From: Sulfurovum sp.
Lineage (GTDB): Bacteria; Campylobacterota; Campylobacteria; Campylobacterales; Sulfurovaceae
NCBI GenBank assembly: GCA_027068485.1
Contig: JAMOSB010000021.1
Location: 1 to 44,284, forward strand
DNA: 44,284 bases
Direction: 5' to 3'
Below, piece by piece: positions 1 through 44,284 of this stretch. Position 1 is the first letter of the stretch. Every line of letters starts with the position of its first letter. The notes under the pieces were generated by a model that was given only the letters and a program-made list of their open reading frames with translations, did not search any database and was not told the DNA's origin. The position numbers were made by a program, and so were the translations under genes.

Positions 1-66
1 TGTCAAAGATCATCACTAACACTCCGCTTAACTACTTGTTAAACCTCTCTGTGTTGTTGGACGCGT

Positions 67-95
67 ATTATAGCACCTAGCCCTCTTAATGTCAA
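67..95 (-). promoter_or_regulatory. Consensus sigma-70 promoter reading off the left contig edge (probable rrn promoter)
   Basis: On the minus strand TTGACA (90-95) and TATAAT (67-72) are both perfect consensus hexamers with a 17-nt spacer, and the -10 box also has an upstream TGC (extended -10). Transcription would start near position 60 and leave the window. Such strength is typical of rRNA operons, and the sequence between 60 and 1 contains no start codon with a ribosome site and ends in ATCTTTGACA, which resembles a boxA-like leader. That the downstream gene is 16S rRNA is inference, helped by the fact that contigs often break at rRNA repeats. Confidence 0.7.
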
Positions 96-156
96 GAGGT
101 TTTTGAAAGTTTTTGAAAAAATGTTTTAATAGGAGAAAATCAGTAGATAAAAAAGT

Positions 157-182
157 ATGGATACAACGGTAGTTGTATCCAT
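157..182 (-). terminator. Rho-independent terminator of the acl operon
   Basis: A perfect 11-bp inverted repeat (ATGGATACAAC / GTTGTATCCAT) with a 4-nt loop lies 18 bases after the aclA stop. On the minus strand it is followed by ACTTTTTTATC, a T tract, as expected for intrinsic termination. The other strand has an A tract instead, so it works for the minus strand. Confidence 0.85.
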
Positions 183-200
183 AGAAGTAGCAAAAAAAGA

Positions 201-2003
201 TTAAATCTTCTCTGCTTCTTGAACATCATAGAGGATATCATCCATTGGGTGACGATACATAGGCATAGCAAGTCTTTTCTCATCAAGTACATGACCGATA
301 AATCCAATACTTCTACCAACAATAAAGAATGCGTTTAAAGTACCAGAAGCGATAAATTCATTAATCTCCTCTTCAGAGTACCCCAAGGCTCTCCACATAT
401 CTACCATAAGAATACCAATTGTTCCATCAACATTAAGGATAAGATTCTCTTTTTTACTTGTAGTCAATGCTTCAACTGTTTTAGCATAATCAAGTAGTGG
501 TGTAGCAGGGAAATGCTCTGCTGCAAAGTTCATAAGACCCGTTACTCTAAGATCAGGGTTTTTAAGAGATTTAATTCTATGCCCAATACCAGGGATTGGA
601 ATACCTTGTTTTTTCATATGTCCCAAGAACTCTTTGGGAGACAATCCATTATCATCAGCATATTTAAAGTGTTCAGCCGCACCATCAATCGCACCACCAA
701 ATCTTGGTCCAATTGTAAGAAGACCTGTAACTAAACTCTCTACAACTGATTTACCTGCTCTTGCTGTTACTTTAGCATTATGAGCTCCACTAACTGCTGG
801 ACCATGGTCTGCTACTGTTTTTAGAACTGTTTCAATAAACTCTGTTGCCCATTTTGGATACTGTTTTTTGAACCATAATAGAGAGATAACATCACCAATA
901 CCTTTGCCTGTTTCAGGAGTAGCTACACTGCTAATTGGGAAACCTGCATAAGTACACTCTTCACCTCTATCATCAGAAATAGTACAGATAAATTGCTTAC
1001 TTCTTCTAACTTTTGGCACAACATTTATCTCAGGCTCTGGGATTGGAGCAAGATTTAAACTCTCAAATACCTCTTTGATTTTTGCTGGTAAATCATTAAA
1101 TGTATCTGGTACATGAATACCTGCTTCTCTCATAGCATTGTTTTTATACTCTGCTGTCTCCATTTCACCATTAGCACTTGCTCCTGCGTGACCAAATTGA
1201 ACACCACTATCATAATATTTAGCAATAGTTCCAATACACCAAGCGATAATTGGCTTAGTAATCTTACCAGATTTAACTGCTTCAATAACTTTATACTCTT
1301 CAGTACCACCAACTTCACCAAGAAGAATCATATATTTAACTTCTGGATTTTTTTCCATTCTTAAAAGGTTATCAATGAAAACCGAACCAACAAATCTATC
1401 TCCACCAATAGCAACACCCTCAGCGATACCATCCGCATTAATAGCAATAATGTTTGAAAGTTCGTTAAAAAGACCACCTGAACGAGTTACAAGCCCACAA
1501 GAACCTGCACGGTGTAGTTTAGAGTTTACGATATTCTCAATAGTACCACCGATATTTGCAACTTTGAATGCACCTGGAGTGATAGCACCAACAGTAGCAG
1601 GTCCAATTACAGTAACACCTAATTCTCTTGCTTTTGCATTCATCATACGAGCAAGTCTCTCAGGGATACCCTCAGCCGTAATCATCATAGATGAGAAACC
1701 ACCAATCTCTAATGCTTCCATAGTAACATCATACGCTGTTCTAAATGATGCAAAGTTAAGCAGTACATCCGCAGTAGGACACGCTTCTTTCGCCTCTTTT
1801 GTACTTTTAAAGAGTGGAATCATAATCTCATCTGATCCATAAAAGAACTTCTCAAATTTATTATTACTTGTAGGTGCTACAATAGCTGCAACCGACGGAG
1901 TCTCTCTTTGAATCGTATAATCATAGTCCAACATTCTTTGAATTGCAGTTTTGTTGTTATTCCAAAAAATAGCTTGTGTGCTTTTTGTATATAATTGGTT
2001 CAT
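201..2003 (-). CDS. aclA: ATP-citrate lyase, alpha (large) subunit AclA
   Basis: 600 aa, the usual length for the large subunit of the two-subunit bacterial enzyme. Residues 1-320 resemble succinyl-CoA synthetase alpha, with the phosphohistidine loop GHAGASA (His272). Residues 345-600 resemble citrate synthase (DHGPAVSGAH around 400; GIGHRIKSLKNPD around 473-484). The enzyme cleaves citrate with ATP and CoA into acetyl-CoA and oxaloacetate in the cytoplasm, the key step of the reductive TCA cycle. The start codon follows the aclB stop directly, so the two are co-transcribed and probably made in equal amounts. The gene is visibly more A/T-rich at third codon positions than genes further right. 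Identity is very secure from the fused domain order. Confidence 0.97.
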   Translation of the reverse strand: MNQLYTKSTQAIFWNNNKTAIQRMLDYDYTIQRETPSVAAIVAPTSNNKFEKFFYGSDEIMIPLFKSTKEAKEACPTADVLLNFASFRTAYDVTMEALEIGGFSSMMITAEGIPERLARMMNAKARELGVTVIGPATVGAITPGAFKVANIGGTIENIVNSKLHRAGSCGLVTRSGGLFNELSNIIAINADGIAEGVAIGGDRFVGSVFIDNLLRMEKNPEVKYMILLGEVGGTEEYKVIEAVKSGKITKPIIAWCIGTIAKYYDSGVQFGHAGASANGEMETAEYKNNAMREAGIHVPDTFNDLPAKIKEVFESLNLAPIPEPEINVVPKVRRSKQFICTISDDRGEECTYAGFPISSVATPETGKGIGDVISLLWFKKQYPKWATEFIETVLKTVADHGPAVSGAHNAKVTARAGKSVVESLVTGLLTIGPRFGGAIDGAAEHFKYADDNGLSPKEFLGHMKKQGIPIPGIGHRIKSLKNPDLRVTGLMNFAAEHFPATPLLDYAKTVEALTTSKKENLILNVDGTIGILMVDMWRALGYSEEEINEFIASGTLNAFFIVGRSIGFIGHVLDEKRLAMPMYRHPMDDILYDVQEAEKI

Positions 2004-3347
2004 CTATTTATCTCCCTCTAATGCCATTCTTACAATATCTGTTACATGAGTTTCTGGTCCATATACTTCAATGTATAATCCTAATCTATCAGCAGCCTCT
2101 TTGATATCTTTAAGACCTTTTTCATAGTTTGGTCCACCACGGCGAACATAGATTTTAAGATCAACTTCTTTCATCTTATCTGCATAATTTTCAAATGCTT
2201 GAATGATTCCAGTAAATGTTTTAGCAACATCCGTAAAGTTAGCAATAGCTCCACCAATAATCATCACTTTTCCACGACCTTCAGCATCTTTCTCTCTAGT
2301 CATTAGATCAAGTAGAGTCTCAGCATAGAACTTTGTCTCACCTGTTGTTGGACCACCTGAATACTCACCATAGTTAGCAAGATCTTCAATCCCTGCCATA
2401 TCAGCAATCGTATCAGCATAAACAACTGAAGCACCACCCCCAGCAACCATAGTCCAGACTCTTGCTTCTGGCTTAAGAAGTGTCAATTTAAGTGAAGCAC
2501 CTGTCTTAGCATCTGCCTCTTCAATCGCTTCAACTTCTGGAGATTTAGCTTCCATACCAAATGCAGTTGGATACTCAATATCACCCCACTCATCTACCAT
2601 CATAAATCCAGCAGTATCATCAAGTTTAGCTACCATATCAAGTAATTCGATTTTGTTACCTTGCATAACAAATGGATTAATCTCAAGATATGCGAAGTTT
2701 AACTCTCTATAAGCTTTGAAAAAACCGATACAAAACTCTGCAAAGTTTACTTTATCTTCTTCTTTTACATCAGCAGGTACATTTGCACGGATTTTTTCAG
2801 CAATCTCCTCTTCAGTTGCAGTGATAGGGAATGCAACTTCAGTCACCTTCTCATCCCACCCCTCTTCAACTTCCATACCACCTTCAGCCGACATATAGAT
2901 GACATCATTGTCACCAACACAAGTAGCAGAAACATAGTACTCTTCAGATTGTTCATGTGGAGTAAATGGCTCAACTACAAAATGAGTTAATTTATCTACA
3001 CTAGGCTCACCTGTAGGAGTATCACCATCAAAGGAAAAATAAACTTTTTGCTCAGTTGAAGACTTTTCATCAATCCAGCTTGCAGCTTTTTCTAAAGTTA
3101 CATCACCAGGCTTGACATCTCTAAAAAGAACCAAATTATTTTTACCTCTTTTTCCAAAAAGCATATCTGGCTTTGCGACCAACATCTTCTCATTTAACCA
3201 GGTATTGGTTTTTGCAGCCTCTTTGAGTTCTGATCCATTTTGAACCATTACAGTTTCATAAGAATAAGTAAAATCTGGAAAGTACTTATCCCAATGTCTA
3301 GCTAAAATTGACTTTGCGTCGTATTCTCTAATCGCTTTTTGAGCCAT
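2004..3347 (-). CDS. aclB: ATP-citrate lyase, beta (small) subunit AclB
   Basis: 447 aa, first gene of the aclBA operon. It has an N-terminal ATP-grasp region and a C-terminal succinyl-CoA synthetase beta-like CoA-ligase region (GGGASVVYADTIADM around 303-317; GGAIANFTDVAKTF near 365-378). Together with AclA it forms the citrate-cleaving enzyme of autotrophic CO2 fixation by the reductive TCA cycle. The ATG has a strong ribosome site AAAGGAGAAC (3351-3360). The order beta then alpha matches that known in other rTCA bacteria. At 447 aa it is somewhat longer than the roughly 400 residues I recall for Chlorobium AclB. Confidence 0.96.
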   Translation of the reverse strand: MAQKAIREYDAKSILARHWDKYFPDFTYSYETVMVQNGSELKEAAKTNTWLNEKMLVAKPDMLFGKRGKNNLVLFRDVKPGDVTLEKAASWIDEKSSTEQKVYFSFDGDTPTGEPSVDKLTHFVVEPFTPHEQSEEYYVSATCVGDNDVIYMSAEGGMEVEEGWDEKVTEVAFPITATEEEIAEKIRANVPADVKEEDKVNFAEFCIGFFKAYRELNFAYLEINPFVMQGNKIELLDMVAKLDDTAGFMMVDEWGDIEYPTAFGMEAKSPEVEAIEEADAKTGASLKLTLLKPEARVWTMVAGGGASVVYADTIADMAGIEDLANYGEYSGGPTTGETKFYAETLLDLMTREKDAEGRGKVMIIGGAIANFTDVAKTFTGIIQAFENYADKMKEVDLKIYVRRGGPNYEKGLKDIKEAADRLGLYIEVYGPETHVTDIVRMALEGDK

Positions 3348-3375
3348 TGAGTTCTCCTTTTATTAAGTTCTCAAT

Positions 3376-3384
3376 ATTCTAGCA
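3376..3384 (-). promoter_or_regulatory. Extended -10 promoter of aclBA
   Basis: The minus strand reads TGCTAGAAT, an extended -10 element, about 30 bases before the aclB ATG. No good -35 box is seen 17 nt upstream, which is common in Campylobacterota. The leader would be about 22 nt and contain the ribosome site. Confidence 0.5.
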
Positions 3385-3543
3385 TTAGATTGATTTATCT
3401 TTTCGCTAAGCCATTAAAACTGTAGCGTATAAAATAGTAATTGTGTATTTTAGAAACAATACCTAGAGTTTAACTATTTTGAAACCAAATACTACTCTAA
3501 ACAGTTCTTCCAAAGATTGATGAAAAGTAAAAAGAGAATTGGA

Positions 3544-3549
3544 TATAAT
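3544..3549 (+). promoter_or_regulatory. Promoter -10 box of the glmU operon
   Basis: A perfect TATAAT lies 35 bases before the chosen glmU ATG, with the ribosome site AAAAGG (3571-3576) between them. Because this box sits inside the longest open frame (which opens at 3539), it argues that translation starts downstream at 3584. Confidence 0.55.
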
Positions 3550-3583
3550 CCCATCTACAATATCTCTTTCAAAAGGTCTAACC

Positions 3584-4876
3584 ATGTCTATCAGTGTCAT
3601 TATCCTTGCAGCGGGTCAAGGGACTAGGATGAAGTCTACTACACCCAAAGTACTCCACGAGATCTCTGGCAAATCGATGCTGTTTCATGCGATTGATGCG
3701 GCTCAAGCACTCTCTGATGATATCACAGTGATACTCTACCACCAAGCCCAGCGTATCCAAGAGGAGATAGAAGCACACTATGAGGGGATCACTTTTCATC
3801 TACAAGATGCGTCCAACTACCCTGGAACAGGGGGAGCGTTGCGTGGGGTAAAGGTCAAGCATACCCGTGCCCTCATTCTCAATGGTGATATGCCACTCAT
3901 CACACCTGACTCACTCCATGCTCTCACCACACCAGAAGCAGACATCACCATGTCGGTTATCGAGATGCCAAATCCTACAGGCTATGGGCGCGTAGTCATC
4001 AGTGAGGGTAAAGTACATGAGATCGTCGAAGAGAAGGACTGTATCCCTGCCCAAAAAGCCATCAAGACGGTCAATGCAGGAGTCTACTGCATCAGACGAG
4101 AGCTACTAGAGCGGTATATCCCTCTCCTCTCCAATGAGAATACCCAAGCAGAGTACTACCTCACCGATATCATCAAGATGGCTGTCGCAGAGGGCTACAC
4201 CATCCACCCTGCAATCGTACCTGAAGTAGAGTTTAAGGGGGTCAACTCACGACTCGACCTCGCACATGCAGAGGAGATGATGCAACGACGCATCAAAGAG
4301 GCGTGGATGATGGCGGGAGTGAGTATGCGTCTACCTGAGACAATCTATATCGACTCCCGTGCGACCTTTGAGGGGGAGTGCTTTATCGAAAATGGGGTGA
4401 GTATCCAAGGGGAGAGCCGTATCATCACCTCCCATATCAAGACCTACTCTATTATCGAGCAGTCCCATATCGAAAACTCCTCTGTTGGACCACTTGGGCG
4501 AATCCGTCCACTCTCAACCATTAAAGATACCCACATCGGCAACTTTGTCGAGGTCAAAAAATCAACACTCACAGGGGTCAAAGCAGGTCACCTTGCCTAT
4601 ATCGGTGATGCGACTATTAGAGAAGGTACCAACCTTGGAGCAGGCGTTATCACCTGCAACTACGATGGGAAGAAAAAGTACCAAACCATCATCGGGAAGA
4701 ATGTCTTTGTAGGGAGTGATACACAGATCGTAGCACCCGTAACGATAGAAGATGATGTGATGATCGCAGCAGGAACAACAGTCAACCAAAATCTCCATAA
4801 AGGGGATCTTGCCATCTCACGAGCCAAGATGCGTACGATCAAAAACTTCTTCTATAAATTCTTTGGAGAGAAGTAA
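3584..4876 (+). CDS. glmU: Bifunctional N-acetylglucosamine-1-phosphate uridyltransferase / glucosamine-1-phosphate acetyltransferase GlmU
   Basis: 430 aa. It makes UDP-GlcNAc for peptidoglycan and LPS in the cytoplasm. The N-terminal nucleotidyltransferase motif LAAGQGTRMKS is at residues 8-18; the C-terminal half is a left-handed beta-helix acetyltransferase with the family motifs GTNLGAGVITCNYDGKKK and NVFVGSDTQIVAPV. I place the start at 3584 because it gives the canonical N-terminus MSISVIILAAGQG, has AAAAGG eight bases upstream and lies after the TATAAT box; the longer frame from 3539 adds 15 unlikely residues. It is the first gene of an operon of six essential-type genes. Confidence 0.96.
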   Translation: MSISVIILAAGQGTRMKSTTPKVLHEISGKSMLFHAIDAAQALSDDITVILYHQAQRIQEEIEAHYEGITFHLQDASNYPGTGGALRGVKVKHTRALILNGDMPLITPDSLHALTTPEADITMSVIEMPNPTGYGRVVISEGKVHEIVEEKDCIPAQKAIKTVNAGVYCIRRELLERYIPLLSNENTQAEYYLTDIIKMAVAEGYTIHPAIVPEVEFKGVNSRLDLAHAEEMMQRRIKEAWMMAGVSMRLPETIYIDSRATFEGECFIENGVSIQGESRIITSHIKTYSIIEQSHIENSSVGPLGRIRPLSTIKDTHIGNFVEVKKSTLTGVKAGHLAYIGDATIREGTNLGAGVITCNYDGKKKYQTIIGKNVFVGSDTQIVAPVTIEDDVMIAAGTTVNQNLHKGDLAISRAKMRTIKNFFYKFFGEK

Positions 4877-4877
4877 G

Positions 4878-6158
4878 ATGCAGATAGATCTTAGTGGCAA
4901 ATGCATCCTCCTAGGCGTGACGGGGAGTATCTCTGCCTATAAAGCGTGTGATATCGCACGGCTCTTTGTCAAGGCGGGAGCCGAAGTCCATGTCGTAATG
5001 AGTCCAAGTAGTGAGCGGTTTGTGAGTGCATTGAGTTTTGAGGCACTCACCCGAAACCCTGTCCTAACCGAGCAATCAGAGTCATGGAGTAGTGATCTTA
5101 ACCACATTGAGTTAGGCAAAAAGTGTGATCTCTTCCTCATCGCTCCTGCTACCGCCAATACCCTCAACAAGCTGAGTAAAGGGGTAGCCGATACCATTCT
5201 CACCCAGACGGCACTTGCCTTTGAGGGGGCGATGGTGGTGGCTCCTGCTGCCAATACTCAGATGCTCCAAAACCACTACACAACGGGGAGTTTGAAGATG
5301 CTAGGAGTCAATGACTACACCATCATCTCCCCACAAGAGAAGCGTCTTGCGTGTGGAGATATCGGTAGTGGTGCATTAGCTGATCCCCAAGAGATTTTTT
5401 GGGAGAGTGCCAGAGTCCTTCTGCGTGATCCCTTCTGGCAAGATCGTCGTGTCGTGGTGACAGGAGGAGGAACACGCGAGAAGATAGACGAGGTACGCTA
5501 CATCTCTAACTTCTCCTCAGGCAAGATGGCAAAAGCCCTCTGCCTCTTCCTCTACCTACATGGGGCAGATGTCTGCTTCATCACCACCATGGGCAACCAA
5601 GGACTCCCTCAGAGCCTCTACACCATCGAGGTCGAAGATGCCAAAGAGATGCTAGCGTATACCGTAGATGCCATACGCGTTGCCAAAAAGGGCAAGATGA
5701 GCAAAGCCACGATGAACAGTAGCGAATCGGTACATCTCATCCAGAAAGAACCCTATCTCTTTATGGTCGCTGCGGTTGCAGACTTTACACCAAAGTTTCC
5801 CCAAAAAGGTAAGCTCAAAAAGTCAATGCTCGGTGAGGCGTGGGATATCCAACTCAAACAGACTACCGATATCCTCTCTACCCTCAACAAGGAGGGACTC
5901 AAAACCATCGCCTTTAAAGCGGAAATGGATAGTCAAGAGGGGCTAAAGCATGCTCAAAATCTCCTCAAAACCAAGGCGGTCGATGCGGTCTGTTATAATC
6001 TTCTAACGGATGCAACAAGCTTTGGGGGGAGTGAGAATGAAATCACCTTTATCACCCCAACCCAGCAGATAGCACTCGGGCGTGCAACGAAACTATCTCT
6101 TGCAGATACCATACTCACCCATGCCAAGGCTCTACACGATGACAACCACACCACTTAG
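4878..6158 (+). CDS. coaBC: Phosphopantothenoylcysteine decarboxylase / phosphopantothenate-cysteine ligase CoaBC
   Basis: 426 aa, two consecutive steps of coenzyme A synthesis. The N-terminal flavin decarboxylase (CoaC, about 1-185) begins with ILLGVTGSISAYKA and has the PAANTQM segment; the C-terminal CTP-dependent ligase (CoaB) contains VVVTGGGTREKIDEVRYISN. The start at 4878 lies one base after the glmU stop with GGAG upstream; a longer frame running back into glmU is rejected because it would bury the motif under 23 residues encoded by the glmU 3' end. An insertion-like segment around 270-300 (KKGKMSKATMNSSESVHLIQ) looks lineage-specific. Confidence 0.95.
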   Translation: MQIDLSGKCILLGVTGSISAYKACDIARLFVKAGAEVHVVMSPSSERFVSALSFEALTRNPVLTEQSESWSSDLNHIELGKKCDLFLIAPATANTLNKLSKGVADTILTQTALAFEGAMVVAPAANTQMLQNHYTTGSLKMLGVNDYTIISPQEKRLACGDIGSGALADPQEIFWESARVLLRDPFWQDRRVVVTGGGTREKIDEVRYISNFSSGKMAKALCLFLYLHGADVCFITTMGNQGLPQSLYTIEVEDAKEMLAYTVDAIRVAKKGKMSKATMNSSESVHLIQKEPYLFMVAAVADFTPKFPQKGKLKKSMLGEAWDIQLKQTTDILSTLNKEGLKTIAFKAEMDSQEGLKHAQNLLKTKAVDAVCYNLLTDATSFGGSENEITFITPTQQIALGRATKLSLADTILTHAKALHDDNHTT

Positions 6159-6825
6159 ACACCTTGCCATCATTATGGATGGTAATGGTCGTTGGGCAAA
6201 ACAGCAGGGGCTAGGACGCACTAAAGGGCATGAGAAGGGGGCAGAGGTGATCCGACAGATTACCACCCACTGTGCCAACCATTGTGATATCCAAAGTATC
6301 ACCTTCTACGCCTTTAGCACCGAAAATTGGAAACGCCCCAAGGCAGAAGTGGCTTTTTTGATGAAGCTTCTTGAGCGATATCTACGGAGTGAACTCCCTC
6401 GCTATCAAGAGCATGGTATCCGATTTCAAGCGATTGGTGATCTCTCTAGCTTCTCGACCGCACTCCAAGAGCAGATTGCTAAGACCCAAGAGGCAACCCA
6501 GCATAACACCGCTCTCACACAGGTTATTGCACTCAACTATGGCGGAAGACAGGAGATCACCTCTGCAGTCAATCAGCTCATCGCTCAAGGCAGATCAACC
6601 CTCACCCCTGAGGATATCTCCCACGCCCTACAGACTCCCTACAGTGATATCGACCTACTCATCCGTACCAGTGGTGAGGAGCGTATCTCCAACTTTCTGT
6701 TGTGGCAACTAAGCTACGCGGAGTTCTACTTCAGCCCAACCCTCTGGCCAGACTTTACTCCCAAAGAGCTAGAGGAGATCATCAACAACTTTAAACAGCG
6801 TAATCGACGCTTTGGAGGATTATAA
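6139..6825 (+). CDS. uppS: Undecaprenyl diphosphate synthase (cis-prenyltransferase) UppS
   Basis: 228 aa. It condenses isopentenyl diphosphate onto farnesyl diphosphate to give the C55 lipid carrier for peptidoglycan and O-antigen units. The catalytic Asp14 lies in LAIIMDGNGRWAK, and the C-terminal signature LLIRTSGEERISNFLLWQ is complete. The start at 6139 overlaps the coaBC end by 20 bases and has AAGG (6126-6129) upstream; the longer frame adds 19 non-conserved residues. Confidence 0.95.
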   Translation: MTTTPLRHLAIIMDGNGRWAKQQGLGRTKGHEKGAEVIRQITTHCANHCDIQSITFYAFSTENWKRPKAEVAFLMKLLERYLRSELPRYQEHGIRFQAIGDLSSFSTALQEQIAKTQEATQHNTALTQVIALNYGGRQEITSAVNQLIAQGRSTLTPEDISHALQTPYSDIDLLIRTSGEERISNFLLWQLSYAEFYFSPTLWPDFTPKELEEIINNFKQRNRRFGGL

Positions 6826-7571
6826 TGCAAGAGGATTTTATACTAGAGTTGGCACTATTTGTCTTTGTTTTTGGTACTTTGATTGGTTCATTTCTCAATG
6901 TTGTCATCTACCGTGTTCCCAAAGGAGAGAGTATCGTCTTCCCCTCTTCCAAGTGTCAAAGCTGTCAAACAAGCCTTAAGTGGTGGCACAATATCCCCAT
7001 CTTCTCATGGCTCTTTCTTCGTGGGAAATGCTACTTCTGTCATGACACAATCTCCCCACAATACCCCACCGTAGAGTTTATCACAGGAATACTCTTTGTT
7101 CTACTCTACCTTAAGCTAGGATTGGTTTGGTATCTCCCGTTTGTAGCAGGAGCCTTTACCGCACTCTTTGCCCTTGTGATGATAGACTTCAAGTATATGG
7201 CAGTCCCTGATAGTATCAACTTTATCGCCCTTGGCTTCGCACTAGTACAGCCTACCTTTGTCGATGCCCTTCTCTGTGCGTTGATGGCTGCGGGGGGTCT
7301 CTACCTTGTGGGACTCTTCTCCTCCTTTATCGCCAAAAAAGAGGCGATGGGGGGTGCGGATGTGATTGTCGCAGGGACGATGGGTGCGTTGCTTGGATTT
7401 CCCAACTTCTTTATCGCCATCTTCCTCTCCGCTATCTTGGCGATGATCCCCTCTCTTCTCAATCGTGAAACAGGGGTACCCTTTGTCCCCTTCTTAGCCA
7501 TGGCAACCCTCATTGTCTATCTCTATGATAGTCAAGCAGGACACCTCGTGGAGTATCTCATCTATGGATAG
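6825..7571 (+). CDS. Prepilin peptidase (A24 family, with N-methyltransferase domain)
   Basis: 248 aa, polytopic inner-membrane aspartic protease that cleaves and N-methylates type IV prepilin or pseudopilin leaders. The N-terminal GSFLNVVIYRVPKGES is the family hallmark; two zinc-binding-type pairs CQSC and CYFC are intact, which predicts that the methyltransferase half is active. The catalytic aspartates are in MMIDFKYMAVPD and GGADVIVAG. The ATG overlaps the uppS stop by one base with GGAGG upstream. No pilin or secretion genes are near, so the substrate set is unknown. Confidence 0.93.
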   Translation: MQEDFILELALFVFVFGTLIGSFLNVVIYRVPKGESIVFPSSKCQSCQTSLKWWHNIPIFSWLFLRGKCYFCHDTISPQYPTVEFITGILFVLLYLKLGLVWYLPFVAGAFTALFALVMIDFKYMAVPDSINFIALGFALVQPTFVDALLCALMAAGGLYLVGLFSSFIAKKEAMGGADVIVAGTMGALLGFPNFFIAIFLSAILAMIPSLLNRETGVPFVPFLAMATLIVYLYDSQAGHLVEYLIYG

Positions 7572-8583
7572 TATCAAAGGGTTTATCTCGTCCAACTTCG
7601 CCAAAGCGTTTTTGACGATTTTCCTCCCCTTTTTTCTTATCATCTCTTTAGTCTTCTTGGTCAAGATCTCCTCTTTGACCAATCAGATAGAGATCTCCTT
7701 TCTTGAGCTACTCAAGCTCTATGCCTTCTCAACCCCTGAGATTATGTTCTATACCCTCCCCCTCTCCTTCGTCGTAGCCCTAGCCAATCTCCTGATGAAA
7801 CTCTCACAAAGCAATGAACTCATTGCACTCTATGCCTTGGGACTCAATGCCAACAGTATTGTCAAAAAACTTCTCCTCCTAGGCGTTCTCTTCTCAGGAC
7901 TTCTTCTTGTCCTCTCTTTTTTGGCAATGCCTCTGAGTAAACAGTACTACAAATCACTCAAAGCCACAAAAAAATCAGAAGCCAAACTCAATATCGTCCC
8001 AGGGAAACTGGGACAGAAGTTTGGAGACTACTATATCTATATCAAAGAGAAAAAAGGGGAAGCGTTTCACGATATCGTCATCTACAACCGTACCCAAAAG
8101 GATCAAGAACAGTTCTTCTCCTCTCAAGAGGGTCACCTCAATAAGACCTATGGGGTCACCTCCCTAGAGCTTATTGATGGGTATGGATACACCTATACCA
8201 AAGATCGTCTCCAGCAAGCCAAATACCAACACCTAGAGGTCTACGACAGTAGTAGACAAAAGCCCTATAACTTTGAGGAGATTCTCTCCTACTGGAGTCA
8301 GGTACGCAGTGACACAAAACTTATGAGTAAGATGCTCTTTTTTATCTCCATTAGCCTCATCCCTCTACTGAGTGTCTATATGGTTGCAGCCTTTACCATG
8401 ATCAATCCACGCTATCAGAGCAATCGCTCTTTTTTGGTTATCTTTGGGGTGGTTTTTCTCTTCTACTTTATCGCCTCATTGATGCGTAAGTTTGGGAGTC
8501 TGCCCCTTCTACTTGTGACCTCCATCACACTGACACTCATAGGATACTACCTCTTTAGACGACGCGTAGCGAGATACTTCTAA
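7564..8583 (+). CDS. LptF/LptG family permease (YjgP/YjgQ) of LPS export
   Basis: 339 aa. It has three N-terminal membrane helices, a periplasmic beta-jellyroll-like middle region (about 125-245) and three C-terminal helices, the layout of LptF/LptG, which form the membrane part of the ABC machine that extracts LPS from the inner membrane. I cannot say whether it is F or G. The start at 7564 overlaps the prepilin peptidase end by eight bases; the frame opening at 7513 would add 17 residues inside the upstream gene. Confidence 0.88.
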   Translation: MDSIKGFISSNFAKAFLTIFLPFFLIISLVFLVKISSLTNQIEISFLELLKLYAFSTPEIMFYTLPLSFVVALANLLMKLSQSNELIALYALGLNANSIVKKLLLLGVLFSGLLLVLSFLAMPLSKQYYKSLKATKKSEAKLNIVPGKLGQKFGDYYIYIKEKKGEAFHDIVIYNRTQKDQEQFFSSQEGHLNKTYGVTSLELIDGYGYTYTKDRLQQAKYQHLEVYDSSRQKPYNFEEILSYWSQVRSDTKLMSKMLFFISISLIPLLSVYMVAAFTMINPRYQSNRSFLVIFGVVFLFYFIASLMRKFGSLPLLLVTSITLTLIGYYLFRRRVARYF

Positions 8584-9305
8584 TGCGTGTCAAAGCCGTC
8601 ATCGCCTACCATGGTGCCTACTTCCAAGGATTTCAGAAACAGACGCATACCCCACAGACAATCACCACTGCGATTGAGCAGGCATTGGCATCACTTCAGA
8701 TCACCTCTTCGATCGTGGGAAGTGGTCGTACGGATGCAGGAGTCCATGCCACAGGTCAAGTAATACACTTTGACCTTCCACCCTTTTGGCAAGATCTCAC
8801 CAAACTTACCTACCATCTCAATAGCAAATTAACCCATATTACGATTAAGCACATCAGCCCTGTATCAGAGCAGTTTCATGCACGATTTTCAGCCAAGAGA
8901 CGGCTCTACCGCTACTGCTTCAAGACGAAGCCCCCTTCACTCTTTGAAGCGTCACATATCGCCTACTATATTCCCTTTGATCCCCTACGATTACACCAAG
9001 CCCTTAAAGCCTTTGAGGGGGTACATGACTTCAAACACTTTCACAAAACAGGAAGTCAAGTCCATAGTACCATACGAGAGATCTATCAGGCATACTACTG
9101 CCAACGCTCAGACTATCACTTTATCTATTTTCAAGCCAATGGCTTTTTGCGTTCACAAGTAAGGATGATGATAGAGGGGGTGATGGCGTATGCCAGAGGG
9201 GAGTTATCCTATACTGCTCTAACTGAGCAGATAGCAGGCAAGAGACGCTATACCCATAGGCTTGCCCCACCTGAGGGACTCTACCTAGCACGGGTACTCT
9301 ACTAA
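8583..9305 (+). CDS. truA: tRNA pseudouridine(38-40) synthase TruA
   Basis: 240 aa. It isomerises U38-U40 in the anticodon arm of many tRNAs. The catalytic Asp51 lies in GSGRTDAGVHATGQV, and FLRSQVRMMIEGVM near the C-terminus is the conserved structural motif. Its ATG shares one base with the preceding stop (TAATG) and has no clear ribosome site, so translation is probably coupled. It ends eight bases from the convergent kinase gene. Confidence 0.95.
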   Translation: MRVKAVIAYHGAYFQGFQKQTHTPQTITTAIEQALASLQITSSIVGSGRTDAGVHATGQVIHFDLPPFWQDLTKLTYHLNSKLTHITIKHISPVSEQFHARFSAKRRLYRYCFKTKPPSLFEASHIAYYIPFDPLRLHQALKAFEGVHDFKHFHKTGSQVHSTIREIYQAYYCQRSDYHFIYFQANGFLRSQVRMMIEGVMAYARGELSYTALTEQIAGKRRYTHRLAPPEGLYLARVLY

Positions 9306-9313
9306 GCCTTAGG

Positions 9314-12300
9314 TTATTTAGCTAAGAGCTTTTTAAGTGTTGCGATATCTGCTTTCTCTTCTAATACATCTGCACAGAAGTCCTCATCAGATGGAGTGCG
9401 TACTAGTGCGAAGGGCTTAGCACCACTATCTCGCACGATATCAGCAACCATACACTTCATACTCGCAAATGGCGTGATATCATAGATAACTGTGGTGTAG
9501 TCCACCTTATCTAGTCTATCCAAAAATGCTTGTTCATCGCTAATCGTCTCTACCTCATAACCAAGATTGGTAAGCTTGGTCTTGTAGAGGTTGGCGATGA
9601 GTCCCATAGAGTGAAAGAAGAGTAGATCTTTTTTCTCCTTGACTACGGGGGTAGGTGTTGGTACAACTTTGGCGACTGCCTCGACTACGGTAGGGTTAGT
9701 AGACTGGGGTGCAGGAGCTGGGATAGGTTGCTCTTCTTTGGTCATCTCTTGGGCGACCTCTTGAGGGGTCTGTACCACACGCCCCTCTTGGACGAGAGGC
9801 TCTTCACGCGGTGTAGGTCTCTCAGGCGTAGGCTCTACCGCTGTCTCACTACTACTCTTGACACGATTAGGGAAGTAAGACTGTATCAAAACATTCAGTT
9901 TCTCAAGCTCAATGGGTTTGGAGAGATAGTTATCCATTCCTGCATTGATATACTTCTCTCTATCTCCCTCTAGTGCATTCGCAGTAAGTGCAATAATAGG
10001 GACATGGTGTTTACGGTTTTTCTCTTCAAGTTTAATAATCTCACCTGTCGCTTCAATCCCACCCATCACTGGCATCTGGATATCCATAAAGATGATATCA
10101 TACTCATTTTGCATACGCTCTCTTACTGCCTCTTCACCATTATTAGCAAGCGTAACCTCTATCCCAAATCCATTGAGAACACTCTTGATAAGCTTTTGAT
10201 TAATCGCATTATCTTCTGCTACCAATGCATGGATATTCTCAAAGGTAATATTTTTATTGACTTCAACTGCTTGCGTACTAGATGTAGTGCTACTCTTTTC
10301 AGAGAGTATCTCAAGTGATTTAAGTACCTTGGTAAGGTTGAGTGGCTTATAGAAAGTTCTATCGATACGCTCTTCAAATCCTTTGAGGCTCTTCTTCTTA
10401 CTTGCAGAAGTGATTAGTACCACTTTGGTATCAAGATCGAGATACTTCTCAACCTCTCCCCCGCGTTTGCGATACTGATGCTCGATAAAGAGTACCTCAG
10501 GAAGTGGGACGCTCTTTTCAAAGAGTTCCCCATCGGTATACCCAATGAGTGTTGCAGCGGTATGCTCAACATAGGCTTCCAAGTTAGGATCAAGTCTCCA
10601 GTCTGCCCCAATCTCTGGGATAAGATATCCCACTGTATGGGTAGCAAACTGTCCGATCTCTCTCGCCTTCGCATAGTCTGGTTTCTTGAAAGTCAAGGTG
10701 AAGAAGAAGGTTGACCCCTCACCCTCTTCACTCTCGATATCCAATACACCCCCCATAAGGGAGGTGAGTTTACCCGAGATAGCAAGTCCTAGCCCTGTAC
10801 CACCAAACTTACGACTGGTACTAATATCTGCTTGAGAGAAGGCATCAAAGATATTCTTCTTCTGCTCCTCAGTGATCCCAATACCTGAGTCAGCCACAGA
10901 GAATTTAATCGTCACCTCTTCATCTATCTCAGAGATCTTCTGCGCACTGACATCGATTGTCCCATGAGAGGGGGTAAACTTGATCGCATTACTAATCAAG
11001 TTGACTAGAATCTGAGAAATCTTCGTAGGATCCCCCATGATATCCGAAGGAAGTGTGGGATCTGCATAGACATTAAAGTCGATGTTTTTCTCTTCAGCTT
11101 TAGCTGCATAGGACTCCATAGAAGCCTCAAACTTCTCCACAGGATCAAAAGCAATACTCTCAATCTCTACCTTATCTGCCTTAATCTTCGAGAGGTCGAG
11201 AATATCGTTTACAATCGCCAAGAGGTTATCTGAACTATTCTCAATAATGGCAATAAACTCCTCTTGTTCATCAGTGGTCTCTGTTGACTTGAGAAGCTGT
11301 GTAAAGCCAACAATACCATTGAGTGGCGTACGAATCTCATGTGACATATTAGCAAGAAAGAGATCTTTTGCTTGGTTGGCTTCACGAATCGTCTCCACCA
11401 AAAACTTATAGATATCGGTCACTTCACGCTGATCGATAAGAATCTGAAGCTCTTTTTGTTGCCCTTTACTCAAAACGGTCTCAATATCTCTAAGGGTATC
11501 ATCGAGTAGTTTTTTATCTTTACTAATACTATTAAGGACTATCAGAAGAACTATCAAGAGTCCAAGGAAAAAGAGTGCGATATAGAGATACTCCATCATC
11601 GTCTGTTTATTGGAATCAATCTGCTGATTAATCTCTCTTTTGGTTGCCAAAAAGATAACATCTTTCGCTTCATTGAGCTTCAAGCTCTTCTTATCCATCA
11701 CCGCTTGCCACTCTGCTACTTTAATGCTATAGTTCCCTTGTAGTGCCTCAGCAAAGATCTTCATGCGTTCCTTAAAAGCGATATGGATAAAGTTCTCAGG
11801 AGTGATGATATCAATCACTTGAGAGTTGAGACTCTCACTACTTAATGCTCCTAAGGTCGGAACACGCTTCTGTGCCAATAGCGTCTCCCACAAGAGAAGA
11901 TCCTCATCACTCATCTTCTCAGACTGACTAAGAATAAATGAGATAAAGGCATTTTCAAGTCCATTGAGCTCTTTGAGCTGCGTAAACTCTGCATAGCTCC
12001 TAAGATCGTTACTAATCTCCAAAGAGAACTCCCCATGACTCAGTGTATACATCAAGTCAACAACCAAGAGAGAGACCTTCTTATAGTAGTTGTCAAAGAA
12101 GATATTTTTATGGTTGCTACTAAACATATCGACACGCGAACGAGTATAACTCAAACTCTCAACAAGCTCACTCATCACTTTTTTGTACGGAGCGAAGAGA
12201 GCGTTACTTGCGATAAACTGATTGATCTTCTCAATCTGCGTATCGACTAATGCTCGCTCCTTTTTAAGGCGATCAAAGATTTTGGTATCTTTACTTCCCA

Positions 12301-12505
12301 TATAGATAGCACTATCAAACTGCTCATCTTTGAGTACTAGCAGTACCCCATTGAGTCTCTCTATCAAGTCGATATTTTTGACACTCTTCTCACTGTTTTT
12401 AAATGCACCATATGAGGTGTAGGTGTAGTAAGAGAATCCCCCTAGTACAACAAATGCTGCCATCAGAAGTAGAATCAATATATTTCTAGTGTTTATTATC
12501 TTCAT
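9314..12505 (-). CDS. Hybrid sensor histidine kinase with periplasmic NIT domain
   Basis: 1063 aa. Order: TM1 (about 9-28), periplasmic nitrate/nitrite-sensing NIT-type helical domain (about 45-290; LLVLKDEQFDSAIYMGS and KELNGLENAFISF are NIT-like), TM2 (306-326), HisKA with MSHEIRTPLNGIVG (His389), HATPase (NLISNAIKF; ADSGIGI; GGTGLGLAIS), a degenerate receiver (about 620-735, keeps FYKPL but has no clear acceptor Asp), a complete receiver (about 758-880, Asp808 in FMDIQMP, LSKP), a Pro/Glu-rich linker, and a C-terminal receiver-like domain (about 975-1063, VIYDITP). There is no HPt domain or DNA-binding output in this window, so the signal must pass to an unlinked HPt or regulator. It is the last gene of the PilJ operon, with GGAG seven bases upstream and an 11-base gap after the preceding gene. 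NIT assignment is from pattern recognition. Confidence 0.9.
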   Translation of the reverse strand: MKIINTRNILILLLMAAFVVLGGFSYYTYTSYGAFKNSEKSVKNIDLIERLNGVLLVLKDEQFDSAIYMGSKDTKIFDRLKKERALVDTQIEKINQFIASNALFAPYKKVMSELVESLSYTRSRVDMFSSNHKNIFFDNYYKKVSLLVVDLMYTLSHGEFSLEISNDLRSYAEFTQLKELNGLENAFISFILSQSEKMSDEDLLLWETLLAQKRVPTLGALSSESLNSQVIDIITPENFIHIAFKERMKIFAEALQGNYSIKVAEWQAVMDKKSLKLNEAKDVIFLATKREINQQIDSNKQTMMEYLYIALFFLGLLIVLLIVLNSISKDKKLLDDTLRDIETVLSKGQQKELQILIDQREVTDIYKFLVETIREANQAKDLFLANMSHEIRTPLNGIVGFTQLLKSTETTDEQEEFIAIIENSSDNLLAIVNDILDLSKIKADKVEIESIAFDPVEKFEASMESYAAKAEEKNIDFNVYADPTLPSDIMGDPTKISQILVNLISNAIKFTPSHGTIDVSAQKISEIDEEVTIKFSVADSGIGITEEQKKNIFDAFSQADISTSRKFGGTGLGLAISGKLTSLMGGVLDIESEEGEGSTFFFTLTFKKPDYAKAREIGQFATHTVGYLIPEIGADWRLDPNLEAYVEHTAATLIGYTDGELFEKSVPLPEVLFIEHQYRKRGGEVEKYLDLDTKVVLITSASKKKSLKGFEERIDRTFYKPLNLTKVLKSLEILSEKSSTTSSTQAVEVNKNITFENIHALVAEDNAINQKLIKSVLNGFGIEVTLANNGEEAVRERMQNEYDIIFMDIQMPVMGGIEATGEIIKLEEKNRKHHVPIIALTANALEGDREKYINAGMDNYLSKPIELEKLNVLIQSYFPNRVKSSSETAVEPTPERPTPREEPLVQEGRVVQTPQEVAQEMTKEEQPIPAPAPQSTNPTVVEAVAKVVPTPTPVVKEKKDLLFFHSMGLIANLYKTKLTNLGYEVETISDEQAFLDRLDKVDYTTVIYDITPFASMKCMVADIVRDSGAKPFALVRTPSDEDFCADVLEEKADIATLKKLLAK

Positions 12506-12516
12506 GCTTCTCCGCC

Positions 12517-13275
12517 TTATTGGTTTTTACTGTGATAGAGTGCTATGGTAGACATAGATCCCTCTAGATAGAGTACCCAGTCACGCAAGAGTGTGGGGAT
12601 AAAGAGTGCCTCAGACCTCTTCGCATACTGTTTACTTGTACTCCAAAATGCATTGAGTTGTGCTTGGTCTTTCTTGAGATTATCAGGATAACTATAGCCA
12701 TTGATCTTGGTGAGTTTACTCTCAAAACTCATCATCGCTTTTTGTAGCTGATCTCGATTGGTTTGACTATCAAATCCAATATGCAAAGCGATATAGTACT
12801 TAATCATCCGTTCAAGGAGATACTCCATCTCCTTAATCGCCATAAGCATCTCCTCCTCCTCACTAAAGTCATAACGGTGGGTAGTTGCAATCGAGTTGGC
12901 TCCTTCAAGGAGGGTTTCACTATAGTCTAGCATCAGTGCTACACTCTCTTCATTGGCTTGTTGTGCTAACATCTCAGCAATCTGATCTTTACTGTAGGCA
13001 AGAAAGTCCAGAATATCTTTGGTGTCACTATCTTTAGTGGTAGAAGCGATCTCTCTAAAGTTACTACTGAGTTCAGAGAGTGCCTGTGTTATACCATTTT
13101 TGACCTCTATTTTGGTAGGATACTTATAGAAGTAGAGGTAGTCTGTTACAATCTTTTGACTTAGATAACGAATGTTTTCAGATGCTTCAATAATCTTCAC
13201 ATCCCCCCGTGTCGCAGCATGCCCTTGCAGTGAGGCAAACAGGATCATTAATGAGACATACAATACTCTTTTCAT
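12517..13275 (-). CDS. Secreted PilJ-like helical protein with degenerate P-boxes
   Basis: 252 aa from the chosen start, with signal peptide MKRVLYVSLMILFASLQGHA. It has the same length and layout as the five upstream proteins, but the first P-box-like motif is decayed to EASENIRYLSQKIVTDY and the second to KEMEYLLERMIKYYIA, so the Gly and the paired Arg residues are missing. All the rest is predicted helical. The frame is open up to 13305, inside the upstream stop region; I choose 13275 because it puts Met directly before the signal peptide, with AGGA nine bases upstream (ATG at 13284 is the alternative). It directly precedes the kinase gene and may act as an adaptor that no longer binds the ligand; that is inference. 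Confidence 0.75.
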   Translation of the reverse strand: MKRVLYVSLMILFASLQGHAATRGDVKIIEASENIRYLSQKIVTDYLYFYKYPTKIEVKNGITQALSELSSNFREIASTTKDSDTKDILDFLAYSKDQIAEMLAQQANEESVALMLDYSETLLEGANSIATTHRYDFSEEEEMLMAIKEMEYLLERMIKYYIALHIGFDSQTNRDQLQKAMMSFESKLTKINGYSYPDNLKKDQAQLNAFWSTSKQYAKRSEALFIPTLLRDWVLYLEGSMSTIALYHSKNQ

Positions 13276-13285
13276 ACTATCCATC

Positions 13286-14074
13286 CTACTTATAGAGTTC
13301 CACATAAAGTGCTGTAATTTTATTCATATTTTTGCTGATATCATCGGTTGTATTGAAGACAATCAGAGGTAATCCACCCTTCTCGATATTGAGATAGAAC
13401 TTATAGACAATCTTCCAGAGTCTATCGATCTTATTGAGTTCACGATTGATCTCTGGGGTATTGGTCTTATTTTTCATCAACAACTCATGCGTCTCTGTGA
13501 AGAGTTTTACTGCTGCTCTCATCTGCTCTACGGTATTCTTATCTTTGATCCCTGATTGATACGCGATATAGTACTTCGCGATACGCTGTGAGAGCATCCG
13601 TTGTCGTCCTGCCATATCGACTACTTTAGAGGCTTTGACATTGGAGAGCTCTTTGAGTGAAGTAACCACATACTCACTCCCCTCTAGCATCGACTCACTC
13701 AAATCCAAAATCAACTGTGCATTATCGGTCGTAAACTTCTCTTTAGCTGTCGCTTCAAAATCCTCACTACTCATCTCAACAAAGGATAAAAGATTCTTAA
13801 TCTCTGGATTATTGATCGAGTTGATCAAAATTGTATGTGCCTCTTTCAGCTCTTTGAGTGACCTATTGAGCTGTCGCTCTGCTTTAGCGGTAGCGATACT
13901 CTTCCCTGCATACATATAATCTTTGGCTATCCGCTGGGAGAGCATACGCTGTTTCCCTGCCATATCGATCAACTTCACCGTATCGGATGCAACGGTCGAT
14001 GCAGATGCCACCACGCTCAAGGAGAGGCTTACCAAAGCAATAAGGGTTGCTTTCTTCATGATATTAGTTTTCAT
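13286..14074 (-). CDS. Secreted tandem PilJ-domain protein, type A, copy 2
   Basis: 262 aa with a signal peptide (about 1-25, SLSLSVVASA). Two PilJ-type units each begin with a P-box-like motif: DMAGKQRMLSQRIAKDY (37-53) and DMAGRQRMLSQRIAKYY (153-169). This family covers the periplasmic sensing regions of PilJ and NarX; in NarX the equivalent P-box arginine binds nitrate. The protein has no membrane anchor or output domain, so it should be a soluble periplasmic receptor or buffer. Its DNA is identical to copy 1 over 802 bp; only the last residues differ (ELYK here, ELYNK there). Ribosome site AAGGAT, spacing six. Confidence 0.85.
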   Translation of the reverse strand: MKTNIMKKATLIALVSLSLSVVASASTVASDTVKLIDMAGKQRMLSQRIAKDYMYAGKSIATAKAERQLNRSLKELKEAHTILINSINNPEIKNLLSFVEMSSEDFEATAKEKFTTDNAQLILDLSESMLEGSEYVVTSLKELSNVKASKVVDMAGRQRMLSQRIAKYYIAYQSGIKDKNTVEQMRAAVKLFTETHELLMKNKTNTPEINRELNKIDRLWKIVYKFYLNIEKGGLPLIVFNTTDDISKNMNKITALYVELYK

Positions 14075-14091
14075 TTACGATCCTTTTATTT
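13290..14091. repeat. 802-bp perfect direct repeat, copy 2
   Basis: Read by eye base for base, this stretch equals 14918-15719 (offset 1628). It covers the type A gene from the fourth-last codon through its ribosome site and ends exactly where the flanking genes diverge. There are no inverted ends or target duplications that would point to a mobile element. Confidence 0.9.
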
Positions 14092-14871
14092 TGCTTCGTT
14101 GGCAACATATTTGTGTGTTGCTTCATTCATATTGATCAGTATATCATTAGACTTTTTATAGATAAGTGAGGGAACAAAGTGTGTAGACTCTTTTTTATTC
14201 ATCATCTCAAAGAAAGTAAAGGATCGTTTTGCCTTCTTTAGATAGCCGTGAATCTCTTCCGTACTCAAAGCCGAGGCTTCAAGCTTAGCTTGAGCTGATT
14301 TGAACTCCTCCATGGCACTATGAAGCTTCATCTTAAACTCACTATCTTTGACCCCCCATACCTTAAGCATATAGAGGCTTGCCATGCGTTGTGAGAGCAT
14401 CCGTTGTCTACCTGAGAGATTAACAATCTCTCCCGAGGCTTGCTTAAGTTCTTTAGCAAAGAGCTGTGTTGCTTCATTGGCTGCTTTGAGGAGGGTATCG
14501 AGATCTTTTTGTAACTGCTCAACCTTCTCGACAGAGGGTGTCGCACTCAAGATCGCTTTGAGTGGTACCCATAGCCTATTGACCTGCTCCATACTCTTTT
14601 TGGTCGCATCACTCTTACTGTAGGCGATAAGTGCGAGTAGATGATCATCAAAGTTGACAATCAAACGCTTAAGATCTTCATGAGGCTTACCAAAAGTGTT
14701 ATTCATCCCAACCATAGCATAATCCTTGAGCATGCGTTGGGTATACATCCGTTGTTTTCCTGCGATATCTACAGCATCCACTGCACTGGTAATTTCAATG
14801 GCACTGGCCATACTCCAAGGCATCGCTACAAACAGTAGTACCTTACTGATTTTTTTAATCCCGCTTCTCAT
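14086..14871 (-). CDS. Secreted tandem PilJ-domain protein, type B, paralogue 3
   Basis: 261 aa from ATG 14871, which has AGGAG eight bases upstream and leads into the signal peptide MRSGIKKISKVLLFVAMPWSMASA; the longer frame from 14907 adds 12 residues in front of it. P-box-like motifs are DIAGKQRMYTQRMLKDY (35-51) and NLSGRQRMLSQRMASLY (151-167). It is closely similar to the protein at 16512-17297 (both share AGKQRM.TQRMLKDYAMVG, SGRQRMLSQRMASLYMLKVWG and IYKKSN/IFKKSN near the end), so the type B genes are paralogues of moderate divergence. It lies between the two identical type A genes. Confidence 0.83.
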   Translation of the reverse strand: MRSGIKKISKVLLFVAMPWSMASAIEITSAVDAVDIAGKQRMYTQRMLKDYAMVGMNNTFGKPHEDLKRLIVNFDDHLLALIAYSKSDATKKSMEQVNRLWVPLKAILSATPSVEKVEQLQKDLDTLLKAANEATQLFAKELKQASGEIVNLSGRQRMLSQRMASLYMLKVWGVKDSEFKMKLHSAMEEFKSAQAKLEASALSTEEIHGYLKKAKRSFTFFEMMNKKESTHFVPSLIYKKSNDILINMNEATHKYVANEAK

Positions 14872-14910
14872 CCTCTTCTCTCCTACTATGGTTTGGCCTA
14901 TACTCAAACT

Positions 14911-15702
14911 CTATTTATTATAGAGTTCCACATAAAGTGCTGTAATTTTATTCATATTTTTGCTGATATCATCGGTTGTATTGAAGACAATCAGAGGTAA
15001 TCCACCCTTCTCGATATTGAGATAGAACTTATAGACAATCTTCCAGAGTCTATCGATCTTATTGAGTTCACGATTGATCTCTGGGGTATTGGTCTTATTT
15101 TTCATCAACAACTCATGCGTCTCTGTGAAGAGTTTTACTGCTGCTCTCATCTGCTCTACGGTATTCTTATCTTTGATCCCTGATTGATACGCGATATAGT
15201 ACTTCGCGATACGCTGTGAGAGCATCCGTTGTCGTCCTGCCATATCGACTACTTTAGAGGCTTTGACATTGGAGAGCTCTTTGAGTGAAGTAACCACATA
15301 CTCACTCCCCTCTAGCATCGACTCACTCAAATCCAAAATCAACTGTGCATTATCGGTCGTAAACTTCTCTTTAGCTGTCGCTTCAAAATCCTCACTACTC
15401 ATCTCAACAAAGGATAAAAGATTCTTAATCTCTGGATTATTGATCGAGTTGATCAAAATTGTATGTGCCTCTTTCAGCTCTTTGAGTGACCTATTGAGCT
15501 GTCGCTCTGCTTTAGCGGTAGCGATACTCTTCCCTGCATACATATAATCTTTGGCTATCCGCTGGGAGAGCATACGCTGTTTCCCTGCCATATCGATCAA
15601 CTTCACCGTATCGGATGCAACGGTCGATGCAGATGCCACCACGCTCAAGGAGAGGCTTACCAAAGCAATAAGGGTTGCTTTCTTCATGATATTAGTTTTC
15701 AT
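14911..15702 (-). CDS. Secreted tandem PilJ-domain protein, type A, copy 1
   Basis: 263 aa. The same protein as the one at 13286-14074 except for one extra Asn before the final Lys. Signal peptide and both P-box motifs are identical, as is the DNA including silent positions, meaning very recent duplication or ongoing gene conversion. Ribosome site AAGGAT with six bases to the ATG. It follows the type B gene at 15714 with an 11-base gap and is followed by a 39-base gap, the longest in the operon. Confidence 0.85.
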   Translation of the reverse strand: MKTNIMKKATLIALVSLSLSVVASASTVASDTVKLIDMAGKQRMLSQRIAKDYMYAGKSIATAKAERQLNRSLKELKEAHTILINSINNPEIKNLLSFVEMSSEDFEATAKEKFTTDNAQLILDLSESMLEGSEYVVTSLKELSNVKASKVVDMAGRQRMLSQRIAKYYIAYQSGIKDKNTVEQMRAAVKLFTETHELLMKNKTNTPEINRELNKIDRLWKIVYKFYLNIEKGGLPLIVFNTTDDISKNMNKITALYVELYNK

Positions 15703-15719
15703 TTACGATCCTTTTATTT
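14918..15719. repeat. 802-bp perfect direct repeat, copy 1
   Basis: Partner of 13290-14091. Recombination between the two copies would loop out 1628 bp, removing one type A gene and the type B gene between them, while keeping the reading frames and the ribosome site. Confidence 0.9.
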
Positions 15720-16499
15720 ACTTTTTGAGCCAAGTTCAGCGTAGAGTCTGGTAGCTACATTAGCCGCATCAAAAATCTCATTGGATTTTTTATAGATAAG
15801 TGTAGGGATAAAAGTGCGCGTGTTTTTATCCATAATTTCAAAAAACTTAAAGGCTTTTCGCTCCTTCTCTAACAATCCTTGAATCTCAGGGGTATTTTTA
15901 TCATACGCTGTGAGGGTTGTGAGATTTCTGGCAAACCACTGCATCGTCTCATCCATCTTAGCTTGAAACTTCTCATTGGTCACACCATAAGATTTAAGCA
16001 GATAGAGACTCGCCATCTTTTGTGAAAGTACCCGTTGCTGTCCTGAGTAGTTGGTGATTTTACCTGACTCTTTTCCCGTCTGCTTAGCAAAGAGTGCTGT
16101 TGTAGTATTGGTATTGGCCGTCATCGCCTCCATAGCGATCTGAAGTTTTTTCGCATTCTCTTGTGAAGGAGGGGCGAGTAGTAGCTTCTTGATAGGAGCC
16201 CAGAGTGCTAACCCCTCTTGAAGGCTTTTTGCTGTCTGCTCATCTTTATTAAACTTGATGAGTGACTCAATCAAATCCTCAAAAGTCGCAATCCCCTCTT
16301 TGAGTCGCTCTTTGGGGTTATTAAAATTATTCTCAAGACATATCATCGCATACTCTTTAAGTACACGCTGCGTAAAGGCACGATGCCGTCCTGAGAAGTT
16401 GACCGCATGGGCAATATCCTTAATCTCCACTGCTTGCATCTGCATTGGCATCACCAACAATCCCACCAGTAACCATTGACCTATTTTTCTCTTTAACAT
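15714..16499 (-). CDS. Secreted tandem PilJ-domain protein, type B, paralogue 2
   Basis: 261 aa, signal peptide MLKRKIGQWLLVGLLVMPMQMQA. The first P-box-like motif is altered to NFSGRHRAFTQRVLKEY (34-50) and the second to NYSGQQRVLSQKMASLY, so several family positions (Lys/Arg-Gln-Arg-Met) are changed compared with its neighbours. This could mean altered ligand preference. The C-terminal helix keeps FIPTLIYKKSNEI. AAAGGGAAG lies just before the ATG, 12 bases after the previous gene. Confidence 0.82.
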   Translation of the reverse strand: MLKRKIGQWLLVGLLVMPMQMQAVEIKDIAHAVNFSGRHRAFTQRVLKEYAMICLENNFNNPKERLKEGIATFEDLIESLIKFNKDEQTAKSLQEGLALWAPIKKLLLAPPSQENAKKLQIAMEAMTANTNTTTALFAKQTGKESGKITNYSGQQRVLSQKMASLYLLKSYGVTNEKFQAKMDETMQWFARNLTTLTAYDKNTPEIQGLLEKERKAFKFFEIMDKNTRTFIPTLIYKKSNEIFDAANVATRLYAELGSKSK

Positions 16500-16511
16500 A
16501 CTCTTCCCTTT

Positions 16512-17297
16512 CTATTTTTGTGACTCTTGTGCTGCGTACAACCCTGTAGCGGTATTCATATCTTTTAAGATCTCATTAGATTTTTTGAAAATCAATGCAG
16601 GGATGAATTTTGTTGTTGTCCTATTCATCACCTCGAAAAATCGAAAAGACTTTTTAGCTCTCTCTAGTAGTGCAGATATCTCTGCGGTATTGAGCTCTGA
16701 AGCCATCAATCGATCAAGAGAGGTACTAAAAAGATGCATACTATCTTCCATCTTCTTCTTAAACTCTGGATCATTGATCCCCCAAACTTTGAGCATATAG
16801 AGACTTGCCATGCGTTGTGAAAGCATCCGTTGCCGACCCGAGATATTGATAATCTCTCCAGAGACTTTTCCTGTCTGCTTAGCAAAAAGTCCTGTGGCTT
16901 CATTGGCTTGCTTGAGTAGTGCCTCTAACTTCTCCTGCATCTCTCCTGCTTGCTCTTTGCGTGGTTTCTCTTTGAGTGCAACCTTAATAGGCTTCCAGAG
17001 AACTTGAACCTTTTTGAGACTCTCTGCGGTTGCAGGATCTCTATTGAAGTCTATCAGTGATCCTAGATGGTTTTCAAATGCCTCCATAATCTTCGTCAAA
17101 TCCTCTGCAGGATGACCAAAACTATTCTCTAACCCTACCATCGCATAATCTTTTAACATCCGCTGTGTAAACATCCGCTGTTTCCCTGCGACATCGACCG
17201 CTTCAGAGAGATTTTTAATCTCAATAGCAGAGAGAAAACTGCTCATCAATAGCGGAAGAAGAGCAATTTTAACAACGCTTTTTGTCAAGATTTTCAC
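16512..17297 (-). CDS. Secreted tandem PilJ-domain protein, type B, paralogue 1 (first gene of operon)
   Basis: 261 aa, GTG start with the ribosome site AAGGAG seven bases upstream. Signal peptide about 1-24 (ALLPLLMSSFLSA). P-box-like motifs are DVAGKQRMFTQRMLKDY (35-51) and NISGRQRMLSQRMASLY (151-167). It is the promoter-proximal member of a seven-gene operon that ends with the NIT hybrid kinase. Family knowledge: PilJ/NarX-type helical bundles sense small anions such as nitrate and nitrite; binding by this protein is inferred only. Confidence 0.84.
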   Translation of the reverse strand: MKILTKSVVKIALLPLLMSSFLSAIEIKNLSEAVDVAGKQRMFTQRMLKDYAMVGLENSFGHPAEDLTKIMEAFENHLGSLIDFNRDPATAESLKKVQVLWKPIKVALKEKPRKEQAGEMQEKLEALLKQANEATGLFAKQTGKVSGEIINISGRQRMLSQRMASLYMLKVWGINDPEFKKKMEDSMHLFSTSLDRLMASELNTAEISALLERAKKSFRFFEVMNRTTTKFIPALIFKKSNEILKDMNTATGLYAAQESQK

Positions 17298-17312
17298 GAT
17301 AAACTCCTTCTA

Positions 17313-17369
17313 CCCATAATATGGGCTATCTCATAAATTGTACTTTTTACGGACTTAAACAAAACTTAA
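17313..17369 (-). promoter_or_regulatory. Promoter and putative operator of the PilJ/NIT operon
   Basis: On the minus strand a -10-like TACAAT (17337-17342) lies 40 bases before the GTG. Two direct repeats TTAAGT (17353-17358 and 17364-17369) are spaced 11 bp start to start, one helical turn, and overlap the -35 position, where no consensus hexamer is present. This layout is typical of binding by an OmpR-family response regulator that activates transcription. In the leader, CCCATAATATGGG (17313-17325) is a near-perfect palindrome between the start site and the ribosome site. Function is inferred from position only. Confidence 0.45.
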
Positions 17370-17429
17370 GCTATTTTTTGAAACAACCACTTTCAGCTCT
17401 CTCAAAAGCTGTATACCCATCAACAATTG

Positions 17430-18158
17430 TTACTCTATCACCGTTGTCTCTACGACACTAGGGGTTGAGTGGTTAAGCTCGATAGATTGCACGACGGGTT
17501 GCTCTACTACTTTAGCTACCTCTACCTCTTCAGCTACAGGGGTGGCAGTTGGAGTCACCACCTCAACACTGAGAGCTTTAGGCTCAGGGGTGACCTGCTG
17601 TGTAACTTCCCCTTTATCCGCCTCCTCTAACTCCTCCATCTCCTCTTGGAGATCACTTAGTTGCTCTTGGAGTTGTGCCACTTGCTTGACATTGACTCCA
17701 TGGGTATAGACAAGCTCTCCTCCCTCTCTTCCTTGATTGAGAATCCCTGCTACAAAGAGTATCAAGATAAAGAGATAGAGTGCTTTCATCAACTTACGCG
17801 TAATCACAGAAGAGAGAAGCTTAAAGAGCAGCACCACCGCAGAGGCCAATATCAGATAGGTACCCAAGAGCTTATGGGCTTTGAGTTCGGATTGTGCCGT
17901 CTCATTGAGTAGAGCAAAGATCTCTTTGCCATCAACACTCCCTGTAAGGTAGGCACCTACAGAGAGCAACACGGTGAGCAGTAGTAGAAAAAATGAGACC
18001 AGACCAATAGCGCGTTTCTTGAACAGCAAGTTGATCATTTCAAGTAGCATTGCAACAATCGGCAGGGCAATTACAAAGTGATCAACTACAGGGTGAAGTA
18101 GAAAGGGGATCTCAAAGGGGAGTTCAACCGTAGGTATTGGAAGTGTAGGAAGTTGCAT
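17430..18158 (-). CDS. DUF2231-like membrane protein with C-terminal coiled coil
   Basis: 242 aa. The N-terminal half has four membrane helices, opening with LLHPVVDHFVIALPIVAMLLEM, the His-Pro-Val motif of the DUF2231 family (function unknown, sometimes linked to haem or redox proteins). From about 165 there is a heptad-like acidic coiled coil (LQEQLSDLQEEMEELEE) and then a Val/Thr/Pro-rich tail rich in VV and TP repeats, probably flexible and on one side of the membrane. It has its own extended -10 promoter and an AAAGGAAC ribosome site. It is downstream of hemJ. Confidence 0.7.
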   Translation of the reverse strand: MQLPTLPIPTVELPFEIPFLLHPVVDHFVIALPIVAMLLEMINLLFKKRAIGLVSFFLLLLTVLLSVGAYLTGSVDGKEIFALLNETAQSELKAHKLLGTYLILASAVVLLFKLLSSVITRKLMKALYLFILILFVAGILNQGREGGELVYTHGVNVKQVAQLQEQLSDLQEEMEELEEADKGEVTQQVTPEPKALSVEVVTPTATPVAEEVEVAKVVEQPVVQSIELNHSTPSVVETTVIE

Positions 18159-18188
18159 AATTAGGTTCCTTTAATTTTGATTTATTAG

Positions 18189-18197
18189 ATTATAACA
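18189..18197 (-). promoter_or_regulatory. Extended -10 promoter of the DUF2231 gene
   Basis: The minus strand reads TGTTATAAT, a perfect TATAAT with TG one base upstream, just after the end of hemJ and about 30 bases before the ATG. Confidence 0.55.
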
Positions 18198-18201
18198 CAT
18201 T

Positions 18202-18636
18202 CTAAAAGGGTTTGACGATGACCATAATCACAATCACAATCATCAAGAGTGTCGGTACTTCATTGTAAAATCGAAACGCTTTACCACTCTTGTAATAGGG
18301 GTCTTGTATCAACTTTTTACGTATCCTCTCTAGTGAGAAGCTATAGGCGATCAACATCGCTACAAAGAGTAACTTTGCATGCATCCACCCCCCACTCTGA
18401 AAGATACCACTATTGAGATAGAGCATCACCCCACCTGAGAGTATCGTAGCCCACATCGCAGGCAGACCGATATAGGTATAGAGCTTATACTCTTGCACCT
18501 CTACTACCTCTCCAAAGGCTCTATTGTCTGCATGCTCTCTATGGTAGATAAAAAGTCGAGGAAGATAGAACAACATCGCCATCCACGAAGTAAAACTCAT
18601 AATATGAAACGCCAAAATCCAACTATAATATGCCAT
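18202..18636 (-). CDS. hemJ: Protoporphyrinogen IX oxidase HemJ
   Basis: 144 aa, inner-membrane protein with four helices. It oxidises protoporphyrinogen IX to protoporphyrin IX in haem synthesis, the form used by most Campylobacterota instead of HemG or HemY. The N-terminus WILAFHIMSFTSWMAMLFYLPRLFIYH carries the conserved His and matches the family closely. Its ATG follows the stop of the upstream gene without a gap. Confidence 0.9.
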   Translation of the reverse strand: MAYYSWILAFHIMSFTSWMAMLFYLPRLFIYHREHADNRAFGEVVEVQEYKLYTYIGLPAMWATILSGGVMLYLNSGIFQSGGWMHAKLLFVAMLIAYSFSLERIRKKLIQDPYYKSGKAFRFYNEVPTLLMIVIVIMVIVKPF

Positions 18637-20175
18637 CTACTGCTCCAGTACGGTAAAATCTTTTGAGCTATATAGTACCCATTGTAACCTTTTATAGTAA
18701 CCAATATGGGCATAATTTATCTTGATTTTAGCCCCATCAGGGGGTTTACCTGCTCCTCGTTTAAAGTAGAGAGGGATACGTCCTCCTTGTATCAAGAGGT
18801 AGCCTTTTTGGTAGACTCCCACAACCCCCTGCACGATCTCATTTTGTCGCTTTACTCTAGGACTAGTCAGTGTTTTTACTCCTATATGATAGGGGTGTGT
18901 ATCAAACGCTCCATGTCGCTTGAGGATTGCTAGGTAGGTGATCTGCTTGAGTCCCCTATACTCCCCTAACTCCTCCACACGGACATCGTAGCGTCTCCCC
19001 TCCTCTAGCCCTTTAGTACAGCCATAGAGAAAGATACCCCGTCCGCTAGGTGTCTGCTTAAGCAGTGCAACATTGCGACGCTTCCAAACAACCCCAACCC
19101 CTTTGAGTAGCGGTTTGGGTGAGGCTTTGGTCATCCCATAGAGCTGGTCAATAGTCATCTCATGACTTTGAGGTGGTGGGGGTATCTGTGGCTTAGCCGT
19201 AGTCCTCTCAGACTCAAAGGTCGCAAAAATCGGCAGGTGATCGGAGTAGCCTCCCCCTTTTTTGTAGGACCATCGCTTGATATAACCTGCCCGCACAAAG
19301 AGATACTTAGCACGAAACACCCCAAACGACCCCTCCACATAGGAGATACCATGATGATCAAGCAGAGCAGGGGGAAGAATCAGATGATCAGGTGTCCCCT
19401 TCTTACTAAAAAACTTCGTACTCCAACGATCAACATACTTCAACTCCCCCCACAACGAGTAGTGTGACCCAAAGGGGAGTTGGCTAGATCTGTTACGGGT
19501 GTGAAGGATTGAATGGAGTCCCGTCTTCCCCCCTGTATCATCGATCTTCTTCTCTAGGTTTTTAAAAGCATCATAGTCTGTATTGAAATCCCCAAGGAGG
19601 AGATACTCTGTCGTAGATGAGAGCTGTGAGAGTCGTCTTTGTAACGCTTTGGCATACTTAATGCGTTTACTCTCCCACCCATTATACCCCTTAGATTTCC
19701 AGTGATTGACAAAGACTAAAAGCCTCTGCCCAGCGATAGAGAGTTCAACCTCAAGAATATTGCGTACCCGAGGAGAGGAGGAGACGACAAGCTCTTTGTG
19801 ATGGGTGATAGGAAACCGAGAGAGCAGTGCCATCTGTACTGAGGTGCGTGATTTACGCTGACTAATCACCCCATAATCGTAGCCACACCCTACCCGTTTG
19901 AGGCGTTTTTGGAGTGCGGTAAAGATCGCACGGTTCTCAATCTCTTGAAGTCCGATGATATCCGCATCTAGATCACAAATCACCTCAGCCACACGGTTGA
20001 GCTTCTTCTCCACCAATGGCTGATTCCATCGCCCTCGCCTAGGGTCATACTCTTTGTACTCAGAGCCTTGATAGCGTGCATCAAAGAGGTTTTCGACATT
20101 GTAGCTTGCGACTTTGAAGGGGGTCGCAAGTAGTAGGCTAGAGAGCCATAGTAGTATAAAAATATATCGCATCAA
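18637..20175 (-). CDS. Secreted endonuclease/exonuclease/phosphatase-family protein
   Basis: 512 aa with signal peptide (MMRYIFILLWLSSLLLATPF). The EEP fold covers about 20-325: ASYNVENLFDA, IIGLQEIENR, VNHWKSKG, LLGDFNTD and YSDHLPIFATF contain the metal-binding and catalytic Asn, Glu, His and Asp residues. A C-terminal extension (about 330-512) is unlike the core and may be OB-fold or SH3-like (GYLLIQGGRIPLYF). Activity could be an extracellular or periplasmic DNase or a phosphodiesterase acting on nucleic acid or lipid. It lies four bases after the YidB-like gene. Confidence 0.85.
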   Translation of the reverse strand: MMRYIFILLWLSSLLLATPFKVASYNVENLFDARYQGSEYKEYDPRRGRWNQPLVEKKLNRVAEVICDLDADIIGLQEIENRAIFTALQKRLKRVGCGYDYGVISQRKSRTSVQMALLSRFPITHHKELVVSSSPRVRNILEVELSIAGQRLLVFVNHWKSKGYNGWESKRIKYAKALQRRLSQLSSTTEYLLLGDFNTDYDAFKNLEKKIDDTGGKTGLHSILHTRNRSSQLPFGSHYSLWGELKYVDRWSTKFFSKKGTPDHLILPPALLDHHGISYVEGSFGVFRAKYLFVRAGYIKRWSYKKGGGYSDHLPIFATFESERTTAKPQIPPPPQSHEMTIDQLYGMTKASPKPLLKGVGVVWKRRNVALLKQTPSGRGIFLYGCTKGLEEGRRYDVRVEELGEYRGLKQITYLAILKRHGAFDTHPYHIGVKTLTSPRVKRQNEIVQGVVGVYQKGYLLIQGGRIPLYFKRGAGKPPDGAKIKINYAHIGYYKRLQWVLYSSKDFTVLEQ

Positions 20176-20179
20176 AGCA

Positions 20180-20626
20180 CTATCTAAACATTTTGCCTAG
20201 CATCTCCATCGCACCACTTGCCCCACCAACATGCCCAAGCATCTCATCGACAATCGACCCCTCACCACTAGTCGCCTTATCGACAATCTGAGGCAACACC
20301 TCACTCAATGCCTCCTCCGCACTCTCCATAGAGATCCCCAATGAAGAGGCAAAGGTAGAGACCTTCTCTGCTCCCAAGAGATCTACCACTTGACTCTTCG
20401 AGATGGGGTTATTCTCCCCATTGCCCAACCATGAACCTACAATCGCACCTAGCCCATTGTGTGCCAATCCACCCACAAGTCCAGCCAGATCCAAGCCCCC
20501 TTCATTGTTACTAATAAGTCCTTGAAGTGCTGTACTGATCAGCCCACTATCGAGATTGGTTGTACTCTCATCACTGTTACCGCGTATCAGATCCGCACCC
20601 TCTTGAAATAAACTAAACAGATCCAT
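20180..20626 (-). CDS. YidB-like (DUF937) protein
   Basis: 148 aa, soluble, with no signal peptide. The middle is Gly/Leu/Asn-rich and the C-terminal half carries the YidB pattern LGAEKVSTFASSLGISMESAEEAL..VLPQIVDKAT. Function in the family is unknown. Ribosome site AAAGGAAC before the ATG. It is the first gene of a run with the secreted nuclease and hemJ. Confidence 0.8.
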   Translation of the reverse strand: MDLFSLFQEGADLIRGNSDESTTNLDSGLISTALQGLISNNEGGLDLAGLVGGLAHNGLGAIVGSWLGNGENNPISKSQVVDLLGAEKVSTFASSLGISMESAEEALSEVLPQIVDKATSGEGSIVDEMLGHVGGASGAMEMLGKMFR

Positions 20627-20657
20627 AAGTTGTTCCTTTATCTTAAATTAGGGTACC

Positions 20658-20666
20658 ATTATAGCA
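20658..20666 (-). promoter_or_regulatory. Extended -10 promoter of the YidB-nuclease-hemJ run
   Basis: Minus strand TGCTATAAT is a perfect extended -10 box 32 bases before the ATG. There is no recognisable -35. Confidence 0.6.
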
Positions 20667-20677
20667 CTTTAATCCTA

Positions 20678-20693
20678 GAAGGAGTCCATCATC
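20678..20693 (+). promoter_or_regulatory. Ribosome binding site followed by an AUC codon in the start position
   Basis: GAAGGAG (20678-20684) is a strong Shine-Dalgarno sequence. Six bases after AGGAG comes ATC (20691-20693); another ATC is at 20688. No ATG, GTG or TTG exists in this frame between the upstream stop (TAG 20676-20678) and TTG at 20763, which lies after the signal peptide. Confidence 0.6.
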
Positions 20694-21353
20694 AAAAAAT
20701 CTACGATTCCACTAATAAGCCTCTTAGCTATAACCACTTCACTCCAAGCAACTTCACGCGATTTGCTCATCACACGCACCGCTATCTTCTCGACACTAGG
20801 GAGCTACCTCTACGCCTTTAGCCAAGAGCAAACCCCTCTAACACTCCCACTCAACAGCTCTCTTGAACACCCCATACTCTCCTATCTCCAAGGGCGTGAG
20901 TATAGCTCCAAGCCCGACCGACACCTCAAAAATCACCAACTTACCCTACGCTTACCATGGAAAAAGCCCCTGATCACTCACCCCTACTTCACCCTCTATG
21001 GTGCTACAGAGTGGAGCCTCAACCGCTGGCACTCCACCCAACATCGTAGCCAAAACCCTGAAGGACTTATCCTCTCCCTTACACCCATGTTTCGCTACAC
21101 AACACCCACCACTCCATCCAATACACTCCACCCCTACCTAGAGATGGGGATTGGGATTGCGATGATGGATAGGAGTATCGTAGAGAATCGAGACAAATCC
21201 TCACTTTTTCAGTTTACCGATTCGATTGGGCTTGGTGTGATGAAGAGAGAATGGAGTCTAGGCTACCGCTTCACCCACATCTCCAACCTCAATATCAAGA
21301 GTCCCAATCCTAGTATCGACCTCCATCAAATCATGGTATCGTATCGATTTTAG
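20691..21353 (+). CDS. PagL-like outer-membrane lipid A 3-O-deacylase, apparent AUC start
   Basis: About 220 aa if translation begins at ATC 20691: the frame then starts IKKSTIPLISLLAITTSLQA, a textbook signal peptide, preceded by AGGAG. The first ordinary start is TTG 20763, which would remove the signal peptide. The C-terminus GYRFTHISNLNIKSPNPSID with final YRF matches PagL, an eight-strand barrel that removes the 3-O acyl chain from lipid A; the His and Ser of the catalytic triad are present, and a Glu is replaced by Asp. Terminal Phe suits a barrel signal. Alternatives are a mutated start codon (silenced gene) or a sequencing error of ATG to ATC. Confidence 0.65.
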   Translation: MKKSTIPLISLLAITTSLQATSRDLLITRTAIFSTLGSYLYAFSQEQTPLTLPLNSSLEHPILSYLQGREYSSKPDRHLKNHQLTLRLPWKKPLITHPYFTLYGATEWSLNRWHSTQHRSQNPEGLILSLTPMFRYTTPTTPSNTLHPYLEMGIGIAMMDRSIVENRDKSSLFQFTDSIGLGVMKREWSLGYRFTHISNLNIKSPNPSIDLHQIMVSYRF

Positions 21354-21428
21354 GGTGTAGATAGCTACTCGCTTACCTGTGTACTTTGTCAAGACCACTC
21401 TCTATATGTGAAAATATATGCAACTAGA

Positions 21429-22511
21429 CTACTTACAACAGTGCGAGATCCCATAGTACTGTAGCTGATAGCGTTCTTTTCCACTAGAGCAGTAACAGGA
21501 TATCCCTTGTGACTTTAGTTGCTTCGCTAAAAAATAGGGTCGATAGATACGCTTAGCAAAATGGTTTTGGGGGTTTGACATCATCGTATAGGAGAGTTGA
21601 TGAAAGACAATAGCCAAAAGGGTGAGGAGTAAAAGAGTAGTGACGATACCAAACCCTAGCCTATACTTCTTGCGAAATGCGGGGAGGCGTACACGAACAC
21701 TCTGATGAAATGTCTCTAGCATCAAAATCGTTGCGATCATCACATAGGGTGCAAAATCTGTAATCGCCACACGCTGTCGTAGGGAGAGGAGTAGCGAGAA
21801 GGCTAAAGCCGTAAAGGCGATATACCATAAGAGCGTCTTCTCTCCTCGTAACAGTGTACGATACATTGCATAGAAAAAGAAGAGAAAAAGAAGCGGGGAG
21901 AAGATCCCTGCATAGAGTCCAAAAATCTCTAAAAAATGCCCCGAGGGGTGTCCTCCTATCTCGATCCCTCTCTCTAAGAGTATAAAAGCACCAAGAAATA
22001 GACTAGAGAAGAGCATCAGTCTATACTCTCTAGAGCGTATCCCATAGAGTAGGAGTGCCACAAAGAAGATGATAGAGGCATCATGAATCATAAAGAGTAG
22101 TACCATAATCAGTAGTGAGATACTAAAGTGATACTGCTTATAGAGTAGTACAAAAAGTAACACCAACGGTAGCACGATAATAGCGATATTGGCCAGTGTA
22201 CTCGCTGTCAAGGTACCAGGAAGTAACATAAAAATCATGGTGGAGAGATAGGCATCTTCCGCTCGCTTGAAATAACGCCAACTCAAGAGAAAAAAGAGTG
22301 CAATAGAGAGCAGAGCAAAGAGAATAAAGTAGATGCGTAGCCCCAAAAATCCAGAGAAGAGAGAGCCTCCCCAGTGCATCAATAACCCTACAATATCCTC
22401 AGAGGTATAGAAGATCTTTGCCTCATGAGGACTAATGGGTGTGGTAGTTGCAACATAGAAGAGTGCGATACCATACAAAAAGAGTGCGACAAAGAAAGCG
22501 TCTTTTTTCAT
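21429..22511 (-). CDS. Polytopic membrane protein, possible GT-C glycosyltransferase
   Basis: 360 aa with around ten hydrophobic segments. After the first helix a loop carries ISPHEAKIFY, which recalls the acidic catalytic loop of PMT/ArnT-type transferases that use lipid-linked sugars. The C-terminus is a short Cys-rich segment (CYCSSGKERYQLQYYGISHCC) with four Cys and no large periplasmic domain, so the protein is short for that family. It follows trpG with an 11-base gap. Family placement is tentative. Confidence 0.55.
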   Translation of the reverse strand: MKKDAFFVALFLYGIALFYVATTTPISPHEAKIFYTSEDIVGLLMHWGGSLFSGFLGLRIYFILFALLSIALFFLLSWRYFKRAEDAYLSTMIFMLLPGTLTASTLANIAIIVLPLVLLFVLLYKQYHFSISLLIMVLLFMIHDASIIFFVALLLYGIRSREYRLMLFSSLFLGAFILLERGIEIGGHPSGHFLEIFGLYAGIFSPLLFLFFFYAMYRTLLRGEKTLLWYIAFTALAFSLLLSLRQRVAITDFAPYVMIATILMLETFHQSVRVRLPAFRKKYRLGFGIVTTLLLLTLLAIVFHQLSYTMMSNPQNHFAKRIYRPYFLAKQLKSQGISCYCSSGKERYQLQYYGISHCCK

Positions 22512-22522
22512 CTCCGTATAGA

Positions 22523-23092
22523 TCAGAGCTTTAAAAAGTTATCCAACATCTCATGTCCATACTCACTCATGATAGACTCAGGATGAAACTGCACACCATA
22601 GATAGGTCTATCTTTGATCTCTAGTGACATAATCTCCCCATCATCTTTACTGTGGGAAGTGACAACAATACTAGAGGGTAAATTATCGGGGTTGACACTC
22701 AAGGAGTGGTAGCGTGTCGCTCTAAACTCTTGAGGAAGCTTAGCAAAGATAGGGGTTGCGTGATCTACCTTAATTTGTGAAGTCTTACCATGCATCATAT
22801 GCTTTGCGCGTATCACCTCACCACCAAATGCCTGAGCAATACTCTGATGCCCTAGACAGATACCAAAAATAGGTGTCGTCTCTGCAAAGTGTTTGATCAC
22901 CTCTAGTGTAACACCCGCTTCATCAGGGGTTGAGGGGCCAGGGGAGAGGATAATCTTTTCAGGATTGAGTGCGACTATCTCCTCGATGGTTAACTCATCA
23001 TTACGAATCACTCTCAAATCTGCCCCAAGCTCTCGGCAATACTGCACTATATTATAGGTAAAACTATCATAGTTATCTATCATTAAAACCAT
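22523..23092 (-). CDS. trpG: Glutamine amidotransferase of anthranilate / aminodeoxychorismate synthase (TrpG/PabA)
   Basis: 189 aa class I glutaminase that supplies ammonia to a TrpE- or PabB-type partner. The triad is Cys79 (GICLGHQS), His170 and Glu172 (QFHPES), and the opening LMIDNYDSFTYNIVQY is diagnostic. No trpE, pabB or pabC is in the window, so it may serve either folate or tryptophan synthesis, or both. The gene begins after an AT-rich 300-base spacer. Confidence 0.92.
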   Translation of the reverse strand: MVLMIDNYDSFTYNIVQYCRELGADLRVIRNDELTIEEIVALNPEKIILSPGPSTPDEAGVTLEVIKHFAETTPIFGICLGHQSIAQAFGGEVIRAKHMMHGKTSQIKVDHATPIFAKLPQEFRATRYHSLSVNPDNLPSSIVVTSHSKDDGEIMSLEIKDRPIYGVQFHPESIMSEYGHEMLDNFLKL

Positions 23093-23403
23093 CTATTTCT
23101 CATCCTCTACAAAGCCCTATTTAAGGGGTTTTCCAAACTTTTCTTCAGATATATTATCAATCATGCTTTCCCTATAGCTACCCTTTTTTATATTTTTTAT
23201 ACATTTTTATGCCATTTTGGGTAGCATACTAGGATAGCACAAAACACTTATGCGAATAATATCAGATTTAAAATTAGAGTGTAATTTAACTAGGATAGTA
23301 TCCTTAAATGTTCGCAATTTCAAATAAGGATAAACGAGAGAACAAAAATAAATCATCTAAACAAATAGATGATATCTAAGGTAAAATCTTAGGAGGTATA
23401 CTC
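23093..23403. other. Non-coding spacer with many inverted repeats
   Basis: Between trpG and the small membrane gene, 311 AT-rich bases hold no convincing gene. In it: GCTACCC and GGGTAGC around an AT-rich 35-base loop (near 23178-23225); a ten-base direct repeat ACTAGGATAG (23228-23237, 23289-23298); AGGATA-G-TATCCT (23292-23304); TATCCTTA...TAAGGATA with an 18-base loop (23299-23332); and ATCATCTA-AACAAA-TAGATGAT (23352-23373). The first 80 bases should hold the trpG promoter. The rest may encode a small structured RNA; which strand is not clear. Confidence 0.45.
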
Positions 23404-23407
23404 CTAA
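23389..23407 (-). terminator. Hairpin terminator at the end of the DJ-1 / small membrane gene pair
   Basis: TTAGGAG-GTATA-CTCCTAA is a perfect seven-bp stem that contains the stop codon of the small membrane gene. On the minus strand GATTTTACC follows, a modest T tract. Confidence 0.5.
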
Positions 23408-23715
23408 CGCCACGCCCACCACAACAACAGCCCGCCAAGCAATAGGTTAAACCAGCTCACACCCGCACGAAACATCGCTTCTAGCTCTCCAAAGAGCCAG
23501 CGTTGGGAGCTAGAGAGCTTAGTGAGGGTCTGGAGGTGTGTCCATGCGACAAGTTCGGATTGCCAGAGGTAGGTGACCAGCTCAGGCACAAAGAAGAAGA
23601 GAACAATCCCCCCAATACCCCAAAAGCTCTTTTGGGGCTTGATACGCATCACCGCCTCTTGGAGCTTGGGGTCTTGGGCTAGTTGATACTGAATGACTCG
23701 GAGCTTCTCTCGCAT
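23404..23715 (-). CDS. Small membrane protein, unrecognised
   Basis: 103 aa from ATG 23715 (MREKLRVIQYQ), two bases after the stop of the DJ-1 gene; the longer frame to 23787 lies within that gene. A basic, soluble N-terminus (1-30) precedes a hydrophobic segment (GGIVLFFFVPELVTYLW), an amphipathic stretch and a second segment (WFNLLLGGLLLWWAW) at the C-terminus. It resembles no family I know. Tight coupling suggests co-expression with the DJ-1 protein. Confidence 0.65.
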   Translation of the reverse strand: MREKLRVIQYQLAQDPKLQEAVMRIKPQKSFWGIGGIVLFFFVPELVTYLWQSELVAWTHLQTLTKLSSSQRWLFGELEAMFRAGVSWFNLLLGGLLLWWAWR

Positions 23716-23716
23716 C

Positions 23717-24280
23717 TTAGCAGTACCCCAGTAGCATCCCCTCTTTGACCGCGAGCATCGCCTCTTTACTGATGAGTTGCTCCACAATCGCTAGACCAAA
23801 ACAGACCGCCGTACCAGGTCCTTGTGAGGTGATGACATTGCCATCGATGACCACTTTTTGATCCTCGCGATACCCTTGGTGGTCGATCTCCTCTCTCGCT
23901 TCAGGGTAGCAGGTGTAGGATGCTCCCAACACACCCGCCTCTTTCAAGACAAAGGGAGCAGCACACATCGCCCCTACGCGTTTATGCTCTTTAAAGGTTT
24001 TGAGTAAGGCGAGGATACGCGTCTCTTTTGCCAAAGCATAAGTCCCCTCCCATCCACCAGGGAGTACCATCATATCAAACGCCTCTTCACGCACCTCCTC
24101 GAGTGCCATATCCGCTTGTATCCCGATACCATTGGCTCCAATGACCACACGCCCATGGGCTAACGCCTTATCGATAAAGAGTGTCGTCACAGCAATCCCC
24201 CCACGACGCATCACATCGATCAAGGCAACCGCCTCCAACTCCTCAAACCCCTTTGCCAAGGGAAGTAACACTGATGCCAT
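23717..24280 (-). CDS. DJ-1/PfpI (ThiJ-like) family protein
   Basis: 187 aa. The fold is a class I glutaminase-like Rossmann unit; the nucleophile elbow is GAMCAAPFVL (Cys106) and the conserved acidic residues are in AKGFEELEAV. Members include deglycases or chaperone-like stress proteins (YajL, DJ-1); substrate here is unknown. TTG at 24286 opens the frame, but ATG 24280 with AGGAG six bases upstream is preferred. It is about 65 bases after the end of the Mo accessory genes and may be their read-through neighbour. Confidence 0.88.
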   Translation of the reverse strand: MASVLLPLAKGFEELEAVALIDVMRRGGIAVTTLFIDKALAHGRVVIGANGIGIQADMALEEVREEAFDMMVLPGGWEGTYALAKETRILALLKTFKEHKRVGAMCAAPFVLKEAGVLGASYTCYPEAREEIDHQGYREDQKVVIDGNVITSQGPGTAVCFGLAIVEQLISKEAMLAVKEGMLLGYC

Positions 24281-24345
24281 TTGCAACTCCTTTGAAATTA
24301 TCTCCTAGTAGTCTACACTTTTTTCCGATAATATTACCTTATCCC

Positions 24346-24816
24346 TTACCCAAAATACTCCGCCATAATCTTCGGAAAGAGTCCGATGGTCTTTTGGGCT
24401 TTCTCTATCTTGGGTTGGAAGATCTCTTGGGAGGCGGGGAAGGTGGTGATGAGTTCTTGGTAGATAGCTATCTTCTCTTTCATATGCTCCTCTAGTGCAT
24501 CGAGTACCGCCTGCATCGTCTCTTTGCTTGTGGCATACTTCATCAGTAGCTCAAACATCCGTTTACGAGGGTGTATCGCCATACTATCACCTGCTTTGAG
24601 GGCGATGGCTTTGATATCCCATCGTGAGATGTAGATCCCACTCACACTCGGAGCGATCAGCTTGGCGTACAACGCTTCGGTATAGGAGGGGTAGTCCTTG
24701 AGGTCACTCTCCTCCTCACTCTCACACGACCCATCCGCACAAAACGCACGCGTCCCATTAAACCCTTGCTCATTAAACTTCGCAAACTCTTCTCTCAACT
24801 CATCTATATCACGCAT
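24346..24816 (-). CDS. Unrecognised soluble protein, last gene of the Mo oxidoreductase accessory run
   Basis: 156 aa, mostly helical, no signal peptide. Near the N-terminus is a short Cys pair in AFCADGSCESEEES; the remainder is a long helical region (residues 85-150, e.g. VLDALEEHMKEKIAIYQELI). Its start overlaps the previous gene by eight bases, so expression is tied to the TorD and ferredoxin genes. I do not recognise a family. A role in maturation of the Mo enzyme is inferred from position only. Confidence 0.7.
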   Translation of the reverse strand: MRDIDELREEFAKFNEQGFNGTRAFCADGSCESEEESDLKDYPSYTEALYAKLIAPSVSGIYISRWDIKAIALKAGDSMAIHPRKRMFELLMKYATSKETMQAVLDALEEHMKEKIAIYQELITTFPASQEIFQPKIEKAQKTIGLFPKIMAEYFG

Positions 24817-25288
24817 TCTCTTCTCCTATCAGTAGTGGGACTTGATCCACCTCTAGTGCCACACCAAACCAACGGTTGGCGATCAGCATCATCTTTGCGA
24901 CCAATAGCATCGTCTCATCGACAAACGCAGGATCACCAAAGCACGCCAGTGCCTCCTCATCCAAGCAGTAGCCCACAATCTCCCCAGACACAACCTCGAT
25001 AAAATCAATCCGCCCTCTCTGCTTGGCAGAGGGGTTGAGCCTCTGACAGTAGCCCACCGCACGAGAGGCAAACTCAGGCTCTAGCATCATCTTATCGACC
25101 TTGGAGTGGGCAACCCCATCCATCGTAAAGGCAAAATGCTCATCGGTGATATTGAGTGCGATCGCCGTGGCATTGGTCTGACTTGCGTTGAGGATACGGT
25201 TGAAGTAGCGTCGTCTCTTACCTCGTTGGGCATTGTATCCAAGGATCGTACAGAGCTGGGTATCGGGTCTTATCTCATGGGGTTTCAT
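24809..25288 (-). CDS. Unrecognised soluble protein, Mo oxidoreductase accessory run
   Basis: 159 aa, no signal peptide or membrane segment. It has a basic stretch GKRRRYFNRILNASQTNATAI and a compact alpha/beta composition; single Cys residues are scattered without a metal-binding pattern. The ATG overlaps the ferredoxin stop (ATGA), showing translational coupling. Family unknown; it may be a cofactor or chaperone-type accessory. Confidence 0.7.
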   Translation of the reverse strand: MKPHEIRPDTQLCTILGYNAQRGKRRRYFNRILNASQTNATAIALNITDEHFAFTMDGVAHSKVDKMMLEPEFASRAVGYCQRLNPSAKQRGRIDFIEVVSGEIVGYCLDEEALACFGDPAFVDETMLLVAKMMLIANRWFGVALEVDQVPLLIGEENA

Positions 25289-26394
25289 CGGGTTACCTCG
25301 TGGTATTTAGTGTATGGTTGGGGAGTCTGATGGAGTGCCATCGCCTCCTCCTCTTCTATCCTACAGCGAGGACACGACTGCTCCCCCTCATGGTAGGTAA
25401 AGGGGTTGCCACACTCCTCACAACGCCGTATATCAAACGCAACAAGTGTACGCTCTCTAGGCTCAAAAAACTCCGCTATCTCAAAGCCCCCCTGTAGCCC
25501 TATCGCATCAGGCTCACAGACATCATGACAGAGGTGACACTTCACACAGAGCATCGCATCAAAGGCGATTAGGGAGAAGTTACCATCGGAGTGCAACGCA
25601 CCTGTTGGACAGATACGGTAGCAGATTTGACAGTTGGTACACGAAGCGGTGACAAACTTCTGTGAGATGAACCCCACCGCCTCTTGGGGTAGTACCTCTA
25701 GCACCTCAGGTTGCTTGGCACGCGTGAGTGTGGTAAGGAGTATCTTGCGTTTGTCAGGGAGGTGTCGCTCCTTGATCTTGGCGATCATCTCTTGGGCGAT
25801 CTCAAAGGCGTGAGGCTCCTCTGCCTCCACCGCCTCCTCAAAGGCTCGCTTCTGCTTCAACGCACCCGTGAGTGATGCCGACCCTAAAAACGCCCGCCGA
25901 CTCGCCACCATATCCTCTACCACTTGGGGGGTAGTCGCCTCGGTATGGTTACTCTCTAGGCGTTTGTCACAGAAGCTAGAGAGGAGGTAGTTTGCCTCGG
26001 CTATCCGCTCCTCCATCTGCTCCAACCCTACACGATCCTTCGCGTAGTAGTGAAGATCTAGTACGATAGGCTCCTCACTCGCCACCGCCAATGCGATGAG
26101 ATGCTCCACACTCAGCACCAACAGAGAGGGGAGATTGAGTGTAGGAGAGAGGAGCCGTACTTTTGACTCCAAAAAGGTAAAAAAGAACTCCGTCACGCTA
26201 AAGTCTGAGAGGCTCAACGCCTCAGTGGGACACGCCCCTACACACGCTGCCGCCTCGACCCCTGTCCCTTTGGCAAAGCTTGGCAACCCCTCGACCATAC
26301 CCAGATGCTTAGGGGATGCCTCGACACACTGCATACAGGAGGCAAACTTACTCTTCGCCCGTACACAGCGTGAGAGATCAAGATGTAACTTCAT
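25285..26394 (-). CDS. Two-domain ferredoxin, NapF-like, with zinc ribbon
   Basis: 369 aa from ATG 26394 (a GTG precedes it by one codon). The N-terminal half has an unusual Cys set (C-x9-CMQC-x27-CVGACP). A twin-arginine-like SRRAFLGSASLTGA sits at about 165-178, as in the opening of NapF proteins. Two classical 4Fe-4S motifs follow (CTNCQICYRICP, CVKCHLCHDVCEP), then a C-terminal CEEC...CPRC zinc ribbon (325-344). It looks like a fusion of a Cys-rich module with a NapF-type cytoplasmic ferredoxin that helps mature or feed electrons to Mo enzymes. The internal RR is not expected to export it. Start is seven bases after the TorD stop region. Confidence 0.82.
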   Translation of the reverse strand: MKLHLDLSRCVRAKSKFASCMQCVEASPKHLGMVEGLPSFAKGTGVEAAACVGACPTEALSLSDFSVTEFFFTFLESKVRLLSPTLNLPSLLVLSVEHLIALAVASEEPIVLDLHYYAKDRVGLEQMEERIAEANYLLSSFCDKRLESNHTEATTPQVVEDMVASRRAFLGSASLTGALKQKRAFEEAVEAEEPHAFEIAQEMIAKIKERHLPDKRKILLTTLTRAKQPEVLEVLPQEAVGFISQKFVTASCTNCQICYRICPTGALHSDGNFSLIAFDAMLCVKCHLCHDVCEPDAIGLQGGFEIAEFFEPRERTLVAFDIRRCEECGNPFTYHEGEQSCPRCRIEEEEAMALHQTPQPYTKYHEVTR

Positions 26395-26397
26395 CAC

Positions 26398-27045
26398 CTA
26401 GGCTACCGCACTACAGTGCTGGGCTAGGGTATCGGTGAGATACTCATAGTCACTAAGCAAAAAGTCCAGTGTCAGCTCCGCTCCATCATGGTAGAGTGGC
26501 GTGCGTGACTCTCGCTTGGCATTGATGAGAAACATCGGAGCCCACTGGAGTAGATGCTCTTTGAGAAAGGCGTGTTGTACCGCAAGGAGTTCACACACCC
26601 CCTCACGATCCTCCGCTTCGAGAGCTTTTTGCATCGCCAAGCAGAGCATATACATAAACTCCAACTCCACACCGATATGATCAGCACTCACCACCCTTGC
26701 CCGATCGAGTTCTACCCGAAAGTCTAGGTCATTGTAGAGTGCGATGACAGGGTTCTCCCCGCCACTCTCAATCATCTGATCCTCACGGGTATAGAAGCTC
26801 TCATAGGGGACAAGGTGCATCAAGAAGAGGTTGGTAAAGTCTACATTGTAGTACGCTGTCATGAGGGTTTCTCTCTTTACAGTTTTTCGCTTATCCCAGT
26901 CACGGTAGTTGGGTAGAAAGGAGAGTAGCACCTCATCACTCTCCAACTGCTCCAAAAAGAGCTCATCTACCTCTACAAGCATCAATCGTGAGATTAAGGC
27001 GTAGAGGGTAACACGGTTTTGTATCTCTTGTTTCATCTGTTTCAT
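26398..27045 (-). CDS. TorD-family chaperone for the molybdoenzyme
   Basis: 215 aa, all-helical. The family motif is seen as HLVPYESFYTREDQ and later VSADHIGVELEFMYMLC and EHLLQWAPMFL. TorD/DmsD proteins bind the Tat leader and apo-form of a Mo oxidoreductase until cofactor is inserted. The only Tat-dependent Mo enzyme here is encoded just upstream, so it is the likely client. AGGAG six bases before the ATG. Confidence 0.9.
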   Translation of the reverse strand: MKQMKQEIQNRVTLYALISRLMLVEVDELFLEQLESDEVLLSFLPNYRDWDKRKTVKRETLMTAYYNVDFTNLFLMHLVPYESFYTREDQMIESGGENPVIALYNDLDFRVELDRARVVSADHIGVELEFMYMLCLAMQKALEAEDREGVCELLAVQHAFLKEHLLQWAPMFLINAKRESRTPLYHDGAELTLDFLLSDYEYLTDTLAQHCSAVA

Positions 27046-27078
27046 ATTTCTCTCCTTAGGTTAGGGGTACTATACCAC

Positions 27079-27113
27079 TTTCCCGATACTACCACACGGA
27101 TTCTATCGGGAAA
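27079..27113. other. Ten-bp perfect hairpin between the Mo catalytic gene and torD
   Basis: TTTCCCGATA and TATCGGGAAA are perfect arms with a 15-nt loop. On the minus strand (direction of transcription) no T tract follows. It may protect or process mRNA ends, or be an operator for the torD part. Confidence 0.6.
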
Positions 27114-27120
27114 ATCGTAG

Positions 27121-27154
27121 AGCCGATGGGGAAGACCCCACCGTTGTATCGGCT
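27121..27154 (-). terminator. Nested hairpin just after the Mo catalytic gene, possible partial terminator
   Basis: AGCCGAT and ATCGGCT form a seven-bp outer stem around an inner GGGG-TCTT-CCCC hairpin. It lies directly after the stop codon. On the minus strand CTACGATTTTCCC follows, only four T residues, so termination may be incomplete and lower the level of the accessory genes. Confidence 0.5.
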
Positions 27155-27155
27155 A

Positions 27156-30100
27156 CTACTTCGTGAGTTTGACCGCGTATGCCTTGGCAGACAACGGCAC
27201 CGCAGGACGCTTCATATGGACAGGTCGTCTGAGTCTATCCGTCGTATCGAGGGGGCGGGTGAGCTGATCTCTCCACGCCTTGTAGACCTTCATATTGTTC
27301 TCATAGTTGACATAGATATCCCCTATCTTGTCCCCTTTTTGAGCCTTCTCTATCACCACCTTTTGGTGCCATGCGTGGTTACCTGCGATAGGGTCGGGGT
27401 GGGAGGGAGCTACCGCATTTTGCCATGAGCCACTCAATCCATCCCACCAGATATTGTCAAGGTCTTTATTAAACGCCTTAAACTGCCAGCTCTCACGACG
27501 CTCCTGCATCCCCTCATTGAGTCCTTGGGTCGGTTTGAGTGTCCCCACCTTACCATCCATCGTCATCTCATAGAGTGGCGCACCTAGCCCCATCACCCCA
27601 AGCTTCTGCTCAAACCCTGGGATCTCTACAGCATTTTTGAGCTTCCAGCGTCCTGCGTGGTGTGAACATGCCAAGACCCCTGGCATCGTCCCCTCGGTAG
27701 GGACTGCCATCGCGATAAAGTAGCCTGAGTCAAGCCCCGATACCGTATCGGTAATGGTCACCTTGATCGCCTCACCTCGTTTGATCCCTAGACGCTTGGC
27801 ATCTTGGGTGTTGATCCACACAGGGTTGTGGTTTTGTGAGATCTCCATAAGGTGCTTGGAGTTGACCGAACGGGTGTGGATATTGTACGGCAGTCTAAAG
27901 ACCGTATTGAGTGCAAACTCATTATCCTTCTGCATAAAGTCATGGTGTACCTGCGTGACGATATGCGTCATCTGCTTTCGCCCCTCTGGTGTAGTAGGGT
28001 AGATCGGGATCGCATACTCTGGCCACTTCCACTGAGCAAACCACTCAGAGTAGAACTCTAGCTTCTTAGAGAGGGTATGGAACCCCTCCATAATCTCCCC
28101 ATCGATCTCGATACCGATCGCCTTCTTACCACCGTGGACAGGATCATCAACTAGCAGGGTACCAAAGGCATCTTGTTCCACCTCATCTGCTTCGTAGTGA
28201 TGCCCATGGGCGATATAGCGACTCCCCTCTTTGTGAAGGGGTCGCTCCTGAGGCTTATAGATGTTGTCCTCTTCGAGCCATGTCCCTCTATCACGCATCA
28301 TCTCGTAGTTGGGATACTTTGCGTCTGGGTAGCATTTTTTCGCCTCTTTTTTGAGGTTTGGAAGGGTGTCAAAGGCAGCTTGATACCACTCCGCTATCGT
28401 CACCGCACGCCGAGGATCCTCTTTGGAAGCCCAGTGCTTTCTGACCCCTAGACTTCCATCAGGATCGACATGGTGTACCATAATGTTCGCCCAGAACTCC
28501 ACCTCTTCCCACACTTCTCCTAGTCCCGCTTTGATGTGGGCTTCGAGGGTCGCTCTGGTGGGGTCTTTGGGCGTCCACCCCATCTTCTCTAGTGCCACAC
28601 GCAACGCAGGGTTACGGAAACTTAGCCAACGAGAGGGTTGTGTCGCTTCAGAGTGCTGATCGTGTCGCTCCCCTGCAAGCCCCACAGGCAAGATAAAGTC
28701 ACAGTACCAGTTGGTCTCAGACCATGTAGGGGAGAGGTTGAAGCTCAGCTCTATCTTATCCTCTCGCTTGAGTGCTTCGATCCATCTAAACCCATCAGGA
28801 TTAATCCAGACGGGATTATACATCCGTGGGATCCACACCGCAAGCTTCTTGGGGACATTGAGTCCTTTGGCATTCCACTTCGCTCTCCACTCATCATCAA
28901 GAAGGAGGTGAGGCATAATATGACTCATCTCATAGGTACTGAGTGGATACTCAGGAGGCCATGCGATCTCATTCCAAACATCGACCTTGGGAGGCTTGGT
29001 ACCATGCTCTGTCGCAGCATTTCCTTTGCCGTTGACTGAGATGACATGCCAGTGGTGGAGTCCAATCCCCCCCTTATCCCCTGCCATCGCACCACGCAAG
29101 ACAAAAGGCAAGAAGGCACTACGGGCGATCATCCACCCCCCTTTGTGTCCAATGGATCCTGCTCTCCAGATATAGGTCGCCACGCTTGCACCCGCATCGA
29201 TAAAGAGATCATAGAGCTTCTCTACGATGCGTTTCTCAATACGGCACTCCTGTGCAACAAACTCTAGTGTATAAGGAGAGTACATCTGTGCGATCATCTC
29301 GATAAACGCCTCATAGCTATCCTCTCTAGGCACAGATTTGATATACCCCTTCTCTACGAGGAGTGCAAGGTACTTTTTATCTGCCATAAGGCGATCCCAG
29401 TTGACCCAATTTTTGACAAAGGCGTGGTTGACTAGATCATTACCATTGCTATCTTTCTCATTGAGGATACGGTTGGCAAGGTAGAGATACAACGCCGTCT
29501 CTGTCCCAGGCCAACACGGTACCCAAAGGTCTGCCATCCCTGCGGAGTTGGAGAGGCGTGGATCCATGACCACAAGCTTCGCCCCTTTTTTGCGTGCCTC
29601 TGCGATACGCCCCGCAGCTTGTTGGAAGTAGTGTCCCGCATCCGCAGCGTGTGAGGATTGCAAAAAGATGAGCTTGGCATTGCTCCAGTCAGGTGAGTTT
29701 CTATCATCATTTGCCCACTGTATCGTCCCCTCTCTAGCGCCAGCAGAGCAGATATTGGTGTGGGAGTCATACCCATCACACCCCATAGAGTGTGGTACAC
29801 GGTGTCCAAACCCATTCTCATTGGGACGACCCACATGGTACATAATCGACTTACGAGAGATCTCATCACCACTCTTGAGGGTGTCGTGCATCTTCTTACC
29901 GATCGTAGACATCGCCTCATCCCAAGTGGTACGCACCCACTTCCCCTCTCCTCTTTTGGAACCTGATGCACGCATCAAAGGAAACGGGATACGGTCAGGG
30001 TCATACATCTGTGACTGTGACGCGTACCCTTTGGCACAGTTGCGTCCACGGCTCCCTGCGTGGAGTGGGTTACCCATATACTTACGCACCGCAAGCCCGC

Positions 30101-30488
30101 CACCTGCCTTGTAAGTCGAGAGATCGACCCACGCGGTGAGTCCACACGAGGCTTCACAGTTGGAACACGCAGTGGGGACTAGCATATACTCAGTCGCCTC
30201 AATCCCATCAGGGTTCTTCTCACTCTTGATACCATTACGCCCTGTACCCCCTCGTTTCCAGTCATTGCCATCGAGCTGAGTGAAGCTATCCCACGACTTG
30301 AGTGGTGGGTAGAACGAAAGGCTCTTCGGGGTTGAGGTAAACTGATGTGTTGCGTGTGCAGGGGTGTCGGCTATGGTCTGGAAGACCCCCGTTGCGAGTG
30401 TCGCACCTGCGAGGGAGTAGGCACTCCCCTTGAGGAAGCTTCGTCTGCTCTCGATAAAGTTGTTGCTATTTTTCATTGATTTTGTCAT
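27156..30488 (-). CDS. Tat-exported molybdopterin (bis-PGD) oxidoreductase, catalytic subunit of a PsrA/SoeA/TtrA-type complex
   Basis: 1110 aa, long for the DMSO reductase family. Twin-arginine signal SRRSFLKG (14-21) with a hydrophobic stretch and ADTPAHA cleavage-type end. A 4Fe-4S motif is formed by Cys108, Cys111, Cys115 and Cys151 (CSNCEASC...RNCAKG). The likely Mo ligand is Cys247 in SHTNICSAGA. Bis-PGD binding segments (LIFLQSSHAADAGHY; LVVMDPRLSNSAG; ELSFNLSPTWSETNWYCDFILP) and the C-terminal domain are present. With the FeS and NrfD-type subunits encoded just upstream it forms a periplasmic complex linked to quinones. Candidates are polysulfide, thiosulfate or tetrathionate reductase or a sulfite-type dehydrogenase; sequence alone does not decide. 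AAGGAG before the ATG. Confidence 0.85.
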   Translation of the reverse strand: MTKSMKNSNNFIESRRSFLKGSAYSLAGATLATGVFQTIADTPAHATHQFTSTPKSLSFYPPLKSWDSFTQLDGNDWKRGGTGRNGIKSEKNPDGIEATEYMLVPTACSNCEASCGLTAWVDLSTYKAGGGLAVRKYMGNPLHAGSRGRNCAKGYASQSQMYDPDRIPFPLMRASGSKRGEGKWVRTTWDEAMSTIGKKMHDTLKSGDEISRKSIMYHVGRPNENGFGHRVPHSMGCDGYDSHTNICSAGAREGTIQWANDDRNSPDWSNAKLIFLQSSHAADAGHYFQQAAGRIAEARKKGAKLVVMDPRLSNSAGMADLWVPCWPGTETALYLYLANRILNEKDSNGNDLVNHAFVKNWVNWDRLMADKKYLALLVEKGYIKSVPREDSYEAFIEMIAQMYSPYTLEFVAQECRIEKRIVEKLYDLFIDAGASVATYIWRAGSIGHKGGWMIARSAFLPFVLRGAMAGDKGGIGLHHWHVISVNGKGNAATEHGTKPPKVDVWNEIAWPPEYPLSTYEMSHIMPHLLLDDEWRAKWNAKGLNVPKKLAVWIPRMYNPVWINPDGFRWIEALKREDKIELSFNLSPTWSETNWYCDFILPVGLAGERHDQHSEATQPSRWLSFRNPALRVALEKMGWTPKDPTRATLEAHIKAGLGEVWEEVEFWANIMVHHVDPDGSLGVRKHWASKEDPRRAVTIAEWYQAAFDTLPNLKKEAKKCYPDAKYPNYEMMRDRGTWLEEDNIYKPQERPLHKEGSRYIAHGHHYEADEVEQDAFGTLLVDDPVHGGKKAIGIEIDGEIMEGFHTLSKKLEFYSEWFAQWKWPEYAIPIYPTTPEGRKQMTHIVTQVHHDFMQKDNEFALNTVFRLPYNIHTRSVNSKHLMEISQNHNPVWINTQDAKRLGIKRGEAIKVTITDTVSGLDSGYFIAMAVPTEGTMPGVLACSHHAGRWKLKNAVEIPGFEQKLGVMGLGAPLYEMTMDGKVGTLKPTQGLNEGMQERRESWQFKAFNKDLDNIWWDGLSGSWQNAVAPSHPDPIAGNHAWHQKVVIEKAQKGDKIGDIYVNYENNMKVYKAWRDQLTRPLDTTDRLRRPVHMKRPAVPLSAKAYAVKLTK

Positions 30489-30498
30489 TGTTTTCTCC

Positions 30499-31446
30499 TT
30501 AACTCAACGGTAACATCTGTGGGATTTTGAGCCACACATCTTTGGCAAGGTAGAGTCCAATCAGTGCCAATATCGCCCCAAATCTCAAGAGTGTATCGTT
30601 GCTACTTCTACGATACCCCACTGCGATAAAAAAGGGGATCACAAAGCCTAGTACCATACCAAACCAAAACTCACTATTGTAGACACCACCACTATGGACA
30701 TACGCCAAAGTCGCCTCTACCTCTGCGGACTTAAAGGAGAAGAAGTACTCTCCCATATACATCATAAAGCTAAAGAAGGTCGCCACGGCTAAGAGGAGTG
30801 CGAGATCTCTGCGTGCTGCTTGACTCCAGCGTGCCGAGGTGAAGATGAGTGTCGCCGAACCAGCCAAGAGAGCTGCCCAGATCATCTGCATCATCTCAGT
30901 AGGGGCTTGCCATAGCTCTCTCGCACTCGACTCCGCCATAATAATCGCCGTATAGAGTGTCACAGGTACAGCAAGGAAGACCACAAACGGAAAGATCCGC
31001 TCATAGAGGTCACTATTGGCTCTGGCTTTTTTGGCTAGCGGACAGTGTCGTCGCACCTCAGGGAAGGCATCACCCCCCCCAATCACCATCATCACCGTAA
31101 TCAACCCTGTAAAGAGCGATGCCATCCATGCACCCACCGTGATAGCCGAACTCCAGTTAGGGTGTAAGAAGATATTGATCATACGGTAGGGCTGATGGAG
31201 GTCAACTAGCGTAAAGAGCAAGAAGATATTGAGTGCGACAAATGCCAAGAGTGGCATCATCCACCGAAGATTGGGCATAGACTCTTTGTGGTGTCGATGG
31301 AGCAGAAACGCCCCGACAAGTACCACACCCGTACCGATACTCTTTGCCCACATATTGAGGGTGATCATCCACCCCCAGATAATCCCAGGAAGTGCCACAT
31401 CAAGTGTCACCACCGCTTGTGTTGCGTGAACTGTATGCTCTACCAT
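30499..31446 (-). CDS. NrfD/PsrC-like membrane anchor subunit
   Basis: 315 aa with about eight membrane helices. It should pass electrons between the quinone pool and the FeS subunit of the Mo complex; it lacks haem-binding His pairs of cytochrome b type, as usual for NrfD. The ATG adjoins the end of the FeS gene (shares one base) and its stop is 10 bases from the catalytic gene. Confidence 0.87.
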   Translation of the reverse strand: MVEHTVHATQAVVTLDVALPGIIWGWMITLNMWAKSIGTGVVLVGAFLLHRHHKESMPNLRWMMPLLAFVALNIFLLFTLVDLHQPYRMINIFLHPNWSSAITVGAWMASLFTGLITVMMVIGGGDAFPEVRRHCPLAKKARANSDLYERIFPFVVFLAVPVTLYTAIIMAESSARELWQAPTEMMQMIWAALLAGSATLIFTSARWSQAARRDLALLLAVATFFSFMMYMGEYFFSFKSAEVEATLAYVHSGGVYNSEFWFGMVLGFVIPFFIAVGYRRSSNDTLLRFGAILALIGLYLAKDVWLKIPQMLPLS

Positions 31447-32195
31447 TACTTATGCCCTCCTTCTCTCTCATCACTAGGCTCAAAATCCATAAAGCTTCGG
31501 TTATCTAGCTCCTCATGAGCCGTAAACGGTGCTAAGAAGCGGTCGATAACCCCGTGGTTTTTATCCCCTATGGCATCGAGATGGGTAATATTGTTGAAGA
31601 GACTATACCCCTCGATGCGTTGGTGTGCGAGTGGGTTAAGCGTCTGATTGCCTCCACCAACATAGAAGTGCTTAGGGTTGGTGTGCTTCTCAGGCTTACG
31701 CACCTGCACACCCCCTTGATGCTCCATGATATAGCGTGAGATATGACTCGTATCATCGTCGATATCCCCAAAGATATTGGCCTCAACAGGACACGCCACC
31801 ACACACGCAGGCATCATCCCACTCTCCACACGGTGGGCACAGTAGGTACACTTATCAGCGGTATTGGTCTCAGGATCCATATAGATCGCCCCATAAGGAC
31901 ACGCCATCATACACCCCGCACACCCGATACAGCGACTGTTGTCGATATTGACAATCCCATTTTCAAGGTAGTGCAACGCAGAGACAGGACAGATACGCTC
32001 ACATGGTGCATCTTCACAGTGGTTACACCGCAATGGGGTAAACGAACGAGAGGCATCAGGAAATGTCCCAATATCGATATACTTAACACGCAAACGCCAC
32101 GAGCTAAGTGGGACTTCATTCTCCACTTTACACGCGACTTCACACCCCTTACACCCCATACATAGGTTAAGGTCAACTAAGAAACCTAGTTTCAT
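31446..32195 (-). CDS. Four-cluster [4Fe-4S] electron-transfer subunit (PsrB/TtrB/DmsB type)
   Basis: 249 aa, no Tat signal, so it is exported, if at all, by riding with the catalytic subunit. Cys motifs are CMGCKGCEVACK, CNHCEDAPCERICP, CIGCAGCMMACP and CTYCAHRVESGMMPACVVACP, enough for four cubane clusters. It is the first gene of the Mo operon (order FeS, anchor, catalytic), with GGAGG before the ATG. Confidence 0.93.
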   Translation of the reverse strand: MKLGFLVDLNLCMGCKGCEVACKVENEVPLSSWRLRVKYIDIGTFPDASRSFTPLRCNHCEDAPCERICPVSALHYLENGIVNIDNSRCIGCAGCMMACPYGAIYMDPETNTADKCTYCAHRVESGMMPACVVACPVEANIFGDIDDDTSHISRYIMEHQGGVQVRKPEKHTNPKHFYVGGGNQTLNPLAHQRIEGYSLFNNITHLDAIGDKNHGVIDRFLAPFTAHEELDNRSFMDFEPSDEREGGHK

Positions 32196-32462
32196 ATTTC
32201 CTCCTTAATAGTACTTATTATCAATAATAAGTTTTTTGAATATATTTTAATTGTATTGAATAAACTATTAACTTTAAATTATTTTTCAATTAAACGATAG
32301 GTTTTTATAATATATAGCTCAAAAAAGCTCTCTAGGGGTGCGGTGTGGCGAAGCTCTTCAATCTTTTTCATTAGGGTAATAAAAAAAATCTATTTATAAC
32401 TTTTTGCGTTTTGGTGTTAAAAAACTTAGAGTATAATACCTCATCATAACACGGGACAAACT
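32196..32462. promoter_or_regulatory. Divergent promoter region between the Mo operon and lgt
   Basis: 267 AT-rich bases. Toward lgt, a perfect TATAAT is at 32432-32437. Toward the Mo operon, TACAAT-like at 32250-32255 on the minus strand is a possible -10. A perfect palindrome lies at 32213-32232. A G/C-rich block at 32333-32352 stands out and is flanked by three AGCTC copies (32316, 32326, 32352); its role is unknown. Confidence 0.4.
32213..32232. promoter_or_regulatory. Perfect 20-bp palindrome in the leader of the Mo operon
   Basis: ACTTATTAT-CA-ATAATAAGT: nine-base arms, two-base centre, ending 18 bases before the ATG of the FeS gene. It has the size and symmetry of a dimeric repressor site (Fur-like or Rrf2-like sites are alternatives), placed to block transcription or translation. 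It could also be a simple mRNA hairpin. Confidence 0.45.
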
Positions 32463-33254
32463 ATGGAACATATCATCTGGAGTGTCAATCCAAACCTCTT
32501 TACGCTTGGGTCGATTCAGTTGCGTTGGTACGGTCTACTCTTTGTAGGCTCATTCTTCTTAGGACTACGAATCATGCAGTGGGTCTTTACACGAGAGGGC
32601 AAAGACCCTCTTATCCTCGATAATCTTATGCTCTACATCATGGCAGGGGCAGTTATAGGGGCAAGGTTGATGCACTGCTTGGCGTATGAGCCTAGCTTCT
32701 ACCTCTCTCACCCCTTAGAGATACTGATGGTCTGGAAAGGGGGACTGGCAAGTCATGGAGGACTCGCAGGGGTAATTATCGCTCTATTCTTCTTTGCTCG
32801 ACGCTACGACCTCTCCTACCCGTGGCTCCTCTCGCGTATCGCCCTACCAGGGACGCTCACTGCGGCGTTTGTCCGCTTTGGCAACCTCTTCAACTCAGAG
32901 ATACTCGGTACCCCCTCAGAGCTTCCGTGGGCGATTATCTTCAGTCGTATCGATAGTGTGCCACGCCACCCCGTTCAGCTCTATGAGGCGTTTGCCTATC
33001 TGGCTATCTTGGTAGTACTCACCCTTGTCTACCGCCGTGTCACCCCCGCCTTTGCGACCAAGATCCTCCCTGGACTCTTCTTGGTAATGGTCTTTGTGGC
33101 ACGCTTCTTTATCGAGTATGCCAAGACCAAGCAGGCTGCCTATACCCTCGACATCCCCCTCTCTACAGGACAGATACTCTCTATCCCTTACATCATCGCT
33201 GGTATCCTCTGGATACTCTGGGCGATCAAAACTTCCAAAGCGAGTCACCAATGA
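32463..33254 (+). CDS. lgt: Prolipoprotein diacylglyceryl transferase Lgt
   Basis: 263 aa, seven-helix inner-membrane enzyme that moves diacylglycerol from phosphatidylglycerol to the lipobox Cys of prolipoproteins. Conserved pieces: IQLRWYGLLFVGSF, WKGGLASHGGLAG, FGNLFNSEILGTP and RHPVQLYEA. First gene of an overlapping run with two activase/dehydratase-type genes. The ATG at 32463 has no strong ribosome site. Confidence 0.95.
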   Translation: MEHIIWSVNPNLFTLGSIQLRWYGLLFVGSFFLGLRIMQWVFTREGKDPLILDNLMLYIMAGAVIGARLMHCLAYEPSFYLSHPLEILMVWKGGLASHGGLAGVIIALFFFARRYDLSYPWLLSRIALPGTLTAAFVRFGNLFNSEILGTPSELPWAIIFSRIDSVPRHPVQLYEAFAYLAILVVLTLVYRRVTPAFATKILPGLFLVMVFVARFFIEYAKTKQAAYTLDIPLSTGQILSIPYIIAGILWILWAIKTSKASHQ

Positions 33255-36200
33255 GTAACCCACACACCCCACACCACTACGCCCTCGGTATCGATATCGG
33301 TTCGACGACAGTCAAGTATGTCCTCTGTAATGAGGCGTTTGAGATCGTCGCCAAAGCCTACACCCCTCACGACACCAAACAAGCCCACACCCTCCTCAGA
33401 CTCCTAGAGGAGCTTGCCTCTCAACACCCCGACTACTACAAGCAGATCAACAAGGTCTATATCACAGGCTCAGGAGCAAGCCGTATCGCTCCGACCATCA
33501 ACGCCCGCTTTGTCCAAGAGGTCAACGCCGTCGTCCTTGCGGTCGAACACTACCACCCCGATGTCAATGCGGTCATTGAGCTGGGGGGACAAGATGCCAA
33601 GATTATCCACTTCAAAGCGGGAGAGGATGGCAAGAAGACCGTCTCCACCTCGATGAATGATAAGTGTGCCTCAGGGACAGGAGCGACCATCGAGAAGTGT
33701 ACGATGAAGGTCGGACTAGAGCAAGAGGAGGTACAAAAACTCACCTTTGAGACCGATAAGCTCCACCATGTCGCAGCCAAGTGTGGGGTCTTTGCGGAGA
33801 CCGATATTGTCAACCTTGTCAAGACCTCTGTCCCCTCCAATGAGATTATGAACTCCCTCGCTGATGCAATCGTGATGCAAAACCTCACCGTCCTCACCCG
33901 TGGAAATACCCTCATGCCCAATGTCCTTCTGCTTGGAGGACCCAACACCTATCTGCCCTTTTTGCAAGAGTGTTGGCGGATGCGTATCGCTCAGACTTGG
34001 GATGAGCGAGGGGTCATCTATGATGCCGATCGTCTCGATGAGCTGATCTTGGTACCTGACAATGCCCAGTACTATGCCGCCTTTGGTGCGGTGGTCTTTG
34101 GGGAGGGAGAAGCCAACCATGACAAATCCTTCAACGGCACCCTACAGCTCAAGACCCTCGTCGACTCAGGAGGGGTACAAAACAGTGACAACAACGACAC
34201 CCCTCTCGTGCGTAGTCCCGAAGAGCTAGAGGCATTTAAAGCCCGCTACACTATCCCCCCATTTGAGCCTCTCAAACTCACCCAAAAGACCGAGTGCTAC
34301 CTCGGAATCGATGGGGGATCGACCAGCTCCAAAGCGGTGCTAGTCAATGCCCAAGGGGAGCTGATACTCAAAGTCTATCAACTCTCCAAAGGAAACCCCA
34401 TACAAGATACCGTTGAGCTACTCCAGAAGATCCAAGAGGCAGACCCCCATGGCTACTACGATATCCGTGGGCTAGGCACCACGGGCTACGCAGCAGATGT
34501 CTTGGAGGGAGCATTGAAAGCCGATACCAATATCATCGAGACGATCGCCCACATGAAGAGTGCTCAGTCGGTCTACGGCAAAGATATCGACATCATCTGT
34601 GATATCGGTGGGCAGGATATCAAGGTGCTGTTTATGGAGAATGGGATGATGAAAAACTTCCGCCTCTCCAATCAGTGTAGTGCGGGTAATGGTACCTTGC
34701 TCCAGAGTATGTCTAAGCAGTTTGGGGTCAAAGTCGAGGAGTTTGCCGATGTGGCATTCTCTGCAACCCAAGCCCCCCGCTTCAACTACGGCTGTGCGGT
34801 CTTCCTCGATACCGATCGGGTCAACTTCCAAAAGGAGGGCTACACCAAAGAGGAGCTCTTCGCAGGGATCGCCAAGGTACTCCCCAAAAATGTCTGGCAG
34901 TATGTCGTCCAAGCTCCCAATCTCGCAGCGTTTGGGAAGCACTTCGTCCTCCAAGGGGGTACACAGTACAACCTCGCTGCACTTAAAGCCCAAGTCGACT
35001 ATATCAAGGAGCTTGTCCCTGATGCCCGTGTCGATGTCCACCCCTACCCTGGAGAGGCGGGAGCCTTTGGGGCAGCGATCGAGGCACGCGATGTGGTCAA
35101 AGAGCGAGGCTATGGGACTTTTGTCGGTCTCCAAGAGGCACTACAACTCACCTTTACCTCCCGTACCGATGAGTCGACCCGCTGTCACTTCTGTCCGATG
35201 GACTGCTCGCGTACCTTTATCGACACCCAGACACCCAACTCCGATACAGTACGCTACATCGCAGGGTTTGCGTGTGAGAGTGGGACAGTAGAGTCCCCCC
35301 AAGCCCTCAAACTCCTCCAAAACGAACGCAAGGCTCTTCAGAAAGATACCCCAAACCTCGTCAAGAAGGAGTCCAAAGCCCTCTTCGCCTCTAGCTATCT
35401 CCTCGATGAACGCCCCACAGAGCAAACCCCTATCACCACCCAAACCGTACGCACCACACTGGGTGGATGGGGACCAACCCTGCGTAAGTCTGTCACACGA
35501 TCCTTTGAGGCAAGTAGCTCTGAGGTGATGGCGATGCGTCAAACAATACGCATCGCTATCCCCAAAGTCCTCAACCTCTACTCTACCGCCCCCTTTATCC
35601 GTGCCTATCTTGAGGCAGTGGGGGTGGCACCTGCACATATCCAGTTCTCTAGCTTTACCAATGAAGATATGTACCTAGAGGGGGCAAAGTATGGATCAGT
35701 CGACTCCTGCTTCCCTGCCAAAGTCGCACAGTCGCATGTCTATGCGTTGCTCTTTGGCAAACGCTTCTCCAAGGTGGCATTTGACTACCTCTGGTTTCCT
35801 GCGGTGCGGACACTGCCTGGCTTTATCAGCTCGACGATGGGGCAGACGGCGTGTCCTATCATCACAGGTACCCCCCGCGTGGTCTACTCCGCCTTTACCA
35901 AAGAGCAAGACCTCTTCAAGGGGCGTGGCATAGACTATATCGATGATACCCTCAGCTTTGATGATCTGCCACTACTAGAGCAGGAGCTTTTTGATACATG
36001 GCATTCACGACTCCAACTCACCGCCGATGAGAATGCGTGGGCAGTCAAACAGGCATGGAAAGCACTCCACGCCAATGACCACGCAATCCAAGCAGAGGGC
36101 AAAGCCCTCCTCCAAGAGGCACAAGCCAACAATGAAGTGGTACTTCTCCTACTTGGACGACCCTACCACTCCGACCCTGGGATCAACCACGAAGTACTCG

Positions 36201-36643
36201 ATGAGTTCCAATCCCTTGGCTACAAAACCCTCTCGATGCGTGCGATCCCTAGAGATCCCGACTCCCTCGCCCCCTACTTTGACTCAGAGCAGGAGGCGGG
36301 CTATATCCAAGACTACTTTGATGTCCGTGATGTCTGGCCAGAGAACTACTCTACCAACTCCGCACAGAAGGTCTGGGCGGCTAAGTTTGCCGCACGACAC
36401 CCCCATATCGCAGTCCTTGACCTCTCTAGCTTCAAGTGTGGACACGATGCCCCCACCTATGCGATCATCGACAAGATCCTTGGGGCGAGTCGCACCCCCC
36501 ACCTCACCCTACACGATATCGATGCCAACAAACCAGGTGGCTCGATCAAGATACGGGTCAAGACCTTTGCCTACACCCTAGAGCAGTACAAAAAGACCCT
36601 CACCCCCATCTCACAACCCACTACCACGGAGGTATCACAATGA
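33251..36643 (+). CDS. Large double-activase protein of the 2-hydroxyacyl-CoA dehydratase activator family (ASKHA x2 + DUF2229)
   Basis: 1130 aa. Two BadF/BcrA/HgdC-type ATPase domains: first GIDIGSTTVKYVL (13-25) with cluster ligands Cys139 (NDKCASGTGA) and Cys178 (AAKCGVFAETD); second GIDGGSTSSKAVL (from about 350) with NQCSAGNGT (about 474) and GCAVFLDTDRV. Then a Cys-rich CHFCPMDC segment (about 644) and a DUF2229/HgdB-like region (from about 767; SVDSCFPAK, TCPI-type Cys). Activators of this type use ATP hydrolysis to drive very low-potential electrons from a 4Fe-4S cluster to a partner. The partner is likely the next gene (ATGA overlap). Physiological substrate unknown; no CoA-transferase or fermentation genes are near. 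Confidence 0.85.
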   Translation: MSNPHTPHHYALGIDIGSTTVKYVLCNEAFEIVAKAYTPHDTKQAHTLLRLLEELASQHPDYYKQINKVYITGSGASRIAPTINARFVQEVNAVVLAVEHYHPDVNAVIELGGQDAKIIHFKAGEDGKKTVSTSMNDKCASGTGATIEKCTMKVGLEQEEVQKLTFETDKLHHVAAKCGVFAETDIVNLVKTSVPSNEIMNSLADAIVMQNLTVLTRGNTLMPNVLLLGGPNTYLPFLQECWRMRIAQTWDERGVIYDADRLDELILVPDNAQYYAAFGAVVFGEGEANHDKSFNGTLQLKTLVDSGGVQNSDNNDTPLVRSPEELEAFKARYTIPPFEPLKLTQKTECYLGIDGGSTSSKAVLVNAQGELILKVYQLSKGNPIQDTVELLQKIQEADPHGYYDIRGLGTTGYAADVLEGALKADTNIIETIAHMKSAQSVYGKDIDIICDIGGQDIKVLFMENGMMKNFRLSNQCSAGNGTLLQSMSKQFGVKVEEFADVAFSATQAPRFNYGCAVFLDTDRVNFQKEGYTKEELFAGIAKVLPKNVWQYVVQAPNLAAFGKHFVLQGGTQYNLAALKAQVDYIKELVPDARVDVHPYPGEAGAFGAAIEARDVVKERGYGTFVGLQEALQLTFTSRTDESTRCHFCPMDCSRTFIDTQTPNSDTVRYIAGFACESGTVESPQALKLLQNERKALQKDTPNLVKKESKALFASSYLLDERPTEQTPITTQTVRTTLGGWGPTLRKSVTRSFEASSSEVMAMRQTIRIAIPKVLNLYSTAPFIRAYLEAVGVAPAHIQFSSFTNEDMYLEGAKYGSVDSCFPAKVAQSHVYALLFGKRFSKVAFDYLWFPAVRTLPGFISSTMGQTACPIITGTPRVVYSAFTKEQDLFKGRGIDYIDDTLSFDDLPLLEQELFDTWHSRLQLTADENAWAVKQAWKALHANDHAIQAEGKALLQEAQANNEVVLLLLGRPYHSDPGINHEVLDEFQSLGYKTLSMRAIPRDPDSLAPYFDSEQEAGYIQDYFDVRDVWPENYSTNSAQKVWAAKFAARHPHIAVLDLSSFKCGHDAPTYAIIDKILGASRTPHLTLHDIDANKPGGSIKIRVKTFAYTLEQYKKTLTPISQPTTTEVSQ

Positions 36644-38154
36644 GTGCATGTAGCGGTATCAAACCCCACGACGACAGCAACACCAGCCTAGGCTACCTTG
36701 GACAGTCTGCCACCCAGTGGCGTGATCATATCAACCAGAGCTATACCCACGCCGAACGCGGTCAGACCACCATACTCTTTGGGGGGTTGACCCTGCTTCA
36801 AGATCGCCTTGTCGCTACAGCCATACGCTCCCTAGGAGAGAAGTATGTCGCCCTCCCCAACCCCGACTTTGAGTCATTTCGTACGGGGAAGTCCTTTGGT
36901 AATCGTGGACAGTGTAACCCCACCTACTTCACCGTGGGTAACCTCGTCAAGTATCTCCAGAAGCTTCGTGATGAGGAGGGGATCAGCACCGAGGAGATCA
37001 TCTCTAACTACCTCTATGTCACCGCAGGAGGGTGTGGACCGTGTCGCTTTGGGATGTACCTCACTGAGTACCGCAAAGCCTTGAGTGATGCGGGGTTTGC
37101 GGGCTTTAGGATTATGAGCTTTCAGCACAATGAGGGGATCTTCCAAGCCGAAGATGAGCAGGAGAGCTACCAGTTCTCTCCCAAGTTCTTTATCACCCTT
37201 ATCAAGGCGATTATCATCGGCGATATCCTCAATATCCTTGGCTACAAGATACGCCCCTACGAGATAGAACAAGGGGCGACTGACCAAGCCTTGGAGGCGT
37301 GCTATACCCTCATCAGTGAGGCATTTATGGACAAACGCAACCTCACCCATGCGATGTGGCAGTGTCGTAAACACCTAGAGAAGGTCAAGCTCAACCGCCT
37401 CCAACCCAAACCCAAAGTGATGGTGATGGGGGAATTTTGGGCAGCGATGACCGAGGGCGATGGCAACTACAACCTCCATCGATTTTTGGAGTCGGAGGGG
37501 GCGGAGTGTGTCCCACAGCCTATCCTCAACCGCCTAATGCTCAGTATCTGGGAGGCGGAGTATGCCCTCAACAAACAACGCACCCTCCCCAAAGCAGATG
37601 CCAAATCCATCGAGTTTGGTGATGCCAAGAGCAAACTAATGCTCAAGATGGCAAAAGGAGCAGTGAAAGTCTACTTCACCCTCTACGCCAAAGCGGTCGG
37701 ACTCCACGACTACACGCTTCCTGATATCGATGCCCTCTCCAAGCTCAGTGAGGTCTACTACCCACTCGATGCTGAGGGGGGAGAGGGACACCTCGAAGTC
37801 GCCCACCTCCTAGAGAGTATCGAACACAACCTCGCCCACCTTGTCCTCTCTGTCAAACCCTTTGGGTGTATGCCCTCCTCTGCGGTCTCTGATGGGATAC
37901 AGTCACTCGTCGTGAGTCGCTACCCCTCTGCCAACTTCCTCAGCATCGAGACCTCAGGCGAAGGAGCTGCCAACTTCTACTCCCGCGTACAGATGGCACT
38001 CTTCAAAGCCAAACAGTCCGCCAAAGAGGAGTACGAAGCCCTAGAGACCCCCACCACCATCCCAGACAAACTCCACAACTACCTCTACCAACCCACCAAC
38101 CACCAAGCAGGCACGGCAGCACAACTCATAGCAAGTCTAGGAAGAGGCGTTTAG
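36640..38154 (+). CDS. 2-hydroxyacyl-CoA dehydratase (HgdB-like) / DUF2229-type partner protein
   Basis: 504 aa from ATG 36640 (GGAGGT upstream, ATGA overlap with the previous stop). Cys residues in GNRGQCNPTY and TAGGCGPCRFGMY resemble the FeS ligand sites of HgdB/BcrB-like proteins; KPFGCMPSSAVSDGI and FLSIETSGEGAANFYSRVQ complete the pattern. It should accept electrons from the double activase. Such pairs, distinct from the true dehydratases, occur in many anaerobes and reduce an unknown substrate. The longer frame from 36436 lies in the upstream gene and is rejected. Confidence 0.8.
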   Translation: MSACSGIKPHDDSNTSLGYLGQSATQWRDHINQSYTHAERGQTTILFGGLTLLQDRLVATAIRSLGEKYVALPNPDFESFRTGKSFGNRGQCNPTYFTVGNLVKYLQKLRDEEGISTEEIISNYLYVTAGGCGPCRFGMYLTEYRKALSDAGFAGFRIMSFQHNEGIFQAEDEQESYQFSPKFFITLIKAIIIGDILNILGYKIRPYEIEQGATDQALEACYTLISEAFMDKRNLTHAMWQCRKHLEKVKLNRLQPKPKVMVMGEFWAAMTEGDGNYNLHRFLESEGAECVPQPILNRLMLSIWEAEYALNKQRTLPKADAKSIEFGDAKSKLMLKMAKGAVKVYFTLYAKAVGLHDYTLPDIDALSKLSEVYYPLDAEGGEGHLEVAHLLESIEHNLAHLVLSVKPFGCMPSSAVSDGIQSLVVSRYPSANFLSIETSGEGAANFYSRVQMALFKAKQSAKEEYEALETPTTIPDKLHNYLYQPTNHQAGTAAQLIASLGRGV

Positions 38155-38161
38155 GTCAAGT

Positions 38162-38184
38162 AGGCTCTTTAGAGAGGAGAGCCT
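38162..38184 (+). terminator. Hairpin after the activase/dehydratase run
   Basis: AGGCTCT and AGAGCCT form a perfect seven-bp stem with a nine-base loop just after the stop codon. The following TTCCCTATT is a poor T tract. It lies between convergent genes. Confidence 0.5.
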
Positions 38185-38211
38185 TTCCCTATTAGGAGAG
38201 AGTCAATTATC

Positions 38212-39000
38212 TTATACTCTATCTAGTGACTTCCTCGCCACGATATGGATATAGCGTCCCATATTGCGGAAGGTGGGTTGTCTACAGTGGCGGTACTCCA
38301 TCTCTAGGAGTTTGTGGATATCAGTCTGCTCTAGTGCGTCGGGTTCCATATAGTCGTGAAAGACGCGGATCCCTGTGTGGGTGGTAATCTCAAAGCCATT
38401 TGACTCTAGCCAAGCGATGATAGTCTCTGGGGCTTGGGGGTGGGGAGGGGTGAGCTTCTTGCCTCTGCCGTACCACTTCTTCTGAAGCATCGTCTCGACA
38501 CGCCACCCCCCTTTGAGCATATTGCGGTAGATGAGAGAGTGTTGGTTGAAGAAGAGGAGTGAGAGCGTCCCCTTGGGCTTGACACGATCAGCTACGATGG
38601 CGAGGGTCTCTAGGGGGTTCGCCAGCCACTCGATGACTGCGTGGAAGAGGACGAGGTCTTGTGGGGGGAGAGTCTGGGCGATGGTTTGGGCGGGGGCTTG
38701 GTGAAAGACCGCGTCGACCCCCGCCTCCTCAAAGAGTGCTTTGGCTTTGTGGAGCATCTTGTAGGAGATGTCATTGGCAGTGAGGTGGTGTCCTCTCTGG
38801 GCAAACCACAGAGCCATCTGCCCCAACCCACACCCCGCGTCCCAGATGCTCAAAGGCTCTTGTGTATAGAGTGGAGCAAGATCCTCTTGGAGGAGGCGGA
38901 GTCGCCACTCCCCTTTGAGTGTCCCGTAGATTGACTGCTCAAACCGCTGAGCGAGTGGATCAAAGTTGTAGTCATACTTACCGCGTTCTTTGGCTCCCAT
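38212..39000 (-). CDS. cmoM: tRNA 5-carboxymethoxyuridine methyltransferase CmoM (SmtA-like)
   Basis: 262 aa SAM-dependent methyltransferase. It forms the methyl ester of cmo5U at tRNA position 34. Close likeness to E. coli CmoM as I remember it: FEQSIYGTLKGEWR, IWDAGCGLGQMAL (SAM loop), LVLFHAVIEWLANP, TGIRVFHDYM and EYRHCRQP.FRNMGRYIHIVARK. The ATG follows the symporter stop with no gap, so they are co-transcribed. Confidence 0.88.
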   Translation of the reverse strand: MGAKERGKYDYNFDPLAQRFEQSIYGTLKGEWRLRLLQEDLAPLYTQEPLSIWDAGCGLGQMALWFAQRGHHLTANDISYKMLHKAKALFEEAGVDAVFHQAPAQTIAQTLPPQDLVLFHAVIEWLANPLETLAIVADRVKPKGTLSLLFFNQHSLIYRNMLKGGWRVETMLQKKWYGRGKKLTPPHPQAPETIIAWLESNGFEITTHTGIRVFHDYMEPDALEQTDIHKLLEMEYRHCRQPTFRNMGRYIHIVARKSLDRV

Positions 39001-40332
39001 CTACGCCTCCCTCTGTACTCTATCCATCGCTTCAGCCAGTTTAGCCTCCTGCTCCACATCGATCTCCACCGCTTCGACGATACCCGCTGAGATATCCTCA
39101 AAGCACGCACGATCTAGCTCCCCTTCGGCTTTGGCGACGATACAGGTCACGACCGCATCGCCTGTGACATTGACCGAGGTGCGTACCATATCGAGTATCC
39201 TATCGACTCCTAAGATGAGTCCGATCCCCTCGACGGGTAGCCCCACCTGCACAAAGACCATCGAGAGCATGATAAGCCCCACCCCTGGCACCCCTGCCGT
39301 ACCGATTGAGGCGAGTACCGACATCAAGATCACCGTGAGGTAGCCCCCTAATCCTAGCTCTATCCCATAGACATTGGCGATAAAGACCGTCGCCACCCCC
39401 TGCATAATAGCCGTACCGTCCATGTTGATCGTTGCTCCAAAGGGGATAGTGAAGGAGGCGACCGAGTTGTCTACCCCCATCCGCTTGGTGACACAACGCA
39501 AGGTGACGGGGATAGTAGCGTTGGAACTAGCCGTAGAGAAGGCAAACACCTGAGCATCCCGTATCTTGGCGAGGAAGGCTTTGGGGCTGAGTCCTGAGAG
39601 GAGTTTGAGTAAGACCATCAGCGTCCCAAAGAGGTGAAGCATCAACGCCACCACCAACACCACGACATACCCCGCAAGACTCAACAAGAGATCTAACCCT
39701 AGCTCTGCGACGGCTTTGGCAAGGAGAGCAAAGACTGCGTAAGGGGCAACCGACATCACAATGGTGACCATGTGCATCATCGCCTCATTGAGTATCTCGA
39801 TTCCCTCTGCGATCGCTTTGGCTCTCTGCCCAACCATCAAGAGGGAGATCCCCAGCAGAATAGAGAAGAAGATAATCTGAAGCATATTGCCCGTAGCAAA
39901 GGCGTGGATAACATTGTCTGGGATGATATTGAGGAGGACATCACTCAGTGGTGGAGCCTCCTTGGCACTAAAAGATGCCTCACTCACACCATTGGCTCCA
40001 CTCCCTGGAGCGACAAGGAGGGCGATACTCATCGCCACGGCGATCGCGATGGCCGTCGTAAGCAAGTAGAGTCCAAAAGATTTGACCCCGACACTCCCTA
40101 GCTTGCGTACATCCCCTATCCCCAAGACCCCTGAGAGCAGAGAGAAGAAGACCAACGGTACCACTAGCATCTTGAGTGCGGTGACAAACGCCTTGCCCAC
40201 AAGGGCAAACACCCCCCCGACAAGATACTCTGAGATGACACTCCCCTCACCTGCTAATCCACCAAGATTGATCACCAATCCAACTACGATACCAAGCCCC
40301 ATCGCCCAGAGTACTTTTGCTGTTAGTGTCAC
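39001..40332 (-). CDS. Dicarboxylate/amino acid:cation symporter (SDF family, GltP/DctA-like)
   Basis: 443 aa from GTG 40332, with AAAGGGG five bases upstream and its own extended -10 box before it; the longer frame to 40392 overlaps that promoter and modC. It contains the re-entrant serine-rich loop ASSNATIPVT and the substrate motif TINMDGTAIMQGVATVF. Imports glutamate, aspartate or C4-dicarboxylates with Na+ or H+. The exact substrate cannot be read from sequence. Confidence 0.9.
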   Translation of the reverse strand: MTLTAKVLWAMGLGIVVGLVINLGGLAGEGSVISEYLVGGVFALVGKAFVTALKMLVVPLVFFSLLSGVLGIGDVRKLGSVGVKSFGLYLLTTAIAIAVAMSIALLVAPGSGANGVSEASFSAKEAPPLSDVLLNIIPDNVIHAFATGNMLQIIFFSILLGISLLMVGQRAKAIAEGIEILNEAMMHMVTIVMSVAPYAVFALLAKAVAELGLDLLLSLAGYVVVLVVALMLHLFGTLMVLLKLLSGLSPKAFLAKIRDAQVFAFSTASSNATIPVTLRCVTKRMGVDNSVASFTIPFGATINMDGTAIMQGVATVFIANVYGIELGLGGYLTVILMSVLASIGTAGVPGVGLIMLSMVFVQVGLPVEGIGLILGVDRILDMVRTSVNVTGDAVVTCIVAKAEGELDRACFEDISAGIVEAVEIDVEQEAKLAEAMDRVQREA

Positions 40333-40358
40333 GAAAACCCCTTTGTTGTTTTGGTGAA

Positions 40359-40367
40359 AGTATAGCA
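40359..40367 (-). promoter_or_regulatory. Extended -10 promoter of the symporter-cmoM pair
   Basis: Minus strand TGCTATACT, 27 bases before the GTG and just beyond the modC stop codon. It separates the pair from the mod operon. Confidence 0.55.
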
Positions 40368-40369
40368 GA

Positions 40370-41221
40370 TTATCGGAGCAAAATCGGAGCAAATGCCTTG
40401 ACCCCTACCTCCACTCGCTCACCGATGGTAAGGTGCTTCGCCTCCTCTGGGCTGATGACCACCTCCACAAGCTGTTGCCCTATCGCCACCACTGCTACAA
40501 AGATCACATCGACCTTCTCGATCTCTAGCACCTCCCCCTCAAAGGAGAACTTCTGACTCCCCGTAGTCTTGAGCAGTATCTCCTTGGGGCTACCATCGGC
40601 GACTACCCCCCCCTGCTCTAGCACCACCACCCGTGAGGCGAGGCGGTAGATCTCACTAGGATCATGACTCACCATCAGGGTTGTCGTCCCAAACTCCTTG
40701 TGGAGTGTCAAGATCTCCTGCTGTAGCCTACTACGCATCGTAGGGTCTAGTGCCGAGAGAGGCTCATCCATCAACAAGAGCTGAGGGCGGTTCATCATCG
40801 CACGGCAGAGGCTGACGCGTTGTTTTTGTCCACCACTGAGATAGGCGGGTCGTCTGGAGGCGAGTGAGGTGAGTTGGGTGATTGCTAGGAGGTGTTGGGC
40901 TAAGGCTCTATCGGGATTGACAAAGAGAAGATGCTCCTCGACACTCATATTGGGGAAGAGGGCGTACTCTTGGAAGACAAACCCGATCCGACGCTCCTGC
41001 ACAGGCAACGAGACTGCTCCATCGAGCCACACTGCTCCATCGATGACGATCCGCCCACTTGCCTGCTCTAGCCCCGCTAGGATACGAAGCAGGGTCGTCT
41101 TACCACTCCCACTCTCTCCTGCGATCGCGACAAACTCCCCCTTGGTGATCTCAAGATCGACTGAGAGAAGCATCTCTCCTTTGGCACCATGGAGGGACTT
41201 GGTGGTCTGGATGGTTAGCAT
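40370..41221 (-). CDS. modC: Molybdate ABC transporter ATP-binding protein ModC
   Basis: 283 aa. Walker A GESGSGKTT (36-44), Q-loop VFQEYALFP, signature LSGGQKQRVSLCRA and Walker B LLLMDEPLSALDP are complete. The C-terminal 60-70 residues form a short TOBE-like segment. Energises molybdate (or tungstate) import with ModB. Last gene of the mod operon. Confidence 0.9.
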   Translation of the reverse strand: MLTIQTTKSLHGAKGEMLLSVDLEITKGEFVAIAGESGSGKTTLLRILAGLEQASGRIVIDGAVWLDGAVSLPVQERRIGFVFQEYALFPNMSVEEHLLFVNPDRALAQHLLAITQLTSLASRRPAYLSGGQKQRVSLCRAMMNRPQLLLMDEPLSALDPTMRSRLQQEILTLHKEFGTTTLMVSHDPSEIYRLASRVVVLEQGGVVADGSPKEILLKTTGSQKFSFEGEVLEIEKVDVIFVAVVAIGQQLVEVVISPEEAKHLTIGERVEVGVKAFAPILLR

Positions 41222-41242
41222 AGTTGGCTCCTTGGGGGTAGA

Positions 41243-41935
41243 CTAGAGTCCAAAACGGTGGCTCTGTTTGCGGTTGAATAGATAGACACTTAGCAGTACC
41301 AAGAAGCTCATCACCACCATCACCCCACTGTAGATATGTGCGGAGTGATAGTCCATCACCTCAACCATCTCATAGATCGCTACAGAGGCGACCTTGGTCT
41401 CATCGGGGATACTTCCCCCCACCATCAGCACCACCCCAAACTCCCCTACCGTATGAGCAAAGGTGACGATGGTAGCGGTGAGGAGTGCGGGCTTGATATT
41501 GGGCAGGGCGACACGAAGCAGGGTCGCCATACGACTCTTGCCACTGATATAGCTCGCCTCTAGCATCGTGGGGTTGAGCGACTCAAATCCTCCCTGAAGG
41601 GGCTGTACCATAAAGGGTAGCGAGTAGAAACAACTCGCCACCACCAAGCCTGTGAAGTTGAAGACCAGTGTGATATCAAACCACGATGCGAGTAGCTCCC
41701 CTAGAGGAGAACTCTGTGAGAGGGAGATGAGCAGGTAGAAGCCTAGCACCGAGGGGGGCAGGACGATAGGCAGGGCGGTGAGTGCTTCGATAACGGGCTT
41801 GATGCGGGAGCGGGTGGTCGCAAGGTACCACGCCAGTGGCAGACTCACAAAAAACAAGATCAGCGTCGTCAACCCCGCAAGCTTGAAAGAGAGCCAAAAG
41901 GGAGCAAACTCCACCGCACCCAATGCCTCTAACAT
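41243..41935 (-). CDS. modB: Molybdate ABC transporter permease ModB
   Basis: 230 aa, five to six helices, with the ABC-coupling EAA loop [28 protein letters not shown] and the ModB-type [19 protein letters not shown]. The ATG overlaps the end of the Mop-like gene by seven bases. Confidence 0.92.
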
Positions 41936-42333
41936 CCCAACACCTCCACAATCGAGAGTTCACACGCATCGATACAGAGTCTCACCTGATCCCCTACCAC
42001 TAGCTCCATCGCCTCCACACTGCGTTGGGTTAGGAGACTCTCAAACATCAGCCCAGACGCAAGACGCATCCGCACACGAGAGAGGAGTAGACCCACCTCT
42101 AGCTCTATGATGGTCGCGGGGAGTTGATTGGCGTGGCTCAAGGCTCCAATAGACCCCTTGACGATAGCGATATGGCTAGAGTTCACCGCTAGACGCACCT
42201 GACTCCCCTCGACAACCCCCCTCGCAAGCTCTAGTGTCACCATCCAGAGTCTCTCTCCTGCCAGATCAAGGCGCACAAGATGGAGCCGACCCGACTCTTC
42301 GATCTGGCAGATCGTCGCAAGAAGCTGATTCAT
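41929..42333 (-). CDS. Tandem TOBE/Mop-domain molybdate-binding protein
   Basis: 134 aa, two beta-rich repeats of about 65 residues; the second opens [28 protein letters not shown], the pattern of the Mop/TOBE fold which binds molybdate or tungstate oxyanions between subunits. There is no DNA-binding helix-turn-helix, so it is not a full ModE. It lies between modA and modB with overlaps at both ends (ATGA at 42330-42333). Likely a Mo store or a sensor for the transporter. Confidence 0.8.
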
Positions 42334-43079
42334 GGGAGGAGATACCCAAATCGACGCAGTATCGTCTGAGCAGGAGGAGAGAGCATAAAGGCATAAAATG
42401 CCTTGACCTCTGGAGACTTGGCTCCCTGCTTGAGGATCACAATCCCCTGCTTGATCGGGGTGTAGAGGTGTGGGTCGACACTTGCCCAGTGTACCCCCTC
42501 TTGGTAGGCAGACATCTGAGGGCTATAGAGGGAGGATTTGGCGATGATCCCGATATCGGTTGCTCGTATCGTATAGGAGACTGTCTGAGCAATCGACTCA
42601 CCAAAGACTAACTTCTCCCGTAGGGTAGCGTAACACCCACTCCGCTCCATCGCCTCACGCGATGCCTCTCCATAGGGGGCAGTCTTGGGGTTGGCGATGG
42701 CAATTTTGTGAATCTGCTTGGAGTCGAGGAGTGCCATCCCTTGGGAGAAATCGCGTGGGGTACGACTCAGATACGCCAACGCCCCTTGGGCATAGACACG
42801 GGGTTGACTCACCGCTACCCCCGCCTCATAGAGCCGTTGGGGATAACGCATATTGGCAGACAGCAAGAGAGCATAGGGTGCCCCATGGAGGATCTGAGCG
42901 GTGAGTTTACCTGAGCTTCCAAGCACGACAGAGACTTTGGTCGTGGGATGGGTCTTGGCAAAGGCTTCAAGCAGAGGCTTCATCGCGTAGCTTACATTGG
43001 CAGCGACGGCGATAACAATCTCCCCACCACTCACCATCGATAGTGCCATACCCATCACGATAACGATGCGTTTGATCAT
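42330..43079 (-). CDS. modA: Molybdate-binding periplasmic protein ModA
   Basis: 249 aa with signal peptide (MIKRIVIVMGMALSMVSGG). Type II binding-protein fold: VAANVSYAMKPLLEAF and LGSSGKLTAQILHGAPYALLLSA are the anion-binding loops of ModA-type proteins; the mature protein captures molybdate for ModB/ModC. Tungstate or sulfate preference cannot be excluded. AAAGGAGTCAC ribosome site. Confidence 0.9.
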   Translation of the reverse strand: MIKRIVIVMGMALSMVSGGEIVIAVAANVSYAMKPLLEAFAKTHPTTKVSVVLGSSGKLTAQILHGAPYALLLSANMRYPQRLYEAGVAVSQPRVYAQGALAYLSRTPRDFSQGMALLDSKQIHKIAIANPKTAPYGEASREAMERSGCYATLREKLVFGESIAQTVSYTIRATDIGIIAKSSLYSPQMSAYQEGVHWASVDPHLYTPIKQGIVILKQGAKSPEVKAFYAFMLSPPAQTILRRFGYLLP

Positions 43080-43094
43080 GTGACTCCTTTGGAT

Positions 43095-43802
43095 TTAGTT
43101 GACGATACGGATCGTCGTGGCGTGCTTGCCATCTCGCTGTACCAGATGATAAAACTGCTTGGCGTGTGCGGTCTTGAGCCGTACACACCCATGAGATGCC
43201 CTACGCCCTAGCCTAGAGACCGCCCGTGTCCCATGCACCGCGTAGCCCCCTAAGAAGAAGACACTGTAGGGCATCGGCGAATTGTGATACTGCTTGGAGT
43301 AGTGCATCTTCTCTAACAAAATCGGCTGATAGCTCCCTGCGGGGGTGGCATGCCCATGCCGTCCTGTCGAGACCTTCCACTCATGGAGTAGCTCCCCATC
43401 ACGGTAGAGCCTCATGCGTTGGGTCGAGAGGTTAACCTCGGCGGTGAGTGCGGTACTATTATGCTCCGCCTCTTTGCGTCGTGCCTCCTCTTCTAGTACC
43501 GCTTTAAGACGCTCTACCTCTTGGGCGATCTTCGCCTCCTCTTGGGCGTGGAGATCTACCAAAGCCTGAGCCTTTGCCTCTTCCTCTTGGCGTTTGTGTT
43601 GGCGTATTGCCTCTTGGCGTTGAGCTTGGATCTTTTCCTCATACGCCTCCTGCTTCTGCTCCACATAGAGCTTGAGCAGAAACTCCCGCTCCCCAAGATC
43701 GACATCAGAGAAGTTGGCATGGGCAAAAGGGTTCTGCTCTACCCCACCAAAGAGCCAGAGTGCTGTGACGGTATGGAGGATCAGTTGTTTCACAAAATTC
43801 AT
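43095..43802 (-). CDS. L,D-transpeptidase (YkuD) with coiled-coil N-terminal half
   Basis: 235 aa. An N-terminal hydrophobic segment (signal or anchor), then about 75 residues of a charged coiled coil rich in Glu, Ala, Gln and Lys (60-120), then the YkuD domain (about 123-235) with catalytic Cys206 in SHGCVRL and the conserved HGTRAVSRLG. It makes 3-3 peptidoglycan links or attaches proteins to the wall; in Campylobacterota such enzymes influence cell shape. First gene upstream of modA with a 15-base gap; divergent from tmRNA. Confidence 0.88.
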   Translation of the reverse strand: MNFVKQLILHTVTALWLFGGVEQNPFAHANFSDVDLGEREFLLKLYVEQKQEAYEEKIQAQRQEAIRQHKRQEEEAKAQALVDLHAQEEAKIAQEVERLKAVLEEEARRKEAEHNSTALTAEVNLSTQRMRLYRDGELLHEWKVSTGRHGHATPAGSYQPILLEKMHYSKQYHNSPMPYSVFFLGGYAVHGTRAVSRLGRRASHGCVRLKTAHAKQFYHLVQRDGKHATTIRIVN

Positions 43803-43864
43803 CGCCTACGCACCACTTTTTTGTTGAATTTTATCCAATATACCGTTCTACTCTCTTTAATCTA

Positions 43865-43893
43865 TTGACAAAGCGAATAAAAAGTGTTATTAT
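43865..43893 (+). promoter_or_regulatory. Strong sigma-70 promoter of ssrA
   Basis: TTGACA (43865-43870), 17-nt spacer, TATTAT (43888-43893). Predicted start near 43900, a few bases before the mature 5' end at 43908. Confidence 0.8.
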
Positions 43894-43907
43894 CCAACCA
43901 CCTAAAC

Positions 43908-44281
43908 GGGGGTGACTTGGTTTCGACTGGAGTAGTCGGGGCTATGTGCATGTCGGACTGGGCAATTCCGTTACGCGGCCCACTTAGCTTAAACGCAAAC
44001 AATACAGATTATCGTCCAGCTTACGCAGTAGCGTAAGTCCTTAACCCCGCTCACGCGGAGGACTGCCCTGCCGAGGAGTGTCATCTTACTCGGACTTTTG
44101 GGTATCACATCTGATGACTATGCTTTGGGGAAGCTATACCCCATTGTGAGAATCTTAGCTCGTCTAGTAGAGTTTTGAGTGTGGTACAAAACTAGATTAA
44201 ACCTAACAACACTGACTAAACATGTAGAGTCATAGTTCTAGCTATTTTAGGACAGGGGTTCAATTCCCCTCACCTCCACCA
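43908..44281 (+). ncRNA. ssrA: Transfer-messenger RNA (tmRNA)
   Basis: 374 nt. The 5' GGGGGTGACTTGGTTTCGAC and the 3' end with encoded CCA (44279-44281) pair as a seven-bp acceptor stem (GGGGGUG with CACCUCC, one G-U). T arm with GGTTCAATTCC near the end. Resume codon GCA at 43995; the tag frame ends with TAA at 44034-44036 and reads ANNTDYRPAYAVA, similar in form to the Campylobacter tag. It rescues stalled ribosomes and marks the nascent chain for proteolysis. Confidence 0.96.
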
Positions 44282-44284
44282 TTA

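Follow-up and report, generated by a model that had tools for sequence, protein, structure and literature searches.

The operon at positions 9,314-17,297 of the window, by which we mean the whole analysed stretch of 44,284 nucleotides from Sulfurovum sp., encodes six secreted proteins and a hybrid histidine kinase, and stands about an even chance of specifying a periplasmic complex for sensing nitrogen oxyanions that assigns reception and transduction to separate proteins: soluble nitrate/nitrite receptors would act, by way of an adaptor, on a kinase that is itself blind to the ligand. We advance a little more tentatively the fuller reading that the kinase keeps a NIT scaffold without a pocket, that nitrate or nitrite is captured by free NIT/tandem-PilJ receptors, which signal via a pocketless C protein, that a c-di-GMP riboswitch switches the system in many species, and that the NIT fold is in origin a fused PilJ dimer.

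Operon layout and the internal repeat

Seven genes, comprising six secreted-protein genes (G1-G6, of types A, B, and C) and the kinase gene K, lie on the minus strand with intergenic gaps of 10-39 nt. These gaps assume an ATG start (MKR...) at 13275 for G6, where the open frame extends to 13305, and an ATG start (MRS...) at 14871 for G4, where a TTG frame extends to 14907. The features are as follows, in the direction of transcription.

17298..17429, minus strand: leader/promoter region of the operon, containing CCCATATTATGGG
16512..17297, minus strand: G1, secreted tandem-PilJ protein of the A1 type (PF13675 twice, E 3.4e-21)
15714..16499, minus strand: G2, extra, fast-diverging A-type secreted protein (PF13675 twice, E 2.8e-14)
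14918..15719, minus strand: perfect direct repeat of 802 bp, G3 copy
14911..15702, minus strand: G3, B-type secreted tandem-PilJ protein with two full N-boxes, equal to G5 except for the last residues
14086..14871, minus strand: G4, secreted tandem-PilJ protein of the A2 type (PF13675 twice, E 6.4e-18)
13290..14091, minus strand: perfect direct repeat of 802 bp, G5 copy
13286..14074, minus strand: G5, B-type secreted tandem-PilJ protein adjoining C, the ancestral position (PF13675 twice, E 1e-19)
13934..13969, minus strand: G5 N-box 1, predicted helix 1, Arg43 (N-box pattern and AF2 model)
13586..13621, minus strand: G5 N-box 2, predicted helix 5, Arg159 (N-box pattern and AF2 model)
12517..13275, minus strand: G6, C-type secreted protein, a tandem-PilJ relative with lost boxes (ATG start)
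9314..12505, minus strand: K, hybrid histidine kinase (TM, NIT-fold periplasmic sensor, TM, HisKA, HATPase_c, receiver, C-terminal region)
11684..12316, minus strand: NIT-fold sensor of K, pocket arginines replaced (Q62, N185)

Judged by eye, all six secreted proteins start with a Sec-type signal, in which a positively charged N-terminus is followed by a hydrophobic core and an A-x-A-like end. The original prediction of a seven-gene operon with a NIT-domain hybrid kinase was confirmed. A gene order conserved in dozens of relatives and a PF13675 profile search that found no PilJ proteins elsewhere in the genome show the cluster to be more than chance. Its count of six tandem-PilJ proteins stands for G1-G5, each of which matches PF13675 twice (whole-protein E 3e-14 to 3e-21, above the curated cut-off); the sixth, G6, gave no match to this profile and is a degenerate relative, alignable with the other secreted proteins (C family versus B, 24-30% identity, E about 1e-9 to 1e-20). 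K matches NIT (PF08376) with an E-value of 4e-14 and a score of 53.9 bits (cut-off 24.9), together with HisKA, HATPase_c, and receiver domains, so that the PilJ and NIT assignments both held. The periplasmic region of K spans roughly residues 32-305. The operon contains no response regulator or Hpt gene.

The G3 and G5 copies of the repeat share 802 identical bases and lie 1628 bp apart. Since G3 and G5 encode one and the same protein, the operon makes five different secreted proteins rather than six, and the identity looks like dosage or gene conversion, not diversification; it may also be an assembly artefact. G1, with the boxes AVDVAGKQRMFTQ and IINISGRQRMLSQ, has orthologues (65-78% identical) as the first operon gene in relatives, and the G4 type is the second A gene in several of them. 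The boxes of G2 are altered (GRHRAFTQ and GQQRVLSQ), its long branch (1.19) falls close to the A1 clade with low support, and no positional counterpart was found in relatives, making it lineage-specific. By sequence comparison, G2 is a diverged extra A protein.

Receptor boxes, predicted fold, and the candidate ligand

The N-box, [IVL]-[ND]-x-A-G-x-Q-R-M-L-[ST]-Q, was defined for nitrate-binding PilJ domains of the McpN type (PMC6381276). Both halves of G3 and G5 match it in full (in G5 as IDMAGKQRMLSQ and VDMAGRQRMLSQ), as does at least one half in 72 of the 82 B proteins, and B box 1 preserves the A, G, Q, R, M, L, S, and Q of this nitrate pattern at 96-100%. The A proteins of the window miss the strict pattern by Phe/Tyr or Ser, with AGxQRM/SGxQRM retained in G1 and G4, and A proteins generally often depart from it in the same way (Phe/Tyr for Leu, Ser for Ala). 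The box arginine is present in 97-98% of proteins in both A boxes and in B box 1, and in 92% in B box 2. A pattern search found no N-box in C proteins.

The AF2 model of B (G5; pLDDT 91.5, pTM 0.85) has eight helices and aligns over its whole length with the NIT domain of NasR (Z 20.2, rmsd 4.4, 249 residues), whereas half of it aligns with McpN (Z 15.8, rmsd 2.0, 114 residues). The box arginines are placed by the model on helices 1 and 5, near the pocket proposed for NasR, to which R176 of helix 5 is assigned and close to which helix 1 lies (PMC7496416). The model of the K sensor resembles NasR even more closely (Z 24.4), and the profile match together with the eight-helix fold identifies it as a NIT domain; a PDB sequence search with this sensor returned nothing useful, and NasR was seen by fold comparison only. 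As modelled, the secreted B protein and the kinase sensor share the NIT fold.

Within the genus, napA is present in 13 of 13 genomes with the full operon versus 13 of 23 without it (Fisher p 0.006, phylogeny ignored), although the operon did not adjoin nap in the loci seen. Cytochrome cd1 (9/13 versus 10/23) and nosZ (6/13 versus 6/23) showed no significant difference, and a denitrification regulon is therefore not claimed. A c-di-GMP riboswitch precedes the operon in many relatives; none was detected in the window leader, even at E up to 5, and the inverted repeat CCCATATTATGGG of this leader is absent from the leaders of the relatives examined.

A nitrogen oxyanion, as first proposed, is a plausible ligand. 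The secreted proteins might instead sense another small anion or an organic acid; the N-box arginines would then form a pocket for anions in general, and K would control something other than nitrate respiration. We consider this unlikely for the operon in view of the near-invariant nitrate residues of B box 1 and the confinement of the full operon to napA-bearing genomes of the genus, but similar four-helix domains in known structures bind varied ligands, and the frequent departures of A proteins from the strict N-box point the same way. Moreover, the paralogous loci C7 and C9 of the same genome keep secreted partners with degenerate boxes, and hence the family probably has other ligands.

The conserved core and the degenerate kinase sensor

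The order B, then a C- or A-like secreted gene, then the kinase was observed for 67 of the 74 testable B genes, mostly in Sulfurovaceae, in agreement with the predicted synteny of the secreted genes with a NIT kinase. An A gene lies upstream in 63 of 66 such loci, with one or two A genes nearly always present, and most relatives have a single A and a single B. Gene comparisons across these loci define a core consisting of B, C, and either the pair A1 and A2 or a single A, of which the six secreted proteins of the window are a local expansion. The kinase apart, most loci have no neighbour in common. Four flanking genes, truA, DUF2231, UPF0093, and one of the endonuclease/phosphatase family, were rejected as functional partners: each is conserved within one lineage only, with different genes in others, and their association is thus positional. 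Short "kinases" of some loci were likewise rejected as a different output, their Pfam content being NIT and/or HATPase_c with no receiver and no cyclase or chemoreceptor domain. A-B-C is kept even with some related kinases in which the first half of NIT is missing. Hpt genes occur in two kinds of neighbourhood among the loci, and in a few loci the genes immediately upstream encode a FIST protein plus a hybrid kinase, and sometimes an Hpt protein as well; this arrangement is absent beside the window operon.

The original prediction envisaged six receptors of differing specificity, which the four-protein core, the identity of G3 and G5, and the lack of a box in C do not bear out. A milder form, in which each A or B paralogue would have its own affinity or anion and so widen the dynamic range, is compatible with the split complex. 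It draws on the box residues that differ among A1, A2, and B and on the altered, fast-evolving G2, but the single A and B of most relatives and the equality of G3 and G5 leave it rather improbable.

The arginines that a NasR-like pocket would have on helices 1 and 5 (in ERG motifs) are both replaced in the window kinase. Among 54 operon kinase sensors, arginine is found on helix 1 in 31, on helix 5 in 12, and on both in 10, and the G of ERG is kept in one. Among the genus's stand-alone NIT kinases that were examined, most retain ERG on both helices. Stand-alone NIT kinases of ~880 aa have lost the pocket residues and have no adjacent secreted genes, which means that pocket loss alone does not require partners. 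The worn pocket of the operon kinases, taken together with the free receptor-like proteins, suggests that nitrate detection moved off the kinase onto periplasmic proteins.

In 46 complete loci, on which identity and covariation were measured, the median identity was 57% for A, 61% for B, 42% for C, 22% for the kinase sensor, and 62% for the kinase core. The partial correlation with the kinase sensor beyond the kinase core was 0.72 for C, compared with 0.33 for A and 0.39 for B. C (G6) is probably the kinase-facing adaptor, although its covariation with the sensor may partly come from the fast evolution of both.

The kinase could also sense alone, with A, B, and C co-expressed to buffer nitrate in the periplasm or to serve as chaperones, for instance in supplying Nap with substrate. 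The better conservation of the receptor proteins than of the kinase sensor fits such a role, as do three loci (L104, L167, and L168) that keep A-B without adjoining C and K; C-kinase pairs without A or B (G000 C9 and G011 C46), the missing pocket arginines of the sensor, and its covariation with C make this quite improbable. Ligand competition or buffering, offered originally as a mode of tuning the kinase, was not supported.

Proposed mechanism and comparison with known systems

For the split complex we infer the ligand, the physical contacts, the direction of the signal, the phosphorelay partner, and the target genes. A and B would be soluble, single-chain NIT-fold receptors built from two PilJ halves each. 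The N-boxes of the two halves, one on helix 1 and the other on helix 5, should together make up one pocket for nitrate (or nitrite), so that the site which McpN and NarX form as dimers would here lie within one chain. As a paralogue lacking the pocket, C would connect A and B with the degenerate NIT domain of K, which would autophosphorylate and pass the phosphoryl group to its own receiver, then to a separate Hpt protein and a response regulator. The likely role would be the tuning of nitrate respiration (Nap) and associated behaviour, and in relatives c-di-GMP would set the expression of the operon.

No description of a system of this form was found in the literature searched. McpN, NarX, and NarQ (PF13675) have similar four-helix PilJ halves with the AGxQRMLSQ box, but are transducers in the membrane that form a single site per homodimer, whereas here two PilJ halves occur in one secreted protein with no TM or output domain. 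In NarX/NarQ-NarL/NarP, PilJ is fused to the kinase, which works with a NarL-type regulator; here PilJ is on separate secreted proteins and the window operon has no regulator gene. The eight-helix NIT domain of NasR (PF08376, 4akk) is the best whole-length match of both the B model and the kinase sensor; however, NasR, an antiterminator, carries a pocket of its own, whereas in the operon it is the secreted proteins that retain the pocket residues and the kinase that has lost them. The periplasmic region of the Pseudomonas aeruginosa PilJ chemoreceptor (8wdf, 7zjr) likewise has two PilJ domains per chain, in which the N-box is not conserved and both domains fail to bind nitrate (PMC6381276). 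That protein is a membrane chemoreceptor, and just one half of it aligns well with B, so that its two-domain arrangement appears to differ. Known NosP-NahK-type systems (FIST protein and hybrid kinase) sense NO in the cytoplasm; here such a gene pair is no more than a neighbour in a minority of loci.

In TorT-TorS, LuxP-LuxQ, and XylFII-LytS, a separate periplasmic ligand-binding protein reports to a histidine kinase, which in TorS and LuxQ is of the hybrid type, as in K. The operon resembles TorT-TorS in encoding secreted proteins beside a hybrid kinase, and the TorS and LytS sensor structures were among the fold-comparison matches. TorT, LuxP, and XylFII are, however, single proteins with the periplasmic-binding-protein fold, in contrast to the three to six helical receptor-like proteins here, which would share the fold of the kinase sensor; B is predicted to be all-helical and NIT-like.

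New in this analysis are the NIT fold predicted for B, the conservation of the box arginines against their loss in the kinase, the covariation of C with the sensor, the co-occurrence with napA, and the riboswitch leaders. If the proposal is true, reception has been outsourced to several soluble proteins with the kinase's own sensor fold, the PilJ and NIT families of nitrate sensors are joined by a direct structural bridge, and c-di-GMP, through the riboswitch, would be linked with nitrate perception. The operon would then supply a candidate nitrate sensor for Sulfurovum-like bacteria, which are major nitrate-reducing sulfur oxidizers at vents and in sediments.

Operon architecture and predicted folds

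The seven genes proposed at 9314-17297 are present, all on the minus strand, and the last of them, K, is a NIT-domain kinase as proposed, with the Pfam architecture NIT-HisKA-HATPase_c-receiver. The prediction of six tandem-PilJ secreted proteins holds for G1-G5, in each of which PilJ is matched twice, but not for G6, which has no PilJ match in Pfam. G6 is alignable with the other five, and its family, the boxless type C, shows significant similarity to type B (24-30% identity). G2 is a diverged additional A protein with altered N-boxes, the motifs that mark nitrate-binding PilJ domains. A genome-wide profile search found PilJ confined to this operon and NIT in four genes. Two of the genes share a perfect direct repeat of 802 bp (17 upstream and 785 coding bases identical, spacing 1628 bp), which may stem from gene conversion, from a duplication of recent date or from the assembly:

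13290-14091, repeat copy in G5 (B)
14918-15719, repeat copy in G3 (B copy)

The AlphaFold2 model of G5 (77 sequences; pLDDT 91.5) has eight helices, and its best structural match is the NIT domain of NasR, which aligns along almost all of G5 (249 residues, Z 20.2, rmsd 4.4). Lower-ranking matches, among them McpN (Z 15.8, rmsd 2.0), Pseudomonas aeruginosa PilJ and NarQ, span one half only. NasR is likewise the top match of the modeled K sensor (pLDDT 93.3), at Z 24.4 against 9.6 for the runner-up; B and the K sensor thus share a common predicted fold. According to the model, the tandem PilJ protein has the build of a NIT domain. The A proteins, being full-length homologues of B, were assumed to have the same fold.

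Elsewhere in the window, a molybdoenzyme cluster (24346-32195) encodes a 1110-aa catalytic subunit, a TtrB/ArrB-like FeS subunit, NrfD, a TorD-like chaperone, an FeS protein and two unnamed proteins, none of which reaches an NCBIfam equivalog cut-off. A tmRNA gene (43908-44281) lies at the contig end.

Conservation and leaders of related operons

PilJ matches were found in 22 of 60 related genomes, slightly more than 1 kb from a NIT match in many genomes of the same genus. Scanning the genome collection for B yielded 381 relatives; the 79 best loci belong to Sulfurovum, Nitratifractor and other, mostly metagenome-assembled, Campylobacterota. Synteny with the kinase, proposed as a check, was borne out by the constant order A1-(A2)-B-C-kinase: behind 67 of the 74 B genes with sufficient downstream DNA lie a secreted C- or A-like gene and then a kinase, and one or two A genes precede B in 63 of 66 cases. 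The median gap is 11.5 nt, and the remaining neighbors differ from lineage to lineage. When the phylum was sampled evenly, B occurred in 9 of 249 genomes (the window's own, two more of the same genus, five belonging to two further genera of the family, and one from another family). The window gene set is therefore a four-protein core that has expanded locally. At one locus (L104:3375-6008), which occupies the same position between DUF2231 and truA, A-B stand without C and kinase.

Rfam models identified c-di-GMP-I or c-di-GMP-I-GGC aptamers in six relatives' operon leaders:

L073:6578-6656
L076:9409-9486
L077:11373-11453
L081:6583-6663
L198:6721-6801
L199:10792-10875

A model built from these sequences gave 16 matches at 15 loci (1.06 Mb of loci searched), all on the A-gene strand, at or just upstream of the A start; six are the training sequences, matching by construction, and ten are new. 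The further loci are L092, L094, L097, L118, L119, L121, L122, L125 and L139. No c-di-GMP-I class riboswitch was found in the window operon leader, and five others occur elsewhere in the genome.

Nitrate respiration, output partners and paralogous loci

The window genome encodes napA, cytochrome cd1 and nosZ. Within the genus, napA is present in 13/13 operon genomes vs. 13/23 genomes without the operon (Fisher p 0.006, phylogeny ignored; partial matches at contig ends taken as present; G031, which carries a solitary A gene and lacks napA, left out). In other Campylobacterales families (L021:1-2564, L022:765-2388), a PilJ membrane protein that bears an N-box but lacks a kinase domain adjoins a Crp/Fnr-like regulator; at L021 this pair lies directly upstream of napA.

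K lacks an Hpt domain, its C-terminal end being the receiver-containing region. Hpt genes adjoin some related operons. FIST proteins, which include the NO sensor NosP, recur among the neighbors and at a second locus of the window genome, L173, where neither A nor B was found:

L075, FIST-kinase-Hpt upstream of A-B-C-K (Hpt match weak, below the Pfam cut-off)
L088, FIST and kinase likewise upstream of A-B-C-K
L137, kinase-Hpt-REC/EAL upstream of B-C
L173 (C9), 4408-12486, FIST protein, hybrid kinase, Hpt (again a weak match that falls short of the Pfam cut-off), LuxR-type regulator, C-type secreted protein (C'), NIT-fold kinase (K')
L195 (C7), 6590-11617, and L196, third, paralogous locus of the window genome with A-like and B/C-like secreted proteins, then a NIT-fold kinase

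The boxes of the C7 locus are at least partly degenerate, with loss seen at least in the B/C-like protein.

The predicted nitrate pocket in secreted proteins and kinases

McpN binds one nitrate on the dimer axis through one N-box arginine per subunit (PMC6381276), and the pocket proposed for NasR takes in Arg176 of helix 5 and lies close to helix 1 (PMC7496416). In the G5 model, the N-boxes of B place Arg43 on helix 1 and Arg159 on helix 5. The box arginine is conserved in 97% of both A boxes and in 98 and 92% of B boxes 1 and 2, respectively; the boxes are gone from C. Operon kinases keep the matching arginine on helix 1 in 31/54, on helix 5 in 12/54 and on both in 10/54 cases, and K has Gln62 and Asn185 at these positions. 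Most of the stand-alone NIT kinases examined in the genus carry the pocket motif ERG on both helices; the pocket of the window genome's stand-alone C12 kinase is intact only in part. The first half of NIT is missing from the operon kinases of L143 and L153, and those of L145 and L148 are comparably short. Stand-alone NIT-fold kinases of ~880 aa (L172, L175-L178) have a degenerate pocket and no adjoining secreted gene.

Across 46 complete loci, median identities are 57% for A, 61% for B, 42% for C, 62% for the kinase core and 22% for the kinase sensor. Covariation with the sensor is strongest for C (r 0.88, or 0.72 as a partial correlation controlling for the kinase core), the partial values for A and B being 0.33 and 0.39.

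No described system of this form was found in the literature searched, which lay mostly outside subscription journals. The operon is a real, conserved variant of sensing by a kinase with periplasmic partners; in our reading, A and B would serve as the ligand-binding proteins, C would face the kinase, and K would transduce the signal.
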